A DNA stretch of 64,000 nucleotides, from contig NZ_LT630450.1 in assembly GCF_900116045.1 (NCBI RefSeq), positions 279,501 to 343,500 on the forward strand, given 5' to 3'. Shown in pieces: positions 1 through 64,000 of the stretch; position 1 is the first letter of the stretch; every line of letters starts with the position of its first letter. The stretch is from Desulfovibrio piger (lineage in GTDB: Bacteria > Desulfobacterota > Desulfovibrionia > Desulfovibrionales > Desulfovibrionaceae). A program made the translations under genes and the position numbers. The notes beneath the pieces are model-generated. The model saw only the letters and a list, made by a program, of their open reading frames with translations. It made no database searches and was not told where the DNA came from.

Positions 1-763
1 GGCCCACGAAGCGGTGCCCGGTCTCGGCGGTCTCCTGGATGATGCTCAGGATCTGGCGGCAGTTGGTGCCCAGATTGCTGTGGGTCAGGGCCACGCCCTT
101 GGGGATGCCGGTGGTGCCGCCGGTATACTGCAGCAGTGCGGGGGTGTGCTGCGGATCGGCGATGGGCTCGCTCAGGGGCTGGGCGCCCCTGCTGAAGTCC
201 TTCCAGGCGATGACCTTGTCATCATAGGGGATGGGGACGGCCTTCTGGCGCCCTTTGGTGAAACGGTAGATGAGGTTCAGCGGGAAGGAAAGGGCGTCGG
301 CGATACCGGTGACCACATAGGTCCTGACGGGCAGCCGGTCGCGCAGGGGTGCCACGCGGGGCCAGAGCATGTCCAGCAGGATGAGGCATTCGGCACCGGC
401 GTCGTTGAGGTTCTGGAGCAGCTCCCGTTCCATGTAGAGGGGGTTGACCATCACGGCCACGGCCCCGCATTTGACCACGCCCCAGAAGGCGATCATGGTC
501 TGGGGCAGGTTGGGCAGCATGACGGCCACGCGCTGGCCCGGCTGGATGCCCGCGCGGCGCAGGGCGCCGGCAAAGCGTTCCACGGCCTCGTGCAGGGCCT
601 TGTAGCTCAGGCGGGTATTCTGGAAGATCAGGGCCGGGCGCTTGGGATAGCGCGCGGCGGCCTCGTCCAGCAGGCTGTACAGGGGCTGGTCGAAGACGCT
701 GACGGTACGGGGAACGGACGGTTCGTAATGGGAGAACCAGGGACGGTGCAGCTCGGGGGTCAT
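1..763 (-). CDS. Long-chain acyl-CoA synthetase (AMP-binding), N-terminal part
   Basis: This gene activates fatty acids with ATP and CoA at the inner face of the membrane. Only the first 254 codons are in the window; the rest lies beyond position 1. Translating the minus strand from the ATG at 763-761 gives MTPELHRPWFSHYEPS at the start. The adenylate-forming P-loop signature YTGGTTGIPKG lies near residue 225, which fixes the superfamily; similarity to FadD-type long-chain ligases makes this the likeliest substrate class. The start overlaps the ispDF stop as ATGA, so the two are probably translationally coupled. Acetyl-CoA or other acid:CoA ligases cannot be excluded from half a protein. Confidence 0.85.
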   Translation of the reverse strand, partial: MTPELHRPWFSHYEPSVPRTVSVFDQPLYSLLDEAAARYPKRPALIFQNTRLSYKALHEAVERFAGALRRAGIQPGQRVAVMLPNLPQTMIAFWGVVKCGAVAVMVNPLYMERELLQNLNDAGAECLILLDMLWPRVAPLRDRLPVRTYVVTGIADALSFPLNLIYRFTKGRQKAVPIPYDDKVIAWKDFSRGAQPLSEPIADPQHTPALLQYTGGTTGIPKGVALTHSNLGTNCRQILSIIQETAETGHRFVG

Positions 764-1998
764 GCCATTTCCTTGGTGTTGCGCAGATGAGGTGAAAGCT
801 GGAACGCCGTGGCCACGGCGTAGGCCTTGATGCCTTCACAGGCACCGGTGAACCCCAGCTTTTCTTCCGTGGTGGCCTTGATGTTGACCGCATCCGGGCC
901 CAGGCCCAGCAGGCGGGCCACGTTCTTGCGGATCTCTTCACGGTGGGGCGCCAGCCTGGGGGTCTGGGCCACGACGGTCAGGTCCACATGGCAGAGGGTC
1001 AGGCCGGCATCCCGGAAGCGTTCCAGCACGTCGTCCAGAAGGACGGCAGAGGAAATATTGTCGAAACGGGCGTCGGCATCAGGGAAAAGACGGCCGATGT
1101 CGCCCAGGGCCGCGCAGCCCAGCAGGGCGTCCATCAGGGCATGGAGCAGGACGTCGCCGTCGGAATGGGCGATGACCTCGGGAGCATTGGGGATGATGAT
1201 GCCGCCCAGCTTCATGGGGCGGCCGCTGCCGTAGCGGTGGACGTCGTAGCCCATGCCCACGCGCGGCACCGGCATGACGGGGGAGCGTTCTTCCAGCAAG
1301 GCAAGGTCCTCGGGATGGGTGATCTTGATATTGGCGGCTTCGCCCGGCACTACCAGCACGGGGTGCCCGTGGGCTTCCATAAGGGCGGCATCGTCCGTGG
1401 CCGCGCGTCCGGCGGCGCTTTCGTGGCGGGCGGCAGCGTGGGCGGCCAGCAGGGGGGGCAGGGCAAAGCCCTGGGGGGTCTGCACGGCGCGCAGCCGGGC
1501 ACGGGGCGGTGTGTCCGTCACAAGATCGTCGCAGACGACCTTTATGGTATCCGTGACGGCAAGGCCCGGGATGACGGCCACAGCCCCCGCGGCAAGCGCA
1601 TCGCAGACACGGTGGACCAGGGCCGCGCCCATGAAGGGGCGCGCGCTGTCATGCACCAGCACGTGCGCGGCTTCCCGGGGCAGGGCGGCCAGGCCGTGGC
1701 GCACGGAGTCCTGACGTTCCGCGCCGCCGGCCACGGCCAGCCAGGGGATGCCGGGGTCCTCGTCGCGGGCCAGCTGTTCCAGGCGTCGCTGTTCTTCTTC
1801 CAGGCAGTCCTGGGGGAAGACAAAAACAAGGCCCGCCACGGCCCCGGAACGGGACAGCGTGCGGGCTGAGTGCCAGTAAAGGGGAAGCCCTTTCCAGAGC
1901 AGGAACTGTTTGGAACGGCCGCCTGTGGCGGCGGACAGGCGTTTGCCCTGTCCTGCGGCCAGAACGAGGGCCCAGGGACGGACGGGAATTCGTGTCAT
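760..1998 (-). CDS. ispDF: Bifunctional MEP-pathway enzyme IspD/IspF
   Basis: This 412-residue fusion performs two steps of the non-mevalonate isoprenoid pathway: MEP cytidylyltransferase (IspD) and 2-C-methyl-D-erythritol 2,4-cyclodiphosphate synthase (IspF). The IspD half opens with the nucleotidyltransferase loop LVLAAGQGKRL (residues about 11-21). The IspF half begins near residue 250 with GMGYDVHRYG and has the metal-ligand segment HSDGDVLLHALMDALLG. The IspC/IspE substrates must be made elsewhere. The start at 1998 (MTRIPVRPW) was chosen because the upstream in-frame extension would run into the RNase P RNA gene. Bifunctional IspDF is common in delta- and epsilon-proteobacteria. Confidence 0.95.
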   Translation of the reverse strand: MTRIPVRPWALVLAAGQGKRLSAATGGRSKQFLLWKGLPLYWHSARTLSRSGAVAGLVFVFPQDCLEEEQRRLEQLARDEDPGIPWLAVAGGAERQDSVRHGLAALPREAAHVLVHDSARPFMGAALVHRVCDALAAGAVAVIPGLAVTDTIKVVCDDLVTDTPPRARLRAVQTPQGFALPPLLAAHAAARHESAAGRAATDDAALMEAHGHPVLVVPGEAANIKITHPEDLALLEERSPVMPVPRVGMGYDVHRYGSGRPMKLGGIIIPNAPEVIAHSDGDVLLHALMDALLGCAALGDIGRLFPDADARFDNISSAVLLDDVLERFRDAGLTLCHVDLTVVAQTPRLAPHREEIRKNVARLLGLGPDAVNIKATTEEKLGFTGACEGIKAYAVATAFQLSPHLRNTKEMA

Positions 1999-2017
1999 GC
2001 TGCACTCGCAAAAAAAA

Positions 2018-2390
2018 CAGGCAGGAGTCGGACGATAAGCCGGGTTCTGTTCGCACCGGGGGTGCGCGATCGCCATTCCTCTAGAAGAGCAGTTGCCTGC
2101 CCTCTCAAGCAGCCTACCCGGAAGGTATGGCCGGGCCAGCCTCCTTCCCTATTTGGCCTTGCTCCAGACGGGGTATGCCGAGCATGCCGTGTCACCACGG
2201 CATCTGGTGGTCTCTTACTCCACCGTTTCACCCTTACCCGGCCGGTACGGGACCGGCCGGGCGGTTTGCTTTCTGTGGCGCTGTCCGAAGGTCGCCCTTC
2301 CTGGACGTTATCCAGCGTCCTGCCCTGTGGAGCCCGGACTTTCCTCTCCGGGCCGATGCCCGCAGCGGCGATCTGTCCGGCTCCTGCCTG
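2018..2390 (-). ncRNA. rnpB: RNase P RNA (M1 RNA), bacterial type A
   Basis: This is the catalytic RNA that matures tRNA 5' ends. On the minus strand the 5' end CAGGCAGGAG pairs perfectly with CTCCTGCCTG at the 3' end, forming helix P1. Conserved elements are present: GAGGAAAGTCCGGGCTCC near the 5' end, GGGTGAAACGG and GTAAGAG in the middle, and the 3' conserved segment AGAACCCGGCTTA. Length is about 373 nt, normal for the type. The 3' P1 strand is followed by eight T residues (minus strand, 2017-2010), so P1 plus U-run can also act as the terminator. The 5' end is only seven bases after the zinc-ribbon gene stop, so its promoter must lie inside that gene or the RNA is processed from a longer transcript. 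Confidence 0.96.
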
Positions 2391-2397
2391 TTGATTT

Positions 2398-3174
2398 TTA
2401 GTCCACCAGAGTCTTGGGTTTGGCCGGAGCGGCCTGCAGTTCCATATCCGGGAAGTGCTCGTTCCAGAAGATCAGGCGCTGGCAGTTGGGGCAGCTCAGG
2501 ATCTGCTGGCCGCGCTGCAGTTCGATGAAGGACTGCGGCGGGATGGCGATGTGGCAGCCGGAGCAGATGCCTTCGCGCACACCGACGATGACGGGATGCT
2601 CAAGACGCTTGCGGATGAATTCGTAACGCACGAAGACGGGCTGGGGGATGACGCCGGCGGCGTGCTGGCGTTTTTCTTCCAGTTCGGCCAGCTTGGCCTG
2701 GGCCATCTGGATCTTTTCTTCCAGGCCGTCGCGGCGCACTTCCAGTTCGGCCTGGAGGGCACCGTGGGTCAGATCGAGCTCGGCCAGGGCTTCGTTCTGG
2801 CGCTGCACCTCTTCCATGAGGGTCATCTTTTCTTCCTCACGGGAGCGGTTGATCTTTTCCATGCTGTCCATTTCGCGCATCATGGCATGGTATTCGCGCG
2901 TGTTTTCCACCTGCATGAGCTTGTTCTTGCTCTTCCTGATGCGGGCGGAATCATCGTCGATCTCCATGGCGAGGCGCTTCTGCTGTTCCTGCAGGTGGGT
3001 CAGTTTTTCCACGATGCGTTCGCGCTGGGCGTTGCTGGCATCGAATTTGGCCTGCAGCTCGTCCAGCTGGCGGGGAGCGGATTCCAGTTCCTGACGCACG
3101 GCAAAGATGGCGTCATCCACTTTCTGCAGCTCGACAAGCTGGCGGATCTGGTCAAGGTAGACAGCGGTGCTCAT
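2398..3174 (-). CDS. Coiled-coil protein with C-terminal C4 zinc ribbon
   Basis: The 258-residue protein is mostly a long charged coiled coil (about residues 15-185) followed by a zinc ribbon with two Cys pairs (GICSGCHI and LSCPNCQ). This is the architecture of the COG1579 family, thought to bind nucleic acid; no reaction is known. The start at 3174 (MSTAVYLDQ) follows an AGGAGG site. That site overlaps the stop region of the upstream Nif3-like gene, so the two are in one operon. The same pairing is common in related genomes. Confidence 0.85.
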   Translation of the reverse strand: MSTAVYLDQIRQLVELQKVDDAIFAVRQELESAPRQLDELQAKFDASNAQRERIVEKLTHLQEQQKRLAMEIDDDSARIRKSKNKLMQVENTREYHAMMREMDSMEKINRSREEEKMTLMEEVQRQNEALAELDLTHGALQAELEVRRDGLEEKIQMAQAKLAELEEKRQHAAGVIPQPVFVRYEFIRKRLEHPVIVGVREGICSGCHIAIPPQSFIELQRGQQILSCPNCQRLIFWNEHFPDMELQAAPAKPKTLVD

Positions 3175-3184
3175 GGGTTTCCTC

Positions 3185-3979
3185 CTAGAGAACGCGGGGA
3201 CGGACAGGCTGAAAAGGGGAGGCCGAGGGCACGAAGACGACTTCGAGCGCCGGGCAGGCGTGCTGCAGATGGATGGCGGCACGCCGCATCATTTCTTCTT
3301 CCAGGCTGTGATGGCCCACGTCGAAAAGACAAAGTTGGGTATCCAGCGCCGTATGGTATTTGACGTCGCCGGTGATGAAAATGTCGGCACCCGCGGCACG
3401 GGCTTCCTCCAGCAGGGAGGAACCCGAGCCGGTGCAGTAGGCCACGCGCCGGATACGGCCCGGGCAGGGGCCGCTGACGGTGGCGGTGCCCAGGTCGATG
3501 TGCGCGGCCAGCATGCCGGCCAGCTGTTGCAGGTCCACGGATTCGGCCAGATCGCCGGCCAGGCCGAAACCGTGCGGCAGATCCCCGGTTCCCGGGCCGG
3601 TGGGTTCCAGGACGGCCAGGTTGTCCAGGTGCAGTTCACGGGCCAGCCAGGACACCGGGCCGTCGCTGTTGACATCCAGCGAGGTGTGCGCGGCATAGAG
3701 CGGCACGTCGTTGCCCAGCAGCAGGCGCAGGACATCGTGATAATGGTCGATGCGGTTGGGCAGCGAAGGTTTGAGCGCCAGCGGATGATGGCTGAGGATG
3801 CACTGCGCACCGAGCTCGAGCGCGGCCGCGATGGAGGCCGGGCTCGGGTCGAGGCAGACAGCCAGACGCGTGGCGTCGGTCCTGTGGGCGGCCACCTGCA
3901 GGCCCGAAGCGTCCCAGGACGCGGCGCCCTGCAGGGGGGCCATCTGTTCGATGGTGGAAATGATCTCTGCTATATGCAT
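3185..3979 (-). CDS. Nif3-like dinuclear metal-centre protein
   Basis: The protein has 264 residues and is a member of the Nif3/YbgI/DUF34 family, ring-shaped hexamers with a two-metal site and a poorly defined hydrolase-like role. Expected metal ligands are visible: ILSHHPL near residue 63, AAHTSLD near residue 95, and GHHSLEEE near the C-terminus. GDVKYH is present at about residue 205. It overlaps in organisation with the zinc-ribbon gene downstream. A strong hairpin terminator ends only 16 bases upstream of the start codon, so either the gene has its own initiation close by or its expression depends on readthrough. Confidence 0.88.
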   Translation of the reverse strand: MHIAEIISTIEQMAPLQGAASWDASGLQVAAHRTDATRLAVCLDPSPASIAAALELGAQCILSHHPLALKPSLPNRIDHYHDVLRLLLGNDVPLYAAHTSLDVNSDGPVSWLARELHLDNLAVLEPTGPGTGDLPHGFGLAGDLAESVDLQQLAGMLAAHIDLGTATVSGPCPGRIRRVAYCTGSGSSLLEEARAAGADIFITGDVKYHTALDTQLCLFDVGHHSLEEEMMRRAAIHLQHACPALEVVFVPSASPFQPVRPRVL

Positions 3980-3995
3980 CTCTCTCCCTCACAGT

Positions 3996-4030
3996 AAAAA
4001 AGCACTTCCCTGAAACCAGAAAAGTGCTTT
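3996..4030 (-). terminator. Intrinsic terminator upstream of the Nif3-like gene
   Basis: On the minus strand AAAGCACTT pairs with AAGTGCTTT over a 14-nt loop, followed by a run of six T. It faces leftward transcription and would end any RNA started at the promoter at 4118-4146, or readthrough from purQ. Confidence 0.8.
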
Positions 4031-4111
4031 CAAAAGCAAAGGGCGGCAGGCTCGCTGCAAATGATCGACACCTGTGTCTGCGACCACTGGGGCCGTAACC
4101 GGCAAAACGGT
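3996..4111 (-). ncRNA. Candidate small RNA between purQ and the Nif3-like gene
   Basis: A near-perfect promoter (4118-4146) and an intrinsic terminator (3996-4030) bracket about 115 nt with no open frame. Within it, AACCG/CGGTT and GACAC/GTGTC can form small hairpins. I do not recognise an RNA family: it lacks the 4.5S and tRNA signatures, and it is short for 6S RNA. It could instead be an attenuated leader of the Nif3-like gene. Confidence 0.35.
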
Positions 4112-4117
4112 TCAGCG

Positions 4118-4146
4118 AATCTATCCGGCCCTGAGGCCGCTGTCAA
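4118..4146 (-). promoter_or_regulatory. Sigma70-type promoter, leftward
   Basis: On the minus strand TTGACA (4146-4141), a 17-nt spacer and TAGATT (4123-4118) make a strong vegetative promoter match. Transcription would start near 4111, after the purQ stop. Confidence 0.65.
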
Positions 4147-4170
4147 GCGGGAAGTCCCCTTCCTTATATA

Positions 4171-4983
4171 TTAAAGGGCACGCAGGTAGCGCACGGCGTT
4201 GGAGAACAGCTGGGTGGCCGGGGGCACATCAATGGAGCCGCGGGTCCAGGTGGGGTAGTTGGTCACATGGTGGAAGGCCTCGGGATGGGGCATGAGGCCC
4301 AGCACGCGCCCGCTGGGATCCGTCAGGCCGGCGATGGCCAGGCTGGAGCCGTTGGGGTTGAGCGGGTATTCCATGGTGGCCTTGCCGGTCTCGGGATCGG
4401 CATACTGCAGGGCGATGAGGTTTTCATCGGCCAGGCGCTGCAGGGTGGCGTCGTCACGGGCGATGAGCTTGCCCTCGCCGTGACGCACGGGCATGGCCAT
4501 CATGGGCAGGTCCCTAGTGAAGACACAGGGGCTCTTGGGGTTGGGCAGCAGATGCACCCAGCGGTCTTCGTAACGGGCGGAGTCGTTGTGGCTCAGGGAG
4601 ACCTGGCGTTCGAAGCGGTTGTTGTCCAGGGCGGGCAGCACGCCCAGCTTGACCAGCAGCTGGAAGCCGTTGCAGATGCCCAGGATCAGTTTGCCGTCGT
4701 TGATGAATTCGGTCAGGGACTGGAGCAGGGGGGTGCCCGTGCTGTCCTTGAGATAGCGCCAGCGCATGCTGGCGGCCTGGGCGGCGCCCAGGTCGTCACC
4801 ATCCAGGAACCCGCCGGGGAACACAAGGAAGTGGTAATCGCTCAGGCGGACTTTGGCGGCCACGATATCGGAAAAATGCACGACATCGGCGCGGTCAGCA
4901 CCCGCGAGACGGGCAGCGTGGGCTGTTTCGAGATGGGAATTGGTGCCATAGCCGGTGATGACGAGAGTATTGACTGTGCCCAT
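4171..4983 (-). CDS. purQ: Phosphoribosylformylglycinamidine synthase subunit PurQ-like
   Basis: This is the glutaminase subunit that supplies ammonia for the fourth step of purine synthesis. It is a class I glutamine amidotransferase of 270 residues. The nucleophile elbow is LGICNGFQLL with Cys104, and the catalytic His-Glu pair is in GLMPHPEAF near the C-terminus. The start at 4983 (MGTVNTLVITGYG) is preceded by an AAGGAGG site about 12 bases away. It is transcribed divergently from pyrG, so purine and CTP synthesis genes share an intergenic region. No PurL or PurS is in the window. Confidence 0.85.
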   Translation of the reverse strand: MGTVNTLVITGYGTNSHLETAHAARLAGADRADVVHFSDIVAAKVRLSDYHFLVFPGGFLDGDDLGAAQAASMRWRYLKDSTGTPLLQSLTEFINDGKLILGICNGFQLLVKLGVLPALDNNRFERQVSLSHNDSARYEDRWVHLLPNPKSPCVFTRDLPMMAMPVRHGEGKLIARDDATLQRLADENLIALQYADPETGKATMEYPLNPNGSSLAIAGLTDPSGRVLGLMPHPEAFHHVTNYPTWTRGSIDVPPATQLFSNAVRYLRAL

Positions 4984-5185
4984 GCGGCAGGAGCCTCCTT
5001 GCAAGCGGTAGCCACAAAGGGCCACTATGGAAATGGAAAAAGAGACTACCTGCAAAGTTTATAATAGTCAATGCTGGTAAAATGATCCAGATTGGTGTAA
5101 AACCTCCCGATTGCGCGAGGGCGGCTCGTCCGCGTGCAGCACATGCGGTCCGGACCACGGTCCGCTGTATGTCATCAAAAGGTAG

Positions 5186-6835
<1,650 letters not shown>

Positions 6836-6860
6836 GGCTTTTGTGCACGAAAAGCCGTTC

Positions 6861-6894
6861 AGGACGCTCCGCCGGCGCGGGGCGTCCTTTTTTT
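6861..6894 (+). terminator. Intrinsic terminator of pyrG
   Basis: AGGACGC-TCCGC pairs with GCGG-GGCGTCCT and is followed by seven T residues, 25 bases after the pyrG stop. Confidence 0.9.
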
Positions 6895-7014
6895 ATGCAA
6901 TGACTTGAAATATTCCCTTTTTTATGCTCGCAAGCCCGCCTCCCTTGCCTATTGGTGCAGCATGTGGCATGGTATTTGAAAAGTAGAAAATTTTTACTGA
7001 CAGGATAGCACCCC

Positions 7015-8445
7015 ATGGCATTGGAACTTCGTCAACAACTCAAATTGTCGCAGCAGCTGGTCATGACCCCCCAGCTGCAGCAGGCCATCAAGCTGTTGCA
7101 GCTTTCTCGTGTCGAACTTCTGGAGACCGTCCAGCAGGAATTGCTGGAGAATCCTTTCCTGGAAGAGGCCCCGGCCAATGAGCCCGTAGCCCAGCAGGAC
7201 CAGGAAGAGCCCCGGCATGAGAAGCCCCAGGACGAAGTCTATGACGCGGATCTGTCCCGCAATGCCGACTGGGAGGAATATCTTGGCGAGTTCGCCAGCA
7301 CGCCGCGTACCTCGCAGGGCCGGGAGCTGGAGATCGCGGAAGAGATCTCCCCCCTGGAGGCCCGCTATTCGGCCAAGCCCACGCTGGAAGGGCATCTGCT
7401 CTGGCAGCTGCACCTTTCGACCCTGACGGACGAACAGAAGGCGATCGGCGAGATCATCATCGGCAACCTGGGTTCTTCGGGCTATCTGCGCGCCAGCGTG
7501 GAGGAGATCGCCGAGATGGCGTCCACCACGCCGGAGGCCGTGCAGACGGTGCTGGAGCGCGTGCAGCTCTTCGATCCGGTGGGCGTGGCGGCCCGGGATG
7601 CCCGCGAATGCCTGCTGGTGCAGCTGAAGAACCTGCGCTATGACCGTGACCCCATCCTGATGGAACTGGTGCAGTCGCATCTGGAAGACCTGGAGGCCCA
7701 CCGCTACAAGCCCCTGCTGCGCAAGTTCAAGCTGGACATGGAAGGCCTGCGCGAATACCTGGACATCATCCAGTCCCTGGAGCCCCTGCCCGGTGCCAGC
7801 TTCGACAGCAGCGAGCCCACCTATGTGAGCCCCGACGTCTTCGTGTACAGTGTCGGCGACGAATTCGTCATCCTGCTCAACGAGGAGGGCCTGCCGCATC
7901 TGCAGCTCTCCAGCATGTTGCGTGATGGCGTTCCCTCCTGTAATGAAAAAGAGAAGGACTACGTTTCGGAAAAAATACGTTCGGCCTCCTGGCTCATCCG
8001 CAGTCTGTACCAGCGGCAGCGGACGCTGTATAAAGTGGTGGAAAGCATCGTCAAGCACCAGCAGCCCTTTTTCCGCGACGGCGTCACCAAGCTCGCGCCG
8101 CTCATCCTCAAGGATATCGCCGACGATATCGGGATGCACGAGTCCACGGTCAGCCGCATCACCACCAACAAATATGTGGCGACGCCGCACGGCATCTTCG
8201 AGCTCAAATTTTTCTTCAACAGCGGGCTTGAACTGGACGATGGAAGTCAGGTAGGCTCTGAAAGTGTCAAGGCCCTGATCAAAAAGTTCATCGCTGCTGA
8301 AGATCCCAAATCGCCCCTGAGCGATGAGCGGCTCGGCGAGCTGCTCAAGGAACAGTTGAAGGTCAACATCGCACGGCGCACGGTGGCCAAGTACCGCACG
8401 GCGCTGAACATCCCCTCATCCTCAAAGCGCAAGGAACATTTCTGA
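7015..8445 (+). CDS. rpoN: RNA polymerase sigma-54 factor
   Basis: This 476-residue alternative sigma factor directs polymerase to -24/-12 promoters and needs enhancer-binding activators. Region I at the N-terminus is the Gln/Leu-rich activator-contact segment (QQLKLSQQLVMTPQLQQAIK). An acidic region II follows, then the core-binding domain. The diagnostic RpoN box ARRTVAKYR sits at residues about 453-461. It heads a cluster with hpf, rapZ and PTS genes, an arrangement conserved across proteobacteria. Confidence 0.98.
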   Translation: MALELRQQLKLSQQLVMTPQLQQAIKLLQLSRVELLETVQQELLENPFLEEAPANEPVAQQDQEEPRHEKPQDEVYDADLSRNADWEEYLGEFASTPRTSQGRELEIAEEISPLEARYSAKPTLEGHLLWQLHLSTLTDEQKAIGEIIIGNLGSSGYLRASVEEIAEMASTTPEAVQTVLERVQLFDPVGVAARDARECLLVQLKNLRYDRDPILMELVQSHLEDLEAHRYKPLLRKFKLDMEGLREYLDIIQSLEPLPGASFDSSEPTYVSPDVFVYSVGDEFVILLNEEGLPHLQLSSMLRDGVPSCNEKEKDYVSEKIRSASWLIRSLYQRQRTLYKVVESIVKHQQPFFRDGVTKLAPLILKDIADDIGMHESTVSRITTNKYVATPHGIFELKFFFNSGLELDDGSQVGSESVKALIKKFIAAEDPKSPLSDERLGELLKEQLKVNIARRTVAKYRTALNIPSSSKRKEHF

Positions 8446-8467
8446 TTCCTGCACCACGGGAGGTTCT

Positions 8468-9007
8468 ATGAACATTGCTTTCACTTTCAAGAACTTCGAG
8501 GCCTCCGATCATCTGAAGAAGTATGCCCGTCGCCGCATGGAAAAGATGGGGCGCTTTTTTGGCAAGGCTTCCGGACTGGAAGTCGGTGTTGTGCTTACTG
8601 TGGACAAGTTCCGGCATCGCTGTGAAGTGACCATCGCCGGCGAGGGGCTGCACCTGAGCGCTTCCGAACAGTCTTCCGACATGTATGCCGCCATCGACCT
8701 TGTGGTGGACAAGGTCGAGGCCCAGATCAAGAAGCACGTCTCGCGCGTCAAGGAACAGCGCCGTCAGGCCCGCAACGCCAATGTGGACGTGTTCACCTAC
8801 AACCTGGAAGCCGATCCCGATGAAGAGCCCGCCGTGGTGGGCACCGAGCGCTTTGCGCCCAAGCCCCTGCATCTGGACGAAGCCCTGATGCAGCTGGAAT
8901 CCATCGGCAGTGACTTCCTGGTCTTCATCAATGCCGAGACCGACCGCGTCAATGTGGTGTACCGCCGCCGCATCGGCGGCTATGCCGTCATCGACCCTGT
9001 CCTGTAA
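8468..9007 (+). CDS. hpf: Ribosome hibernation promoting factor (long form)
   Basis: HPF/RaiA-family proteins bind the 30S decoding region and stabilise idle ribosomes. The N-terminal domain (residues 1-100) has the beta-alpha-beta pattern [20 protein letters not shown] linker leads to a C-terminal dimerisation domain (about 120-179) with [19 protein letters not shown] and ending YAVIDPVL, so this is the long 100S-forming type. It has a GGGAGG ribosome site and sits 22 bases after rpoN, probably in the same transcript. Confidence 0.95.
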
Positions 9008-9014
9008 AGACTTC

Positions 9015-9036
9015 GGGGCCCCCGCAAGGGGGCCCC
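9015..9036 (+). terminator. GC-rich hairpin between hpf and rapZ
   Basis: GGGGCCCCC and GGGGGCCCC form a perfect 9-bp stem over a GCAA tetraloop. Only two T residues follow, so it may be a weak terminator or an mRNA-processing hairpin that tunes rapZ relative to hpf. Confidence 0.55.
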
Positions 9037-9048
9037 TTCGAGAGTGCC

Positions 9049-9951
9049 ATGAGCCAGACATCATCCGATGAAGCGGCCACGCCTGTCCAGGTCTGCATCG
9101 TCACCGGCCTTTCAGGGGCCGGTAAGAGTACGGCGTTGCAGGTCTTTGAGGACTTGCGCTATTTTACCGTGGACGGACTGCCTGCCGGGCTGGCCGCCGA
9201 GATGGCGGACATGATGCGGCGCGAATCCATGGAGCGTTTCCGGGGCATGGCCCTGGGCATGGACATGCGGCAGCAGGATTTTCTGGAAGAGCTCAACGTG
9301 GCCCTTGCCCGGCTTGCGGAACACGGTGTCCGGCCCATGCTGCTCTTTCTGGAGGCCGGACCGCAGGAGCTCATGCGGCGTTACGCCACGACCCGCCGGC
9401 CGCACCCGCTGGAACGCGAGGGCATGGGGCTTGAGGATGCCCTGCGCGAGGAGCGCGCGCGGCTGGCCCCTGTGCGCGAGATGGCGGATCTGGTCATAGA
9501 TACCAGCCGTTTTTCCATCCATGACCTGCGCCGTGCCATCCAGAAGCGCTGGAGCAGGACGCCGGGCAGGCTGCGGGCCATCCGTGTCAACGTCATCTCG
9601 TTCGGCTTCAAGTATGGTGTCCCGCGCGAGGCGGATTTCGTCTTTGACCTGCGCTTCCTGCCCAACCCCTATTTTGTAGAGAAATTGCGTCCTCTCAGCG
9701 GCAAGGACAAGGCGGTCCGTGACTATGTCTTTGCCACCGAGGCAGCGCAGGAATTCGAGAAAAAGCTTTTCGACCTGGTGCGCTTCATGCTGCCGCAGAT
9801 GGAAGCGGAAGGCCGCTACCGGGTGGCCATAGCCGTGGGCTGCACCGGTGGCCGCCACCGCTCCGTGGCCACGGCCGAGGCCCTGTTCCAGATGCTGCGC
9901 CAGGCGGATTATCCGGCCAGTCTTGAGCACAGGCACCTTGAACTTGGCTAG
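9049..9951 (+). CDS. rapZ: RNase adapter protein RapZ / P-loop nucleotide-binding protein
   Basis: RapZ-family proteins (300 residues here) bind nucleotides. In enteric bacteria they guide RNase E to a small RNA controlling glucosamine-6-phosphate synthase; whether that role holds here is unknown. The Walker A motif GLSGAGKS is at residues 20-27, and the conserved C-terminal segment [14 protein letters not shown] is intact. It lies between hpf and the PTS genes, the standard rpoN-cluster position. Confidence 0.95.
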
Positions 9952-10019
9952 GAAAGCTGGCACTCTTGGCATTACATGCTGCATTTTGCAGAAATTTCAG
10001 TTCCAGCGCGAGGTATGTC

Positions 10020-10463
10020 ATGTCGGAACAGCAATCTTCCACCCAGGTCGGCATCATCGTCGTTGCCCATGCCGACTATGGTTCTGCCATGCTGCGCACG
10101 GCGGAGTTCATCCTTGGTACCCTGAGCGACTGCACCTCCATCAGCGTGGACATCGCCCAGGAAGTGCCCGAGACCGTGCGCCGTCTGGATGATGCCGCCC
10201 AGCGGCTGGACAAGGGCGCCGGGGTCATCATCCTCACCGACATGTTCGGCGGCACCCCCACCAACCTGGCCCTCTCCCTGCTGGGGAGCCATCATGTGGA
10301 AGTCGTCACCGGCGTCAACCTGCCCATGCTGCTCAAGGTCTTCACCTGCCGCGAAAAGCCCCTGGCCGAGCTGGCCAGGCTGGCCGGAGAGGCCGGTACC
10401 AAGGGCATCGTCGTGGCCGGCAGCATGCTGCGCTCCCGGAACAAAGAAAAAACAGGCGATTGA
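10020..10463 (+). CDS. PTS mannose-family EIIA component
   Basis: This cytoplasmic phosphocarrier of the mannose/fructose/sorbose PTS class accepts phosphate from HPr. It is 147 residues long. The conserved phosphorylation histidine is His17 in VVAHADYGSAML, and the GGTPTNLA loop typical of EIIA-Man follows. The start at 10020 (MSEQQSSTQ) has the GAGG-containing sequence just upstream; an upstream in-frame start would add an unlikely Cys/Ser-rich leader. Its stop lies six bases before the EIIB ATG. Confidence 0.9.
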   Translation: MSEQQSSTQVGIIVVAHADYGSAMLRTAEFILGTLSDCTSISVDIAQEVPETVRRLDDAAQRLDKGAGVIILTDMFGGTPTNLALSLLGSHHVEVVTGVNLPMLLKVFTCREKPLAELARLAGEAGTKGIVVAGSMLRSRNKEKTGD

Positions 10464-10468
10464 TTCGT

Positions 10469-10930
10469 ATGCTCTGGTTCAGAGTGGACAATCGTCTGGT
10501 GCACGGGCAGGTCATCGAAGGCTGGCTGCCCTATGTGGCCGCCCGGCACCTGATCGTTGCCAATGACGCCATGTCCGCGGACCTTCTGCAGCAGCAGATC
10601 GTGTCCCTGGCCGTGCCGGAACAGGTGGCCGTCCACTTCGTGCCGGTGGATGCCCTGCCCGAGACCCTGGCCTGCTGCGGCGAGAGCAGCCTCGTGCTCT
10701 TTGCCGATTGCCAGGATGCCCGCAGGGCCCTGGAAAGCGGCGTCGCCATCCGTGCCCTCAATATCGGCAATCTGCACTACGCACCGGGCAAGATCCAGCT
10801 TTTTCCGCATGTGGCCCTTTCCCCGCAGGACAGGGACGATTTGCGGGCCATGCTGCAGCAGCAGGTGGAGCTGGATTTTCGCTGTGTGCCTTCCGACAAG
10901 ATCCGGGATGCTTATGAGCAGCTTCTCTGA
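10469..10930 (+). CDS. PTS mannose-family EIIB component
   Basis: EIIB passes phosphate from EIIA to the sugar. The 153-residue protein begins MLWFRVDNRLVHGQVIEGW, with the active-site His in NRLVHGQ near residue 12, the family signature. I chose ATG 10469 because homologues begin at this point; an in-frame TTG at 10460 overlaps the EIIA stop and would add three residues. Its 3' end overlaps the start of EIIC by 17 bases. Confidence 0.9.
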   Translation: MLWFRVDNRLVHGQVIEGWLPYVAARHLIVANDAMSADLLQQQIVSLAVPEQVAVHFVPVDALPETLACCGESSLVLFADCQDARRALESGVAIRALNIGNLHYAPGKIQLFPHVALSPQDRDDLRAMLQQQVELDFRCVPSDKIRDAYEQLL

Positions 10931-11614
10931 TGCCCTCTGGCTGGGCGTGCACTACGCTTTTTTTTTGTCCTCGCGGGGGTGGCCCGCTCCTCCTTTGTCT
11001 TCAGGCTGGCTGACAGGCCCCTGTTCTGGGCCCTGCTGCTGGGAGGGCTGACCGGCCGCTGGCAGCCCGCGCTCTCCCTGGGGATCGTGGTGGAACTGCT
11101 CTGGCTCGACGTCATCGCCCTGGGCAGCGTGGTCCCGCCCTTCGGGACCCTGGCCTTCCTGCTGCTTTTTCCCCTGTCCGTCATTCCGGGCTGGACGGAG
11201 GCCCATCAGTTCCTCGCGCCCCTGATGTTCGCGGTGTTCGCGGCCTATGGCGCCAGCTATGCGGAGCGTTACCAGCGGGTGGCGCTCAATCCGCTGGTGG
11301 ATCTGGTCGCGGCGTCGGCATCGTCCGGCCACGGCTGCACACCGGGGCGGGCCGTGGCCCTGGGGGCCGTGGTGCGCGCTGTCTGGCAGTTCCTGTACTA
11401 CATGCTGTGCTATGTGGCCCTATGGCTGGCCTGTGACCTGCTGGGGAAGGGGATATTCCTGTTCGAGGGGCGGATGAGCTGGGGCATGCTCTTTGCCGCC
11501 AGCATGGTGGGCGGCATCCTTTCCCTGCGCACACGCCGGGCCTATGCCTGCCTCATGGGAATGTTCGTGGCGGTCTGGGGCTTTCTGGCCGTGACCAGGC
11601 TGGACATCTTTTAG
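10914..11614 (+). CDS. PTS mannose-family EIIC permease, split by a T9 frameshift
   Basis: EIIC forms the sugar channel. The frame opened by ATG 10914 reads MSSFSDALWLGVHYAFF, then hits nine T residues (10958-10966). Homology continues only in the -1 frame as VLAGVARSSFVFRLADRP through to 11614, with several hydrophobic helices. Ten T (or seven) would restore one frame of about 233 residues. The run is therefore a sequencing indel, a phase-variable or transcriptional slippage tract, or a -1 ribosomal slip on T TTT TTT. A GTG at 10979 could start a shortened protein lacking the first helix. No EIID follows, although mannose-family transporters normally need one. Confidence 0.75.
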
Positions 11615-11655
11615 GGCCGGGCTCTTTCGGGAGCCGGCCTGCCGCCATCATGCAT

Positions 11656-11702
11656 AAAAAAGCTGCGTCACGCACGGCATTGCCATGCGGTCGCAGCTTT
11701 TT
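11656..11702. terminator. Bidirectional terminator between EIIC and the rhomboid gene
   Basis: AAAAAAGCTGCG pairs with CGCAGCTTTTT around a 24-nt loop. The A-run and T-run serve both converging genes. Confidence 0.85.
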
Positions 11703-11742
11703 CTTCTGTCGCCGTCCTGGGGGACGGCGCCGGAGGCTCCCG

Positions 11743-12711
11743 TCACCCCTGCTGGAAAGCCCGCATCCAGGCCAGCACGGGCAACATCAGGGCCAGCAGG
11801 GCGGACAGCCATTGCGGCAGGCCCGGCCAGCGGCGGGCGCTGCGCAGGGCCTCCCAGAGGCCGAGGGCCGTCCCGGCCGCCAGGCCGCAGATATGGGCCA
11901 GGTAGTCCACGTTCCCTTCTCCCATGCCCCACATGGCCAGGATGCCCACACCGGCCACCAGCGGCAGATGGCGTTTGCCCTCATGGTGCAGGACCATGAA
12001 GCCTGCCAGTGCCCCGATGGCCGCGAAGACCGCCGTGGAAAAGCCCAGGCTGAGGACGAATTCCCGGCGCAGCACCACGGTGAGCAGATTGCCGAGCCCG
12101 CCGCCCAGCATGGTCAGCAGCAGGGCCCGGCCCGGGCCTGTCAGCCGGGCCAGCAGGGGCAGCATGATGCCGCCCAGCAGGATATTGCCGGCCAGATGGG
12201 CCGCGTCGGCATGCAGGGTCAGGGCCGTGAACAGGCGCTGCCATTCGCCATAGACGCGCAGGCGGACATTGTCCAGCGCGCCGGCCTGTTCCCAGCTTTC
12301 CGGCGGTGGCAGCCCTTCGGGCAGCGGCCACCAGCCGCTCCGCAGGCCGTGCCAGAGGATGAGCAGCAGCAGGGGCAGGGCGGCCAGCCAGCAGCGGGCA
12401 TGGAGCGCGGGCGGCAGGTCCCGGGGGGCCGGGGGCCGCTGTTTTTCCGCATGGAAGTGCTGCAGCTCCTGCCGGGCCAGGCCTTCCAGCAAGGCGGGCA
12501 CATAGAGGTATTCTTTCTGCCGGAAACGCCAGAGCTGATGGGGCAGGCCACAGGCACTGAGCACGAGGATCATTTCCTGCCGCTGGCTGTAGGACGTGAT
12601 GCCCCCGCTGCCGGTGAGGGAACGCCAGTGGGGCGGCAGGGGACGCGGGCGACGCTGGACGTGCCAGTATCCCGCAAAAGGGGCGGGCAGGCGCAGAAGG
12701 CGGGGCTTCAT
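11743..12711 (-). CDS. Rhomboid family intramembrane serine protease
   Basis: Rhomboids cut transmembrane segments inside the lipid bilayer. The catalytic core is clear: AHLAGNILLGG (His and Asn of the oxyanion region), LGFSTAVFA with the nucleophilic Ser in GFS, and DYLAHICGLAAG with the catalytic His. A soluble N-terminal domain of about 100 residues precedes the first membrane segment at residues about 105-120. Total length as given is 322 residues. The start is uncertain: ATG 12711 follows directly on the rpmB terminator with no ribosome site, and Met47 (12573) is an alternative. The substrate is unknown. Confidence 0.88.
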   Translation of the reverse strand: MKPRLLRLPAPFAGYWHVQRRPRPLPPHWRSLTGSGGITSYSQRQEMILVLSACGLPHQLWRFRQKEYLYVPALLEGLARQELQHFHAEKQRPPAPRDLPPALHARCWLAALPLLLLILWHGLRSGWWPLPEGLPPPESWEQAGALDNVRLRVYGEWQRLFTALTLHADAAHLAGNILLGGIMLPLLARLTGPGRALLLTMLGGGLGNLLTVVLRREFVLSLGFSTAVFAAIGALAGFMVLHHEGKRHLPLVAGVGILAMWGMGEGNVDYLAHICGLAAGTALGLWEALRSARRWPGLPQWLSALLALMLPVLAWMRAFQQG

Positions 12712-12714
12712 AGC

Positions 12715-12746
12715 AAAAAAGCCCCGATTGCAGTTGCAACCGGGGC
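12715..12746 (-). terminator. Intrinsic terminator of rpmB
   Basis: On the minus strand a 12-bp stem with one mismatch (GCCCCG-TTGCA type) is followed by six T residues, just after rpmB and immediately before the rhomboid reading frame. Confidence 0.85.
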
Positions 12747-12765
12747 CTTGCGGGCGAAAAACAAG

Positions 12766-12978
12766 TTAGTCCTGCTTGGCACGGGCGACGGGCTTGGTCA
12801 CCACACCGGAACGCAGGCAGCGGGTGCACACGGTCAGGGTGCGCACGGTGCCGTCAGCGAACTGATGACGCACACGCTGCAGGTTGGGATTGAAGCGGCG
12901 CTTGGTCTTGATGTTGGAATGGCTGACAAGATTGCCGACCTGGGGCTTTTTGCCGCAGAAATCGCATTCTTTGCTCAT
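12766..12978 (-). CDS. rpmB: 50S ribosomal protein L28
   Basis: The 70-residue protein starts [16 protein letters not shown] and contains the conserved L28 core [13 protein letters not shown]. It is the zinc-binding (C+) form, with Cys pairs CDFC and CTRC. The start at 12978 follows a GGAGG site. A longer in-frame extension upstream is not credible. It has its own terminator. Confidence 0.97.
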
Positions 12979-13105
12979 GATGTCCTCCGTATATGCAGAA
13001 AACTGTGTGTATCGTATATGCGGCAAAGCCGGGTAACAGCGGCCGCGCATTGCGCAGGCAATGAGCCATGCATCCAGCATGGCCGCGCAAGCAGTTCCTT
13101 TACCC

Positions 13106-13133
13106 AAGCTTTGCCCAAAAGGCAAGCTTTTTT
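13106..13133 (+). terminator. Orphan plus-strand terminator-like hairpin
   Basis: AAGCTTTGCC and GGCAAGCTT pair over a short loop and run into six T on the plus strand. No plus-strand gene lies upstream within 1.4 kb, so it may end antisense transcription across rpmB or an unseen small RNA. Confidence 0.45.
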
Positions 13134-13164
13134 CCGGGAAAGGGTCAAAATTCTTTGCCGCGGG

Positions 13165-13644
13165 CTACGTTTCGGGCGCAAGACACGGGCAGAGCATCCG
13201 GCGCCGGGGGGGATCGGAGCCCTCCGGGGCGCGGAAGCCGGCCTGCCGGGCCTCCTCGTGCGACAGCAGGCGGGCATGGACCCGGCAGCCGATGGCATAC
13301 GGGGGCAGCCACTGCTGCCACTGTGGTGCCGCGGCATCGACATACAGGTGGGCCAGATCCGGGCAGGCGGTACAGGAAGCGCAGGGGGCATCCGGCAGTT
13401 CCGGCACACAGCAGGCCCCGGGGGACCGTTCCAGGGTGGCCATGATGTCGAGGATGCGACGGCGCAGGGCAAGCTCGGCATCCATGGCCGTGGCGCAGGC
13501 CCCGGCATCGAGCCCCAGTTCCTCATAGGCCATCCAGATGACTTCGCCGTTCATGCGGCCGTACAGGGGATGGCTGTCCCGCAGGCGCTTGTTTTCAGCC
13601 GCTGGCAGCGCGGAGCTGTCTACCGGGGGAAGGGTATCGTCCAT
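13165..13644 (-). CDS. Conserved-looking Cys-rich protein of unknown function
   Basis: I do not recognise this 159-residue protein. It has a good GGAGG ribosome site before ATG 13644 and no signal peptide or membrane helix. It carries nine cysteines, six of them crowded in residues about 78-94 (ACC, PCASCTAC), with another pair (CPC) at the end. That spacing suggests a metal or Fe-S site or a zinc-binding fold. It lies between rpmB and a nitronate monooxygenase-like gene with its own upstream terminator, so it is probably transcribed alone. Confidence 0.6.
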   Translation of the reverse strand: MDDTLPPVDSSALPAAENKRLRDSHPLYGRMNGEVIWMAYEELGLDAGACATAMDAELALRRRILDIMATLERSPGACCVPELPDAPCASCTACPDLAHLYVDAAAPQWQQWLPPYAIGCRVHARLLSHEEARQAGFRAPEGSDPPRRRMLCPCLAPET

Positions 13645-13658
13645 GATCCTCCAGAAGC

Positions 13659-13684
13659 AAAAAAGGGGCCGGCAGGCCGGCCCC
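13659..13684 (-). terminator. Intrinsic terminator of the nitronate monooxygenase-like gene
   Basis: On the minus strand GGGGCCGG and CCGGCCCC form an 8-bp stem over a 4-nt loop, followed by six T residues. Confidence 0.85.
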
Positions 13685-13705
13685 GGGATGGCGGTGTGAC
13701 GGAGG

Positions 13706-14836
13706 CTACTTCAGCAGGCCCTGCAGGGTCTGCCTGCCCTTGCTGATGGTCTGGTCGAATTCCTGCTGCAGGGAGTCCATCAGCTCCTTGACGGAAACGA
13801 TGCTGTTGACCCGGGCCACGTTGGCCCCGCAAAAGGCGAAGCCGCGCTCCAGGTTGCCCTTCATGGCGCTGATGAGGGCCTGGGCGATGCAGTAGGGCGT
13901 CTTTTCCTGGTCGCAGGTATGCACACAGTGGAAGACGCATTTGAAAGGTTTTTTGTTGCCCTGGCGGGCGGACTCGATGAAGTCGTTCTGGAGGGCGCGG
14001 CCGGGCATGCCCACAGGGCTCTTGATGATGGTGATGTCTTCTTCGCGGGCGGCGATGTAGCTTTGCTTGAAGCGTTCATCGGCATCGCATTCCCTGGTGG
14101 CCACGAAGCGCGTCCCCATCTGGACGCCGGCAGCGCCGAGGTCGAGGAATTTCTTGATGTCTGCACCGGTGTAGATGCCGCCGGCGGCGATGACGGGCAC
14201 GGCCCGGCCCTTCTGGTCTTCAAGGCGCTTGGCGGCCTCGACCACCTGGGGGACCAGGACTTCCAGGGCGAAGTTGGGGTCATCGATCTCTTCACGCTTG
14301 AAACCGAGGTGCCCGCCGGCCTTGGGGCCTTCCACCACGAAGGCGTCGGGCAGATAGTCGAAGCGGGAGAGCCACTTGCGGGCGATCAGGGTCGCCGCGC
14401 GGGCGGAAGAGACGATGGGGACCAGCTTGGTCTTGAACTCTTCCTTTTTTTCTTCGCAGGCCTGCAGGAGGTGTTTGGGCATCTCCAGGGGCAGACCGGC
14501 ACCGGAAAAGATGATGTCGGCACGGTTCTCGATGGCCGTGCGCACCATCTGGCTGAAGGTGGTCAGCGCCACCATGATGTTGACGCCGATGATGCCCTGG
14601 GTCTTTTCCCGGGCCTTGCTCAGCTCCTGGCGCAGGGCGCGCAGGTTGGCTTCGATGGGATTTTTGGCCACGTCGGGCTCTTTCATCCCGATCATGGCTC
14701 CGGCGATGACGCCGATGCCGCCCTGATTGGCGACAGCGGAGGCGAGGCCGGAAAGGGAAATGCCGACACCCATGCCTCCCTGGACGATGGGCATTTTAGC
14801 GGTCAGGTCTCCAATGGACAAAGAAGGAAAAGCCAT
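13706..14836 (-). CDS. Nitronate monooxygenase / FabK-like FMN oxidoreductase
   Basis: This 376-residue TIM-barrel flavoprotein belongs to the family holding nitronate monooxygenases and FabK-type enoyl-ACP reductases. Visible features are the N-terminal PIVQGGMGVGISLSGLASAV, the flavin-phosphate segment VIAAGGIYTGADIKKFLDLG near residues 215-235, and GVQMGTRFVAT after it. It has four Cys in FHCVHTCDQEKTPYC and nearby, an insertion also seen in anaerobe homologues. The substrate cannot be assigned from sequence. It is flanked by terminators or gaps and is probably monocistronic. Confidence 0.8.
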   Translation of the reverse strand: MAFPSLSIGDLTAKMPIVQGGMGVGISLSGLASAVANQGGIGVIAGAMIGMKEPDVAKNPIEANLRALRQELSKAREKTQGIIGVNIMVALTTFSQMVRTAIENRADIIFSGAGLPLEMPKHLLQACEEKKEEFKTKLVPIVSSARAATLIARKWLSRFDYLPDAFVVEGPKAGGHLGFKREEIDDPNFALEVLVPQVVEAAKRLEDQKGRAVPVIAAGGIYTGADIKKFLDLGAAGVQMGTRFVATRECDADERFKQSYIAAREEDITIIKSPVGMPGRALQNDFIESARQGNKKPFKCVFHCVHTCDQEKTPYCIAQALISAMKGNLERGFAFCGANVARVNSIVSVKELMDSLQQEFDQTISKGRQTLQGLLK

Positions 14837-14949
14837 GATGCAACCTCCAACATGGCGCTATAAGGTAAAGCCCTCACGGGGCGGTATTGAAATCAGTTTT
14901 CAGACAGTATTACCAGAAAAAGCCTGTTTTCACAAGGCCGCTGCCGCCA

Positions 14950-17919
14950 TCAGGCGTGGCAAAGTGCCTGGTAATCGCACCAGCGGCAGCCTTCGCCCGG
15001 ACGGCCGGTGAACTCCGGGCCGTGCTCCATATGCCAGAGCAGCAGGGAAAGGACGTCGAAGCATTGACGGATGCGTTCGTCATTGTCCCTGGCCGGGCTG
15101 GGGCCGAACAGCCAGTATTCCCGGCCCGTGTCGCGCAGTTCCACCAGGGCGGCGTCGTGCAGCTCCCTGAAACCGGCGGCATGCAGCATGCACAGGTAGG
15201 CGGGCAGCTGGATCATGCGCAATTTTTCGGCCAGCTGGTCGAAGGTCCCGGCGGCCAGCCGGCGGCGGTCCTCCAGAGGGAGCCGCTCGTCCCGGACCTG
15301 GGCCATACGTTCGAACAGGGCGGCATCGTCCCAGAGATCCCCGGCGGGATTGTTGATGATGCCGGTCTTGTAGTCCACGATGCAAAGGCCGTCCTCACGC
15401 CTGTCCAGCCTGTCCAGGCGCCCCTTGAAGGTATATTCCCGGCCGTTGCAGCGGATGGTCTGGGTCAGGGGATACTCCAGCTCCAGGATGGTGGCTTCCG
15501 GCTGGTGGCGGAGGTATTCCTCCAGGCGGCGCGGGGCCGCCACGGCAAACATCATCAGGCTGTCGGGCGGCAGCAGGGCCCGCAGCCCGTGGCGCTCCGT
15601 CTGACGCTGCAGTTCGGCGCGCATGTCTTCCGTGCTGATGCTGGCGGCGTCCACCGTCGTGTTGCGGTAGGGACGGTAGAGCTGCTGCAGCACGTCGTGC
15701 AGCACGGAGCCCACTTCCGCCGGATCGTCCTTTTCGTTGACCTCCTGGACGGGCCGGAAGCGGCACAGATGCTTCCAGACGAAAGCCAGCGGACAATGCA
15801 GATAGGTATCCAGGGCCGTGGGCGGGATGGGCGCGGCCAGAAAGTCCCGCATGGCATCCTGCAAGGCCTGGTTGCGTTTCAGGGACAGTGCGCGGGGCGG
15901 CATGGGGGTCACATCGCAGGCGGCCACGGCCAGCGGCGCTGTCCCGGGGGTGAGGAGGGCCCCGGTGCGCTGCTCGTGCGCCCAGATGAGCTGCTCCACA
16001 AAACGGCTGCGGGCCTTCTTGCTGTCCATGAGGCCGGAGCGCCCCTGGCTCTCCTGCCAGTAAAAATGCACTTCGCGGGCGCAGGCGCACAGACGGTAGA
16101 GGGTATGGGAGGCCGCCCGTTCCCGGCGGCGGGCATCGGGCAGGCCCAGGATGCGGCGCAGGCTGTCCGGCAGCAGGGGGTCCTGACCGGGGGCACCAGG
16201 CAGGACGTCATCGGTGGCATCGACGATGAAGATGCGGTCGAACTGGAGCAGACGGCTTTCCAGCATGCCCAGCACCTGCACGCCGCCCAGGGGGTCGGCC
16301 TCGAAGGGGATGCGCTGCTGCTGCAGCAGCTGGCGGGCCAGGCCGTGCAGGAGGCGGGGGGGCATCTCCTCGCCGGACAGGGCATTGTGCTGCAATTCCG
16401 GCACGCAATGGCGCACCAGGCGGTACAGGGCCTCGGCATCCAGGGGAAAGCGCTCCCAGACGGCCTGCCCGTGGCGGGTCAGGAAGTCGCTCAGGCGCAG
16501 CAGGGCCCCGGCCAGAGCGGCCAGCGTGCCGGCATCACCGAAATCTTCCAGCAGCAGGTGCAGCAGCTCTTCCAGCAGGGCACGCTCGGGACCGGGGGCG
16601 GGAAGGGGCCCGTCCGGGGCGCCCGCGTGTTCTTCGTCGCCGGCCAGGGCGGCCAGCAGGTCGTCAAAGGCCACCAGGCGCCTGCCGCTGCGGATGCGGC
16701 GCTCCAGGCGGCGCAGCAGGGGCCGCAGGGGCTGTCCCGTGCCTGCTTCCCCGCCGGGGGCGGCCTGCAGCATGCCCAGATACGGGTGGCGCAGGCAGGC
16801 CAGCAGGTGCCGCCAGTAAAAGAGCCCGTCCCTGTCCCGGCCTTCATGCAGGCGGAAGAGGCTGTCCAGCAGATGGAAGACGGGCGAGCGCTCCAGGGGA
16901 TAGCCCATGGAGATGTTGACGTCCTTGTCCGGCAGGTGGTGCAGCACGGGCAGCAGGAGGTCGCCGTGGGTCAGCAGGATGGCTGTGGAGGCCTCCGACG
17001 GGGCTTCCAGATCCTGTTGCAGGGCCTTGAGCTGGGAGTGGAGGTCGTAGCCCGTGAAATAATGCCATTTTTGTGCATCGTCCGCCGGTGCGGGCGCGTC
17101 CGGTTCCCAAAGTCGGGCCGTGGCCTGCCAGCGCTGCAGCCACTGGACGTGTTCCTGGCAGGCCCAGTGCACGGCCGGCCTTCCTTCCTCGCCATGCCGG
17201 AGCAGGGCGGGATCCGTATGCAGGCAGACGCGGGCCCCGGCCTGCCAGAGGCTGCGGAGCAGGAGGTCCTCGGTCTCGGTGAGCAGGGAAAAACCGGCCA
17301 GCAGCACGGGATGCCCGTCCGCCGGGCGCAGCAGGCCGGGGATGTCCTCCGCATGGCGGGCGGCCAGCCAGAAATCATGGCCCGGTGTGGTCCAGCCTCT
17401 TTGGGCCAGAGCCGCCACATAGGCATCACGGATGCGCCCCAGGGCGCCCAGCAGGGCCGCGGCCGGGGGACTCACCTCGTCGATGAAGGGCAGGTCGTCG
17501 GTGACCATGTTCTGGCCCAGCAGCTCTTCCAGCAGGTTGGCCAGGCGGATGCCCCAGGGCAGGAAGGCGCCCGGGGCCAGATCGCCGAAGCGCTTCTCCA
17601 GCTCGTGGTCTTCACCGGCCAGCCCGAGGACGCAGTCCCGCAGCAGGGCCACCCTGTCCAGCAGGCAGGCCGTGCGCAGCGGCACGGGGCTGGCATGCAT
17701 GCGCCACAGGCGCACCATGTCCGGCAGGGAAAGAACCTTGGGCAACAGGCCGGTGGTGCCGGCATCGGCATAGATGTCCACAAGGTAGCGCCACGGACGG
17801 TTGTGGGGGACGATGATGACGGCATCGCCGGGCCGCCCGCGGCTCCAGAGGTCGGTGGCCTGTTTCAGGGCAGGCAGGAAGGGCCGCTGCCAGGAAAAGA
17901 TATGGAAGGGGCTGCTCAT
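14950..17919 (-). CDS. AddB-like nuclease/helicase-fold subunit (PD-(D/E)XK, Fe-S)
   Basis: This large (989-residue) partner of the AddA-like protein would act with it to resect DNA double-strand ends for recombination. The C-terminal nuclease has GSVLHDVLQQLY, GRLDRLD and CIVDYKTG, with the Asp-Asp-Lys set in order. Cysteines in TYLHCPLAF and the final CRWCDYQALC match the four-Cys Fe-S staple typical of AddB-type nucleases. No Walker A motif is apparent in the N-terminal region, unlike Bacillus AddB. Its start overlaps the AddA stop as ATGA, which supports a two-subunit complex. Confidence 0.85.
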   Translation of the reverse strand: MSSPFHIFSWQRPFLPALKQATDLWSRGRPGDAVIIVPHNRPWRYLVDIYADAGTTGLLPKVLSLPDMVRLWRMHASPVPLRTACLLDRVALLRDCVLGLAGEDHELEKRFGDLAPGAFLPWGIRLANLLEELLGQNMVTDDLPFIDEVSPPAAALLGALGRIRDAYVAALAQRGWTTPGHDFWLAARHAEDIPGLLRPADGHPVLLAGFSLLTETEDLLLRSLWQAGARVCLHTDPALLRHGEEGRPAVHWACQEHVQWLQRWQATARLWEPDAPAPADDAQKWHYFTGYDLHSQLKALQQDLEAPSEASTAILLTHGDLLLPVLHHLPDKDVNISMGYPLERSPVFHLLDSLFRLHEGRDRDGLFYWRHLLACLRHPYLGMLQAAPGGEAGTGQPLRPLLRRLERRIRSGRRLVAFDDLLAALAGDEEHAGAPDGPLPAPGPERALLEELLHLLLEDFGDAGTLAALAGALLRLSDFLTRHGQAVWERFPLDAEALYRLVRHCVPELQHNALSGEEMPPRLLHGLARQLLQQQRIPFEADPLGGVQVLGMLESRLLQFDRIFIVDATDDVLPGAPGQDPLLPDSLRRILGLPDARRRERAASHTLYRLCACAREVHFYWQESQGRSGLMDSKKARSRFVEQLIWAHEQRTGALLTPGTAPLAVAACDVTPMPPRALSLKRNQALQDAMRDFLAAPIPPTALDTYLHCPLAFVWKHLCRFRPVQEVNEKDDPAEVGSVLHDVLQQLYRPYRNTTVDAASISTEDMRAELQRQTERHGLRALLPPDSLMMFAVAAPRRLEEYLRHQPEATILELEYPLTQTIRCNGREYTFKGRLDRLDRREDGLCIVDYKTGIINNPAGDLWDDAALFERMAQVRDERLPLEDRRRLAAGTFDQLAEKLRMIQLPAYLCMLHAAGFRELHDAALVELRDTGREYWLFGPSPARDNDERIRQCFDVLSLLLWHMEHGPEFTGRPGEGCRWCDYQALCHA

Positions 17920-20900
17920 GCCTCGTCCTCACAGAAATAGCGGGGATAGGCCCCAAGATCCGTAAACAGTTCCGAGGCGCTGCCGGGCTCCACCAGGCGG
18001 AAGGCCTGCCTGTCCAGATAGATGAGCAGGCCGCGGGCCACCGCTGTGCCGCCCTGTTCCAGGCAGCGCAGATAGCGCCGTACCTGCCGTACATGTTCGT
18101 CCATGACCCTGCCGCTCTTGTAATCCACCACCAGGGTCCCCCAGGACAGGGGGACGATGAGGTCGGCACGCAAAAGCTCCCGGCGGGGGCCGTCGGCTTC
18201 CAGCATGGATTGCTCCGGGACGCCGCGCCGCTGCCACAGGCCGAACTGGGGAAGGCGCAGCAGCCAGAGCAGGCAGGATTCCATATCGGCGGCGACATTT
18301 TCCCTGTCAGGGCCGTCCTGCCCGTCGGCAAGGGGGATGGTGGCAAGGACTTCCCGCACGGCGACCCGGATATTGTCCTCACTGAGGCCGCCCAGGGGCA
18401 GCTGCTCCAGACAGGCATGGAGCAGGGTGCCGCGATCCCGTGCGGAAAAATGCATCCGCTCCAGCGGGTTGCGGTAGATCTTGAGCCGGGGCAGCCATTG
18501 CATGGGCCGCCAGCCCTCTTCCGGCACAGACGGCGCTGCCGCCTGCCCGCGGGGGAGCTGGCCGGGATCGGCATCGGCCGTTGCGGCGTCCGGTGCCGTG
18601 TCCGTCTCTTCCTCCCCGTCCTCGGCAGCCGGCGGCCGGACCGGGCGCAGCACGTCGTCCCCGCCTTCCAGCTGGTAGGGGACCGTGAGCCCGGCCTGCT
18701 GCCAGAGCACATCCAGAGCGTGGCTGCCGCAGCCCCTGCGCACGGTGGCGGCACTGGTACGGAAGACGTACAGCTCTTCCCGTGCCCGGGTGAAGGCCAC
18801 ATAGAACTGGTTGAGCAGTTCCGTGGCCTGACGCAGCAGGGCCTCATAATAGACCCTGCCGCAATGGGGGCCGTTTTTGCAGACCATGCGCAGGCCGTCT
18901 TCCTCCATGAGCACCGGATCGTTCGCCTTCAGGGAAGCGTCGGTCCAGGGCAGGAGGACCACAGGGGCCTCGAGGCCCTTGGATTTGTGGACGGTCATGA
19001 TGCGCACGGCGTCGATGCCTTCGGGCATGGGGACTTTTTCTTCGCCGCCCTTTTCCTGCCAGTGGGCCAGGAAGTCGGGCAGGGTGGCCAGCCCCTGATC
19101 CTCGGCGTTTTTGAGCACTTCGAGGAAACAGCGCAGGAAGACATCCGCTTCGGGACAGCGCTGGAAGACCTGCAGACGGTCGTACCACTCCATGATCGTG
19201 TCATACGGCGTCATGAGCCCCGCCTGATTGTGGAAGGGGGCCAGCACGGAAGCCCAGAAATCCGGGAACTGCTGCTGCAGGTGCGGCAGAAGGGAAGTCC
19301 TGCCGCGGCCCACGCAGGTATCGTGCAGCTCCTGCAGGCCGGGGACCGGCAGGGGCCCCTGCTGCACCAGACTGCCCGTGACCACGGTCCAGAGGGCCAG
19401 CTCGTCTTCCGCATTGCACAGGAACTGCAGCAGGGCCACGCTTTGGATCACCAGGGGATGGGTGGACAGCAGCAGGCTGTTCTCCGTGACGATGGGGATA
19501 CTGGCGGCGGCCAGATCTTCGGCCACCAGCGCGGCCTGGGCGTTGCTGCGCACCAGCACCAGCATGTCCTGCCAGGAGCGGCGCGGGGCCAGTTCGTGCA
19601 GGATCATGCGGCGCAGGCGCACCAGCACGGCGGCATTGAGCCCCTCGCTGTTGTCGCCTTCGATGGCTTCCACGCGCACGAGGCCGCCGGAAGCGGACCG
19701 GGGCGAGAAGTCCTGGGCCGTCCCGGCATAGCCCGCGGCCACGCGTCCCGCATAGCCGTCCAGCAGGTCGTCCGGCGTGTCTTGCGGCATCAGGGCGGCA
19801 AGGGCCTGCCGGGCCACGGCGGCATCCTCCAGGGGCGAGAACAGGGCGTTGTTGTGCGCGATGATCTGGCGGCAGCTGCGCCAGTTGGCCGTGAGCGTCT
19901 CGTGGCGCACGTCCGGGGCCAGACGGCGCAAGGGCCCTTCGATGCCGTCAAAGAGGGCCGCATCCCCGCCACGCCAGCCGTAGATGGCCTGCTTGACATC
20001 GCCCACCCAGGTCAGGGAACCGCCCCGGGAAAGGGCCTCTTCCACCAGCGGGCTCAGGGCCTGCCACTGTTCGCGGCTGGTATCCTGGAACTCGTCCAGC
20101 AGGAAATATTGCAGGCGGCTGCCCAGACGGCACAGGGCCTCGGAGACGCCGAAGCTGCCGCCGAGCACCGAAGCGGCCAGCTCCGGCACCAGGACGGCGG
20201 GCAGCGTGCCCTCCTGCTGCTGGTTGGCCCGCATGGCGTGGACCAGCAGGGTGGCCAGCTGGACGGCCGGAGCGAAATGGCGGGCCGAACGCAGCAGGGC
20301 ATGCCGGCGTCTGAACTCCGGCAACCAGGCGACCAGCGCCTCCAGGGCCGTCATCAGGGCTTCCGTGCGTTTCGTTTTGGCCGTGAGGAATCTGTCGACC
20401 CCGGGCTCGGCGATGGACTTGAGCTTGAAGGCCCCTTCATCCCGCTCCTGGAGGCGCACCAGGGCCTTGCGGCTCGTGGCATGGAGTCTGGTCCCGGCGC
20501 CTTCTTCCGCCTCCAGCACGTCCGTGACCAGACCGATGGTCCTGTGCCAGTGCTGCCGGTGGCGTTCGCCCAGCTCTTCCGGGCCCGCGATGTCCGTGAA
20601 TTCGCCGCGCAGGATGCCGTCCAGCAGGGGGCGGATGATGTCGCCCAGCTTTTCCCCGGCATTGAAGCCCTTGCTCTGCTGCACATGGACGATGGCCCAG
20701 TAGAGGTCGCGCAACAGCTTCTCCATGGCCTCGTTGCCCTGGGATGCCTGGTTGAGCAGGGTCTCGAGATAGGGGGTCACGGCGTCCATGCTCACGAAGG
20801 CGGGCTGGAAGTCCGGGGGCAGGTCCAGCTGCAGGGAGGCCGAACGCACGATGGCGTGGAGCAGGCTGTCGATGGTGCGGATGTTGAGGCTGGCCAGGTC

Positions 20901-21206
20901 CCGCAGGATGACGTCCAGCCAGCGGGCGGCCATGCCGGGCGTCAGGGGGATGTCCTGTTCCGGCGTGCCCAGGGCGATGGCCTTGAGCCGTCCGATGACG
21001 CGGTCGCGCATCTCGCCGGCGGCGGCATTGGTGAAGGTGATGGCCAGGATCTCGTCCCAGCCGGAGGGACCGCTGCCCAGCCCGCAGGAAGATGCGGCGG
21101 CGGGCCCCGGCGCGCCGCAGGCCGCCAGCAGGCACAAAAAACGCCGGGTCAGGTCATAGGTCTTGCCCGACCCGGCGGATGCCTTGACCTGATACAGGCT
21201 AGCCAT
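17916..21206 (-). CDS. AddA-like UvrD-family helicase/exonuclease
   Basis: This 1096-residue superfamily 1A helicase with a C-terminal nuclease would resect double-strand breaks. Helicase motifs in order are KASAGSGKT (Walker A, residues 8-16), ITFTNAAAGEM, LLDEFQDTSREQW (Walker B), VGDVKQAIYGWRGGD (motif III/IV region), IMTVHKSKGLEAPVV (motif V) and VAFTRAREELYVF (motif VI). The C-terminal nuclease shows RGTLLHACLEQL and TLVVDYKSG. It overlaps pfk upstream by eight bases and AddB downstream by four, indicating one operon. Confidence 0.9.
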   Translation of the reverse strand: MASLYQVKASAGSGKTYDLTRRFLCLLAACGAPGPAAASSCGLGSGPSGWDEILAITFTNAAAGEMRDRVIGRLKAIALGTPEQDIPLTPGMAARWLDVILRDLASLNIRTIDSLLHAIVRSASLQLDLPPDFQPAFVSMDAVTPYLETLLNQASQGNEAMEKLLRDLYWAIVHVQQSKGFNAGEKLGDIIRPLLDGILRGEFTDIAGPEELGERHRQHWHRTIGLVTDVLEAEEGAGTRLHATSRKALVRLQERDEGAFKLKSIAEPGVDRFLTAKTKRTEALMTALEALVAWLPEFRRRHALLRSARHFAPAVQLATLLVHAMRANQQQEGTLPAVLVPELAASVLGGSFGVSEALCRLGSRLQYFLLDEFQDTSREQWQALSPLVEEALSRGGSLTWVGDVKQAIYGWRGGDAALFDGIEGPLRRLAPDVRHETLTANWRSCRQIIAHNNALFSPLEDAAVARQALAALMPQDTPDDLLDGYAGRVAAGYAGTAQDFSPRSASGGLVRVEAIEGDNSEGLNAAVLVRLRRMILHELAPRRSWQDMLVLVRSNAQAALVAEDLAAASIPIVTENSLLLSTHPLVIQSVALLQFLCNAEDELALWTVVTGSLVQQGPLPVPGLQELHDTCVGRGRTSLLPHLQQQFPDFWASVLAPFHNQAGLMTPYDTIMEWYDRLQVFQRCPEADVFLRCFLEVLKNAEDQGLATLPDFLAHWQEKGGEEKVPMPEGIDAVRIMTVHKSKGLEAPVVLLPWTDASLKANDPVLMEEDGLRMVCKNGPHCGRVYYEALLRQATELLNQFYVAFTRAREELYVFRTSAATVRRGCGSHALDVLWQQAGLTVPYQLEGGDDVLRPVRPPAAEDGEEETDTAPDAATADADPGQLPRGQAAAPSVPEEGWRPMQWLPRLKIYRNPLERMHFSARDRGTLLHACLEQLPLGGLSEDNIRVAVREVLATIPLADGQDGPDRENVAADMESCLLWLLRLPQFGLWQRRGVPEQSMLEADGPRRELLRADLIVPLSWGTLVVDYKSGRVMDEHVRQVRRYLRCLEQGGTAVARGLLIYLDRQAFRLVEPGSASELFTDLGAYPRYFCEDEA

Positions 21207-22518
21207 GCGTCTCTTGCCGGGGCAGCATGCCGGCCAGCATGCCCTGTCCCGTGGATTCCAGGGCGGCGCGCCAGAGGTCGGAGTAGATGTTGAGCTTGCG
21301 GCGGCGGCGCGTCACCAGCTCCAGCGGCAGGTGCACATAGCGGTCCTGGATCTTGCCCACCACCATGTCGGTGCGCCCGGCCATGGCCGCATGGACGGCA
21401 TACTGCCCCAGGAAGCCGCAGTAGACCTTGTCGTTGGCCGTGGCCGGCACGGAACGGATGATGTAGCTGGGGTCGATGTACTTGAGCGCATGGGGGATGC
21501 CGCGCGCGTCCATATAGCGCTTGATCTCCGAGCGCAGCAGGTCGGCCACGTCGCCCAGCAGCAGATTGCCCGAGGCGTCGGTGGCGCCGGAGCGGTCCAG
21601 CAGATGCTGGCCGGCCCCTTCGGCCGCCACGATGACGGCATGGTGGCGGCTTTTCAGGCGTTCCTCCAGCGCGGGCAGCAGGCCGCCTTCCCCTTCGAGG
21701 GTGAAGGGCGCTTCCGGGATCAGGACGAAGTTCACTTCCTTCATGGCCAGCGTGGCCTGGGCGGCGATGAAGCCCGATTCCCGGCCCATGAGCTTGACCA
21801 GACCAATACCGTTGGGCATGCCCTTGGCCTCGGTATGGGCGCATTCGATGGCCTCGGTGGCCTTGAAGACGGCGGTCTCGAAGCCGAAGGACTGGGGGAT
21901 GAAGTTGATGTCGTTGTCGATGGTCTTGGGGATGCCGATGACGGCGATCTTGAGGTTGCGCGCCTGCACTTCACGGCTGATGCTCAGGGCGGCCTTCATG
22001 CTGCCGTCACCGCCGATGACGAACAGGATGCTGACGTTGGAACGCTCCAGGCTGTCCACGATCTCTTCCGCGGACTGGGGCCCGCGTGACGAGCCCAGGA
22101 TGGTGCCGCCGAAGCGGTGGATGTCGGCCACGCGTTCGGGGGTCAGCTCCACGGGCTGATGCCCGTAAGCCGGGATGAAACCTTCCAGCCCGTAGCGTAT
22201 GCCCATGATGGAGGGCACATGGTAGGCGTGGTGCGCCTCCATGACGATGGCGCGGATGACGTCGTTGAGCCCCGGGCAAAGGCCACCGCAGGTCACGATG
22301 GCGCATTTTGCCCGGCTGGGATCGAAGTAGAGTTTTTTCCGGGGGCCGGCGGCCTCGAAGTCCAGGCGGACGGGATCGGCGAACTCGTCGCAGAGTTCCC
22401 TGTCCACCTGTATGGGCAGGCGCACGTCATCCACCCAGGTGCGGTAGGGCAGCCGGGACGTGAGCTTGGGGGTGCCGAGAGTACGGATGCCGGTATCGAT
22501 GGCGCCGGGTTCGGTCAT
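21199..22518 (-). CDS. ATP-dependent 6-phosphofructokinase (group III type)
   Basis: This is the glycolytic phosphofructokinase, 439 residues. The N-terminal extension (about 75 residues) and the motif pair GGDGSMKAA and GIPKTIDND are characteristic. The Gly after GGD points to ATP rather than pyrophosphate as donor, while Lys in PKTIDND is the group III/plant-like arrangement. PNGIGLVKLMGRESGFIA is the sugar-phosphate binding region. A GAGG site precedes ATG 22518. It lies upstream of the recombination genes, a linkage with no obvious functional reason. Confidence 0.9.
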   Translation of the reverse strand: MTEPGAIDTGIRTLGTPKLTSRLPYRTWVDDVRLPIQVDRELCDEFADPVRLDFEAAGPRKKLYFDPSRAKCAIVTCGGLCPGLNDVIRAIVMEAHHAYHVPSIMGIRYGLEGFIPAYGHQPVELTPERVADIHRFGGTILGSSRGPQSAEEIVDSLERSNVSILFVIGGDGSMKAALSISREVQARNLKIAVIGIPKTIDNDINFIPQSFGFETAVFKATEAIECAHTEAKGMPNGIGLVKLMGRESGFIAAQATLAMKEVNFVLIPEAPFTLEGEGGLLPALEERLKSRHHAVIVAAEGAGQHLLDRSGATDASGNLLLGDVADLLRSEIKRYMDARGIPHALKYIDPSYIIRSVPATANDKVYCGFLGQYAVHAAMAGRTDMVVGKIQDRYVHLPLELVTRRRRKLNIYSDLWRAALESTGQGMLAGMLPRQETHG

Positions 22519-22545
22519 GCTTCACCTCGTCGTGGGATGCTCGGT

Positions 22546-23094
22546 TCAGGCAGGCTGCGAGAAGCAGTCCCGCATGGCGGCGATGGAAAGGGCCAGGAAG
22601 GCATCCAGCGGCAGGCCCGCCTGTTCGCACTGGCGGATGTTGTCGCGGCAGACGCTGGCGGCAAAGGCCTTGTCCTTCATCTTTTTCTTGATGCTCTTGA
22701 CTTCCATGCCCTCGTAGCCCGTGGGCCGCATCAGGGCGGCGGCGCTGATGAGGCCGGTGATGGTCTCGCCGCAGCGCAGGGCGTAGTCGAAACGGGTCCT
22801 GGGCGCACAGCCGGTCATCTCGCCGTTGTGGGCTCGGATGGCGGCCAGGGCCTCCTCGGGCAGTTTGCCTTCCAGCAGGCGGGCGCCTTCCAGACCGTGC
22901 TTTTCCGGTGTGGCCTCCGTGGCGGGATAGTCCACATCGTGCAGCAGGCCGGTCAGGCCCCACAGTTCCTCATCTTCACCAAGTTCACGGGCCAGGGCCC
23001 GCATGACGGCCTCGGAAGCCACAGAGTGCTGCAACAGGCCCGCCTGGACATGGTTCTCCGCCAGCAGGGCCAGCGCTTCGTCTCGTGAAATCAT
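22546..23094 (-). CDS. HD-domain metal-dependent phosphohydrolase
   Basis: The 182-residue protein contains an HD fold: LLQHSVASEAVM supplies the first His, GLLHDVDYPATEATPEKHG the HD doublet and a further His, and AIRAHNGEM another. Members of this COG2316-like group are small hydrolases of unassigned substrate. It lies 27 bases upstream of pfk in the same direction and is probably co-transcribed with it. Confidence 0.82.
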   Translation of the reverse strand: MISRDEALALLAENHVQAGLLQHSVASEAVMRALARELGEDEELWGLTGLLHDVDYPATEATPEKHGLEGARLLEGKLPEEALAAIRAHNGEMTGCAPRTRFDYALRCGETITGLISAAALMRPTGYEGMEVKSIKKKMKDKAFAASVCRDNIRQCEQAGLPLDAFLALSIAAMRDCFSQPA

Positions 23095-23413
23095 GCTGAT
23101 GTTCTCCTTGTCGCAAGTCTAAAACAGGGAGAACCGCATAGCAAGGGGAAGCCCGGTTCTCCCGCGACGTTGCTGGCGGCAAGGGATCGGTCGCCCCGCG
23201 TCGCCCTGTTTTCGTCGTGCGCTTTTTATGGATGCCGTGCGGGGACCGCGGCGGGACGGGCAGGCCGGAAGGCAGGGGGCCGTTGCGGTGCGGCAGGGGG
23301 GAAAGGGCTTTTCCCGGGGCTGTGGCCGTCAGCCGGGCCCGCCTGTTGACAGCGGCCCGGATATGCCCGATGTAAAGGGATTCAGATAATCCCCGCAACA
23401 AAGATTGGAAACT
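23095..23413. other. Intergenic region between the HD gene and the RicT-like gene
   Basis: This divergent intergenic stretch of 319 bases holds no convincing gene. GTTCTCC (from 23100) can pair with GGGAGAAC about 20 bases on. TTGACA at 23345-23350 is a good rightward -35 box, but the following -10 is poor (GATGTA or ATGTAA at spacing 17-18). It probably contains promoters for both flanking genes. Confidence 0.4.
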
Positions 23414-24496
23414 ATGCCAATATACGGTTTGCGCTTTCGCGCTTTGGGACAGACCCTGTACCATACGGGCCCTGCCGATCTGGCCGTGGGCGATCATGTA
23501 CTGATCGCGGCCGATCAGGGGCAGGCCCTGGCGCAGGTGGTTTCCGGTCCCTATGATCATGTGGCCGGTGTGGAGCCGGAGAGCCTGACGCCCATCGAGC
23601 GCCGGGCCACGGAAGAAGACCTGGCCGAGGGCCGCACCAACGAGAAGCTGGCCCGCGAGGCCACGGAATTCTGCCGCCAGTGCATCCGTGACCGCCGCCT
23701 GGACATGAAGCTCGTGGATGTGGAGGTCTTTTTTGACCGCAGCAAGCTCATCTTCTATTTCACGGCGCCGGCCCGCATCGATTTTCGCGAGCTGGTCAAG
23801 GATCTGGTGCGCGAATACCGCGCCCGCATCGAGCTGCGCCAGATAGGCGTGCGTCACGAGACCCAGATGGTGGGGGCCGTGGGCAATTGCGGCATGGTCT
23901 GCTGCTGCCGCCGCTATCTGCGCAAGTTCGCTCCCGTGACCATCCGCATGGCCAAGGAACAGAACCTGTTCCTCAATCCTGCCAAGATATCGGGCATCTG
24001 CGGCCGCCTGCTCTGCTGCCTTTCCTATGAGCAGGAGAACTATGACCGCTTCCACCACAACTGCCCGCGCCTGGGCAAGAAATACCAGACCACGCAGGGC
24101 ACCATGAAGGTGCTGCGGGCCAACATGTTCCGCAATTCGCTGTCCGTGCTCAACGAGAACAACGAGGAACAGGAGCTGACGCTGGAGGAATGGCAGGCCC
24201 TGGACCCGCATCGTCCCGAGCCCCATCCCGGCAATGCCCAGCCCAAACCGGCGCAGCAGGGCCAGAAGGCCGCGCAGGGGGATGGTCTGCTGGTGGTCTC
24301 CGCCACGCCGGAGAACGTGGACGATCCCAATCTGTTCGCCGATGTGCTGCCGCCCGACGCGCCCCTGACCGCCGGAACGGAAGCCCGGCCGCCACAGGCC
24401 CGGCCGCAGGCCGAAGCCGCCCCCGCAGAAAACAGCAAAAGTCGCCGCCGCCGTCGCCGCAAGTCGCAGCAACGGCAGGACGGTGCTGCCGAATAA
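23414..24496 (+). CDS. PSP1-domain protein, RicT/YaaT-like
   Basis: This 360-residue member of the PSP1 family resembles Bacillus RicT, a subunit of an Fe-S-containing complex that affects RNase Y-dependent mRNA processing. The diagnostic cysteine cluster GNCGMVCCCRRYLRKF followed by GICGRLLCCLSYE lies in the middle of the protein. The C-terminal 90 residues are low-complexity and end in an Arg/Lys-rich tail (SKSRRRRRRKSQ). ATG 23414 is taken as the start; a TTG nine bases earlier is possible. metG follows after 12 bases, a common linkage. Confidence 0.85.
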   Translation: MPIYGLRFRALGQTLYHTGPADLAVGDHVLIAADQGQALAQVVSGPYDHVAGVEPESLTPIERRATEEDLAEGRTNEKLAREATEFCRQCIRDRRLDMKLVDVEVFFDRSKLIFYFTAPARIDFRELVKDLVREYRARIELRQIGVRHETQMVGAVGNCGMVCCCRRYLRKFAPVTIRMAKEQNLFLNPAKISGICGRLLCCLSYEQENYDRFHHNCPRLGKKYQTTQGTMKVLRANMFRNSLSVLNENNEEQELTLEEWQALDPHRPEPHPGNAQPKPAQQGQKAAQGDGLLVVSATPENVDDPNLFADVLPPDAPLTAGTEARPPQARPQAEAAPAENSKSRRRRRRKSQQRQDGAAE

Positions 24497-24508
24497 ACGG
24501 AGTCAGAC

Positions 24509-26473
24509 GTGAAGAATTTCTACATCACCACCCCCATCTACTATGTGAATGCCAAGCCCCATCTGGGACATGCCTATACCACCATCGTGGCCGACTCCCT
24601 GTCGCGCTTCCACAAGACCCTGGGCGACAACACCATGTTCCTGACCGGTACGGACGAACACGGTGACAAGATCGTCAAGGCCGCCGAAAAGCAGGGCGTC
24701 TCCCCCAAGGAGTTCGTGGACGGCATCAGCGGCCTGTTCCAGCAGCTGTGGCCGCATCTGGGCATCGAGAACGACGCCTTCGTGCGCACCACCGACGAGG
24801 ACCACAAGGCCCGCGTGCAGCGCTTTTTGCAGCAGGTCTATGATGCCGGTGACATCTATTTCGGCGAGTTCGGCGGCCACTACTGCTACGGCTGCGAACG
24901 CTTCTATACGGAAAAGGAACTGGAGAACGGCCTGTGCCCCCAGCACCTGACCAAGCCTGAATTCATCAGCGAGAAGAACTACTTCTTCCGCATGTCCAAA
25001 TACCTGCCCTGGCTGCGGGAATATATCGAGAGCCATCCCGACTTCATCCGGCCCGAGCGCTACCGTAACGAAGTGCTGTCCATGCTGGAATCGGGCGCGC
25101 TGGAAGACCTGTGCATCTCCCGTCCCAAGTCCCGCCTGACCTGGGGCATCGAGCTGCCCTTCGACAAGGATTACGTCTGCTATGTGTGGTTCGACGCCCT
25201 GCTGAACTACATCAGCGCCCTGGGCTGGCCCGACGGCGAAAAGTACAAGACCTTCTGGCCCGGCGAACATCTGGTGGCCAAGGACATCCTCAAGCCCCAC
25301 GCCGTGTTCTGGCCCACCATGCTCAAGGCCGCGGGCCTGCCCGTGTACCAGCACCTGAACGTGCACGGCTACTGGCTGGTGCGTGACACCAAGATGTCCA
25401 AGTCCCTGGGCAACGTGGTGGAACCGCTGGAGATGCGCCAGAAATACGGCCTGGACGCCTTCCGCTATTTCCTGCTGCGCGAGATGCATTTCGGTTCCGA
25501 CGCCTCCTTCAGCGAGGAAGGCATGGTGAGCCGCATCAACGCCGACCTGGCCAACGACCTGGGCAACCTGTTCAGCCGCGTGCTGTCCATGACGGCCAAG
25601 TATTTTGAAAGCAGGGTGCCCCGGCCCGGCGAGTTCAGCGAGGACGACAAGGCCATCGTCGAACTGTGCGCCACGGCCATGAGCAATTACATCCAGCTGT
25701 TCGGCAACACCCAGTTCGCCCAGGGCCTTGATTCCCTGTGGGAGCTGGTGCGCGCGCTCAACAAGTACGTGGACTCGCAGGCGCCGTGGACCCTGTTCAA
25801 GCAGGGCGACACCACGCGCCTGGGCACGGTCATGTACGTGCTGCTGTCGGCCATGCGCAAGGTGGCCCTGTGCCTGTGGGCCGTCATGCCCGATGCTTCC
25901 CGCACCCTGCTGGAGCAGCTGGGCCAGCAGCCCGGCGAAGGCCCTGTGACCACCTCGCTGGAAGCCGAGGCCGGCAACTTCGACGGTCTGCAGCCCGGCA
26001 CCGAAGTGGCGGCCAGCTCCAACCTTTTCCCGCGCATCGACGTCAAGGCCCTGCAGCAGGAAGACCCGGCCGGGAAGGCCCCCAAGGCCAAGAAGGAAAA
26101 GAAGCAGGAATCCCCCAAGGCCGCTCCTGCCGCCGAAGGCCGGAACGGCGAGATCAGCTTCGACCAGTTCAAGGCCGTGGAGATGCGCGCCGGGACCGTG
26201 GTCGTGGCGGAAAAGCATCCCAATGCCGACCGCATCCTGCGCCTGGAGATCGATTTTGACGAAGGCCAGCCGCGCCAGATCCTGTCCGGCCTGGCCGACT
26301 ACTACACGCCCGAGGAACTGGTGGGCAAGCAGGTCATCGCCGTGCTCAACCTGGCCCCGCGCAAGATTCGCGGCCTCATGTCCAACGGTATGGTGCTGAC
26401 CGCCGAAAAGGACGGCAAGCTCTCCGTCCTGACGCCTGCCGCGCCCGTGCCCAACGGCAGCCAGATCGCCTAG
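24509..26473 (+). CDS. metG: Methionyl-tRNA synthetase
   Basis: This enzyme charges tRNA-Met. The 654-residue protein begins at a GTG (24509) and has the class I signatures PHLGHAY (HIGH-type) and TKMSKS. A CYGC...CPQH zinc knuckle is in the connective peptide. After a Lys/Glu/Ala-rich linker comes a C-terminal EMAP-II/Arc1p-like tRNA-binding domain (VEMRAGTVVVAEKHPNADR), which also mediates dimerisation. A tRNA-Met gene lies 1.6 kb downstream. Confidence 0.97.
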   Translation: MKNFYITTPIYYVNAKPHLGHAYTTIVADSLSRFHKTLGDNTMFLTGTDEHGDKIVKAAEKQGVSPKEFVDGISGLFQQLWPHLGIENDAFVRTTDEDHKARVQRFLQQVYDAGDIYFGEFGGHYCYGCERFYTEKELENGLCPQHLTKPEFISEKNYFFRMSKYLPWLREYIESHPDFIRPERYRNEVLSMLESGALEDLCISRPKSRLTWGIELPFDKDYVCYVWFDALLNYISALGWPDGEKYKTFWPGEHLVAKDILKPHAVFWPTMLKAAGLPVYQHLNVHGYWLVRDTKMSKSLGNVVEPLEMRQKYGLDAFRYFLLREMHFGSDASFSEEGMVSRINADLANDLGNLFSRVLSMTAKYFESRVPRPGEFSEDDKAIVELCATAMSNYIQLFGNTQFAQGLDSLWELVRALNKYVDSQAPWTLFKQGDTTRLGTVMYVLLSAMRKVALCLWAVMPDASRTLLEQLGQQPGEGPVTTSLEAEAGNFDGLQPGTEVAASSNLFPRIDVKALQQEDPAGKAPKAKKEKKQESPKAAPAAEGRNGEISFDQFKAVEMRAGTVVVAEKHPNADRILRLEIDFDEGQPRQILSGLADYYTPEELVGKQVIAVLNLAPRKIRGLMSNGMVLTAEKDGKLSVLTPAAPVPNGSQIA

Positions 26474-26491
26474 GACAAACGATTCTCGACA

Positions 26492-26547
26492 GGGGCGGGG
26501 AAGGGCATTTTGCCGGCGGCAGGAAGGCGCTCCCTTCCCCGTGCCCC
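26492..26547 (+). terminator. Likely terminator of metG
   Basis: GGGGC-GGGGAAGGG pairs with CCCTTCCCC-GTGCCCC over a long loop, followed by a T-rich stretch. Confidence 0.6.
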
Positions 26548-26611
26548 GTTCTTCTCCGGCGCCCGCGTAAAGGCAACAGGGGAGAGCAGCGGGGAGCCTT
26601 CGGGCAGAGAC

Positions 26612-26644
26612 AAAAAACTCCCCCGTCCGCAAGGGATGGGGGAG
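26612..26644 (-). terminator. Leftward terminator in the metG-uppP gap
   Basis: On the minus strand CTCCCCC and GGGGGAG form a stem followed by six T residues. It lies about 250 bases past the small gene at 26899-27093. The 26548-26898 stretch otherwise shows no gene that I can support, only a small CATGCC/GGCATG hairpin near 26691. Confidence 0.7.
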
Positions 26645-26898
26645 GCTGGAACAAGGGGAGGACGACCAGCAGGCCGCCTTCCCTTTTTTCATGCCTCGCG
26701 GCATGATGCGCACAGCGGGGATTGCAATGCCCGGCATTTCCGTCTATAGGCTGGCCGCGGGCACCGGTGCTGCCGGGCCGCCCTCCGGGAGGGCTTGTTT
26801 GTCATCCGGGAAGCGCGGCATCCTGTGGGGCGCGGTTCCTGGAGAGGGCGGCAAGGCCGTCTCGTGCAGGCTCCGGCCTCTGTTCAGGAAGACGATAC

Positions 26899-27093
26899 CT
26901 ATTCGCTCTTTTCCTCCGTCGCAGGGTCGAACAGGCGGCCCAGTGCCGCCGCGTCCAGAGGGTTGAGGTTGAAGCGCATCCCGGCTTCGTCCAGAAGGGC
27001 GGCCAGGGATTTTTCAGGATACAGGGCGCGCTGTTCCGCCAGCCAGGCGGCGGCTCGCCGTACCAGTTCCGAAGCGGGCATGATGGTGGCCAT
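26899..27093 (-). CDS. Small protein of unknown function (64 residues)
   Basis: ATG 27093 follows a strong AAGGAG site and opens a 64-residue frame, MATIMPASELVRRAAAWL to PATEEKSE. It is predicted helical and acidic at the C-terminus, without Cys, signal peptide or membrane segment. It is divergent from uppP with only 80 bases between starts. I do not recognise a family; the good ribosome site and protein-like composition support it as real. Confidence 0.6.
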   Translation of the reverse strand: MATIMPASELVRRAAAWLAEQRALYPEKSLAALLDEAGMRFNLNPLDAAALGRLFDPATEEKSE

Positions 27094-27173
27094 GAGGTGC
27101 TCCTTTTTGTGGATCATTCTAGCCGAGTCCGTTTCGGGAAACAACGGGTCTTCGGATCCAAAGGACGGCATAT

Positions 27174-27968
27174 ATGGATAATTTGTGGGTTGCGTTCATC
27201 CTCAGCATCGTGGAAGGGCTGACGGAATACCTGCCGGTCTCGTCCTCGGGCCATCTGGTGCTGGTGGGCGATCTGCTCAATTTCAGCGGCGAAAAGGCTG
27301 CGACCTTCCAGGTGGTCATCCAGCTGGGGGCCATCATGGCCGTGGTCGTCCTTTACTGGGAGCGTTTCTGGGGCCTGCTGCGGCCGCAGCAGGGCGTGCC
27401 CTTTGCCGGCCTGCGCGGCATCTGGATGCTCTTCCTCACCTGTCTGCCCGCCTGCGTGCTGGGCCTGCTGCTGCATGCGCAGATCAAGAGCCTGTTCACG
27501 CCGGGCATGGTGCTGATCCCCTTCGTCATCGGTGCCCTGCTGATGATCTTTGTGGAACGCCGCCAGTTCCATCCCCGCTATGAGACCCTGGACGACATGA
27601 CGCCGGGCCTGGCCTTCGGTATCGGCTGCTTCCAGTGCCTGGCCCTGTTTCCCGGCTTTTCCCGCTCCGCCGCCACCATCATGGGCGGCATGATCCTGGG
27701 GGCCCGCCGCCCGCTGGCAGCGGAATATTCCTTCATCGCTGCGGTTCCCATCATGGTGGCGGCCACGGGCTTTGACCTGCTCAAGAGCCTGCATCTGTTC
27801 ACCGCAGCGGACATCCCCTTCTTTGCCGTAGGCATGATCGGCTCCTTCATTTCCGCACTGATCGCGGTCAAGGCCTTCGTGAGGCTGGTGGGCCACATGA
27901 CCCTGGTGCCCTTCGCCGTGTATCGCCTTCTGCTGGCCCCCTTCATCTGGTATTTCATGGTGCATTAA
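27174..27968 (+). CDS. uppP: Undecaprenyl-diphosphatase
   Basis: This membrane enzyme recycles undecaprenyl pyrophosphate to the lipid carrier used for peptidoglycan and O-antigen synthesis. The 264-residue protein has about eight hydrophobic helices. Both catalytic signatures are present: SIVEGLTEYLPVSSSGH near the N-terminus and LFPGFSRSAATIMGG near residue 160. It may also matter for the polysaccharide genes that follow from 28.6 kb on. Confidence 0.96.
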   Translation: MDNLWVAFILSIVEGLTEYLPVSSSGHLVLVGDLLNFSGEKAATFQVVIQLGAIMAVVVLYWERFWGLLRPQQGVPFAGLRGIWMLFLTCLPACVLGLLLHAQIKSLFTPGMVLIPFVIGALLMIFVERRQFHPRYETLDDMTPGLAFGIGCFQCLALFPGFSRSAATIMGGMILGARRPLAAEYSFIAAVPIMVAATGFDLLKSLHLFTAADIPFFAVGMIGSFISALIAVKAFVRLVGHMTLVPFAVYRLLLAPFIWYFMVH

Positions 27969-27997
27969 AAAAAATTGGAAAAATCCCCAAAAAACGC

Positions 27998-28026
27998 TTG
28001 CCAAAGGGGAGCAACTTCTGTAGATA
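27998..28026 (+). promoter_or_regulatory. Promoter of tRNA-Met
   Basis: TTGCCA, a 17-nt spacer and TAGATA lie about 37 bases before the mature tRNA. A diverged copy of this promoter, with a 19-nt spacer, precedes the decayed second tRNA at 28410-28440. Confidence 0.7.
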
Positions 28027-28062
28027 CATCCCTGCGTTGAGTGGGACACGAAACGCCATCAC

Positions 28063-28139
28063 GGCAAGGTAGCTCAGTTGGTCAGAGCATGCGGTTCATA
28101 CCCGCAGTGTCGGGGGTTCAAATCCCTCCCTTGCTACCA
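28063..28139 (+). tRNA. tRNA-Met (CAT), elongator type
   Basis: The 77-nt sequence folds into a standard cloverleaf. The acceptor is GGCAAGG/CCTTGCT. The anticodon stem is TGCGG/CCGCA around TTCATAC, giving anticodon CAT. The T-arm GGGGG-TTCAAAT-CCCTC is intact and the CCA end is encoded. The 1:72 pair and anticodon stem do not have initiator features, so it is an elongator Met tRNA; a tRNA-Ile read after lysidine modification is a less likely alternative. Confidence 0.93.
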
Positions 28140-28149
28140 GAATATAATG

Positions 28150-28183
28150 GAAGCCCGGGAAGTTCCCGGGCTTCTTCGTTTTT
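28150..28183 (+). terminator. Terminator of tRNA-Met
   Basis: GAAGCCCGGGAA and TTCCCGGGCTTC form a near-perfect stem, followed by a T-rich tail. Confidence 0.85.
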
Positions 28184-28475
28184 GCGGCAGGGCACGTCAC
28201 GCGTGGGCGCCAGCGGCAGCAGCTGCGGCGAAGCGCGCAGCCTGGCGGAAAGGGCAGAAACCTCCCTGACGCAGCAAGAGCGCCGGCAGGCCAGAGCGGG
28301 CCTGTCAGGGATGGTGGCGGCAATCTCTGCCCGTTGTGGCGTTGGGGCCTCGTCCCGGCGCAGGGAGCGTCTCGTGGCTGTGGCCGCGCCGCAGGCGGCA
28401 AAAAAGTGCTTGCCAAACGGCAGTGTCCTTTCTGTAGATGGATGCGTGCGCCGCGCAGCAGGCCGCACAAGATAG

Positions 28476-28548
28476 GGCAAGGCAGCTCAGTTGGTCAGAG
28501 CATGCGGTCCATCCCTGCAGTGTCGGGGGGCACCCTCCCTTGCTATCA
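28476..28548 (+). pseudogene. Decayed tandem copy of tRNA-Met
   Basis: This 73-nt sequence matches the upstream tRNA-Met over its acceptor, D-arm and anticodon (CAT loop kept). The anticodon stem has a changed base, and the T-arm has lost TTCAAAT, replaced by a shorter GC-rich string; the end reads TCA instead of CCA. The promoter region before it is also a diverged copy. It is a duplicated tRNA locus in decay and unlikely to give a functional tRNA. The 28184-28475 stretch between the copies shows no gene. Confidence 0.8.
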
Positions 28549-28554
28549 GCGCAT

Positions 28555-28590
28555 AAAAAAGCCCGGACTGTGGAAGTCTTGGGCTTTTTT
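28555..28590. terminator. Terminator after the tRNA-Met remnant
   Basis: AAAAAAGCCC pairs with GGGCTTTTTT, with an inner GACT/AGTC stem. It works in both directions, so it could also end the long leftward envelope-gene transcript that finishes at 28651. Confidence 0.8.
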
Positions 28591-28650
28591 ATTTTGCTGT
28601 ACTGCGTCCCGGGTATGTTCTCTGGCTGGACATGCCCAGCCAGAGAGTGC

Positions 28651-29157
28651 TCACAGGCAAGGCATCTGCTCCCGCACAGAAAAATGATAGAATTCATGCG
28701 GTGCGATGATCAGCCTGATGGCTCCCTTGCCGTTATCCTGCCGCAGGCAGTCAGCCATGGAGCCGGCAGTAAAGGCCGTGCACGGGATCCCGGCATCCTC
28801 AAGGCCGCATTTGAGCAGATGGGCGATCTCATGAAAAAAAGCGTTGCCCTGCTGCGCTGTCCAGAGCTGCAGGTTTTGTCCCTGCCCCGGCAAAGACTCG
28901 CAAGGGATGTGCTGCTGCCAGAGCAGGGCGCGCCTGACGATCGCGCCCTGTGGCGATGGAAGCGTTTGCTCTTTGGCCTGTCGCGCCGGTCGCAAGCGGC
29001 GCCCCCATTCCGTAAGACGGCGCAAGGGGGCCGTGAGTTTCCAGGAACGGGAATGAAGTAAACGGTGGAGTTCCTCTCTGTCCCGTTGCAATTGCAGCAG
29101 GCTGGCCCGCAATAGCTGCAGTTCGTCAGTCCGTGTCATATCGTCTGGTGATGTCAT
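28651..29157 (-). CDS. Truncated glycosyltransferase-associated protein
   Basis: The 168-residue frame begins with a short coiled coil and the segment LLHSRSWKLTAPLRRLTEW, found at the junction of many polysaccharide glycosyltransferases and methyltransferases. It continues with what looks like the start of a glycosyltransferase fold (NAFFHEIAHLLKCGLEDAGI) but stops soon after, at the border with the tRNA remnant. Intact family members are several hundred residues long, so this is probably a 3'-deleted gene. ATG 29157 has a GGGAG ribosome site and lies 24 bases after the methyltransferase stop. Confidence 0.6.
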   Translation of the reverse strand: MTSPDDMTRTDELQLLRASLLQLQRDREELHRLLHSRSWKLTAPLRRLTEWGRRLRPARQAKEQTLPSPQGAIVRRALLWQQHIPCESLPGQGQNLQLWTAQQGNAFFHEIAHLLKCGLEDAGIPCTAFTAGSMADCLRQDNGKGAIRLIIAPHEFYHFSVREQMPCL

Positions 29158-29181
29158 GGCAGTGCTCCCGGCTGTAAGCGC

Positions 29182-30057
29182 CTAATTTTTACGCAGCAAT
29201 GCCGCCAGCGCCCGCAGAGGCGCGGTGATCTTCCACGATCTGGAGTTGAGCAGCGAGGAAAGCATGGCCCGGGCATCCTGCAGCTCCTGTTCCCTGGCCC
29301 CGAGACATTCCCGGGCAGAGTGCAGCGCCGCATCCAGCTGCCGCACATGATCGCTGTGCTCCAGGGGCGCGCGGAACAGGCTCGACGGCAGACCGGGCAA
29401 GGGCTCATCACCGGCTATGGCGATGTGGTAGACGGCATGGGCCAGGCCTTCGCTCCGGCTTTGTTCTTCCACCTTGCTCCAGCTGAGAAAGGGGCGCGCA
29501 TCCGCGGACGCTATCAGGGAACCGAAGACCACACGCTGCCCCAGCAGGACATGCCGGCTGAAGTGCTTTTGCAGGAGTTCTTCGAATTCCTGGCAATACA
29601 GCTCCTTGAGGTGGAATTCATTATGATAGCCCGGCACATCGCTGTATTCGTATTTGTCCGGTGAGGAGATGAGCAGGAAGCCTTCGGGCCGCAGTACCCG
29701 GCGGATCTCGCACAACATGCGGTCCTGCTCCGTCAGATGCTCAATGGTTTCAAAGCTGACGACCAGGTCCACGCTGTCGTCTTCCAGTGGCATGTCTGTG
29801 GCACTGCCTTGCAGAAAGCGCAGATTGTCCGCAACATATTTGCCGCGCGCGCGTTCCACCGTCGGTGTATCAATGTCGACCCCCGTCACCTGCGCGGCAT
29901 GCCTGGCCAGCATGGCCGAGCCGTAACCGTCGCCGCAGGCGATATCCAGCACGGTTTTGCCTGCGGCAAGCTCGCAGGCCAGCAGGTACCTGTGCAGATG
30001 CTCCAAGGTCCAGTCCCTGTCAAATTCCGGCAGATAGCGTTCTCCCGTACATTCCAT
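29182..30057 (-). CDS. SAM-dependent methyltransferase of the O-antigen cluster
   Basis: The 291-residue class I methyltransferase has motif I VLDIACGDGYGSAML at about residue 36 and a motif II acidic strand near VTGVDIDTPT. After the catalytic domain comes a coiled coil (residues about 235-270) and a C-terminal NSRSWKITAPLRAL segment matching the next protein. ATG 30057 has a GGAGGGA site. It lies one base after wzt, so it is coupled to the exporter. A chain-end modifying role in ABC-exported polysaccharide is inferred, not shown. Confidence 0.82.
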   Translation of the reverse strand: MECTGERYLPEFDRDWTLEHLHRYLLACELAAGKTVLDIACGDGYGSAMLARHAAQVTGVDIDTPTVERARGKYVADNLRFLQGSATDMPLEDDSVDLVVSFETIEHLTEQDRMLCEIRRVLRPEGFLLISSPDKYEYSDVPGYHNEFHLKELYCQEFEELLQKHFSRHVLLGQRVVFGSLIASADARPFLSWSKVEEQSRSEGLAHAVYHIAIAGDEPLPGLPSSLFRAPLEHSDHVRQLDAALHSARECLGAREQELQDARAMLSSLLNSRSWKITAPLRALAALLRKN

Positions 30058-30058
30058 A

Positions 30059-31465
30059 TCATTCCCTCCGGGGATCGTTGCTGATGGCAAGTTCGATGGA
30101 CCGCATGGGCAGCCCCATGATGCCGGCACAGGCGCTGGAGGCGACAGACGTCAGGATCAGGGCGTCATGGCGCCACTCGTGCTGCACATGTTCTTCCTGC
30201 GTCCCTTCGGCCACCGCTACGGCAAAAGAGTAATCGCCCGCGGCCAGGACCGGCATGCGGAAGCAGAAGCTGGCGCAAAAGTTTTCGCCTTCCTCCACAT
30301 GCAGGGGCTGGTCCATGTAGGACAGGAAGGTGTTGTCACCAAACAGGGTCTGCCCCAGTCTGTCCTTGAGATAAAAGCCGATGATGGGACCGTGCAGGGG
30401 CTGCCGTGCCCGGCAATCGATACGCAGGGTGACGACCTCGCCGCCGGTACACCAGCAGAGCGGTCGTTTTTGCGCATCCAGCAGCAGCACCTGCTCGATA
30501 CAGGCGCCTCCCTTGCCAAAAGCCGGAGCATCCGGGTCAAAACGGAATACCTGGATATCGTTGCGCAAGCTCGAACTGTTGAGGAAATCCTGCCGGGCAT
30601 CCCGAAAGTCTTCCTCTCCTTGCCGGAGCACCAGCCCCCGCCTGAAGGGCGAGGCGGCGGTGGATGCTTTCCCCTGGGCGGCTTCAAAGATGTCTTCAAG
30701 ATAAAGTTCCGTGATCTGCTTGGGATCTCCGGCACTTTTGATGCGGCCATGTTCAAGGAAAACGGCATGGGTACACAGGCTGTTGATGGCGGCCACGTCA
30801 TGGCTGACGAAGAACAGCGTCTTTGTGGCTATGAACTGGCGCAGGAATCGCATGCATTTTTGCGTGAAAAAAGCGTCTCCCACAGACAGGGCCTCGTCCA
30901 CGATAAGGATGTCCGCATCCACATGGGCGATGACGGCAAAGGCCAGGCGCATGACCATGCCGCTGGAATAGTTGCGCACCGGCTGGTCGATGAAGTCGCC
31001 GATATCCGCAAAGTCCACGATGGCGTCGTAGCGGGCGGCGATCTCGTCATCGCTCAGCCCCAGGATGGCGGCATTCAGGAAGACGTTCTCGCGCCCGGTG
31101 AATTCGGGATTGAAGCCGCTGCCCAGCTCCAGCAGGGCGGCCACCCGTCCGCAGGTTCGCACACTGCCTGTGGTGGGGGCCAGGGTCCCGGCGATGATCT
31201 GCAGGAGCGTGCTCTTGCCCGCCCCGTTGCGCCCTACGATGCCGACACATTCGCCCCGGCGGATGGTAAGGTCGATATGATGCAGGGCTTCAAAACTTCG
31301 GTAGAAGGTGCGCCTGCCCCGGAACAGCATCTGCAGCAGCCGGTGGACGGGACGATCATAGATCTCGAAGACCTTGCCCACATCTTGCAGGACGATGGCT
31401 GCCTCTTCGGAAGGAACGTCGGCCGCAGGGCGGGCGGGCGTCAGCAGCTGCGGATCAGAGGACAT
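30059..31465 (-). CDS. Polysaccharide ABC exporter ATP-binding protein (Wzt-like)
   Basis: The ATPase half of the exporter moves lipid-linked O-polysaccharide across the inner membrane. Residues 1-280 form the ABC domain: Walker A GRNGAGKST, signature YSSGMVMRLAF, Walker B ILIVDEAL and the switch His in FFVSHD. Residues about 320-468 form the beta-rich C-terminal domain that in Wzt proteins binds the modified polysaccharide end. The start at 31465 overlaps the permease stop by 11 bases. Confidence 0.9.
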   Translation of the reverse strand: MSSDPQLLTPARPAADVPSEEAAIVLQDVGKVFEIYDRPVHRLLQMLFRGRRTFYRSFEALHHIDLTIRRGECVGIVGRNGAGKSTLLQIIAGTLAPTTGSVRTCGRVAALLELGSGFNPEFTGRENVFLNAAILGLSDDEIAARYDAIVDFADIGDFIDQPVRNYSSGMVMRLAFAVIAHVDADILIVDEALSVGDAFFTQKCMRFLRQFIATKTLFFVSHDVAAINSLCTHAVFLEHGRIKSAGDPKQITELYLEDIFEAAQGKASTAASPFRRGLVLRQGEEDFRDARQDFLNSSSLRNDIQVFRFDPDAPAFGKGGACIEQVLLLDAQKRPLCWCTGGEVVTLRIDCRARQPLHGPIIGFYLKDRLGQTLFGDNTFLSYMDQPLHVEEGENFCASFCFRMPVLAAGDYSFAVAVAEGTQEEHVQHEWRHDALILTSVASSACAGIMGLPMRSIELAISNDPRRE

Positions 31466-32291
31466 CGGCGAACCCCTTTTTTGTCTTGAGGAACCAGCAC
31501 ACCCCCAGACGGCAGACGATGAATGCCAGACCCATATTCCAGGCAAAGGTTCCCCAGTCCGGCCATTGGCCGAAGAGCAGGGCGTTGCGGACCTGGTCCA
31601 CCATGGATGCCAGGGGGTTGAGGGCCATGAGCCAGCGCAGCGAGGCGGGGATCATGTCGATGGAGTAGAAGATGGGCGTCATGAAGAAGAGTATCTGGAT
31701 GAGCACCGCCGTCAGATGGGGCATGTCCCGGACAAAAACGGTGGACGCTGCCACAAAAAAGGCCACGCCCAGAGCCAGCAGCAGGACGGGCAGCAGGAGC
31801 AGGGGCAGCAGCAGCGCGGATGGGTGGAAGGATATGTCCAGCACGGCGGCACCGGCAAAAAGCAGCAGGAACCAGCTTGCCCCCAGGACAACGGCAGAGG
31901 CCAGATGGATGACGGGCAGTATCTCCAGGGGGAAGACGACTTTTTTCACCAGATTGGCATTGGCCAGTACGGACGGGGCAGCGCCGTTCACCGTTTCGGA
32001 AAACAGGTTGAATGTGGCCATGCCGCAGAACATGGCCGCGGCGAAACCGCCAGTACCGCTTTCGGGCATGTTGCCCCAGCGTGCCTTGAAGATGATGCCG
32101 AACACGAACGTGTAGACGAGCAGCATCATGAGCGGTTGTGCCAGGCTCCAGAACCAGCCGAGGATGGACCCCTTGTAGCGCAGGGCCAGCTGGCGGCGGG
32201 TCATGTGCAGGATCAGGGACGCATTGCCCGCAAGTATCCTGCTGAGAAGGAACGGGTGCCACAAGGGCGGGATATGCAGGAGCTGCTTCAT
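31455..32291 (-). CDS. Polysaccharide ABC exporter permease (Wzm-like)
   Basis: This ABC-2 type permease of 278 residues has about six hydrophobic helices. The N-terminal sequence RRQLALRYKGSILGWFWSL is the conserved amphipathic region of Wzm proteins that precedes the first helix. Together with the Wzt-like ATPase it would form the flippase for a rhamnose-containing surface glycan. It starts four bases after the RgpF-like gene. Confidence 0.9.
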   Translation of the reverse strand: MKQLLHIPPLWHPFLLSRILAGNASLILHMTRRQLALRYKGSILGWFWSLAQPLMMLLVYTFVFGIIFKARWGNMPESGTGGFAAAMFCGMATFNLFSETVNGAAPSVLANANLVKKVVFPLEILPVIHLASAVVLGASWFLLLFAGAAVLDISFHPSALLLPLLLLPVLLLALGVAFFVAASTVFVRDMPHLTAVLIQILFFMTPIFYSIDMIPASLRWLMALNPLASMVDQVRNALLFGQWPDWGTFAWNMGLAFIVCRLGVCWFLKTKKGFADVL

Positions 32292-32295
32292 GGCC

Positions 32296-35200
32296 TTAGT
32301 CCTGAAAACGTTCCGGGGGATACTGGATGCTTGGGAAGCAGGTCAGTGAGCGGACGCGGTAACCGCGCCGTGTACAGACCAGCGGCGGGACACGTTCCAG
32401 GGCATGGGCAAGGGTCCCCCCGACGCCTATGGGCTCTTCCGGGAAGTCCTCGAAGCGCAGGCCGCATTCCAGCAAGGGCTGCAATGCCTGCGGCCGATAC
32501 CAGAACATGGTCCCGCCGGAGAAAAACTGCTCGCTGCGGCCATAGGTCGCCGGCAGTTCCATGCGCGCCAGCAGTCCCGTGATCATGCGGTATTCTTCGT
32601 TAGATCCATACAGGGGCACAGCGACATCCAGCATGACATCTCGTAGGCAGGTGTATATCGAGGGGAAGATACAGCCCAGCAAAGGATCCTTGGCAAATGC
32701 TGCCAGAGTCGTTCGTACGGCTTCCGGCCGCAGAAGGTTATCCAGCAGATAAGTGCGCCAGGAAGGACCGAATCCCATCTGGACGGATTCCTTGGCATGG
32801 ACATGGCAGCACAGGTCATATTCCTGGAGCGCCTGTCCAATCCCTGACAGCCAGGGAGCCACATCGCGGCCCCTGTTGGGGGTCTGTACTATGGTGACAG
32901 CCCTGGCCCGCGGCAGGACATCCTGATTGAACAACGTTTGAAGATGGCAGCGATCCGCAGCCTTCACATGCGTCACGAATACATCGAAAGGAACCGGAAA
33001 TTGCTGCAGGTAGCGGGAGAATTCCTGGGCAAGAGCGCCATTGTAGATGTGGATGTGCAGGCCTGTGCGCGGCGGGTCCTGACATGGGGGGCAGGGAAGG
33101 GAGGACAGAGGCAGGACATTGGCTGCATCGTCGAACCCCGTGGCGGTAAAGACCGTGGCGTGAGCCAGGTGACTGTCCAGCTTGTCTTCCAGCGACAGGG
33201 GGCGCTCCAGATAGACCGGGTCGGGGAAGATGATGTCGCGGAGCGCCGCGCGGTTGCTCAGGGGCTTTTTCTGGAACCACTGGCGGAAGATCTCCAGTGC
33301 GCCATCCGCACGGGCACCCGCCAGAAGCGGACTGTACTGGCCGAATCTGTCAAGTGTTGCCTGGACATAGTCCAGGCAGCTGGCATGCGCGGAGTCAAGG
33401 GCCCCGCGCATGGCGGGGGACGGTGCAAAGGCCTCATGGCGGGGATGGCCCTGCGCATCAAAATCGACCACCCCGCCGCAGCAGGGCGAGAACATCTCCT
33501 CAAGGATAAGGTGATACGGCGAATAGTCCTCCTCCGGTATGAGGAGAAAGGTCTTTGTCCCATTCTGCCTGTCCGCGGTATGGTTCGCTGTGGTTTGCCA
33601 GCAGTAGAGCTTGTCGCAGGGCTTGCCCGTGATGGCCGAGAGCGCCGTGGCGACGGAACCGGAATACCCCACATCGAAGACCAGGAAGCGCTGCGCATCT
33701 TTCGGGAAAACGGTGGCGTAGTACCGCCTGGCCCGTGCCTTGCGCCCTTCCATGAGACCGGTGATCTGCGGTTCAAGGCGTTTCAGGATGCCAAGGCATT
33801 GGTCCTGCTGCTTGCAAAAAGGCAGCGTCTGTTCTGCCGGAGACAGCAGAGCCAGCAGCGGCGCGGCGTCCGCTCCGAAATGCCCGCGCAGCAGGTCGGC
33901 CAGGGTATAGCTGTCCATGTCAGCGGCCACCTTGCGCGTACGGGCATAGTCAATGAAGGAATCCGCCAGAAAGGGGAAGTACGCCCGGCGTCCGGCATGG
34001 AAATAGACCCCTTCCGGTCCCCCCAGTTTTTCCTGCAGCACGGCATGGACACGGGAAGGCAGCCAGCCGTCGCGCGAGGCATAATAGACGCGTGGGCAGC
34101 CTTCCCGCATGGCGATGTCCCGTGCCCTGAGGCACAGGGCGGTCACCAGCGGGCCCAGGGCAAGGCGGGAGAAGGCCGCAGTGTCCGGGCAGCGATCCAG
34201 CGTTTCGGGCGAGCGTTCCGGCCTGGCAAAGATGCGGTCGATGGCCTGCCCCAGCAGCAGGCCCCACAGCGGCTCCTGCCGGGCCGTCGCGAGCAGCACG
34301 GCGGCCATATCCCCGCCGCGTGCGCGCAGCATCTGCCGGACAGAGGGGATATGCACGGCAGCCATGCCCCTGCCCAGCGGGATGGCCACATCACTGCGGG
34401 TGTCGTCGCCCATATGCAGCACATTGGCCGCATCCACCTGCTCTTTGCGCAGCATGATGTCAAAAAGGGCACCGGAGTCGCTTTTGCGGGCCTTGTGTTC
34501 TGCCGAGACGTAGACGGTCTCCACAGCCGCAAAACCTTTTTCATGCAGCACTTGGAGCAGGAACGAGGAAGGCAGGTACATATCGCTGACAGCGATGATG
34601 CGCTTGCCGGCAGCCCGGGCTGCGCGACACAGCTCGAGCATGCCGGGGCGTGGCTGCAACAGGGTACGCTCGCACAGCATCTCTTCATGCTTCAGGCGCG
34701 CGGCCGTTTCGGGGGAAAGGCCGTGCCTGCGCTGGATATGGGCATAGATGTCGTCCAGTGTGGCGTAAGGATCCCCCAGCTCTTTTTCCGCATGCCAGCG
34801 CAGGGCCACGAAATCCAGGTGGAGCTCCTCATTGACCCTGGCGGCGACGAGATGGAAGATGTCCCGTGGATCGTCGATGACCGGACGGGTCAGCAGGGTA
34901 TCGAAGATGTCGAGGCTCAGGACCCGCACGGAGGGGGCCTGCACCATGCGGACAAGCGAATCCTGGCTCAGGGGCGGCAGGGGGGGAGCCGGCGGCAGCG
35001 CGCAGGCCGGATCGGCAGAGGGCAGGGCAGCGGGGAGGATGCCAAGCCAGCGCTGCAGCGGCCGCAGGCAGATCCGCAAGGCGGACCGCGCCACGAACTT
35101 CAGGTTCCTGCGGTGCGCTGTCTCGATGCCTGCCCGCATGGGATAGAAAACTATCAGGTTGAACAGCCTGCCGCGTTTCCTGACGAGCAGGGGACCCGCC

Positions 35201-35319
35201 TTGATGACCTTGCCGAAAAAATACCAGGGGCCCAGACGCAGCGCGGAGAACCATTTCCGCCCGAAAACGATGAAGGAGGCGGGCAAAAGACAAAGGGCCG
35301 CCATGATGCGATGGAACAT
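32296..35319 (-). CDS. HAD hydrolase-RgpF fusion, rhamnan synthesis protein
   Basis: This 1007-residue protein joins three parts. A basic, hydrophobic N-terminus (about residues 1-120) comes first. A HAD-like phosphatase domain follows, with LSLDIFDTLLTRP, VSDMYLPSS and HMGDDTRSD (residues about 135-310). The C-terminal half resembles RgpF, used in rhamnan/rhamnose-glucose polysaccharide synthesis (LHIHIYNGALAQEF, VQTPNRGRDVAPWL, FFSGGTMFWYRP). dTDP-rhamnose genes are present 12 kb away. The substrate of the HAD part is unknown. Confidence 0.8.
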   Translation of the reverse strand: MFHRIMAALCLLPASFIVFGRKWFSALRLGPWYFFGKVIKAGPLLVRKRGRLFNLIVFYPMRAGIETAHRRNLKFVARSALRICLRPLQRWLGILPAALPSADPACALPPAPPLPPLSQDSLVRMVQAPSVRVLSLDIFDTLLTRPVIDDPRDIFHLVAARVNEELHLDFVALRWHAEKELGDPYATLDDIYAHIQRRHGLSPETAARLKHEEMLCERTLLQPRPGMLELCRAARAAGKRIIAVSDMYLPSSFLLQVLHEKGFAAVETVYVSAEHKARKSDSGALFDIMLRKEQVDAANVLHMGDDTRSDVAIPLGRGMAAVHIPSVRQMLRARGGDMAAVLLATARQEPLWGLLLGQAIDRIFARPERSPETLDRCPDTAAFSRLALGPLVTALCLRARDIAMREGCPRVYYASRDGWLPSRVHAVLQEKLGGPEGVYFHAGRRAYFPFLADSFIDYARTRKVAADMDSYTLADLLRGHFGADAAPLLALLSPAEQTLPFCKQQDQCLGILKRLEPQITGLMEGRKARARRYYATVFPKDAQRFLVFDVGYSGSVATALSAITGKPCDKLYCWQTTANHTADRQNGTKTFLLIPEEDYSPYHLILEEMFSPCCGGVVDFDAQGHPRHEAFAPSPAMRGALDSAHASCLDYVQATLDRFGQYSPLLAGARADGALEIFRQWFQKKPLSNRAALRDIIFPDPVYLERPLSLEDKLDSHLAHATVFTATGFDDAANVLPLSSLPCPPCQDPPRTGLHIHIYNGALAQEFSRYLQQFPVPFDVFVTHVKAADRCHLQTLFNQDVLPRARAVTIVQTPNRGRDVAPWLSGIGQALQEYDLCCHVHAKESVQMGFGPSWRTYLLDNLLRPEAVRTTLAAFAKDPLLGCIFPSIYTCLRDVMLDVAVPLYGSNEEYRMITGLLARMELPATYGRSEQFFSGGTMFWYRPQALQPLLECGLRFEDFPEEPIGVGGTLAHALERVPPLVCTRRGYRVRSLTCFPSIQYPPERFQD

Positions 35320-35386
35320 ATGATCTACCTGTGGGATCCTGTGTGCAGGAACAGCATGCCTTGGCTGGTGCCTGTCATGGATACCG

Positions 35387-36694
35387 TTATTTCAGCCCGG
35401 GGTTTTCCCGGCCGATGTTGAAATAGAACCTGGCCCGAGCACTGTGATAGTCCGCCAGTGCCTGGCTGGCATCACGTTCAGCCTCTGTCAGGCGTACCTG
35501 GGCATCTACCAGGTCCGTGATGGTCCCGATATTGGTCATGTAGCGTTTTTGGGACATGGCGTAATTTTCCCGGGCCGAGTCGACGCCGTAGCGGGTCGTC
35601 GTGATGAGCTCCTTGGCGGCGTCCATGTCCAGCATGGCACGGATGACGTCGGTACGCGCCCCGGCCATGGCATCCTCAAAATCTTTTTGCAGCGCTTTTG
35701 CCCTGTTCCGCTCGGCAAGTGTGTTGAACACGGCGCTGCCGCCGCTGAACACGTCCCAGGTAAAATTGATGCCCGCGGCCCAGTAGTTGCGGGTATAGTC
35801 ATTGTAGCGCCGGTCGTCGAAGTCCCGGCTGTAGCGCATGTCGTCGTAGCTGGCATCGACGCGCGGCAGGAATTCCCCCATGGCGATGTGGACGTCCTTG
35901 AAAGCCACGGCCACGCTTTTCTGGGCCACGATCAGGTCGGGACGGCTGTAGAGAGCCGTCTTGATGGCCTGTTCCTCGGTATAGGTGACGGTACCGTCAA
36001 AGTCCTTGAGGCGTCCGGCATAGGTGACCCGTTCGTTGGGCGGGAATCCGAGATAGCGGTTGAGCTGCACTTCCGCATTGCGGATGTCGTTCCTGCAGCG
36101 GATGAGTTCCTGCTGGGCCCGGGAAAGCTCCACCCGGTTTTGCAGCACGTTGGCATAGGGGGCCATGTCCACACGGACGAAGGCTTCGGAGGCCTCCAGC
36201 TGTTTCTGGATGCGCCTTACCGATTCTTCCGCTGTGGAAAGGTTTTCACGGGCCTGCAGCAGCGCCAGGAACTGCAGCTGGACGTTGGTGATGAGTTCCA
36301 GGCGGGCCTGGCGGTGCCTGGCATCTTCCACATCCACCTGCAGCAGGGATTTCTGCACGTTGTTCAGGTGGGCAAAGCCGGCAAACAGGGAAAGCGTCAG
36401 TCGCCAGCCCTGCGTCCAGGTCTTGCTGCTCATGTCGTCGGAGCTGTAGGTCTGCACTTCTTTTTTGTTCTTGAGCACGCTGTGCGAGCCCACAAGGGAT
36501 ACCCGCGGCCAGAAGTAGCTCTGGGCCACGCCGACATTCATGCGCGCCTGTTCCAGCACCAGCAGTTTTGACTGGATGGTGGGGTTGACATCCAGAGCAC
36601 GGCTGACGGCCTGTTCCAGGGAAAAGCTGGCAGCATGGGGGCTGCCGGGCCACAGGCACACGAGAGCGGCGACCAGGATGGCCAAACGTTTCAT
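35387..36694 (-). CDS. TolC-like outer-membrane channel of the type I secretion system
   Basis: This 435-residue TolC-family protein forms the outer-membrane exit duct. A signal peptide is evident (MKRLAILVAALVCLWPGSPHA, cleavage after AHA/A). The mature part opens with SLEQAVSRALDVNPTI and shows the duplicated helical pattern, including the typical N-L-D-A type terminus DLVDAQVRLTEAERDA. It is the last gene of the secretion operon, 35 bases after the unknown envelope gene. Confidence 0.9.
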   Translation of the reverse strand: MKRLAILVAALVCLWPGSPHAASFSLEQAVSRALDVNPTIQSKLLVLEQARMNVGVAQSYFWPRVSLVGSHSVLKNKKEVQTYSSDDMSSKTWTQGWRLTLSLFAGFAHLNNVQKSLLQVDVEDARHRQARLELITNVQLQFLALLQARENLSTAEESVRRIQKQLEASEAFVRVDMAPYANVLQNRVELSRAQQELIRCRNDIRNAEVQLNRYLGFPPNERVTYAGRLKDFDGTVTYTEEQAIKTALYSRPDLIVAQKSVAVAFKDVHIAMGEFLPRVDASYDDMRYSRDFDDRRYNDYTRNYWAAGINFTWDVFSGGSAVFNTLAERNRAKALQKDFEDAMAGARTDVIRAMLDMDAAKELITTTRYGVDSARENYAMSQKRYMTNIGTITDLVDAQVRLTEAERDASQALADYHSARARFYFNIGRENPGLK

Positions 36695-36729
36695 AGATCC
36701 TCCTGTTTCGGTCAGGGGCGCCTGATGGT

Positions 36730-37779
36730 TCAGCGTCCGTCCTTCTCAAGCACGCACAGCAGGTCCCGGCCGTCCTCCAGCGTCAGGAAAGGGCCCTGCA
36801 GGCTCCAGGTCCGTGTCTTGTCCAGCAGGGCGGCCAGCGCGTGCATGCCGATCATGGCGAGCATCTCCCTGTTTTCCCTGCCCGGGGAAAAGCGCAGCCC
36901 CCGGGCATCCGTCACATAGGGTACCTGCAGATAGAGCCCCCTGGATGCGATCTCCAGGCTGCCCGTGGTCCCGGAAGTGGCGGTGAACAGGCAGCTGGCC
37001 TGCGTCCCGTCTGCCAGCTCCAGGCGCCAGGGGTGCGCTTCCGTCGCGGCATGGAGGTCCGCCCCTGTTTCGATGGCCCCCCGCGGCAGGCGGGAGGAGG
37101 CGGACAGCACGCGGATGACCTCCAGTTTCCCGGGATGAAGACGGCATTCGGCCTCCACGAACACAGGCGACGGTCCCTGCAGCAGGGGACGGAGCAGGGG
37201 CGCGTCCCTGTCCAAAAGGAAGACCAGTCCGGCGCTGCCTTCCCGCAGCGTCGGCACGCCGTGCCGAACCTCCAGGATCCCCATGACCCTCACGGGGGCT
37301 GTGCCGGGCGCATCGAGGCGAAAGCGCACCCCCAGGCTGCGCTGGCCCTTCAGGGGCATGTCCGCGTACAGTGTCTGGCTGCGTCCCAGACTGAGCAGGC
37401 GCGACATGCCGTAGGCATTGTGCAGGTACAGCATGCCCCCCTGCCGCACCTGCAGCCAGCGGCCTGTGGTCGTGCGCCGCAGCCGGGGCTCCCCGGAAAT
37501 CTGGATGTCCTCGGAAAGTTCAAAAAAGTGCCGGTCCAGCAGGCGGAGGCACGCCGTATAGCGCAGGTCATGCTCCTGATGCCCCACCCTGTAGACCTGC
37601 CCGGCCTGCAGGGTGGGGAAGAGGACGGCCGCCGCGGCTGGCGCCGGAGAAAGGGCCTGGAGCAGCGCGCACCAGCACAGGGCAAGCAGGGCGCAGGCCT
37701 GCCGGCAGGCGGGGGGCACCGCAGCGGGCCGGCAGGGGCAGAGGCGGGCCCTGAAGCGGGCCCCCGGGAGGCAGCGCAT
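36730..37779 (-). CDS. Unknown exported protein in the T1SS operon, possible NlpE/META-like domains
   Basis: The 349-residue protein has a basic N-terminus and hydrophobic stretch (ACALLALCWCALLQALSPAPAAAA), consistent with a signal peptide. The middle region, ACLRLLDRHFFELSEDI and GRWLQVRQGGMLYLHNAYG, resembles the layout of NlpE-like proteins. The last 100 residues, ending SLQGPFLTLEDGRDLLCVLE, resemble a META/HslJ domain. These matches are by eye only. It sits between hlyD (six-base gap) and tolC, so it may be an accessory factor in secretion or surface assembly. Confidence 0.55.
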   Translation of the reverse strand: MRCLPGARFRARLCPCRPAAVPPACRQACALLALCWCALLQALSPAPAAAAVLFPTLQAGQVYRVGHQEHDLRYTACLRLLDRHFFELSEDIQISGEPRLRRTTTGRWLQVRQGGMLYLHNAYGMSRLLSLGRSQTLYADMPLKGQRSLGVRFRLDAPGTAPVRVMGILEVRHGVPTLREGSAGLVFLLDRDAPLLRPLLQGPSPVFVEAECRLHPGKLEVIRVLSASSRLPRGAIETGADLHAATEAHPWRLELADGTQASCLFTATSGTTGSLEIASRGLYLQVPYVTDARGLRFSPGRENREMLAMIGMHALAALLDKTRTWSLQGPFLTLEDGRDLLCVLEKDGR

Positions 37780-37785
37780 GTCCCG

Positions 37786-39216
37786 TCACTCCCGCAGGGC
37801 GCGATCCCAGCTTTTGAGCAGGGGCTCGAACATGTAATAAAGCACCGTGCGCTTCCTGGTGGTGATGAACACCGTGGCGGGCATGCCGGGCGAAAGGTAG
37901 AGCTGGGCATCCTTCAGGGCCTGGGGGTCGATGACCACATAGCAAAGATAGTAGGGCGTGGTCCCTGCGGCGGTCTTGTCCTCCAGGCGGTCGGCCGAGA
38001 TATAGGTCACCTTGGCCGGGATGTGGGGGACGATGCGCGTATCGAAGGCATCCAGCTGCACCAGGGCGTCCTGCCCGATGTAGACTTCGGTGATCTTGTT
38101 GATGGGAACATGGGTCTCCACGATGAGCGGGGTATCGTGGGGCACGATGTCCATCAGGGGCTCGCCCGGTCGGACGACACCGCCGCGGGAGTGGACCTTG
38201 AGGTCGACCACCTTGCCGCTGACAGGGGCCTTGACCTGCAGGCGTTTTTTGGCATCGCGCAGGGGGCGGATGCGTTCGCGGGTCTGGATGATGTCGTTTT
38301 CCAGTTTTCCGGCCTCACTGGTGGCTTCTTCCACAAAGCGGTTGCGCAGGTCTTCCATGCGCAGGCGCAATTCGGCGTCGCGCTGCTTCGTTTCGGCGAT
38401 GGCCTGGCGCAGGCGGCCCCGTTCGCCCATATGGCTGGCCAGGTTGCGTTCCAGTTCCAGGATCTGGGATTTTTCCAGATAGCGTTCCTTGTAAAGCTGG
38501 CGCTTGGCCCGCAGCTCCTCGTTGAGGGTGCCGATGATGGTGGTCTCGGCCCTGACCTGGTCCTCAAAGCCGCTCACCTGGGCCTGCAGCTGGGCTATCT
38601 GGGTCTCCAGCAGGGAAAGCTGGCCGCGCAGGGCCTCTTTGCGGGCCTGGAAGATCTTTTGCTCGTTGTCCAGCACGTCCGCGCTGTTCACCGTGCGGGC
38701 CAGCTCCACCAGGCCATCGGGCCAGACCAGCTCGTCGCTGAAAGATTTTTCGGCCAGGGCACGGGAGTGCGCGGCCCACTGGGCCACCAGCTGTTTTTGC
38801 AGCATGTTCTCCGAGGCATCCACCTGCACGGATTCCAGTTCCACCAGCACCTGGCCTTCCGCCACGTCCTGCCCTTCGCGCACGAGGATGGTGTCCACGA
38901 TGCCGCCTTCCAGATGCTGGACGGTCTTGCGCTCGCTTTCCACCTTGATCTTGCCGGGGGCGACCACGGCGCCGCTGATCTCGCCCCAGAAGGCCCAGGC
39001 GCCCAGCACGCCGAAAAAGAGCAGGATCACCGCCAGCCCCTGGCGTATGATGCTGCGGGGATCCTCGATGGCGCTGTTTTTCCTGCTGCCGGGGTCGCGG
39101 TCCTCACCGTGGCCGGTGCCGGCCGTGCCGGCCGGGACTTTGGCCGGGGTGATGCGGGCGATGGTGCGCCCTGTGGTCTCCAGGGGCGTATTTTCGTTGG
39201 GGGACGTATCAGGCAT
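37786..39216 (-). CDS. HlyD-family periplasmic adaptor of type I secretion
   Basis: The 476-residue membrane fusion protein links the ABC transporter to TolC. A cytoplasmic N-terminus of about 58 residues precedes one transmembrane helix (residues about 60-78, LAVILLFFGVLGAWAFW). A lipoyl-like half motif (KTVQHLEGGIVDTILVREGQ), a long periplasmic coiled coil (about 120-330) and the second lipoyl half follow. It overlaps the ABC gene by eight bases. Confidence 0.93.
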   Translation of the reverse strand: MPDTSPNENTPLETTGRTIARITPAKVPAGTAGTGHGEDRDPGSRKNSAIEDPRSIIRQGLAVILLFFGVLGAWAFWGEISGAVVAPGKIKVESERKTVQHLEGGIVDTILVREGQDVAEGQVLVELESVQVDASENMLQKQLVAQWAAHSRALAEKSFSDELVWPDGLVELARTVNSADVLDNEQKIFQARKEALRGQLSLLETQIAQLQAQVSGFEDQVRAETTIIGTLNEELRAKRQLYKERYLEKSQILELERNLASHMGERGRLRQAIAETKQRDAELRLRMEDLRNRFVEEATSEAGKLENDIIQTRERIRPLRDAKKRLQVKAPVSGKVVDLKVHSRGGVVRPGEPLMDIVPHDTPLIVETHVPINKITEVYIGQDALVQLDAFDTRIVPHIPAKVTYISADRLEDKTAAGTTPYYLCYVVIDPQALKDAQLYLSPGMPATVFITTRKRTVLYYMFEPLLKSWDRALRE

Positions 39217-40975
39217 TGCCGCCGGCCTCCTGCGTTTTTTGCAGGGCTTCCTGCTGTTTCTGCAATGCCTGCTGCCGGGCGAGCTTTTCCTGCTGCACGC
39301 GGGCCTGTGCGGCCTGTTCCTGCTGGTGGCGCATGGCGGCCAGTTTTTCCAGCACGGCCTGACGGGGACCGGAAAGGGCTATCTGGCCCTCCTGCATGAG
39401 GATGATGTTGTCCACGATGTTGAGGATGCTGGGCTTGTGGGTGACCAGCACCACGGTGGCCTTGCGCTGCTTGAGGTTCAGCACGGCGCGGGCCAGCTGC
39501 TGCTCGCCCTCTTCGTCCAGGTTGGAATTGGGCTCGTCCAGCACCACAAGGCGGGGATCGCCGTACAGAGCGCGGGCCAGCCCGATGCGCTGGCGCTGGC
39601 CGCCGGAAAGGGCCGCGCCGTGTTCGCCTATCTGGGTGTCATAGCCTTTGGGCAGGCCCAGCACCATGGTGTGGACACCGGCCATCTGCGCGGCGGCGAT
39701 GACTTTCTGGCTGTCCACGTCGCCCATGCGAGCGATGTTCTCGGCCACGGAACCCGCAAAAAGTTCCACATCCTGCGGCAGATAGCCGATGTAGGGGCCC
39801 AGCTTCTCGGAGTCCCAGCTGTGGATATCGGCGCGGTCGATGCGCACCTTGCCGGCGGTGGGCGCCCAGATGCTGAGCAGCAGCTTGCACAGGGTGGACT
39901 TGCCGGCGGCACTGGGGCCGATGATGGCCAGGCTCTGCCCGGCAGGCAGGCGGAACGAGACCCCCCGGACAAGGGGGCGGCCGTTGATGGTCAGGAACAG
40001 GTTTTCCGCCGTCAGCTCGCCGGCGGGGGCGGGCAGATCCATGACAGGCGGGGCGGGAGGCGTGTCCAGCAGCTTTTTCAGATGCCTGTAGGAGCTGCGG
40101 GCATCCAGCGATTGCTTGTAGGTGGCCATGGCCTGGTCGATGGGCGCCAGGGCGCGGCCCATGACGATGGAGGCCGCGATCATGACTCCGGCCGTGGACT
40201 CGTGCATGACGGTCAGATAGGCGCCCACGGCATAGATGGCCACCTGCAGGCCGGTGCGCAGGGATTTGCTCACGGCCCGCAGCAGGCCGGCCTTGTGGCT
40301 GGCGCGGGTCTGCAGGCCGATGACGGCGTCATTGAGGCGGCGCCAGCGCGCGGTCACATGACCCACCATGCCCATGGCGCGCACGATGCTGGCATTGCGC
40401 AGGGCCGCGCCGGTGAACCCGGCGGCCATGGCATTGAGGCGGGTGGCGTTCTCCAGGCGGGTGCGGGTCAGGCGTTCGGTCAGCACGCCCAGGATGAAGA
40501 CGATGACCCCGCCCCCCACGGCCACCCAGCCCAGGGCCGGATGCAGCACGAAGATCAGGGCAAAGTAGATGGGCATCCACGGCAGGTCGAAAAAGGCGAA
40601 CACGGCGTTGCCGCCAAGAAAATTGCGCAGCTGCTGCACGTCGCGCAGGTTGCCCTGGCTGGCGGCCCCGCCCGGAGCGGCGGCGGCATGCCTGAGGTTC
40701 ATGCCGAGCACGGTGGCGCTGAGCATGTTGTCGAAGGCGATGCCCGCCCGCACCAGAAGGCGGGAGCGTATCCACTCCAGCAGGGCCAGCACGACCAGGC
40801 AGATGACGGCGGCAAGAGTGATGACGGCGAGGGTGGAGAGGTTGTAGCTGGTCAGGACCTTGTCATAGACCTGCAGCATGTAGATGGAAAAGGTCAGTTG
40901 CAGGATATTGATGAACATGCTGAAAAAAAAGGCATATCCGAAAAAATACCTGCACGAGCGCAAAAATTCTTGCAT
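39209..40975 (-). CDS. Type I secretion ABC transporter, permease/ATPase
   Basis: This PrtD-like exporter of 588 residues energises one-step secretion of proteins with C-terminal signals. A membrane domain with six helices (about residues 15-310) precedes the ABC domain with GPSAAGKST, LSGGQRQRIGLARAL and VVLDEPNSNLDEEG. There is no N-terminal peptidase domain, as expected for RTX-type substrates. An Ala/Gln-rich tail follows residue 545. Its likely substrate is the RTX protein encoded on the other side of the invertible segment. Confidence 0.93.
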   Translation of the reverse strand: MQEFLRSCRYFFGYAFFFSMFINILQLTFSIYMLQVYDKVLTSYNLSTLAVITLAAVICLVVLALLEWIRSRLLVRAGIAFDNMLSATVLGMNLRHAAAAPGGAASQGNLRDVQQLRNFLGGNAVFAFFDLPWMPIYFALIFVLHPALGWVAVGGGVIVFILGVLTERLTRTRLENATRLNAMAAGFTGAALRNASIVRAMGMVGHVTARWRRLNDAVIGLQTRASHKAGLLRAVSKSLRTGLQVAIYAVGAYLTVMHESTAGVMIAASIVMGRALAPIDQAMATYKQSLDARSSYRHLKKLLDTPPAPPVMDLPAPAGELTAENLFLTINGRPLVRGVSFRLPAGQSLAIIGPSAAGKSTLCKLLLSIWAPTAGKVRIDRADIHSWDSEKLGPYIGYLPQDVELFAGSVAENIARMGDVDSQKVIAAAQMAGVHTMVLGLPKGYDTQIGEHGAALSGGQRQRIGLARALYGDPRLVVLDEPNSNLDEEGEQQLARAVLNLKQRKATVVLVTHKPSILNIVDNIILMQEGQIALSGPRQAVLEKLAAMRHQQEQAAQARVQQEKLARQQALQKQQEALQKTQEAGGNA

Positions 40976-41088
40976 GTGGGGGCATATCCGGCGGTAGTGC
41001 CGCCCCCCGGGAAAGGACGCCTGTTGTGCAGCGTGGGGACCATGGAAGACCTGGCAGGGAGGCCCCCGGGCGACGGTTTGCAGGGCGC

Positions 41089-41117
41089 ACTATACGCAGG
41101 AAGCCCCTGATTGTCCA
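41089..41117 (-). promoter_or_regulatory. Fixed promoter of the type I secretion operon
   Basis: On the minus strand TGGACA (41117-41112), a 17-nt spacer and TATAGT (41094-41089) form a good promoter, about 110 bases before the ABC gene. It lies outside the invertible segment, so the exporter could keep a basal expression level in both orientations. The rest of 40976-41293 is AT-rich near 41160-41220 and shows no gene. Confidence 0.55.
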
Positions 41118-41293
41118 GAAGGCAAACCAACGCCAAAAAGACCACAAGAAAAATGCTTGCGGCCGCAACAAAATAATGGCATCAAAAAAATTAAAAAAGT
41201 TATACGGTTATCTCTTTTTTTATCTCTCCTGGAACAGGTTGCCGGAGCATTCCGGGCAGTGCAAACCGTCGTTGCTGCCTGCCAGGGCAGCGT

Positions 41294-41323
41294 TGTCTCA
41301 GCGGGGTACACCCCATTGAGGCA
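41294..41323 (+). repeat. Left crossover site of the invertible segment
   Basis: The half-sites are TGTCTCAGCGGGGT (41294-41307) and ACCCCATTGAGGCA (41310-41323), flanking AC at 41308-41309. Reverse-complementing one half shows 11 of 14 positions identical to the other. It is the exact reverse complement of 42102-42131. Confidence 0.85.
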
Positions 41324-41342
41324 ATCCAGACGAGTTGATTCA

Positions 41343-41370
41343 ATTATCCTACATTGCGAACGATTGTCAA
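41343..41370 (-). promoter_or_regulatory. Outward-facing promoter inside the invertible segment
   Basis: On the minus strand TTGACA (41370-41365), a 16-nt spacer and GATAAT (41348-41343) make a strong sigma70 promoter in an AT-rich patch. It starts about 13 bases inside the left site and reads outward through it toward the secretion operon. After inversion it would read outward through the right site toward the RTX gene. Confidence 0.75.
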
Positions 41371-41411
41371 TTTTTTTTTACTCCCCCAAATAGTGGCAGC
41401 AATCCGGGTGG

Positions 41412-42020
41412 TTACAGGAGCTCATCCATGTCCGGCAGCACTTTTGCCGTACAGGAGAGCCCGCGGCAGCGCGCGTATTGCAGATAGCGGTAGGCTGTCT
41501 GGCGCGAGATGCCGAACTCCCGGGCCAGCCCCAAGATGTTCTCTTTGTTTTTGAGGGCCCGTGTTGCCAGCAGGGCGATCTCGTCCTCGGTAAGGCGTTT
41601 TTTGCTTCCTTTGTATTTGCCGCGCTGTTTGGCCAGGGCGATGCCCTCGCGCTGGCGCTCCCGGATGAGGGCCCGCTCGAATTCGGCCACGGCGCCGATG
41701 ATCTGCAGGTGCAGGCGCTGGAAGGGCGAGCTTTCGCCGCTGAATATCAGATTTTCCTTGTAGAATTTAACAGTCACGTTCCTGTCCGCCATGTCTTCCA
41801 GTATGGCCAGCAGGTCTTGCAGGCTGCGTGTCAGGCGGTCGATGCTGTGCACATGCAGCATGTCCCCTGCCTGCAGGGCACGCAAACAGGCCTGGAATTC
41901 CGGCCTGTCCATGTCTTTCCCGCTCGTCTTGTCCATAAACACCCTGTCCAGCGCCACCCCTTCCAGCTGCCTGTCCGTACGCTGCCCGCAGCTGCTGACA
42001 CGAATATATCCGATGTTCAC
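41412..42020 (-). CDS. Small serine recombinase (DNA invertase/resolvase family)
   Basis: The 202-residue protein starts at GTG 42020 (MNIGYIRVSSCGQRTDRQ). The catalytic Ser is in YIRVSS (position 9), and the recombinase arginine region SIDRLTRSLQDLLAIL is intact. The long E-helix region AEFERALIRERQREGIALAKQRG leads to a C-terminal Hin-like helix-turn-helix (ILGLAREFGISRQTAYRYLQ). Its size fits invertases and resolvases rather than large integrases. It is encoded entirely within the segment bounded by the inverted repeats, so it would be carried along on inversion. No accessory factor such as Fis is visible here. Confidence 0.92.
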   Translation of the reverse strand: MNIGYIRVSSCGQRTDRQLEGVALDRVFMDKTSGKDMDRPEFQACLRALQAGDMLHVHSIDRLTRSLQDLLAILEDMADRNVTVKFYKENLIFSGESSPFQRLHLQIIGAVAEFERALIRERQREGIALAKQRGKYKGSKKRLTEDEIALLATRALKNKENILGLAREFGISRQTAYRYLQYARCRGLSCTAKVLPDMDELL

Positions 42021-42101
42021 GTGAGACCCGTTTCAAAAGCTGTAAATCCCTTTGTTGTCTGCCGGGTATGGTGTGTTTCCGGCATGCTGCCGCCGCCTGC
42101 C

Positions 42102-42131
42102 TGCCTCAATGGGGTGTACCCCGCTGAGACA
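42102..42131 (-). repeat. Right crossover site of the invertible segment
   Basis: The half-sites are TGCCTCAATGGGGT (42102-42115) and ACCCCGCTGAGACA (42118-42131), with centre GT at 42116-42117. It is the exact reverse complement of the left site at 41294-41323. Confidence 0.85.
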
Positions 42132-42498
42132 GTTCCGCAGTGATGCATTCAGGGTGCGTCATGGCTGCCACAGGCAGCACCTGCCGCACCTGCCCATATC
42201 TGCGGATGGCACTCCCGTTTGCGGCACAAGGCCGCAGCTGCGGGAGCGGAGGGAGGCATACCCTGTGTCATCCGTACCGGTGCCGTGCACCGGAGGAGGG
42301 ACGTCCCCGCACGTGCGGCCGGACAACATGTCCGGGACCGACGTGGCTAGGTACCTCCATGCTGGTGACGAGGCCGCACACTGCCGCCGGGACCCGGGCG
42401 GCCGGCGGTTCGTCCCTTCTGGGCCGCATCCGCACAGGGCGGATGCGGGATGTGCCGACAGGCACAAAACCTTTTTTCTTATCCTCCGGAGGATAACA
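42132..42498 (+). promoter_or_regulatory. Long hairpin-rich leader of the RTX protein gene
   Basis: These 367 bases between the right crossover site and the RTX start contain no supported gene and no good sigma70 promoter that I can find. They are GC-rich and full of hairpins: CCGCATCCGC/GCGGATGCGG (42424-42448, 10 bp) and TGTGCC/GGCACA (42451-42466). The second is followed by a T-run at 42472-42477, so it could act as an attenuator or stabilise the messenger. Confidence 0.55.
42479..42496 (+). promoter_or_regulatory. 18-bp perfect palindrome covering the RTX ribosome-binding site
   Basis: TTATCCTCCGGAGGATAA is perfectly self-complementary and includes the GGAGG site two bases before ATG 42499. 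As RNA it could fold with stem TTATCC/GGATAA and bury the Shine-Dalgarno; as DNA it could be a protein-binding site. Confidence 0.7.
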
Positions 42499-45315
42499 AT
42501 GGCTAATCCCAAATGGTTTGATGCTGACGTCTACATGCAAAACAAGCTGGCCCAGATGCAGGCAAGCGATCCTGACTACAGCTGGGGCGATCTGCTTGAG
42601 GCGTTCGCTGGTGCCGGTTATGTGGGTCCCGAAGGCTACTATGCGCACTTCGTGCAGTTTGGCGCTGCCGAAGATGTGGCCCCCAATGCCTACTTCGACG
42701 CCGATGAGTACTATGCCGCCAAGGCCAAACAGTACTATGAGGAAGAGCTGAAGCAGGAGTTCACCGGCAGTGAATACCAGATCGCCACTGTAAAGACCCT
42801 CATCAACGCGGCGGGTTACAACGCCTGGACCCACTACCAGCAGTTCGGCTCCGCCGAAGGCGTGAACCCCTCCAACGCCTTTGATGCTTCCGACTACTGC
42901 GCCGCCAAGGCCGAAGCCATGAACAATGCCGGGCAGAAGGCCCCTGACGGTACCGACTGGACCGCCGAAAAGATCGCCAAAGCCATCGACGATGCCGGCA
43001 TGAGCGTGCTGGAACACTACCTGACCTACGCCGGTACCGGTGAAGGCGAAGTGGCCGCCGGTTCCACCTATCCTGTGTCCGAAGACGAGCAGGTGGTGGT
43101 GAGCAAGCCCGGTGAGACCTTTACCTTGACTGCCGGGGTAGACAACCTTGTTGGCACTGCTGGCGATGATATTTTCAGCGCAGTCAACGATGATGCTGAT
43201 AAACCCGTTTTGGGGGCTTTTGACTCCATCGACGGTGGCGCTGGCAATGATACGCTGAATATTACTGATACGGCGGCGGCTGCTGATGCAGGAAAGTTCT
43301 CGTTCCCTGCCGATTTCTCCATGAAGAGCGTGGAAAATGTCACTATTGCCACTACGGGAGCGATCGAAATTGACCTTTCCGCTAATGCTGACGTGGTATC
43401 CATCAAGGGGGATGCTCGTGGTGAGGCCGCCAGCACTGTCACGGCCTCCGGCAATACGGATGTTGCCCTGACGGTGGCTGGGCAGGCTGCGGCGACTGTG
43501 GATGGCGGCAAGGCTGTGTCCGTGACCGCTGGTACCGGTACTACGAAGGTCACGGGCGACAGTCTGACAAGCGTCACCATCAAGGGCGGCGCTACCGCGA
43601 CGATCAGCAATGATAAGGATGCTGATGACGACGACAAAGGGACGACGCTGACGTCTGTGGTGCTCGATGGCGTCGATGGCACTACCACTATTAAGGCTGA
43701 TGGCCTGACCGACGTGACCGTTAAGGGGGCTACGGAAAACGCGAATACTGTGACCATCACCAACAGCACGGAAGAACATTCCCTGACTGTTCATGTGGAT
43801 GGTACGGGCTACAAGGCCGACGGAAAATCTGAGGTTCAGACTGTCATCAAGGATGCGAGTGCGACGTCCATGACCGTGGAAGCCTCTGGTGAAAAGAGCA
43901 ACCTGGCTCTTACCGGTTCCACGAAGCTTGAAAATCTTACGATCACGGGTGATGCTGCACTGACGCTCAAGGCCGAAGACCTGGCTGCCCTGAAGGCTAT
44001 CAATGGCTCTGCTGCCAATGGCGCTTTGATCCTCGGCGACCTGAACGAGGCGACTGTGGACGTGCAGACCGGCAGCGGGAACGATAGCTTCACCATCAAT
44101 GCTACGGATAAAGTGACGGTCGATGCCGGTGCCGGTAATGACGTCGTTACCCTTGGGGCTGTTATTGCTGCCGGCTCCAGCATTGATCTGGGTGCTGGTG
44201 ATGACACTCTGCTGTCTGCTAGCGGTTCTGTTGCGGCCTCTACCAAGGATGCCACTACGGTTATCGATGGCGGTGATGGCTTCGATAGCGTGTCTGCCTC
44301 TCTGATCAATGCCGGTAATGCGGCCCAGTTCCACAATTTTGAAGCCCTGGATATCACTGCTAAAGTGACTGGGTTTGACTTCGATCTGCTGACGAATTCC
44401 GCCATTGAAGCCCTGACTCTTTCTGGCAGCAATAGTGAAGCAACCATAAATAACGTGGCTGCTGGAGTGGATCTGCGCGTTTCCGGTAATAATACGGCGA
44501 TGACCACCATCAATGTGAAAGATGCTGCTAGCGGCGATGCCGATGCCTTTAGCGTGACCCTGAACGAAACAGCTGATGCGGCGGCTACCGCACAGCTTAC
44601 CGTCAATGGCATCGAGAACCTGACCGTGGAAGCCACGGGGGCGGGTGATGGCGATAATACGCTGCAGGTAACAGACGATGCGCTGCAGAGCCTGACCATC
44701 ACCGGCAGCCAGAAGCTGACCCTGAGCTTTAGTGCCTCCGGCTCTGCGGGTGATGGAGTTAGCCTCATCGATGGTTCTGCCGCTACTGGCGATCTGACTA
44801 TCAAGACCAACGGTGTCACTGCCGACAGCAAGCTTGGTTTGACCGTGAAGACCGGTTCCGGTGCCGATAGCATCACCTTGGCCGGCAAGGCCACTGTGGA
44901 TGCCGGCGCAGGCGATGACACGATTACCTCTTCCGCGCAGGGTGGCACGTTCACCGGTGGCGATGGCAAGGATACCTTTAACGTCGCGGCCGCAAAGGGC
45001 AGCGATAATATGGTGACCATCACTGATTTCGTTGCAGGTACCGACAAGCTGGCTTTTGCTGACAAGGGGACTGAAACCTTCGATAAGGCAATCGTTAGCG
45101 GTGCTCAGTCGCTGGAAGATGCTTTGAATGCCGCTGCTGCGGGTGATGGCTCTGTGAATGGTGCTCTTTCCTGGTTCCAGTACGGTGGTGATACCTACAT
45201 CGTCCAGGATCTCTCTACAGATGCCACTTTCCAGAGTGGGGATATCGTCGTCAAGCTGGTCGGCGAGCATGACTTGTCTGATATGACTGTGGCAGATTTT
45301 AACTTTGCCTCCTAG
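42499..45315 (+). CDS. Large RTX/S-layer-like protein, probable type I secretion substrate
   Basis: The 938-residue acidic protein has no N-terminal signal peptide. Residues 6-190 hold three tandem repeats of about 62 residues (WFDADVYM, YFDADEYYAAK, AFDASDYCAAK starts, each with a Y-x-x-F-G-x-x-E/D-V/G core). A long Thr/Ala/Asp-rich beta region follows with RTX-type calcium motifs (GTAGDDIF, DGGAGNDTLNI, DAGAGNDVVTLG, GGDGKDTFNV). The C-terminus (ITDFVAGTDKLAF to DLSDMTVADFNFAS) resembles type I secretion signals of S-layer-like proteins. The start at 42499 has an ideal GGAGG; a longer upstream frame would cross the crossover site. Base and codon use are more AT-ending than in neighbours. 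Confidence 0.85.
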   Translation: MANPKWFDADVYMQNKLAQMQASDPDYSWGDLLEAFAGAGYVGPEGYYAHFVQFGAAEDVAPNAYFDADEYYAAKAKQYYEEELKQEFTGSEYQIATVKTLINAAGYNAWTHYQQFGSAEGVNPSNAFDASDYCAAKAEAMNNAGQKAPDGTDWTAEKIAKAIDDAGMSVLEHYLTYAGTGEGEVAAGSTYPVSEDEQVVVSKPGETFTLTAGVDNLVGTAGDDIFSAVNDDADKPVLGAFDSIDGGAGNDTLNITDTAAAADAGKFSFPADFSMKSVENVTIATTGAIEIDLSANADVVSIKGDARGEAASTVTASGNTDVALTVAGQAAATVDGGKAVSVTAGTGTTKVTGDSLTSVTIKGGATATISNDKDADDDDKGTTLTSVVLDGVDGTTTIKADGLTDVTVKGATENANTVTITNSTEEHSLTVHVDGTGYKADGKSEVQTVIKDASATSMTVEASGEKSNLALTGSTKLENLTITGDAALTLKAEDLAALKAINGSAANGALILGDLNEATVDVQTGSGNDSFTINATDKVTVDAGAGNDVVTLGAVIAAGSSIDLGAGDDTLLSASGSVAASTKDATTVIDGGDGFDSVSASLINAGNAAQFHNFEALDITAKVTGFDFDLLTNSAIEALTLSGSNSEATINNVAAGVDLRVSGNNTAMTTINVKDAASGDADAFSVTLNETADAAATAQLTVNGIENLTVEATGAGDGDNTLQVTDDALQSLTITGSQKLTLSFSASGSAGDGVSLIDGSAATGDLTIKTNGVTADSKLGLTVKTGSGADSITLAGKATVDAGAGDDTITSSAQGGTFTGGDGKDTFNVAAAKGSDNMVTITDFVAGTDKLAFADKGTETFDKAIVSGAQSLEDALNAAAAGDGSVNGALSWFQYGGDTYIVQDLSTDATFQSGDIVVKLVGEHDLSDMTVADFNFAS

Positions 45316-45342
45316 TCCCCATCCCTCCCACTGACGGATACA

Positions 45343-45370
45343 GGCGCCCTCCCGTCCCCGGGGGGGCGCC
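45343..45370 (+). terminator. Hairpin after the RTX gene
   Basis: GGCGCCC pairs with GGGCGCC across a C/G-rich loop, 28 bases after the stop. Only two T residues follow, so it is a weak terminator or a messenger-stabilising structure. Confidence 0.5.
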
Positions 45371-45441
45371 TTCACAAAGCGGCGCCCCTGTGTCCCGCCG
45401 GGGCAGAGCGGCGCCGCGGCATATTTGGCAAGATCGTGCAT

Positions 45442-46353
45442 ATGTCCTCTCCTGCTGTCAGCATCATCGTGGCCAGCTACAACTATGAGCAATGGCTGCC
45501 CCAGGCCCTGCAAAGCGCGCTGGACCAGTACGTTGCGGATTTTGAACTGCTGGTTGTGGACGACGGTTCCGCGGACGGCTCCCCGGCCGTGGCGCGGGAG
45601 TTCGCCGCGCGGGATGCCCGCGTGCGCGTCCTCACCCATGCGGACGGCGGCAACCACGGCCTGCCCGCCACCCTGGCGCTGGGGCTGGCCGCCGCGCGCG
45701 GCCAGTGGACGGCCTTTCTGGAAGCCGATGACGTCTGGCTGCCGGACACCCTGTCCCTGCGGCTGGCCGCCGCGGCCGGCACGGATGCCGGGGTCATCTT
45801 CAACGATGTGGAGCTCTGGCCCATGCCCGGCGCGGCCACAGGCTGGTTCACGGGCTATGTGCCGCGCGTCATGGCCGGACATGCCCGCCGGGGCGGGACA
45901 GGGCAGCGGGACTTTTCCCTGTGCGGGCCCATGCTGGTGGAAAATGTCATCCCCACCTTTTCCTGCGCCATGGTGCGCACGGAGCTTTTGCGTGCCTGTG
46001 ACTGGCAGTCGCCGGTGCCGCGCTGGACGGACTGGTGGCTGTGGTGCCAGCTGGCCTGCCGCACCCGCTTTTTCTTTGTGCCGCACAGGCTCGTGCGCTG
46101 GCGCCTGCATGCGGGCAGCCAGCATCACGGCGTGGGCGGCGGCTACCTGCACGATTACGCCCGCATGGGCCGGGGCCTGGCCCGTCTGCTGGGGCCGGAG
46201 CTCACGGCCGGGGGCCGGCGGCGCTGGCTGTGGTACCTGCGCCTGCCCGCCCCGCTGCGGCTGGCGGTACGCCTGGGCCGCATGGTCATGTACCAGGGCC
46301 CGCGCAGGAGCCTGCGGCAGGTGGCGGAGCGTCTGGGCCGGCGCGCACGGTGA
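45442..46353 (+). CDS. Family 2 glycosyltransferase
   Basis: The 303-residue GT-A type transferase begins SPAVSIIVASYNYEQWL. It carries the nucleotide-sugar motif VVDDGSADGS near residue 38 and the acidic FLEADDVWLPD near residue 91. The C-terminus is basic and hydrophobic, suggesting membrane attachment. The ATG at 45442 is taken as the start; a GTG six bases earlier is possible, and neither has a strong ribosome site. It may glycosylate surface glycan or even the neighbouring RTX protein; neither is shown. Confidence 0.88.
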   Translation: MSSPAVSIIVASYNYEQWLPQALQSALDQYVADFELLVVDDGSADGSPAVAREFAARDARVRVLTHADGGNHGLPATLALGLAAARGQWTAFLEADDVWLPDTLSLRLAAAAGTDAGVIFNDVELWPMPGAATGWFTGYVPRVMAGHARRGGTGQRDFSLCGPMLVENVIPTFSCAMVRTELLRACDWQSPVPRWTDWWLWCQLACRTRFFFVPHRLVRWRLHAGSQHHGVGGGYLHDYARMGRGLARLLGPELTAGGRRRWLWYLRLPAPLRLAVRLGRMVMYQGPRRSLRQVAERLGRRAR

Positions 46354-46502
46354 CGCACCCGCGCGGATCTGTCCCCCGCAGCGTCCGGGTGGTATCTTCT
46401 GGGCACAAACATGTTCCAGAATATGGCATGCAGGCCAAAAAAATGACCGCAGGGGCAGAAAAAACGCTTTTTTGTGTCACATGACTTACAGGTGGTGGAC
46501 GG

Positions 46503-47000
46503 ATGGATGCCATGCAGGATCTTGGTGAGCGTATCCGGCGGGTACGCGGGTACACGTCACAGGAGGCCTTTGCCCGGCAGCTCGGTATCAGCAAGGGGGC
46601 ACTGGGCTGTTACGAGCGGGGCGTCAACTGCCCCAATGTGGAAGTCATCCTGAATATCTCCCGCTTGCGCCACGTCAGTCTGGAGTGGCTCATGACCGGC
46701 AAAGGCGACATGGCGGATGCGCCGGGCCCCGAGGAGCCCGCTCCGGCAAGCTGCGCGCCGGGACTGGCTGCACAGCCTGCGGGCGGCGAGGCCGGGGAAC
46801 TGCTGCGCCGTCATTGCGCCTGGCTGCAGCAGCGGCTGGATGCCATGGAGGAGGAACGCCGCGACCTGAGCCGCGAGAACAGGCTCCTCTGGCAGCGCAC
46901 CGCCGACCTGGGGCAACGCCTTGCGCGGCTGGAACAGGCCGGCGGGGAAGAGGACGGGGCCGCGGCGCAGGATGGTGCGGCATCGTCCCGCAAGATGTGA
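46503..47000 (+). CDS. Xre-family regulator with C-terminal coiled coil
   Basis: The 165-residue protein has an N-terminal HTH of the Xre/Cro type (LGERIRRVRGYTSQEAFARQLGISKGALGCYERG; residues about 6-40). A Pro/Ala-rich linker and a Glu/Arg-rich coiled coil (about 95-145) follow. It is likely a dimeric repressor. The 149 bases upstream contain AT-rich and palindromic patches (AACATGTT, GGCATGCA type) that could be an operator, but no site can be defined. It may control the rhamnose genes downstream or the surface genes upstream. Confidence 0.8.
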   Translation: MDAMQDLGERIRRVRGYTSQEAFARQLGISKGALGCYERGVNCPNVEVILNISRLRHVSLEWLMTGKGDMADAPGPEEPAPASCAPGLAAQPAGGEAGELLRRHCAWLQQRLDAMEEERRDLSRENRLLWQRTADLGQRLARLEQAGGEEDGAAAQDGAASSRKM

Positions 47001-47091
47001 CGCGCAACGGCCCGGCCAAGGCGCCCTGACGGCCTGGCTGTGCCGGCTGGAGGGGCCCCGTCGGGAAAGGTGAAGAAGGAGAACATTCGAC

Positions 47092-48126
47092 ATGCAGGTG
47101 CTGTATCTGGTCACCGGGGGCTGTGGTTTCATCGGTTCCTGTTTCGTGCTGCGGGCCCGTGCCGCCGGCATCCCCGTCATCGATCTGGACAGGCTGACCT
47201 ACTGCGGCAATCCCGAGAACCTTGCCCCCCTGGATCATGATCCGGGCCATGTGCTGGTGCAGGGCGACATAGTCAACAGGGACCTGGTGGCGTACCTGCT
47301 GCGCACGCACCGTCCTTCGGCCATCGTCCATTTTGCCGCCGAAAGCCACGTGGACCGTTCCATCAGCGATCCCGGCGTCTTTGTGCGCACCAACGTGATG
47401 GGGACCGCCAACCTGCTGCATTGCGCCCTGGACTACTGGCAGGGCCTTGCCGGGCAGGAAAGGCAGGCCTTCCGGTTCCTGCATGTCTCCACCGACGAGG
47501 TCTTCGGCTCCCTGGGGCCGGATGACGCGCCTTTCCGGGAGGATACCCCCTACGCCCCCAACAGCCCCTATTCCGCCAGCAAGGCGGCCAGCGACCATCT
47601 GGCGCGGGCCTTTAGCCATACCTACGGCCTGCCCGTGCTGGTGACCAACTGTTCCAACAATTACGGGCCGCGCCAGTTCCCGGAAAAGCTCATCCCGCTG
47701 TTCATCTCCCGCGCCCTGGCCGGGGAGCCCATGCCCCTGTACGGGTCGGGGCGGAACGTGCGCGACTGGCTGTATGTGGAGGAGCATTGCGAGGCGCTGG
47801 AGCGCGTGCTGCGGCATGGCCTGCCCGGGCGCAGCTACAATATCGGCGGCAATTGCGAGCGCAGCAACCTTGAGCTGGTGGACAGCCTGTGCCGCGCGCT
47901 GGACAGCGAGCGCCCCCGGCAGGCCGGCTCCTACCGGGATCTGGTGTGCCGTGTGGCCGACAGGCCCGGCCATGACTGGCGCTATGCCATGGATACCGCA
48001 CGCATGCGGGACGAACTGGGCTGGCAGCCGCGTGTGGGGCTGGAGGAAGGCATGCTCCGTACCGTGCGCTGGTATCTGGAGCACGAAGGCTGGATGGAGC
48101 GGGCCCGCCGGCGCGCGGCCCGATGA
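47092..48126 (+). CDS. rmlB: dTDP-glucose 4,6-dehydratase
   Basis: This is the second enzyme of dTDP-L-rhamnose synthesis. The 344-residue extended SDR has the NAD-binding motif VTGGCGFIGS at residues about 7-16, the substrate segment STDEVFGSLG, and the catalytic YSASKAASDH (Tyr-x-x-x-Lys). An AAGGAG site precedes the ATG. Product: dTDP-4-keto-6-deoxyglucose for RmlC. Confidence 0.96.
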   Translation: MQVLYLVTGGCGFIGSCFVLRARAAGIPVIDLDRLTYCGNPENLAPLDHDPGHVLVQGDIVNRDLVAYLLRTHRPSAIVHFAAESHVDRSISDPGVFVRTNVMGTANLLHCALDYWQGLAGQERQAFRFLHVSTDEVFGSLGPDDAPFREDTPYAPNSPYSASKAASDHLARAFSHTYGLPVLVTNCSNNYGPRQFPEKLIPLFISRALAGEPMPLYGSGRNVRDWLYVEEHCEALERVLRHGLPGRSYNIGGNCERSNLELVDSLCRALDSERPRQAGSYRDLVCRVADRPGHDWRYAMDTARMRDELGWQPRVGLEEGMLRTVRWYLEHEGWMERARRRAAR

Positions 48127-48604
48127 GATTTTCCCGGCGATGATGCACCGGGGGCGGCATGCGGACCGGGCAGGCCTCCCTGTCAGTTGCCCGGTCCCCG
48201 GTGCGGAGTGCGGCCGGCCGTGCCGGTCGTGCACAGGCGTGTGTCCGCCGGGATGCCGCATGCCGCAGGCAGGGGGCAGCCATGCTCCCTGCCGTCCCCG
48301 CGGGGAGTGCCGCGTGGCATGTTCTCGGTGTGTCCGTCTCTCCCATGCCGTCTGCTGTACCACCTTCCGCGGCAGCGGTGTGATGCGGCACCCGGGCACG
48401 GCACCGGGCCGTACTCCAGCCGCAAGGCCGGTTTTCCGGGCTGCGGAGCCGCCGCGGGCTCACCGTGCCCGGGCCGTGCATGCCGCACGGCGGCAGGGGG
48501 GAGGAGTGGCCCCCCTGCCTTTGGGGCGCGGCAGCCCGGCACAACGCGGCATCCGCCCCTGACGATGGCCCGGCAGGGCCGTTTTTAGCGAGCGAGGCTC
48601 CCTC
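48127..48604. other. GC-rich non-coding gap within the rml cluster
   Basis: No gene is supported in these 478 bases; open frames on both strands are low-complexity by-products of high GC. A perfect 10-bp stem (GGACCGGGCA/TGCCCGGTCC, 48163-48197) follows rmlB closely, and a terminator-like hairpin ends just before rmlA. Confidence 0.5.
48567..48586 (+). terminator. Terminator-like hairpin before rmlA
   Basis: GGCCC-GGCA-GGGCC is followed by G and five T, ending 18 bases before rmlA. It either ends the rmlB transcript or acts as an attenuator for rmlACD. Confidence 0.6.
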
Positions 48605-49501
48605 ATGACACAACAACGCAAAGGCATCCTGCTTGCCGGCGGATCGGGCACGCGCCTGTATCCCCTGACGCGCAGCATCAGCAAACAGCTCATGCCGGTC
48701 TATGACAAGCCCATGATCTATTATCCCCTCAGTGTCCTCATGCTGGCGGGCATCCGGGATATCGCCATCATCTCCACCCCCGTCCACCTGCCGCTGTTCG
48801 AGGATCTTTTGGGTGACGGCAGGCGCTGGGGCTGCGCTTTCTCCTACATCGAGCAGCCCCGCCCCGAAGGGCTGGCGCAGGCCTTTTTGCTGGCGGAGGA
48901 CTTTCTTGCCGGGGATCCGGCCTGTCTTGTCCTGGGCGACAACATCTTTTTCGGCCACGGGCTGGATGCCCTGCTCCGGCATGCCATGGCACAGGGAAAG
49001 GGGGCCACGGTCTTTGGCTACCATGTGACCGATCCCCAGCGCTATGGCGTCGTGGCGTTCGATGCGCAGGGACGGGCCACCAGCATCGAGGAAAAGCCGG
49101 AGGAGCCCCGCTCCAATTTTGCCGTGACCGGGCTTTACTTCTATGACGGTGACGTGGTGGACATGGCCCGCCAGGTGCGGCCCTCGGCCCGTGGCGAGCT
49201 GGAGATCACGGACCTGAACAACATGTATCTGGAAAAGGGCCTCCTGCAGGTGGAGCTCATGGGGCGCGGCATGGCCTGGCTGGATACCGGCACCCACGAC
49301 TCCCTGCTGGCTGCCGCCAATTTCGTGCAGACCGTCCAGATGCGGCAAGGCCTGAAGATCGCCTGCCCCGAAGAGATCGCCTGGCGCAAGGGCTACATCT
49401 CCGCCGATGATGTGCGGGCCCTGGCCCACGAGATGGACAAGAACCAGTACGGGCAATACCTGTACGAACTGGTGGACATGGGAGGGACAGCATGGAAGTG
49501 A
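48605..49501 (+). CDS. rmlA: Glucose-1-phosphate thymidylyltransferase
   Basis: This first enzyme of the dTDP-rhamnose pathway makes dTDP-glucose. It is 298 residues, normal length. The nucleotide-binding signature [16 protein letters not shown] is at the N-terminus, PKPMIYY-type sequence appears as [11 protein letters not shown], and the sugar-binding [19 protein letters not shown] is intact. It overlaps rmlC by ten bases. Confidence 0.97.
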
Positions 49502-50046
49502 CGGCAACGGGCATCGAAGGCGTGCTGCTGGTCAAGCCAAAGGTATGGGGCGACGAGCGCGGCTATTTTGTGGAGACCTGGCAGCGTCAGCGCTACGCGG
49601 CAGAAGGTGTGGCCCTGCCCTTCGTGCAGGACAACCACTCCATGTCACGCCGGGGCTGCCTGCGCGGGCTGCACTTCCAGAAAAAGCACCCGCAGGGCAA
49701 GCTGGTCATGGTCTCGCTGGGCCAGGTCTTTGATGTGGCCGTGGACATCCGCCCCGGCTCGCCCACATTCGGCCAGTGGTACGGTACGGTACTTTCCGCG
49801 GCCAACCAGCACCAGCTCTGGATCGCTCCGGGGCTGGCCCACGGCTTTGCCGTGCTGAGCGATGTGGCGCACTTCCATTACAAATGCACCGACTACTACC
49901 ATCCCGAAGACGAAGGCTGCATACGCTGGGATGATCCCGATCTTGCCGTGGACTGGCCTGTGGCTGGGCCGCACTGCTCGGACAAGGACAGGCAGGGGAT
50001 GAGTTTCAGGGAATACTGCGCCGGGTGTGGCGCCCTTATGGGATAG
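49492..50046 (+). CDS. rmlC: dTDP-4-dehydrorhamnose 3,5-epimerase
   Basis: The 184-residue cupin epimerises dTDP-4-keto-6-deoxyglucose. Characteristic segments are [28 protein letters not shown] (catalytic His) and [12 protein letters not shown]. It is translationally coupled to rmlA by overlap and lies nine bases before rmlD. Confidence 0.96.
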
Positions 50047-50055
50047 GAGGGGGCC

Positions 50056-50955
50056 ATGTCCCGCACGACTGTCATGCTTACCGGTGGCAAGGGGATGCTC
50101 GGCAGGACCCTTTGCCGTGAACTGGAAGGGTTCGAGGTCATCCCCACGGACCTTCCCGGGACGGATATCCTGCAGGAAGACGCTTTTGCCCGCCAGCTGG
50201 ACAGGACGGCGCCGGATGTGGTCATCCACTGTGCGGCCATGACCGCCGTGGACAGATGCGAGGCGGAACCGGATCTGGCCTATCGCCTCAATGCCCTGGG
50301 ATCAGCCAATGTGGCGGCCGCGTGTGCCCGGCGCGGCATACGGCTCGTGGCCCTGTCCACGGACTATGTCTTTTCCGGTACGGGGCAAAGACCGTACCAT
50401 GAATTCGATGTGCCGGATGGGGGCATCAATGTCTACGGGCAGAGCAAATGGGCGGGCGAACAGGCGGTCCGCACCCATTGCCCGGATCATGTCATCGCCC
50501 GCATCTCCTGGCTGTACGGCCCCGGCGGGCCCAGCTTCGTGCATACCATGCTGCGCCTGGCCCGGCAGGGGCACGAGGTGCTCCGGGTCGTGGACGACCA
50601 GCGCGGCAACCCCACCAGCACCCGTGCGGTCGCGGCGGCCCTGCGGCACATACTGCTTCGCCCCGGTCTGGTGGGCACGTTCCATCTGACCTGCGAGGGC
50701 GAGACCACCTGGTATGGCTTTGCCCGCGAGATCTTTCGCCTTGCCGGCATGGCACAGCGCGTGGAGCCCTGTACCTCGGCGGAATATGCCACGCCGGCCC
50801 GGCGTCCGGCGAATTCCTGTCTGGAAAAACGCATGCTGCGCCTGCTCGGCCTGCCGCCCATGCCCCGCTGGCAGGAAAGTCTGGCGGACTTCATGCGAGC
50901 ACAGGCGCGTGAGCTGGGCCTTCCCGCGGCGCCCGTGCCCGATGCCGGCCGGTGA
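50056..50955 (+). CDS. rmlD: dTDP-4-dehydrorhamnose reductase
   Basis: This last enzyme of the pathway reduces the keto sugar to dTDP-L-rhamnose with NAD(P)H. The 299-residue SDR has the dinucleotide motif LTGGKGMLGRTL, the Tyr-x-x-x-Lys pair in VYGQSKWAGE, and STDYVFSGTGQRPYHE. The terminator at 51001 ends the operon. Confidence 0.95.
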   Translation: MSRTTVMLTGGKGMLGRTLCRELEGFEVIPTDLPGTDILQEDAFARQLDRTAPDVVIHCAAMTAVDRCEAEPDLAYRLNALGSANVAAACARRGIRLVALSTDYVFSGTGQRPYHEFDVPDGGINVYGQSKWAGEQAVRTHCPDHVIARISWLYGPGGPSFVHTMLRLARQGHEVLRVVDDQRGNPTSTRAVAAALRHILLRPGLVGTFHLTCEGETTWYGFAREIFRLAGMAQRVEPCTSAEYATPARRPANSCLEKRMLRLLGLPPMPRWQESLADFMRAQARELGLPAAPVPDAGR

Positions 50956-51000
50956 TGGCCGGTGCTCCGCGCAGCGGCCGTCATGGTTTCCTGGAACGAA

Positions 51001-51027
51001 AGCCGGAGGGATATCCTCCGGCTTTTT
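51001..51027 (+). terminator. Intrinsic terminator of the rml operon
   Basis: AGCCGGAGG and CCTCCGGCT form a perfect 9-bp stem over GATAT, followed by a T-run. The remaining 51028-51278 stretch before tctC is GC-rich, with no gene and no clear promoter. Confidence 0.92.
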
Positions 51028-51278
51028 TGCTGTGGCCGGACAGGGAGGATGCCTTTTTCCGCATCGGTATGCCCGGCACACCCTATGTCCCGATGGCCTG
51101 CACCGGGGGCGGGGCCCCGTGGCGCCTGGCGGCCCGGACGTGCCCGGAGCCGCCTGCCCGTGCGTTTAGTCGCGCCGGGGCTGCCGGATCATGCTGCGGC
51201 AAGACGGCCGCCGGGCACCCCGTCTGGCCGGCCGCCTTCCTTAGCGCCATAGATCGAAAGATTCCTTGAGGAGGAAAC

Positions 51279-52232
51279 ATGAAAAAGATCCTTGCTTTCC
51301 TGGCCGTGGCCCTGCTGGCCATGCCGCTGGCGGCTTCTGCGTGGACCCCCGACGGCGATGTGACCGTCATCGTGGCTTACAAGGCCGGTTCCGGCACGGA
51401 TACGGGGGCGCGCCTGCTGGCGTCCCAGGCCGAGAAATATGTGGGCAAGACCCTCATCATCAACAACCTGCCCGGCGGGGACGGCAAGATCGGCTGGACC
51501 GAGCTGGTCAACGCCAAGCCCGACGGCCGGACCATCGGCTTCATCAACCTGCCCACCTTCACCACCCTGGCCGTGCAGCCCGGTTCCACCTTTGCCGTCA
51601 GCGATGTGGTGCCCGTCTGCAACCAGCTGAGCGAGACCGGCGTGGTGGTCGTGCGCGCCGACAGCCCCTGGAAGAGCCTCAAGGAGCTGGTGGATGCCTG
51701 CAAGGCCAAGGGCAACCTGCGCTGCTCCACCAACGGGGTGGAAGCGTCCAACCATACCGCTGCCCAGCTGCTGGCCACTTCCGCTGGCTTCAACTACAAG
51801 GCCATCCCCTACGGCGGCACCGCCGACCAGCTGCTGGCCCTGCGCCAGGGCGAAGTGCACTTCTCCTGCGCCAAGGTGGCCGACGTGGCCGCCCTGTGCA
51901 GCGGTGACAAGCCCGAGCTGCGCATCCTGGGCGTGTTCAACACCGCCCGCCTGCCGGAGTATCCCGATGTGCCCACTCTGGGCGAACTGGGCTACTACAA
52001 GGAATGGTACGGTTCCGCCCGCGCGCTGGTGCTGCCCAAGGGCACCCCGCAGGAGATCGTGGACTTCTATGTGGAAGCCTTCCGCAAGACCATGCAGGAC
52101 CCCGCCTGCATCGAGGCCCACAACAAGGCCGGCATGAGCCTTGACTTCAAGGACAACAAGCAGCTGGCCGAGCTCATCGCCGCGCAGGAGATCTTCTGCC
52201 GCGACGTGGTCTCCAAGCTGTACAAGAAGTAA
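51279..52232 (+). CDS. Tripartite tricarboxylate transporter substrate-binding protein (TctC-like)
   Basis: This 317-residue periplasmic binding protein captures a carboxylate for the TctAB membrane pair. The signal peptide MKKILAFLAVALLAMPLAASA is evident. Family features include DVTVIVAYKAGSGTDTGARL at the mature N-terminus, NLPGGDGKIGW and the YGGTADQLLAL loop. A GAGGAGG ribosome site precedes the ATG. The substrate (citrate, other di/tricarboxylate or aromatic acid) cannot be read from sequence. Confidence 0.92.
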   Translation: MKKILAFLAVALLAMPLAASAWTPDGDVTVIVAYKAGSGTDTGARLLASQAEKYVGKTLIINNLPGGDGKIGWTELVNAKPDGRTIGFINLPTFTTLAVQPGSTFAVSDVVPVCNQLSETGVVVVRADSPWKSLKELVDACKAKGNLRCSTNGVEASNHTAAQLLATSAGFNYKAIPYGGTADQLLALRQGEVHFSCAKVADVAALCSGDKPELRILGVFNTARLPEYPDVPTLGELGYYKEWYGSARALVLPKGTPQEIVDFYVEAFRKTMQDPACIEAHNKAGMSLDFKDNKQLAELIAAQEIFCRDVVSKLYKK

Positions 52233-52294
52233 TTTCCGACATGTCCAGGCGGGGAAGGGCGACCTTTCCCGCCGTTTTGATTCAGGCGGTCCGC

Positions 52295-52744
52295 ATGAAA
52301 CGATCCGATATCGGCGTGACGGCACTGGTGTATGCCTTCACGCTCTTTTTTCTGTACATGACCCTGGAGCTGCCGCCGGACGCGCAGACCTATCCCCTCT
52401 GCCTCATCACCGGCCTGCTGGTCCTCAACACCTGCTATCTGGGCCGCTGCCTGTGGCAGCTGCGCCGCCGGACGGGCATCCGCAATGACCTGCCCGAGCT
52501 GTTCGCGGGTTTCCAGTGGGGGCAGTTCGCCTTCATCTGCCTGGGCTGCGTGGTCTACATGCTGCTCATGCATGTGGCGGGCTTTTATGTGGCCAGCATC
52601 TGCTATCTTGTGGGCACGCTGGCCTTTTTGCGTGTCCCGCGCTGGCATATCGTGCTGACGGTCGTTGTCATGGCCGCGCTCATCTACGCGGTGTTCACGC
52701 TTTTCCTCAAGGTCCCGCTGCCTGTGGGCCTGCTGTTCAAGTAA
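52295..52744 (+). CDS. Tripartite tricarboxylate transporter small membrane subunit (TctB-like)
   Basis: The 149-residue protein has four hydrophobic helices typical of TctB (DUF1468). The start MKRSDIGVTALVYAF at 52295 matches the family; an in-frame ATG 54 bases earlier would add an unlikely Arg-rich leader. It lies between the binding protein and the large permease. Confidence 0.85.
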   Translation: MKRSDIGVTALVYAFTLFFLYMTLELPPDAQTYPLCLITGLLVLNTCYLGRCLWQLRRRTGIRNDLPELFAGFQWGQFAFICLGCVVYMLLMHVAGFYVASICYLVGTLAFLRVPRWHIVLTVVVMAALIYAVFTLFLKVPLPVGLLFK

Positions 52745-52754
52745 GGGGATCGTC

Positions 52755-54263
52755 ATGACGGATACTCTGGCTCTCATGGCTGCGGGCTTCCTGCATGCCA
52801 TCACGCCCATCAATCTGCTGGCCATGCTGGCGTCCACCATCGTGGGCATCACCATCGGCTGCCTGCCCGGCCTTTCCGCCGCCATGGGCGTGGCGCTGCT
52901 GCTGCCCGTCACCTTCGGCATGGATCCGGCCACGGGCCTGATCGTGCTGGGCGGCATCTACTGCGGCGCCATCTTCGGCGGCTCCATCAGCGCCATCCTC
53001 ATCCATACGCCCGGTACGCCCGCCTCGGCGGCCACCGCCATCGAAGGCTATCAGCTCACCCTGCGCGGCAAGGCGGCCAAGGCCCTGTTCACGGCCTGCT
53101 TCGCCTCCTTCTGCGGCGGTCTTTTGAGCTGCATCTCGCTGTACTTCTTCTCCCCGCTGCTGGCGCAGCTGGCCATGAAGTTCAAGAGCCCGGAATATTT
53201 CTGGCTCTCGCTCTTCGGCCTGACCATCATCGCGGGCGTGTCGTCCAAGTCCATCCTCAAGGGCCTCATCTCCGGCGGCATCGGCCTGCTCATCTCCACC
53301 ATCGGCATGGACCCCATGGAAGGGGTGCCGCGTTTCATGTTCGGGCAGACCACCCTGTACAACGGCGTCAACACCACCTGCGCCCTCATCGGCCTGTTCT
53401 CCATGTCGCAGGTGCTCATCCTGGCGGAAAAGCGCATCGTCCAGCGGCCCAGGGCCTCGGCCATGACCGACCGCTTCGGCCTGAGCAGGGCGGAATACAG
53501 GCGCATCACCCCCACCATCATCCGCTCGTGGCTCATCGGCAACATCGTGGGCATCCTGCCCGGTGCAGGGGCCTCCATCGCCTGCTTCATGGGCTACAAT
53601 GAGGCCCGCCGCTTCTCCAAACACAAGGAGGAGTTCGGCAAGGGCTCCATCGAGGGCGTGGCGGGCTCCGAGGCCGCCAACAATGCCGTGACCGGCGGCT
53701 CGCTCATCCCCACCCTGACCCTGGGCATCCCCGGTGAATCCGTGACCGCCGTGCTCATGGGCGGCCTCATCATCCACGGCCTGCAGCCCGGGCCGGAGCT
53801 GTTCACCACCTATGCCGGCATGACCTATACCTTCTTTGCCGGTTTCGTGCTGGTGCAGTTCTTCATGCTGGGCGTGGGCATGCTGGGCTGCAAGGGCTTT
53901 GCCCAGATCTCCCGCCTGTCCGACGCCATCCTCATCCCGTCCATCTTCCTGCTGTGCGTGGTCGGTTCCTACGCCATCCACAACAACGTGGTGGAGGTGG
54001 TCATCATGCTCATCTTCGGTGTCATCGGCTATCTGGCGCGCAAGTTCGATTTCAATGCCGCCGCCATCGTGCTGGGCCTGATCCTCGGTCCCATCGGCGA
54101 ACGCGGCCTGCGCCGCTCGCTGCTCATCAGTGACGGGGACCCGTCCATCCTCTTCTCCACGTCCCTGTGCTGGATCCTGATTGCCCTGTGCGTGCTGGGC
54201 GTGCTGTCGCCCCTGCTCATGGAACGCATGGAGCGTCGCATGCGGGAAAGCGCCGAGAGCTAG
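52755..54263 (+). CDS. Tripartite tricarboxylate transporter large permease (TctA-like)
   Basis: The 502-residue permease has about twelve hydrophobic helices. Family signatures are IVGITIGCLPGLSAAMGVALL and IFGGSISAILIHTPGTPAS near the N-terminus, repeated later as GILPGAGASIACFMGYNEA and LTLGIPGESVTAVLMGG. ATG 52755 (MTDTLALMAAG) lies ten bases after tctB. A terminator follows. Confidence 0.93.
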   Translation: MTDTLALMAAGFLHAITPINLLAMLASTIVGITIGCLPGLSAAMGVALLLPVTFGMDPATGLIVLGGIYCGAIFGGSISAILIHTPGTPASAATAIEGYQLTLRGKAAKALFTACFASFCGGLLSCISLYFFSPLLAQLAMKFKSPEYFWLSLFGLTIIAGVSSKSILKGLISGGIGLLISTIGMDPMEGVPRFMFGQTTLYNGVNTTCALIGLFSMSQVLILAEKRIVQRPRASAMTDRFGLSRAEYRRITPTIIRSWLIGNIVGILPGAGASIACFMGYNEARRFSKHKEEFGKGSIEGVAGSEAANNAVTGGSLIPTLTLGIPGESVTAVLMGGLIIHGLQPGPELFTTYAGMTYTFFAGFVLVQFFMLGVGMLGCKGFAQISRLSDAILIPSIFLLCVVGSYAIHNNVVEVVIMLIFGVIGYLARKFDFNAAAIVLGLILGPIGERGLRRSLLISDGDPSILFSTSLCWILIALCVLGVLSPLLMERMERRMRESAES

Positions 54264-54343
54264 CTGCCAGATCACGTTCGACGGCCATGACCGCACGGCC
54301 CGGGCGTTTTCGGACGGTCCCGGCATGGAACGGTCTGCGGACA

Positions 54344-54387
54344 AGGGCGGCGGATACTCCTGACCGGGAGCGTCCGCCGCCCTTTTT
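54344..54387 (+). terminator. Intrinsic terminator of tctCBA
   Basis: AGGGCGGCGGA and TCCGCCGCCCT form an 11-bp stem around an 18-nt loop, with a T5 tail. Confidence 0.9.
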
Positions 54388-54481
54388 GCGCTGCGGCAGC
54401 GGGGAAACGATGCCCGGATACGGGAAAAGACGGCCGCAAGGGACCGCTTTCCCCTGCAGACGGGCCTGCTGTGAAAAGGGG

Positions 54482-55387
54482 TCAGGCCCGGCCCAGAGCA
54501 AGGAACCCGTCCCTGCTATGGGGCAGGACCTCGGGCAGGGCGGCAATGAGGCGGCTGACGGGCGTGGACGGATCGGGCCGGCAGTGGGCGGCCAGCAGGC
54601 GGGCCAGACGCGCGGCTGCCAGGGCGGCCGTGGCGGTGGGCAGACCGGCGCACAGCAGACCGGTGACGAGGCCGGTCACGATGTCGCCGGTGCCGCCGAT
54701 GCATTCCATGGCCGGGACCGAGGGGCTGTCCACCACGGCGTAGAGGCGGCCTTCGTGGATGATGTGGTCGGCCTTGCCCTTGATGATCAGATTGGCCGGG
54801 CAGTTGCCGTGCGCCTGTGCCCGGGCCAGCAGCACGGGGATGTTCTGCTCCTCGGCCAGCAGGAAGCCGCGCGTATAGAAGGGGTGGGGCGCCTTTTCAT
54901 CCGCCAGGAAGGCCAGCTCGCCCACGTCCGGGGTGAACAGTTCGTAGGCGTCGGCATAGCCGCTCATCTTGGCCACATACATGAAACCCGCATCGGCCAC
55001 CATCAGGGGAGCGTTCTCCAGCTCCCGGACAGCCAGCAGCAGGCGGTTGTGCCAGTCCACATCGGGAAAGAGATAATGGAAGGTCAGGCCGCGCGGGGCC
55101 AGGCCGGGCAGGGCCTTTTCCAGCCAGGCGTAGAGCTGGCGGCTGCCGGAACCGGAGCCGGTATCCCCGGCCAGCAGCAGGGCGGGGGGCGGACAGCCCA
55201 GGGCTGCACAGGTCTGCAGGGCCGTGGCGGCCAGGGCCGCGGTGCCCCGTTCCACAGGCACGGCACGGCCGTCGGGCAGGTGCAGGCCCGCTTCCGACAG
55301 GCTGGCGGCCCGCGGGGCAGCGCTTTCCCGCTCCGGCGCCAGCAGGGCAAAATCAGGATCGGGGATGGTTCCGGCTATGATCCACAT
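54482..55387 (-). CDS. YjeF C-terminal-type carbohydrate kinase in the selenium operon
   Basis: The 301-residue ribokinase-fold protein resembles ADP/ATP-dependent NAD(P)H-hydrate dehydratases. It has the kinase anion-hole segment GGTGDIVTGLVTGLL and the internal ELFTPDVGELAFL and NLIIKGKADHII strands. It lacks the YjeF epimerase domain, and its divergent sequence makes repair of NAD(P)H hydrates only one option. It overlaps the DUF3343 gene by 13 bases and is the last gene of the selenium-linked operon, which suggests a related role that is not yet defined. Confidence 0.7.
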   Translation of the reverse strand: MWIIAGTIPDPDFALLAPERESAAPRAASLSEAGLHLPDGRAVPVERGTAALAATALQTCAALGCPPPALLLAGDTGSGSGSRQLYAWLEKALPGLAPRGLTFHYLFPDVDWHNRLLLAVRELENAPLMVADAGFMYVAKMSGYADAYELFTPDVGELAFLADEKAPHPFYTRGFLLAEEQNIPVLLARAQAHGNCPANLIIKGKADHIIHEGRLYAVVDSPSVPAMECIGGTGDIVTGLVTGLLCAGLPTATAALAAARLARLLAAHCRPDPSTPVSRLIAALPEVLPHSRDGFLALGRA

Positions 55388-55971
55388 GCGAGCTGTCTCC
55401 GTATCTCCTCAAAGGCTTTTTGCAGGCTGTAGCAGCACAGGGTCTGCCCCAGGCTCAGCGGTTCGGGGGCCGTATCCAGGGTTTTGCCGCACAGGCAGTG
55501 GGCCAGCCAGGGCACGTCCGGGCAGCCGCCGCCGGAGATGTTGACGATGCGCCGGTCACGGCAGTCCACCGTGATCTTCATGTTGGCCGCGCGTACCATG
55601 AGCCAGTGCTCCAGGCGGCTGGTCTGGAACAGGGACACGGGCTCCAGCAGCACGTCATGGGCGCTGACCACCTGTTCCGGCTCCAGCCCGGCCGCTTTCA
55701 GCCCGGCCAGCACCGCGGCCTGCCGGATGAGCGGAAAGACCACCACCATGTCACAGCCGGTGCGCATCTGCGGGGGCGGGCCCTTGACCTCCACGTCGAA
55801 GCCCTGCTGCCGCAGCAGGCGTTCGGCCCGGATTACGTCGCCCGTATGGGAAAAGGCCAGCAGCCCCCGGTCGGAAAGGGCGCGGGGGCCTGCCTCGGGG
55901 GTGGTCTCTTTTTTGAACAGGCCGCCCAGACGACGGCCGAGAGAGGAAAAAAGGGAATGCTTCGGGGTCAT
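55375..55971 (-). CDS. DUF3343 putative Se/S carrier protein
   Basis: The 198-residue protein has a central DUF3343 region (GLLAFSHTGDVIRAERLLRQ to GCDMVVVFPL), a family proposed to carry selenium or sulfur and often found with YedE and TusA-like genes. The C-terminal half adds Cys-containing segments (NISGGGCPDVPWLAHCLCG and QTLCCYSLQ). The start at 55971 (MTPKHSLF) has an AGGAA site. It lies 47 bases after the TusA-like gene. Confidence 0.78.
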   Translation of the reverse strand: MTPKHSLFSSLGRRLGGLFKKETTPEAGPRALSDRGLLAFSHTGDVIRAERLLRQQGFDVEVKGPPPQMRTGCDMVVVFPLIRQAAVLAGLKAAGLEPEQVVSAHDVLLEPVSLFQTSRLEHWLMVRAANMKITVDCRDRRIVNISGGGCPDVPWLAHCLCGKTLDTAPEPLSLGQTLCCYSLQKAFEEIRRQLACGS

Positions 55972-56018
55972 GGGTTTCCTGAAAAGGGGCGGCCGGAGCC
56001 GCCCCTGCATGGATATTG

Positions 56019-56237
56019 TCAGGCCTGACGGCTGATCTCCAGCCGCCAGATGCCGTTCTCTTCATTTTCCGCCACGCTGAAGCCGCTGTTGCGGGCTGCG
56101 CGGGTCACGTTCTCGCGGCTGGCGTCATTGTCCACCAGCACGGAAAAGGGGCCTTCGGGCTGCTTTTTGGCAGCGGTCAGGAACATCAGGACGGGCTGGG
56201 GGCAGGAGAGCCCGCAGGTGTCGATCAGGGTCGCCAT
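56019..56237 (-). CDS. TusA/YedF-like sulfurtransferase, selenium-linked
   Basis: The 72-residue TusA-family protein has the active-site motif CGLSCPQPVLMFL, with the persulfide (or perselenide) Cys at residue 12 in the CPxP element. It starts inside the YedE stop as TAATG, so translation is coupled. TusA-like proteins next to YedE are associated with selenium delivery in several anaerobes; a general sulfur-relay role remains possible. Confidence 0.85.
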   Translation of the reverse strand: MATLIDTCGLSCPQPVLMFLTAAKKQPEGPFSVLVDNDASRENVTRAARNSGFSVAENEENGIWRLEISRQA

Positions 56238-57331
56238 TACGCACCTCGCTTGCAATTGAAGAAACCGATGAGCAGGCAGACGGCCAGGCCGCCCAGGGCC
56301 CCCAGCATGCCGTGGGGGCCGATGCCCGCCGTGCTGGACGCCATGCCGAAGTTATGGGCGCAGGCCGCGCCCACGATGAGGCCGACCACGAACACGGCCG
56401 CGTCGTTGTCGCCTTCACCGGCCATGAAGAGCTGGCGGCCGGGGCAGCCGCCGGCCAGGGCAAAGGCCAGTCCGGCCGTCACCATGCCCAGGAAGTTCCA
56501 CAGGCCGTCGGTATGGGCCACGGGCTGGCCCTCGAAGCCGGGATGGAAGCCGCCGATGGCCAGATTGGCCACCAGCGCGGCGGCCAGCATGGCCAGGAAG
56601 CCCAGGGCCAGATGCCACTGGTTGAACAGCAGGACGTCACGCACGGCGCCCATGGTGCAGAAGCGGCTGCGCTGGGCCAGAAAACCCACCAGCAGGCCGG
56701 CGCCGAGCGAGAGCAGGAAGGGGGCGTGCATGGAGCCGGGGCCCTTGAGGGAGTAGAAGAGGACGCCGCTCTGGGCCTGTCCTGCCACGGGCGGGTTGAA
56801 CAGATAGACGGCGACCAGGGCGAGCATGATGCCGGGCAGGATCAGGCCGGAGGCCTTGCTCTGGCTCTGGCTGCGGCCCAGGGAGAAACCCATGCGGAAG
56901 AAGACCGTGCCCAGACCGATGCCGACCACCAGGCCGGCCAGACCGAACAGGGCATTGGCGTCGCCGCCGGCCAGGCGCATGATGACGCGCCAGGGGCAGC
57001 CCAGGAAGACCAGGGCACCGATGGCCGCGATGACGCCCAGCAGGAAGCGGACGGCCGGGGCGGAGCCGCCGCGGGCGCGGTATTCGCCGAAGCAGAGGGC
57101 GGCGGCCAGGGAGCCCAGCACCATGCCCATGATCTCGGGGCGCAGGTACTGGACGATGGGCGCGCGGTGCAAGCCCACGGCCCCCGCGATGTCGCGGTTG
57201 AAGCAGACCACGCAGATGCCCATGTTGCCGGGGTTGCCGGAGAACTGCAAAAAGACGGCTATCAGGCCCAGGAGAAGGCCCGTGACCACGATGCCCGTGG
57301 TGGACGAGAAGAAATTGAAGCTGTTTTTCAT
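56237..57331 (-). CDS. YedE-family membrane protein, selenium metabolism type
   Basis: This 364-residue membrane protein has about ten hydrophobic helices and belongs to the YeeE/YedE transporter family. The conserved Cys-containing segments GICVVCFNRDIAGA, GCPWRVIMRLAGGDANA, RSRFCTMGAVRDV and AGGCPGRQLFMAGEGD are typical of the selenium-associated branch (TIGR04112-like). It is the first gene of a four-gene operon with TusA-like, DUF3343 and kinase genes. Import of a selenium or sulfur species is inferred. Confidence 0.88.
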   Translation of the reverse strand: MKNSFNFFSSTTGIVVTGLLLGLIAVFLQFSGNPGNMGICVVCFNRDIAGAVGLHRAPIVQYLRPEIMGMVLGSLAAALCFGEYRARGGSAPAVRFLLGVIAAIGALVFLGCPWRVIMRLAGGDANALFGLAGLVVGIGLGTVFFRMGFSLGRSQSQSKASGLILPGIMLALVAVYLFNPPVAGQAQSGVLFYSLKGPGSMHAPFLLSLGAGLLVGFLAQRSRFCTMGAVRDVLLFNQWHLALGFLAMLAAALVANLAIGGFHPGFEGQPVAHTDGLWNFLGMVTAGLAFALAGGCPGRQLFMAGEGDNDAAVFVVGLIVGAACAHNFGMASSTAGIGPHGMLGALGGLAVCLLIGFFNCKRGA

Positions 57332-57496
57332 GCGACCCCCCAGAGACGGGATGCGGCAAAAGTTGAAAGATGCGCGCAGGTCCGTGACGGACCTAGGGGA
57401 TGGGGGACCGGGATATGGCGAAGGTCAAGGAATCAGGACATGCCGTCGGCGCGACCACCCCGCTGCGCTCCACACCGTGAAGCCGGTGGCGCTGCG

Positions 57497-57517
57497 TCAG
57501 GTATGGTGCATGGGCAT
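57497..57517 (-). CDS. Possible short leader frame upstream of yedE, ending in UGA
   Basis: On the minus strand ATG 57517 has a strong AAGGAGA site eight bases ahead and reads MPMHHT before a TGA stop. It lies about 36 bases after the predicted transcription start and 165 bases before yedE. A CACCG/CGGTG hairpin with a G-led loop follows the TGA. It may be a leader peptide whose UGA senses selenium, or a chance frame. Confidence 0.2.
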   Translation of the reverse strand: MPMHHT

Positions 57518-57560
57518 GGCCGTTTCTCCTTGGGTCAGACAGGTCGGGATGGATAAGAGC

Positions 57561-57589
57561 AGCCTAGGAAAAGAACAGGGACGGGTCAA
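57561..57589 (-). promoter_or_regulatory. Promoter of the selenium operon
   Basis: On the minus strand TTGACC (57589-57584), a 17-nt spacer and TAGGCT (57566-57561) form a likely promoter. The leader to yedE is about 220 bases and also holds an AGGTCCG/CGGACCT hairpin (57379-57395). Nothing else is seen in 57332-57643. Confidence 0.5.
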
Positions 57590-57643
57590 GTGCTTTCGGG
57601 AAAAAAGGGGACAGGCGGGCAGGGCGGGAGCGGGGCCGGCATG

Positions 57644-57670
57644 AAAAAAGGGGCATCCGGCGGATGCCCC
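57644..57670 (-). terminator. Intrinsic terminator of pyrR
   Basis: On the minus strand GGGGCATCCG and CGGATGCCCC form a long stem, followed by six T residues, just after the pyrR stop. Confidence 0.88.
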
Positions 57671-57676
57671 TGAAGG

Positions 57677-58213
57677 TCAGTTTTTGGCGGTCAGCAGGAC
57701 TTCGTCCCGTCCGTCCCGTTCTTCCAGCAGCACGTCCACCTGCTCCTGCGGGCGGGTGTCCACGCTGCGGCCGATGTAGTCGGCCTGGATGGGCAGTTCG
57801 CGGTGGCCGCGGTCCACGAGCACCAGCAGCTCCACCTTGCGGGGGCGGCCGTAATCCAGCAGGGCTTCCAGGGCGGCGCGGATGGTACGGCCGCTGAACA
57901 GCACATCATCTATAAGGATGATCTCCGCGTTGTCCACGGGGGCGGTGATGCGCGACTGGCCGATGTGGGGCTTGCCCTCCAGGCTCGTCCAGTCGTCACG
58001 GTACAGGTTGATGTCCAGCGTGCCCAGGGGCAGGGGGCGCTGCAGCTTTTGCTGCATCAGGGCGCCCAGGCGGCGGGCCAGGTCGGCGCCGCGGCGTTCG
58101 ATGCCCACCAGCATGACGCGCTCGCACTGCCCGTGCCGGTCCAGCACTTCGCAGGCAAGACGTTCCAGAATACGGGTCATTTCCTCTTTGTCCAGCAGCA
58201 ATGTCGTGGGCAT
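57677..58213 (-). CDS. pyrR: PyrR uracil phosphoribosyltransferase / pyrimidine regulator
   Basis: PyrR (178 residues) converts uracil and PRPP to UMP. In Gram-positive bacteria it also attenuates pyr operons; that second role is unproven here and no PyrR binding loop is apparent. The PRPP motif is IILIDDVLFSGRTIRAAL (residues about 96-113). ATG 58213 has a GGAGGA site. It stands alone and diverges from the HesB-like genes. Confidence 0.93.
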   Translation of the reverse strand: MPTTLLLDKEEMTRILERLACEVLDRHGQCERVMLVGIERRGADLARRLGALMQQKLQRPLPLGTLDINLYRDDWTSLEGKPHIGQSRITAPVDNAEIILIDDVLFSGRTIRAALEALLDYGRPRKVELLVLVDRGHRELPIQADYIGRSVDTRPQEQVDVLLEERDGRDEVLLTAKN

Positions 58214-58278
58214 AATTCCTCCAGAAGTGATGTCTTTCCATACGCCTTTTTACCGGCGGAGAAAAGCCCCGCGAGCGA

Positions 58279-58307
58279 TTGACAATCTTTGGGGCTGACC
58301 TTACATG
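58279..58307 (+). promoter_or_regulatory. Promoter of the HesB-like gene cluster
   Basis: TTGACA (58279-58284), a 17-nt spacer and TACATG (58302-58307) lie 26 bases before the first HesB-like start and direct rightward transcription. Confidence 0.65.
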
Positions 58308-58333
58308 TTACGGGCAACACTGGAGGTAGTGCC

Positions 58334-58660
58334 ATGCTCACGTTGACCGATGCCGCCCGGAAGGAACTGGAAGGTTTTTTTGCCGACAGGGAAAAAGCGA
58401 CCGTCCGCATCTACCTTGCCCCCGGCGGCTGCTCCGGCCCGCGCCTTGCCTTGGCGCTGGACGAAGCCGGTGAGAACGATACCCGGATCGAACAGGGCGG
58501 TTTTGCCTTCTGCATCAACAATGAACTTTTGCAGCAGGTGAAAAGCGTCAGTATCGATGCCAACTACCTTGGCTTTCTGGTGACCCCCGAGGTGCCCCTG
58601 CCTTCGTCGGGCGGCAGTGCCTGCGGCGGCTGCTGCGGCGGCTGCGGCAGTCATCAGTAG
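58334..58660 (+). CDS. HesB/IscA-like protein, Cys form (copy 1)
   Basis: The 108-residue protein belongs to a HesB-related family (TIGR01911-like, which includes selenoproteins), probably involved in Fe-S or metal/redox chemistry. The first conserved Cys is Cys33 in LAPGGCSGPRLALALDE; a second conserved Cys is in FAFCINNELL. The tail SSGGSACGGCCGGCGSH is Gly/Ser/Cys-rich and replaces the usual IscA C-x-C-G end. The GGAGG site precedes ATG 58334. It is followed by two close paralogues in tandem. Confidence 0.88.
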   Translation: MLTLTDAARKELEGFFADREKATVRIYLAPGGCSGPRLALALDEAGENDTRIEQGGFAFCINNELLQQVKSVSIDANYLGFLVTPEVPLPSSGGSACGGCCGGCGSHQ

Positions 58661-58827
58661 CCTCTGAGGGAAGGCGCTGTCCTTCCCGTGTCATCCCTGC
58701 TCTGACGATACCTGTCACCTCCTGCGCCAACAGCTGCCGCACCGGCGTCGGGCGCTGCCCCGAAACAGCGCCTCTTCCCCTGCGGGATTACGGGAAGGCC
58801 GGGACGCGGCATCGTCAAGGAGAAGGA

Positions 58828-59154
58828 ATGATCGTTTTGTCCGAGAATGCCCGCAAGGAGCTGGAAGCCTATTTTGCGGACAAGGAACGCCAGACCATCC
58901 GTGTGTATCTCGCTCCCGGCGGCTGCTCCGGCCCCCGGCTCGTCCTGGCTCTGGACGAACCCGGTGACGAGGACGCCCGGTTCGAACAGGACGGCTTCGC
59001 GTTCTGCATCAACAACGAATTGCTGCAACAGGTGAAGGGCATCAGCATAGACTTGAGCTATCTGGGCTTCACCGTGACCCCCGAAGTGCCCCTGCCTTCG
59101 TCGGGCGGCAGTTCCTGCGGCGGTTGCTGCGGCAGCTGCGGCAGTCATCAGTAG
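58828..59154 (+). CDS. HesB/IscA-like protein, Cys form (copy 2)
   Basis: This 108-residue paralogue is very similar to copy 1: Cys33 in LAPGGCSGPRLVLALDE, FAFCINNELLQQVKGIS and the same Cys-rich tail SSGGSSCGGCCGSCGSH. It has its own AAGGAG site. The 167-bp gap before it and the hairpins after it (59161-59223) suggest partly independent expression. It shares the start sequence pattern SENARKELEAYFADKERQ with copy 3. Confidence 0.88.
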   Translation: MIVLSENARKELEAYFADKERQTIRVYLAPGGCSGPRLVLALDEPGDEDARFEQDGFAFCINNELLQQVKGISIDLSYLGFTVTPEVPLPSSGGSSCGGCCGSCGSHQ

Positions 59155-59330
59155 TCCCTGACCGGTGGGGCCGGCTGTCACGGCCCGGCCGGTTTTGTCA
59201 TAACAGAAGGTCCCGTCTTCTGTTTCCATCAACTGCCGTTACCGGCGGAGAGGGTCGGGTGCCCCCGGGCACCGGTCCCGTTTCCTGACGGGCAGGATGT
59301 TCCGCGGATACGGCCCAGAGAGGAATAGGA

Positions 59331-59651
59331 ATGATCACTCTGTCTGAAAACGCTCGTAAAGAGCTGGAAGCCTACTTCGCGGACAAGGAACGCCAGTCCA
59401 TCCGCGTGTTTCTTGCCCCCGGCGGCTGAAGCGGCCCGCGTCTCGCCCTGGCTCTGGATGAGCCTAACGCACAGGACAGCACCGAGGAAGTTGACGGTTT
59501 CACCTTCTGCATGGCCACCGAACTGGTGGCGCAGATCAAGGGCGTCGCGATTGATATGACCTACATGGGATTCACCGTGGATCCCGAGGTGCCGCTGGCC
59601 TCTTCCGGCAGCAGCTGCGGCAGTTGCGGCAGCAGCTGCGGCAGTCACTAG
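59331..59651 (+). CDS. HesB/IscA-like selenoprotein (copy 3, UGA = selenocysteine)
   Basis: Reading from ATG 59331 (AGAGGAATAGGA ribosome site), the frame meets TGA at codon 33 (59427-59429) and then continues with perfect homology to a TAG at 59651, 106 residues in all. The product reads LAPGG-U-SGPRLALALDE. The UGA stands exactly at the Cys33 of copies 1 and 2, and the Cys-rich tail SSGSSCGSCGSSCGSH is kept, which argues against simple decay. A candidate SECIS hairpin follows the UGA and its stem is absent from the Cys paralogues. HesB-related selenoproteins are a known family. Automated callers would truncate or miss this gene. Confidence 0.88.
59438..59470 (+). promoter_or_regulatory. Candidate bacterial SECIS element
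   Basis: GGCTC (59450-59454) and GAGCC (59460-59464) make a perfect stem over loop TGGAT with a G at its second position. An outer GCGT/ACGC pairing (59438-59441 with 59467-59470) can extend it. The loop lies about 26 nt after the UGA, within the range of known bacterial SECIS hairpins. The aligned bases in copy 2 read GAACC and cannot pair. Confidence 0.65.
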
Positions 59652-59777
59652 GCGGATCGTGATCCGTCGGCTGTCCGTGCGGGGAAATGTTCCCACTCCG
59701 CCCGGGATGCGCGTGCACGCATCCCCCCGGGTAGCTTGAAGCATGGCCCCCGACAGCATAGATGAAAGATCCCGCAA

Positions 59778-59801
59778 GGCGGCCTTCGGGCCGCCTTTTT
59801 T
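59778..59801 (+). terminator. Intrinsic terminator after the HesB-like cluster
   Basis: GGCGGCC-TTCG-GGCCGCC with a T6 tail is a classic tetraloop terminator. A second hairpin, CCCGGGATGCG/CGCATCC-CCCGGG, lies just before it at about 59700-59731. Confidence 0.92.
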
Positions 59802-59864
59802 GAACCCACTCCCAGGATTCGGCGTCGTTGGTGGCGTCGTTTTTGCTTTTTCCGGCGGACAGTC

Positions 59865-62800
59865 ATGGCAGATATCCTTTCCCTGCTTTCAGGGCCGGCC
59901 GAGGCCCGACACTGGCAGCGCAGCGGCATGGCGTCCTGTTGCCGTCTTGCCTGCGCCGCGCTGGCCCGGGGACGCAGCAGCGTCATCCTGGTGCGCGACC
60001 GTGAGGAGTACACGGCGGCGCGCGCACTGCTGACCCTTTTCTCCCCCTCGCTTTCCCTGGCGGACATGGCCCCTGATGTCCCCGCCTGGCAACTGCCCTT
60101 TGCCGCGCTCCCCGCCGGCCTTCTGCTGCGCCGTGACCGGGATTCCTGGGCACGACGGCTGGCGGCCCTGTACAGCCTTGCCCAGGGCGGGCCCCGCTGC
60201 CTCATCCTGAGCACGGAAGCGCTGCTGCTGCGCCATGTGCCGCGCGACTTTTTTGCCGGGCATACGCTCGACCTGGCACGGGGCAGCGACTACCCCCCGG
60301 AACTGATCCTCGATCAGGCCGTGGAATGGGGCTACGAGCGTGTCCCCCTGGTCACCCGGCCGGGGCAGATGGCCCGGCGCGGCGACATCTTCGACATCTT
60401 CCCGGCCGGCTATCCGCGTCCTGTACGCATGGAATTTTTCGGCGACACGCTGGAAGAGCTGCGCCTGTTCGATGCCGAGAGCCAGCGCTCCCTGCAGGGC
60501 CTGGGCGAGATGACCCTGCTGCCGGCCCTGCCTTTCGTGCTGGACGCGCAGGGCCTGGCCGCGGCCCGCGGACGCATGGATGCCCTGTTCGCCGGGGCGC
60601 GCATCAGCGAGAACGACTGCTATACCTTCAAGAAGACCCTGGATGCCGGCGGTCTGGGCCTGCTGCCGGGCGTGGTGCACGAAAAGGCCAGCACCATAGC
60701 CGACTGGCTGCCGGAGGATCCGCTCTGGTTCCTGCCCGGACAGGCTGACTGTGACGCCGCCCTTCACGGGACGGCCATGCAGCTGCGCGACCAGCTGGAA
60801 GAGGACGATGCGCCCTTGCCGCAGCCGTCCGCCCTGTGCCTGTGCGGCAGCCTGCAGGAGCTGCCCTGGGCAGGGGCCCGCCATTTCTATCTGGAGCCTC
60901 TGGTCATGGGCGTGGATGCCACGGGTGACGACGTGCAGGAGCGCCCGCTCCATGCCTTCACGGATCTTTTCCCCATTCCCGGGGCGGCCGACCGGCCGTG
61001 GCAGCATCTGGCTGCCGGTCTGAAGGAATGGCAGAACCGGCGCCGCCAGGTGGTGCTGAGCTTTTCCTCGCAGCGCAGCCGGGCCAAATTCCTCAAGCTG
61101 GCCGAGCAGGAAGGCATCACGCCTGCCTTGCGCTATGCGCCGGAGCAGCGCGGACTGTTCGCCCTGGTCTCCCCCTGGCGTTCCGGTGCGGAGCTGGTCT
61201 GGGATGATGTGCTCGTGCTGGGCGAGGACATCCTCTATCCGCGTGCGGAAAAAAAGGCCCGTGTCTCCTCGCGTGCCTTCAAGGGGCTGGACAGCTTCGA
61301 CGACCTCAAGGCCGGGGATCTGCTCGTCCACCGGGATTACGGCATCGGCCGTTTCGCCGGTCTGCACCACCTGGTGCAGGGAGGACAGGGCAATGACTTC
61401 CTGCTGGTGGAGTACTCCGGGCAGGACAGGCTCTATGTGCCGGTGGACCGTCTGGGGCTCATCCAGCGTTTCAAGGGCGGCGAGGGCGCGGAACCGCCAC
61501 TGGACCGCCTGGGCGGCGCCAGCTGGAGTTCCGGCAAGGAAAAGGTCCGCAAGGCCATCGAAAAGATCGCGGCCGATCTGGTGGAGATGTACGCCTACCG
61601 CAAGGTGGCCAAGGGGTTCCGCTACGATCCGCCGGGCGAGCTGTACCATGAATTCGAAGCGACCTTCGGCTTTGAGGAGACCCCGGACCAGGCACGGGCC
61701 ATCGAGGACGTGCTGGCCGACATGGACAAGCCCGAGCCCATGGACCGCCTGGTCTGCGGCGACGTGGGCTTCGGCAAGACCGAAGTGGCCCTGCGGGCGG
61801 CTTTCCGTGCGGCCAGCGAGGGACGCCAGGTGGCCCTGCTGTGCCCCACCACGGTGCTGGCCGAGCAGCATTACCAGACCTTCCGGGCCCGTCTGGCCGG
61901 TTTTCCTGTCACGGTGGGCCTGCTGAGCCGCTTCGTGCCCCGCGCCCGGCAAAAGGAAGTCCTCAAGGCAGCGGCCGAGGGGCAGATCGACATCCTGCTG
62001 GGCACGCACCGCCTGCTGTCGTCGGATGTCTCCCTGCCCAATCTTTCCCTGCTCATCCTGGATGAGGAGCAGCGCTTCGGCGTGCGGCACAAGGAAAAGC
62101 TCAAGGCCCTGAAAAAGAATGTGGACGTGCTGACCCTGACGGCCACGCCCATCCCGCGCACCCTGCAGCTCTCCATGTCCGGCATCCGCGACCTTTCCGT
62201 CATCGAGACCGCCCCGCAGGACCGCAAGCCTGTGGCCACGGCCGTGCTGCGGCGTGACGACGCCACCCTGCGCACGGTCCTGGAACGCGAGCTGGCCCGG
62301 GAAGGCCAGGTCTTCTGGGTCTACAACCGGGTGCAGGGCCTGGAGCGCGTGGCCGAGTATGTGCGCAAGCTGGTGCCCGCCGCCCGGGTGGGCATGGCGC
62401 ACGGCCAGATGTCGGAAAGCGAGCTGGAAAGCAACATGCACAAGTTCTGGCACGGCGAGCTGGATGTGCTGGTCTGTACGGCCATCGTCGAGTCGGGGCT
62501 GGATTTTCCCCGTGCCAATACCCTGGTGGTGGATCAGGCCCAGCTGTTCGGCCTTGGCCAGCTCTATCAGCTGCGGGGCCGGGTGGGCCGCAGCGACCGT
62601 CAGGCCTACGCCTTCTTCGTGGTGCCCGATACCGAACACCTGAGCGAGGTGGCCGGGGAGCGGCTGCGCATCATCATGGACATGGACTACCTGGGCGCCG
62701 GTTTCCAGGTGGCCATGGAAGACTTGCGCCTGCGCGGCGCGGGCAACATCCTGGGCGAGGTGCAGTCCGGCCATATGGGCCGGGTGGGGCTCGACCTGTA

Positions 62801-63323
62801 CCTGGAGATGCTGGAAGAGGCCGTGGCCCGCCTCAAGGGCACGCCCGTCACCCAGGATGTGGAGACGGAGCTCAATCTCGGCCTGCCTGCCCACATCCCC
62901 CAGTCCTACATCGAGGACGGCCGGGAGCGCCTGCGCTGCTACAAGGCGCTCACGTCGGCCACCAGCGGTGCGGCCCGTGAGGAAGTGGCCCTTTCCATGC
63001 GCGACCGTTTCGGCAGTTTCCCGCAGGAGCTGGCCAATTTCATCGCCGTGCTCGATTTCAAGCAATTCCTGAGCCGGCTGCAGGTCCGGCGTGCGGACAT
63101 CTATCTGGATCATGTCCGGCTGGTGTGGGGCGACGGGCAGACCGCCGTGCAGCCGGAGCGCATCCTGCAGCTGGTGGCTTCCATGAAGGGGGCCCGGATG
63201 CTGCCCCCGGCGGCGCTCATGCTGCCCCTGCCGCCGGACAAGGATTTTGCCCAGGGGCTGCGGGGGCTGCGCCAGGCCCTGGAAGGCATCCGCGTACCGG
63301 AGGCCCAGGGCGGCCCGGCCTAG
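59865..63323 (+). CDS. mfd: Transcription-repair coupling factor
   Basis: Mfd (1152 residues) removes RNA polymerase stalled at lesions and recruits UvrA. The UvrB-like N-terminal domain is followed by a CarD/RID-like polymerase-interacting domain (LLVHRDYGIGRFAGL, residues about 480-495). A RecG-like translocase follows: Walker A GDVGFGKTEVAL at about 633, DEEQRFG at about 736, TATPIPRTLQLSMSG, and QLRGRVGRSDRQAYAF. The C-terminal TRCF domain is complete. Length is normal. Confidence 0.97.
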   Translation: MADILSLLSGPAEARHWQRSGMASCCRLACAALARGRSSVILVRDREEYTAARALLTLFSPSLSLADMAPDVPAWQLPFAALPAGLLLRRDRDSWARRLAALYSLAQGGPRCLILSTEALLLRHVPRDFFAGHTLDLARGSDYPPELILDQAVEWGYERVPLVTRPGQMARRGDIFDIFPAGYPRPVRMEFFGDTLEELRLFDAESQRSLQGLGEMTLLPALPFVLDAQGLAAARGRMDALFAGARISENDCYTFKKTLDAGGLGLLPGVVHEKASTIADWLPEDPLWFLPGQADCDAALHGTAMQLRDQLEEDDAPLPQPSALCLCGSLQELPWAGARHFYLEPLVMGVDATGDDVQERPLHAFTDLFPIPGAADRPWQHLAAGLKEWQNRRRQVVLSFSSQRSRAKFLKLAEQEGITPALRYAPEQRGLFALVSPWRSGAELVWDDVLVLGEDILYPRAEKKARVSSRAFKGLDSFDDLKAGDLLVHRDYGIGRFAGLHHLVQGGQGNDFLLVEYSGQDRLYVPVDRLGLIQRFKGGEGAEPPLDRLGGASWSSGKEKVRKAIEKIAADLVEMYAYRKVAKGFRYDPPGELYHEFEATFGFEETPDQARAIEDVLADMDKPEPMDRLVCGDVGFGKTEVALRAAFRAASEGRQVALLCPTTVLAEQHYQTFRARLAGFPVTVGLLSRFVPRARQKEVLKAAAEGQIDILLGTHRLLSSDVSLPNLSLLILDEEQRFGVRHKEKLKALKKNVDVLTLTATPIPRTLQLSMSGIRDLSVIETAPQDRKPVATAVLRRDDATLRTVLERELAREGQVFWVYNRVQGLERVAEYVRKLVPAARVGMAHGQMSESELESNMHKFWHGELDVLVCTAIVESGLDFPRANTLVVDQAQLFGLGQLYQLRGRVGRSDRQAYAFFVVPDTEHLSEVAGERLRIIMDMDYLGAGFQVAMEDLRLRGAGNILGEVQSGHMGRVGLDLYLEMLEEAVARLKGTPVTQDVETELNLGLPAHIPQSYIEDGRERLRCYKALTSATSGAAREEVALSMRDRFGSFPQELANFIAVLDFKQFLSRLQVRRADIYLDHVRLVWGDGQTAVQPERILQLVASMKGARMLPPAALMLPLPPDKDFAQGLRGLRQALEGIRVPEAQGGPA

Positions 63324-63404
63324 GCCGCGGCGATTGCCAAAGCGGGAAATATTGGCTATTTTCGGCTGCTACTACAGCCTATGCGCATAACGGGAGAATT
63401 TGCC

Positions 63405-64000
63405 TTGAAAAAATCTGCCCTTCTGATCCTGATGGCATGGCTCTGCCTGGCCTGCACGGCCCAGGCTGCCCAGCTCAACAAAATTGCCGCGGTGGTCAAC
63501 GGCCAGGTCATCACCATGTTCGACCTGCAGAAGGCCGCGCTGCCCGAACTGGGGCGTGCCCGTCTCAATCCCAATGACCCCAAGCAGGCCGACAAGGTCA
63601 ATGTGGTCTTCCGCAAGGTGCTGGATTCCATGATCATGGACATCCTGCTGGAACAGGAGGCCAAGCGTCTGAGCATCACGGCCTCCGACAGCGAGATCGA
63701 CCAGGAACTGACCAAGATGATGAAGATGCGCCGCCTGAACCGCGCCCAGTTCGAAGCCGAACTGAAAAAGCAGGGCATGAGCGTGGATGAGCTGCGCAAG
63801 ACCCTGAAGACCAACATGCTGCGCCAGCGCGTCATGGGGGCCGAAGTGGGCCGCCGCGTGGTGGTGACCGATGACGAGATCCGCGCCTACTACGAAAAGC
63901 ACAAGGACACCCTGTATGACCGCAACGGCCTGCATATGGGCCTGATCGTCTACAATCCCAATGTCAATGCCAGGAGCATCGCGGCGCAGATCGCTTCAGG
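63405..64000 (+). CDS. SurA-like periplasmic peptidyl-prolyl isomerase/chaperone, N-terminal part
   Basis: The frame runs off the right edge. The start is taken as TTG 63405, eight bases after a GGGAG site, giving LKKSALLILMAWLCLACTAQA, a clear signal peptide. An upstream in-frame ATG at 63381 would place residues before that site and is less likely. The mature part begins with the SurA-type segment IAAVVNGQVITMFDLQKA and is helical after it. It probably chaperones outer-membrane proteins such as the TolC-like channel; the parvulin domain is not in the window. Confidence 0.82.
   Translation, partial: MKKSALLILMAWLCLACTAQAAQLNKIAAVVNGQVITMFDLQKAALPELGRARLNPNDPKQADKVNVVFRKVLDSMIMDILLEQEAKRLSITASDSEIDQELTKMMKMRRLNRAQFEAELKKQGMSVDELRKTLKTNMLRQRVMGAEVGRRVVVTDDEIRAYYEKHKDTLYDRNGLHMGLIVYNPNVNARSIAAQIAS

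Follow-up and report, generated by a model that had tools for sequence, protein, structure and literature searches.

The window, by which we mean the whole 64,000-nucleotide stretch of Desulfovibrio piger DNA that was analysed, contains an 838 bp segment bounded by inverted repeats at 41294-41323 and 42102-42131, with a minus-strand type I secretion operon to its left and the gene for a 938-aa protein to its right. The features of this locus are as follows, each with its coordinates in the window, its strand and the basis of the assignment.

35387..36694, minus strand: outer-membrane efflux protein, TolC-like (PF02321; TIGR01844 119.6 bits, under the cut-off of 225)
36730..37779, minus strand: 349-aa protein in the exporter operon, no family match (domain profile searches)
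37786..39216, minus strand: type I secretion adaptor, HlyD type (TIGR01843, 375.6 bits)
39209..40975, minus strand: type I secretion ABC transporter, PrtD type (TIGR01842, 675 bits)
41089..41117, minus strand: promoter-like TGGACA-17-TATAGT, the exporter operon's own, outside the segment (promoter scan)
41140..41164, minus strand: terminator-like hairpin and T-run between switch and exporter (sequence scan)
41294..41323, plus strand: left recombination site, 30-bp inverted repeat, exporter side (repeat search, genome pattern scan; homologous arms in related genomes)
41343..41370, minus strand: promoter-like TTGACA-16-GATAAT, 11/12 to consensus, pointing outward over the left site; putative switched promoter (promoter scan, conserved TTGACA position)
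41412..42020, minus strand: serine recombinase, 202 aa, GTG start, within the invertible segment (open reading frame, domain profiles, tree)
42102..42131, minus strand: right recombination site, 30-bp inverted repeat, S-layer side (repeat search, genome pattern scan; homologous arms in related genomes)
42132..42498, plus strand: S-layer leader, 367 nt, with a ribosome-binding site within TCCTCCGGAGGATAAC (simple scans)
42499..45315, plus strand: RsaA-like S-layer protein, 938 aa; putative switch target (phmmer, AlphaFold2 model, PDB fold search)

The perfect 30-bp inverted repeats reported in the initial annotation were confirmed by an inverted-repeat search, in which the arms are 30 nt each, 100% complementary and separated by 778 nt, and they are the longest among the 57 inverted pairs found in 38000-46000. 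Each arm is built, as had also been described, from two 14-bp half-sites, TGTCTCAGCGGGGT and TGCCTCAATGGGGT, which are alike at 11/14 positions and flank an asymmetric dinucleotide, here AC. With up to three mismatches allowed, the inner 24 bp occur at only two places in the window and in none of 100 shuffles, and the same pattern matches one of 61 genomes, the 2.81 Mb source genome, where the two arms are the sole copies. A scan of 40900-42600 against Rfam gave nothing beyond one snoRNA match, which at E 0.26 and far under the gathering score was rejected as a chance match.

The segment enclosed by these repeats carries a complete 202-aa open reading frame in which a PF00239 domain (127.5 bits) is followed by an HTH_7 domain at 23.6 bits, marginally below the cut-off of 23.8 in the profile search, and the small serine recombinase that had been read from the sequence is thereby substantiated. 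The coding strand of this gene has a run of six A residues at 41598-41603 (around codons 140-141), in the linker between the catalytic and DNA-binding domains, and frame changes occur near this run in several metagenomic recombinase clusters (e.g. P0016, P0011, P0024 and P0066); slippage that switches the recombinase, decay and sequencing error are all possible origins of such a frame change.

Behind the 3′ end of the recombinase gene lies the promoter-like sequence of the segment, which is identified as a promoter by its consensus and conserved position only. A promoter scan of 40900-42600 returned two promoter-like sites against 0.8 expected, the second being that of the exporter operon. Simple scans of five S-layer leaders, the window's included, found no promoter-like site in any of them, and in two of the related loci described below (L023 and L024) the leader is only ~75 nt long.

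The 938-aa protein has no Pfam domain at E 0.001, and its residues 285-926 match Caulobacter RsaA in a phmmer search (E 1e-24). An AlphaFold2 model built from 31 sequences has a mean pLDDT of 84.7 and a pTM of 0.65, and its six best matches in the PDB are all RsaA chains, with E-values from 6e-22 to 1.5e-17 and TM-scores of 0.40-0.56. The model thus supports membership of the RsaA fold family, with a loose global superposition and with detailed geometry beyond what it can bear. Genes for rhamnan synthesis (PF05045) and glycosyltransferases (PF00535) lie on either side of the locus at 32296-35319 and 45436-50046, together with dTDP-rhamnose pathway genes recognised by eye, and could be the source of a polysaccharide that anchors the S-layer.

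A close relative of the recombinase (E-value up to 1e-40) is present in 79 of 348 genomes of the order, source genome included; the loci of relatives that were examined, 30 stretches and 40 further ones that partly overlap, are a subset of these matches. The window and four other genomes carry the complete cassette, that is, a flanking inverted pair with the core GGGTACAC, and one more genome shows the exporter-side arm.

G138, locus L023: Candidatus Desulfovibrio intestinavium, complete
G165, locus L024: uncultured Desulfovibrio, complete; other copy L053
G236, locus L028: Candidatus Mailhella excrementigallinarum, complete
G018, locus L083: complete, segment of ~3 kb
G238, loci L030/L101: Candidatus Mailhella merdavium, exporter-side arm only; the contig starts inside the recombinase

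At 6/6 loci a TTGACA lies 59 or 60 nt inside the exporter-side site core and the intervening sequence varies; in L101 the TTGACA counted, at 575-580, was read by eye and a nearer one is also present. Only the window has a good -10 element, that of the other five loci being weak, and in all six assembled loci the promoter faces the exporter. A close match to the exporter ABC gene occurs in 23 of 288 genomes of the family, comprising the six cassette loci and 17 others; the stretches checked in these 17, some of which are short or cut by contig ends, contained no recombinase and no S-layer match. Relatives of the 349-aa exporter-operon protein are encoded in both Mailhella operons and in G164. 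Beside the cassette of L028, two convergent genes (2069-5470) match the S-layer protein of the window at 38% and 40%.

The expectation that the repeats would be conserved wherever the recombinase is present was borne out in the five related genomes with the same locus, but not around most of the other recombinase relatives examined. Weaker repeat pairs (scores 12-18) do lie beside other recombinases, and in none of them do inverted copies of the GGGTACAC core flank the recombinase. The flanking-repeat scan behind this comparison missed L024, where the open reading frame starts past the repeat, and L083, with its ~3-kb segment, both of which were found by reading or by the core motif, and larger segments or other cores could escape it.

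Several variations on this arrangement were seen in passing. The segment of G018 (L083 3994-5675) has gained a PIN-domain gene, a 78-aa open reading frame and a Fic-family gene besides the recombinase, which indicates that the cassette can carry cargo. A related recombinase of the same genome (L082 5009-5584) adjoins a gene that by eye is flagellin-like, and does so without GGGTACAC sites. The second serine recombinase of the source genome has near it a 26-bp repeat pair (24/26 matching, 81 bp spacing, GTGTAC inside; L167 2096-2228), and similar pairs occur in two relatives (25/27 at L010 2096-2229 and 27/27 at L011 2202-2377); the arms are themselves nearly palindromic, and a pair of this type could be a small invertible promoter or a resolution site.

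All six assembled genomes thus present one orientation, and it is among metagenomic proteins that both are found. In the protein representing cluster P0021, the recombinase shifts frame close to its end and the translation continues across the promoter and the repeat into the S-layer-side flank. Its residues 129-285 give a single collinear match to the inverted arrangement and not to that of the window. A search with this tail yielded nine proteins from 33 candidates. In P0021, P0241, P0242, P0243 and P0244 the recombinase-3′ end of the segment runs into the S-layer flank, which is the inverted state; P0244 was included although its first 38 residues are foreign. The orientation of the window is represented by P0247, which joins a near-identical recombinase-3′ end (39/43 residues in common with P0243) to the exporter flank, and by P0245 and P0248, in which the S-layer flank adjoins the recombinase-5′ end. 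P0246, where only ~6 residues beyond the repeat are informative, and P0024, which came from the first search and matches the flank at 25/49, are of this last type on weaker evidence. P0245 and P0241 share 117/126 residues of the repeat and S-layer flank and carry opposite ends of the segment.

The tally is therefore five inverted-type clusters and five window-type clusters, two of the latter on the weaker evidence, and these numbers are not frequencies, since the query was the tail of an inverted-type protein and favoured that form. The inverted-type clusters hold 35 member sequences, with eight contigs listed, and their representatives were the sequences read. Left out of the tally were P0007, whose extension could not be assigned, and P0017 and P0020, which fuse the recombinase to the exporter-side flank at internal points and may be switch-locking deletions or assembly chimeras. 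The opposite orientation, whose absence from relatives had been named beforehand as a refutation test, is thus present in metagenomic contigs of close relatives. That closely related strains carry both states, with the change located at the repeat, indicates on this sequence evidence that the segment flips in nature, between strains of close kin.

We consider it highly probable that the locus is a self-contained promoter-inversion switch that turns the S-layer gene ON and OFF and leaves the exporter on its own promoter. The recombinase would flip the 838-bp segment by recombining the two 30-bp sites at their asymmetric AC. With the segment inverted, transcription from the promoter would cross the site and enter the leader and the RsaA-like S-layer gene (ON). 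In the deposited orientation it would head for the exporter and should stop at the terminator that precedes the operon's own promoter, giving an S-layer that is OFF and an exporter that is unaffected. In this scheme the flipping is presumably catalysed by the segment's own recombinase, and the switched promoter is taken to be functional and the sole promoter of the S-layer gene. The phase switch with its recombinase inside the flipped DNA, as first proposed, is supported by the two orientations and the conserved repeats; that it is active, with flipping presumed to occur within one clone, is what we infer from a flip seen between strains. Six of six assembled genomes have the presumed OFF orientation, which would be expected about once in 32 under free flipping, so that flipping may be rare or biased. 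Further points against this explanation are the weak -10 element in the five other loci and the apparent frameshifts in several metagenomic recombinase clusters (P0011, P0013, P0014, P0016, P0019, P0021, P0022 and P0024).

An improbable alternative, and the one that survives best, is that a single promoter is shared, serving the exporter operon in one orientation and the S-layer gene in the other, so that exporter and cargo alternate. It is in keeping with a promoter that points at the exporter operon in every assembled locus (6/6), and with the two Mailhella loci, where no pair of hairpin and exporter promoter was recognised. Against it, a promoter-like TGGACA-17/18-TATA element of the exporter's own is present in the window, L023 and G018, and near-consensus in L024, behind a terminator-like hairpin; this hairpin is strong in the window and L024, but less so in L023 and G018. 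An exporter with its own promoter-like site behind such a hairpin favours S-layer ON/OFF switching with an insulated exporter.

It is more doubtful still that the element is decaying and that the two orientations are old rearrangements left after switching had ended. The apparently frameshifted clusters would fit this, as would the more distant relatives of the recombinase that occur in phage records and Tn3-family transposons, but the perfect 30-bp repeats, the intact recombinase with its large clusters at 90% identity (P0001 with 420 member sequences, P0002 with 282), the fixed distance from promoter to site and the same S-layer and exporter neighbourhood in several species speak for upkeep. 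Least probable of all is that the opposite-orientation proteins are assembly chimeras, as P0017 and P0020 might suggest, since the representatives of five clusters carry the inverted junction with the change at the repeat, and 30-bp repeats, being shorter than usual reads, are normally bridged in assembly.

With the promoter-inversion switch as the preferred reading, the origin of its recombinase can be considered. The larger tree has rows for 61 of 63 loci (L033 and L167 dropped out), and the constraint trees use 29 of 62 rows, picked by hand, among which Hin is absent. The six switch recombinases are grouped in a single clade (ultrafast bootstrap 100, SH-aLRT 99), and the 29-row tree places Gin, PinE, L012 and L036 in a clade of their own (100/98) that contains none of the six. 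In the same tree the switch clade sits among other recombinases in a group with moderate support (87/84), and the deep branching is poorly resolved. Beyond its close sisters, the recombinase is ~55-65% identical to other Desulfovibrionaceae recombinases, 56% to a Tn3-family plasmid recombinase, 37% to Gin and 36% to PinE. It is therefore outside the Gin/Pin clade and by identity nearer to Tn3-type resolvases. Constraining the switch clade to be sister of the whole Gin group cost 9.3 log units and was not rejected (p-AU 0.0565 in the 29-row tree), whereas grouping it with one plasmid TnpR was rejected (p-AU 0.0009, same tree). A third constraint, which joined it to Gin and PinE minus their relatives, gave p 3.7e-11, and is not a fair sister test because L012 and L036, which belong with Gin, were left out of the group.

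No recombinase of at least 60% identity was found among the best 20 of at least 5000 plasmid records or the best 20 of 374 phage records, so that among the matches listed the recombinase of the cassette is absent from these elements at close range. Membership among the Tn3-family resolvases that reside in transposons was rejected, as the neighbours are exporter and S-layer genes and the sites are inverted 30-bp repeats and not direct ones. The genome gave no stand-alone Fis, its five matches all staying below the cut-off of 99 bits (31 for the best) and lying in frames of 361-566 residues.

Comparison with known systems shows which parts of this switch are familiar. In Salmonella the hin gene lies inside the invertible segment with the promoter behind it, and the Hin sites are 26 bp long. 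The Hin/fljBA system is outlined in its literature as two inverted sites with a segment promoter that reaches its target in one orientation (PMC9368917, PMC3798978), a segment of 966 bp (PMC5903667) and a dependence on Fis and an enhancer (PMC3798978). The locus described here is like it in having two inverted sites and one segment promoter that would reach the target in one orientation, and unlike it in its 30-bp sites, its S-layer target, a recombinase outside the Gin/Pin group (Hin itself being absent from the tree) and a genome with no Fis match above the cut-off. Anatomy and probable function are thus Hin-like, and the recombinase lies outside the Gin/Pin clade.

In the sap locus of Campylobacter fetus the promoter-bearing element inverts in a RecA-dependent manner, and several S-layer alleles are exchanged by recombination. 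Like that locus, ours has an S-layer gene next to a dedicated transporter; unlike it, there is one gene, with 30-bp sites and an encoded serine recombinase. For sap, the literature describes S-layer genes with a dedicated transporter, one promoter transcribing the neighbouring sap gene, and phase variation (PMC3887049). Mpi of Bacteroides fragilis, as summarised in PMC4747536, is a serine recombinase that inverts the promoters of surface structures at 13 regions. Enzyme class and type of target are shared with our locus, whereas here the only two sites of the genome flank the recombinase, and the Mpi model NF009949 scores 54 bits on it against a cut-off of 272.

TnpR of Tn3-family transposons acts on directly repeated, complex res sites. 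The recombinase studied here is 51-56% identical to transposon-linked plasmid recombinases among the matches listed, above the values for Gin and PinE, but its sites are simple and inverted and the segment contains no transposase. Caulobacter RsaA is secreted via a PrtD-type exporter, and an RsaA-like gene next to a PrtD-type exporter is likewise what is found here; we know of no invertible promoter for RsaA, in contrast to the candidate invertible promoter at this S-layer gene.

Invertible promoters and recombinase-carrying segments are already described in the portions of the literature consulted (PMC9368917, PMC3798978, PMC5903667, PMC4747536, PMC8987985, PMC3887049). The search covered titles and opening lines of abstracts of openly available papers, and among these there was no report of this switch in Desulfovibrio or of an S-layer controlled by a serine invertase; a large survey of gut invertible promoters, outside this scope, may have detected it earlier. 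Within the literature searched, then, the anatomy is known, and the recombinase lineage, the target and the taxon appear to be new. Tentatively, and with somewhat more doubt than confidence, we propose that the Desulfovibrionaceae acquired a Hin-like switch independently, assembled around a resolvase-like recombinase that is not of the Gin/Pin clade, that it works free of Fis to turn an entire RsaA-type S-layer ON and OFF, and that switch, S-layer gene and exporter genes have stayed together as a module in both Desulfovibrio and Mailhella, the promoter keeping a fixed distance of 59-60 nt from the crossover.

Should the recombinase turn out to depend neither on descent from the Hin/Gin line nor on Fis, the Hin architecture would have more than one origin, and a cassette this compact could serve for studying how a resolvase-like enzyme inverts DNA without a Fis enhancer. 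S-layers face phages, host immunity and surfaces, and with a flip switch on the S-layer, cells with and without the coat could live side by side in a single population of these sulfate reducers.
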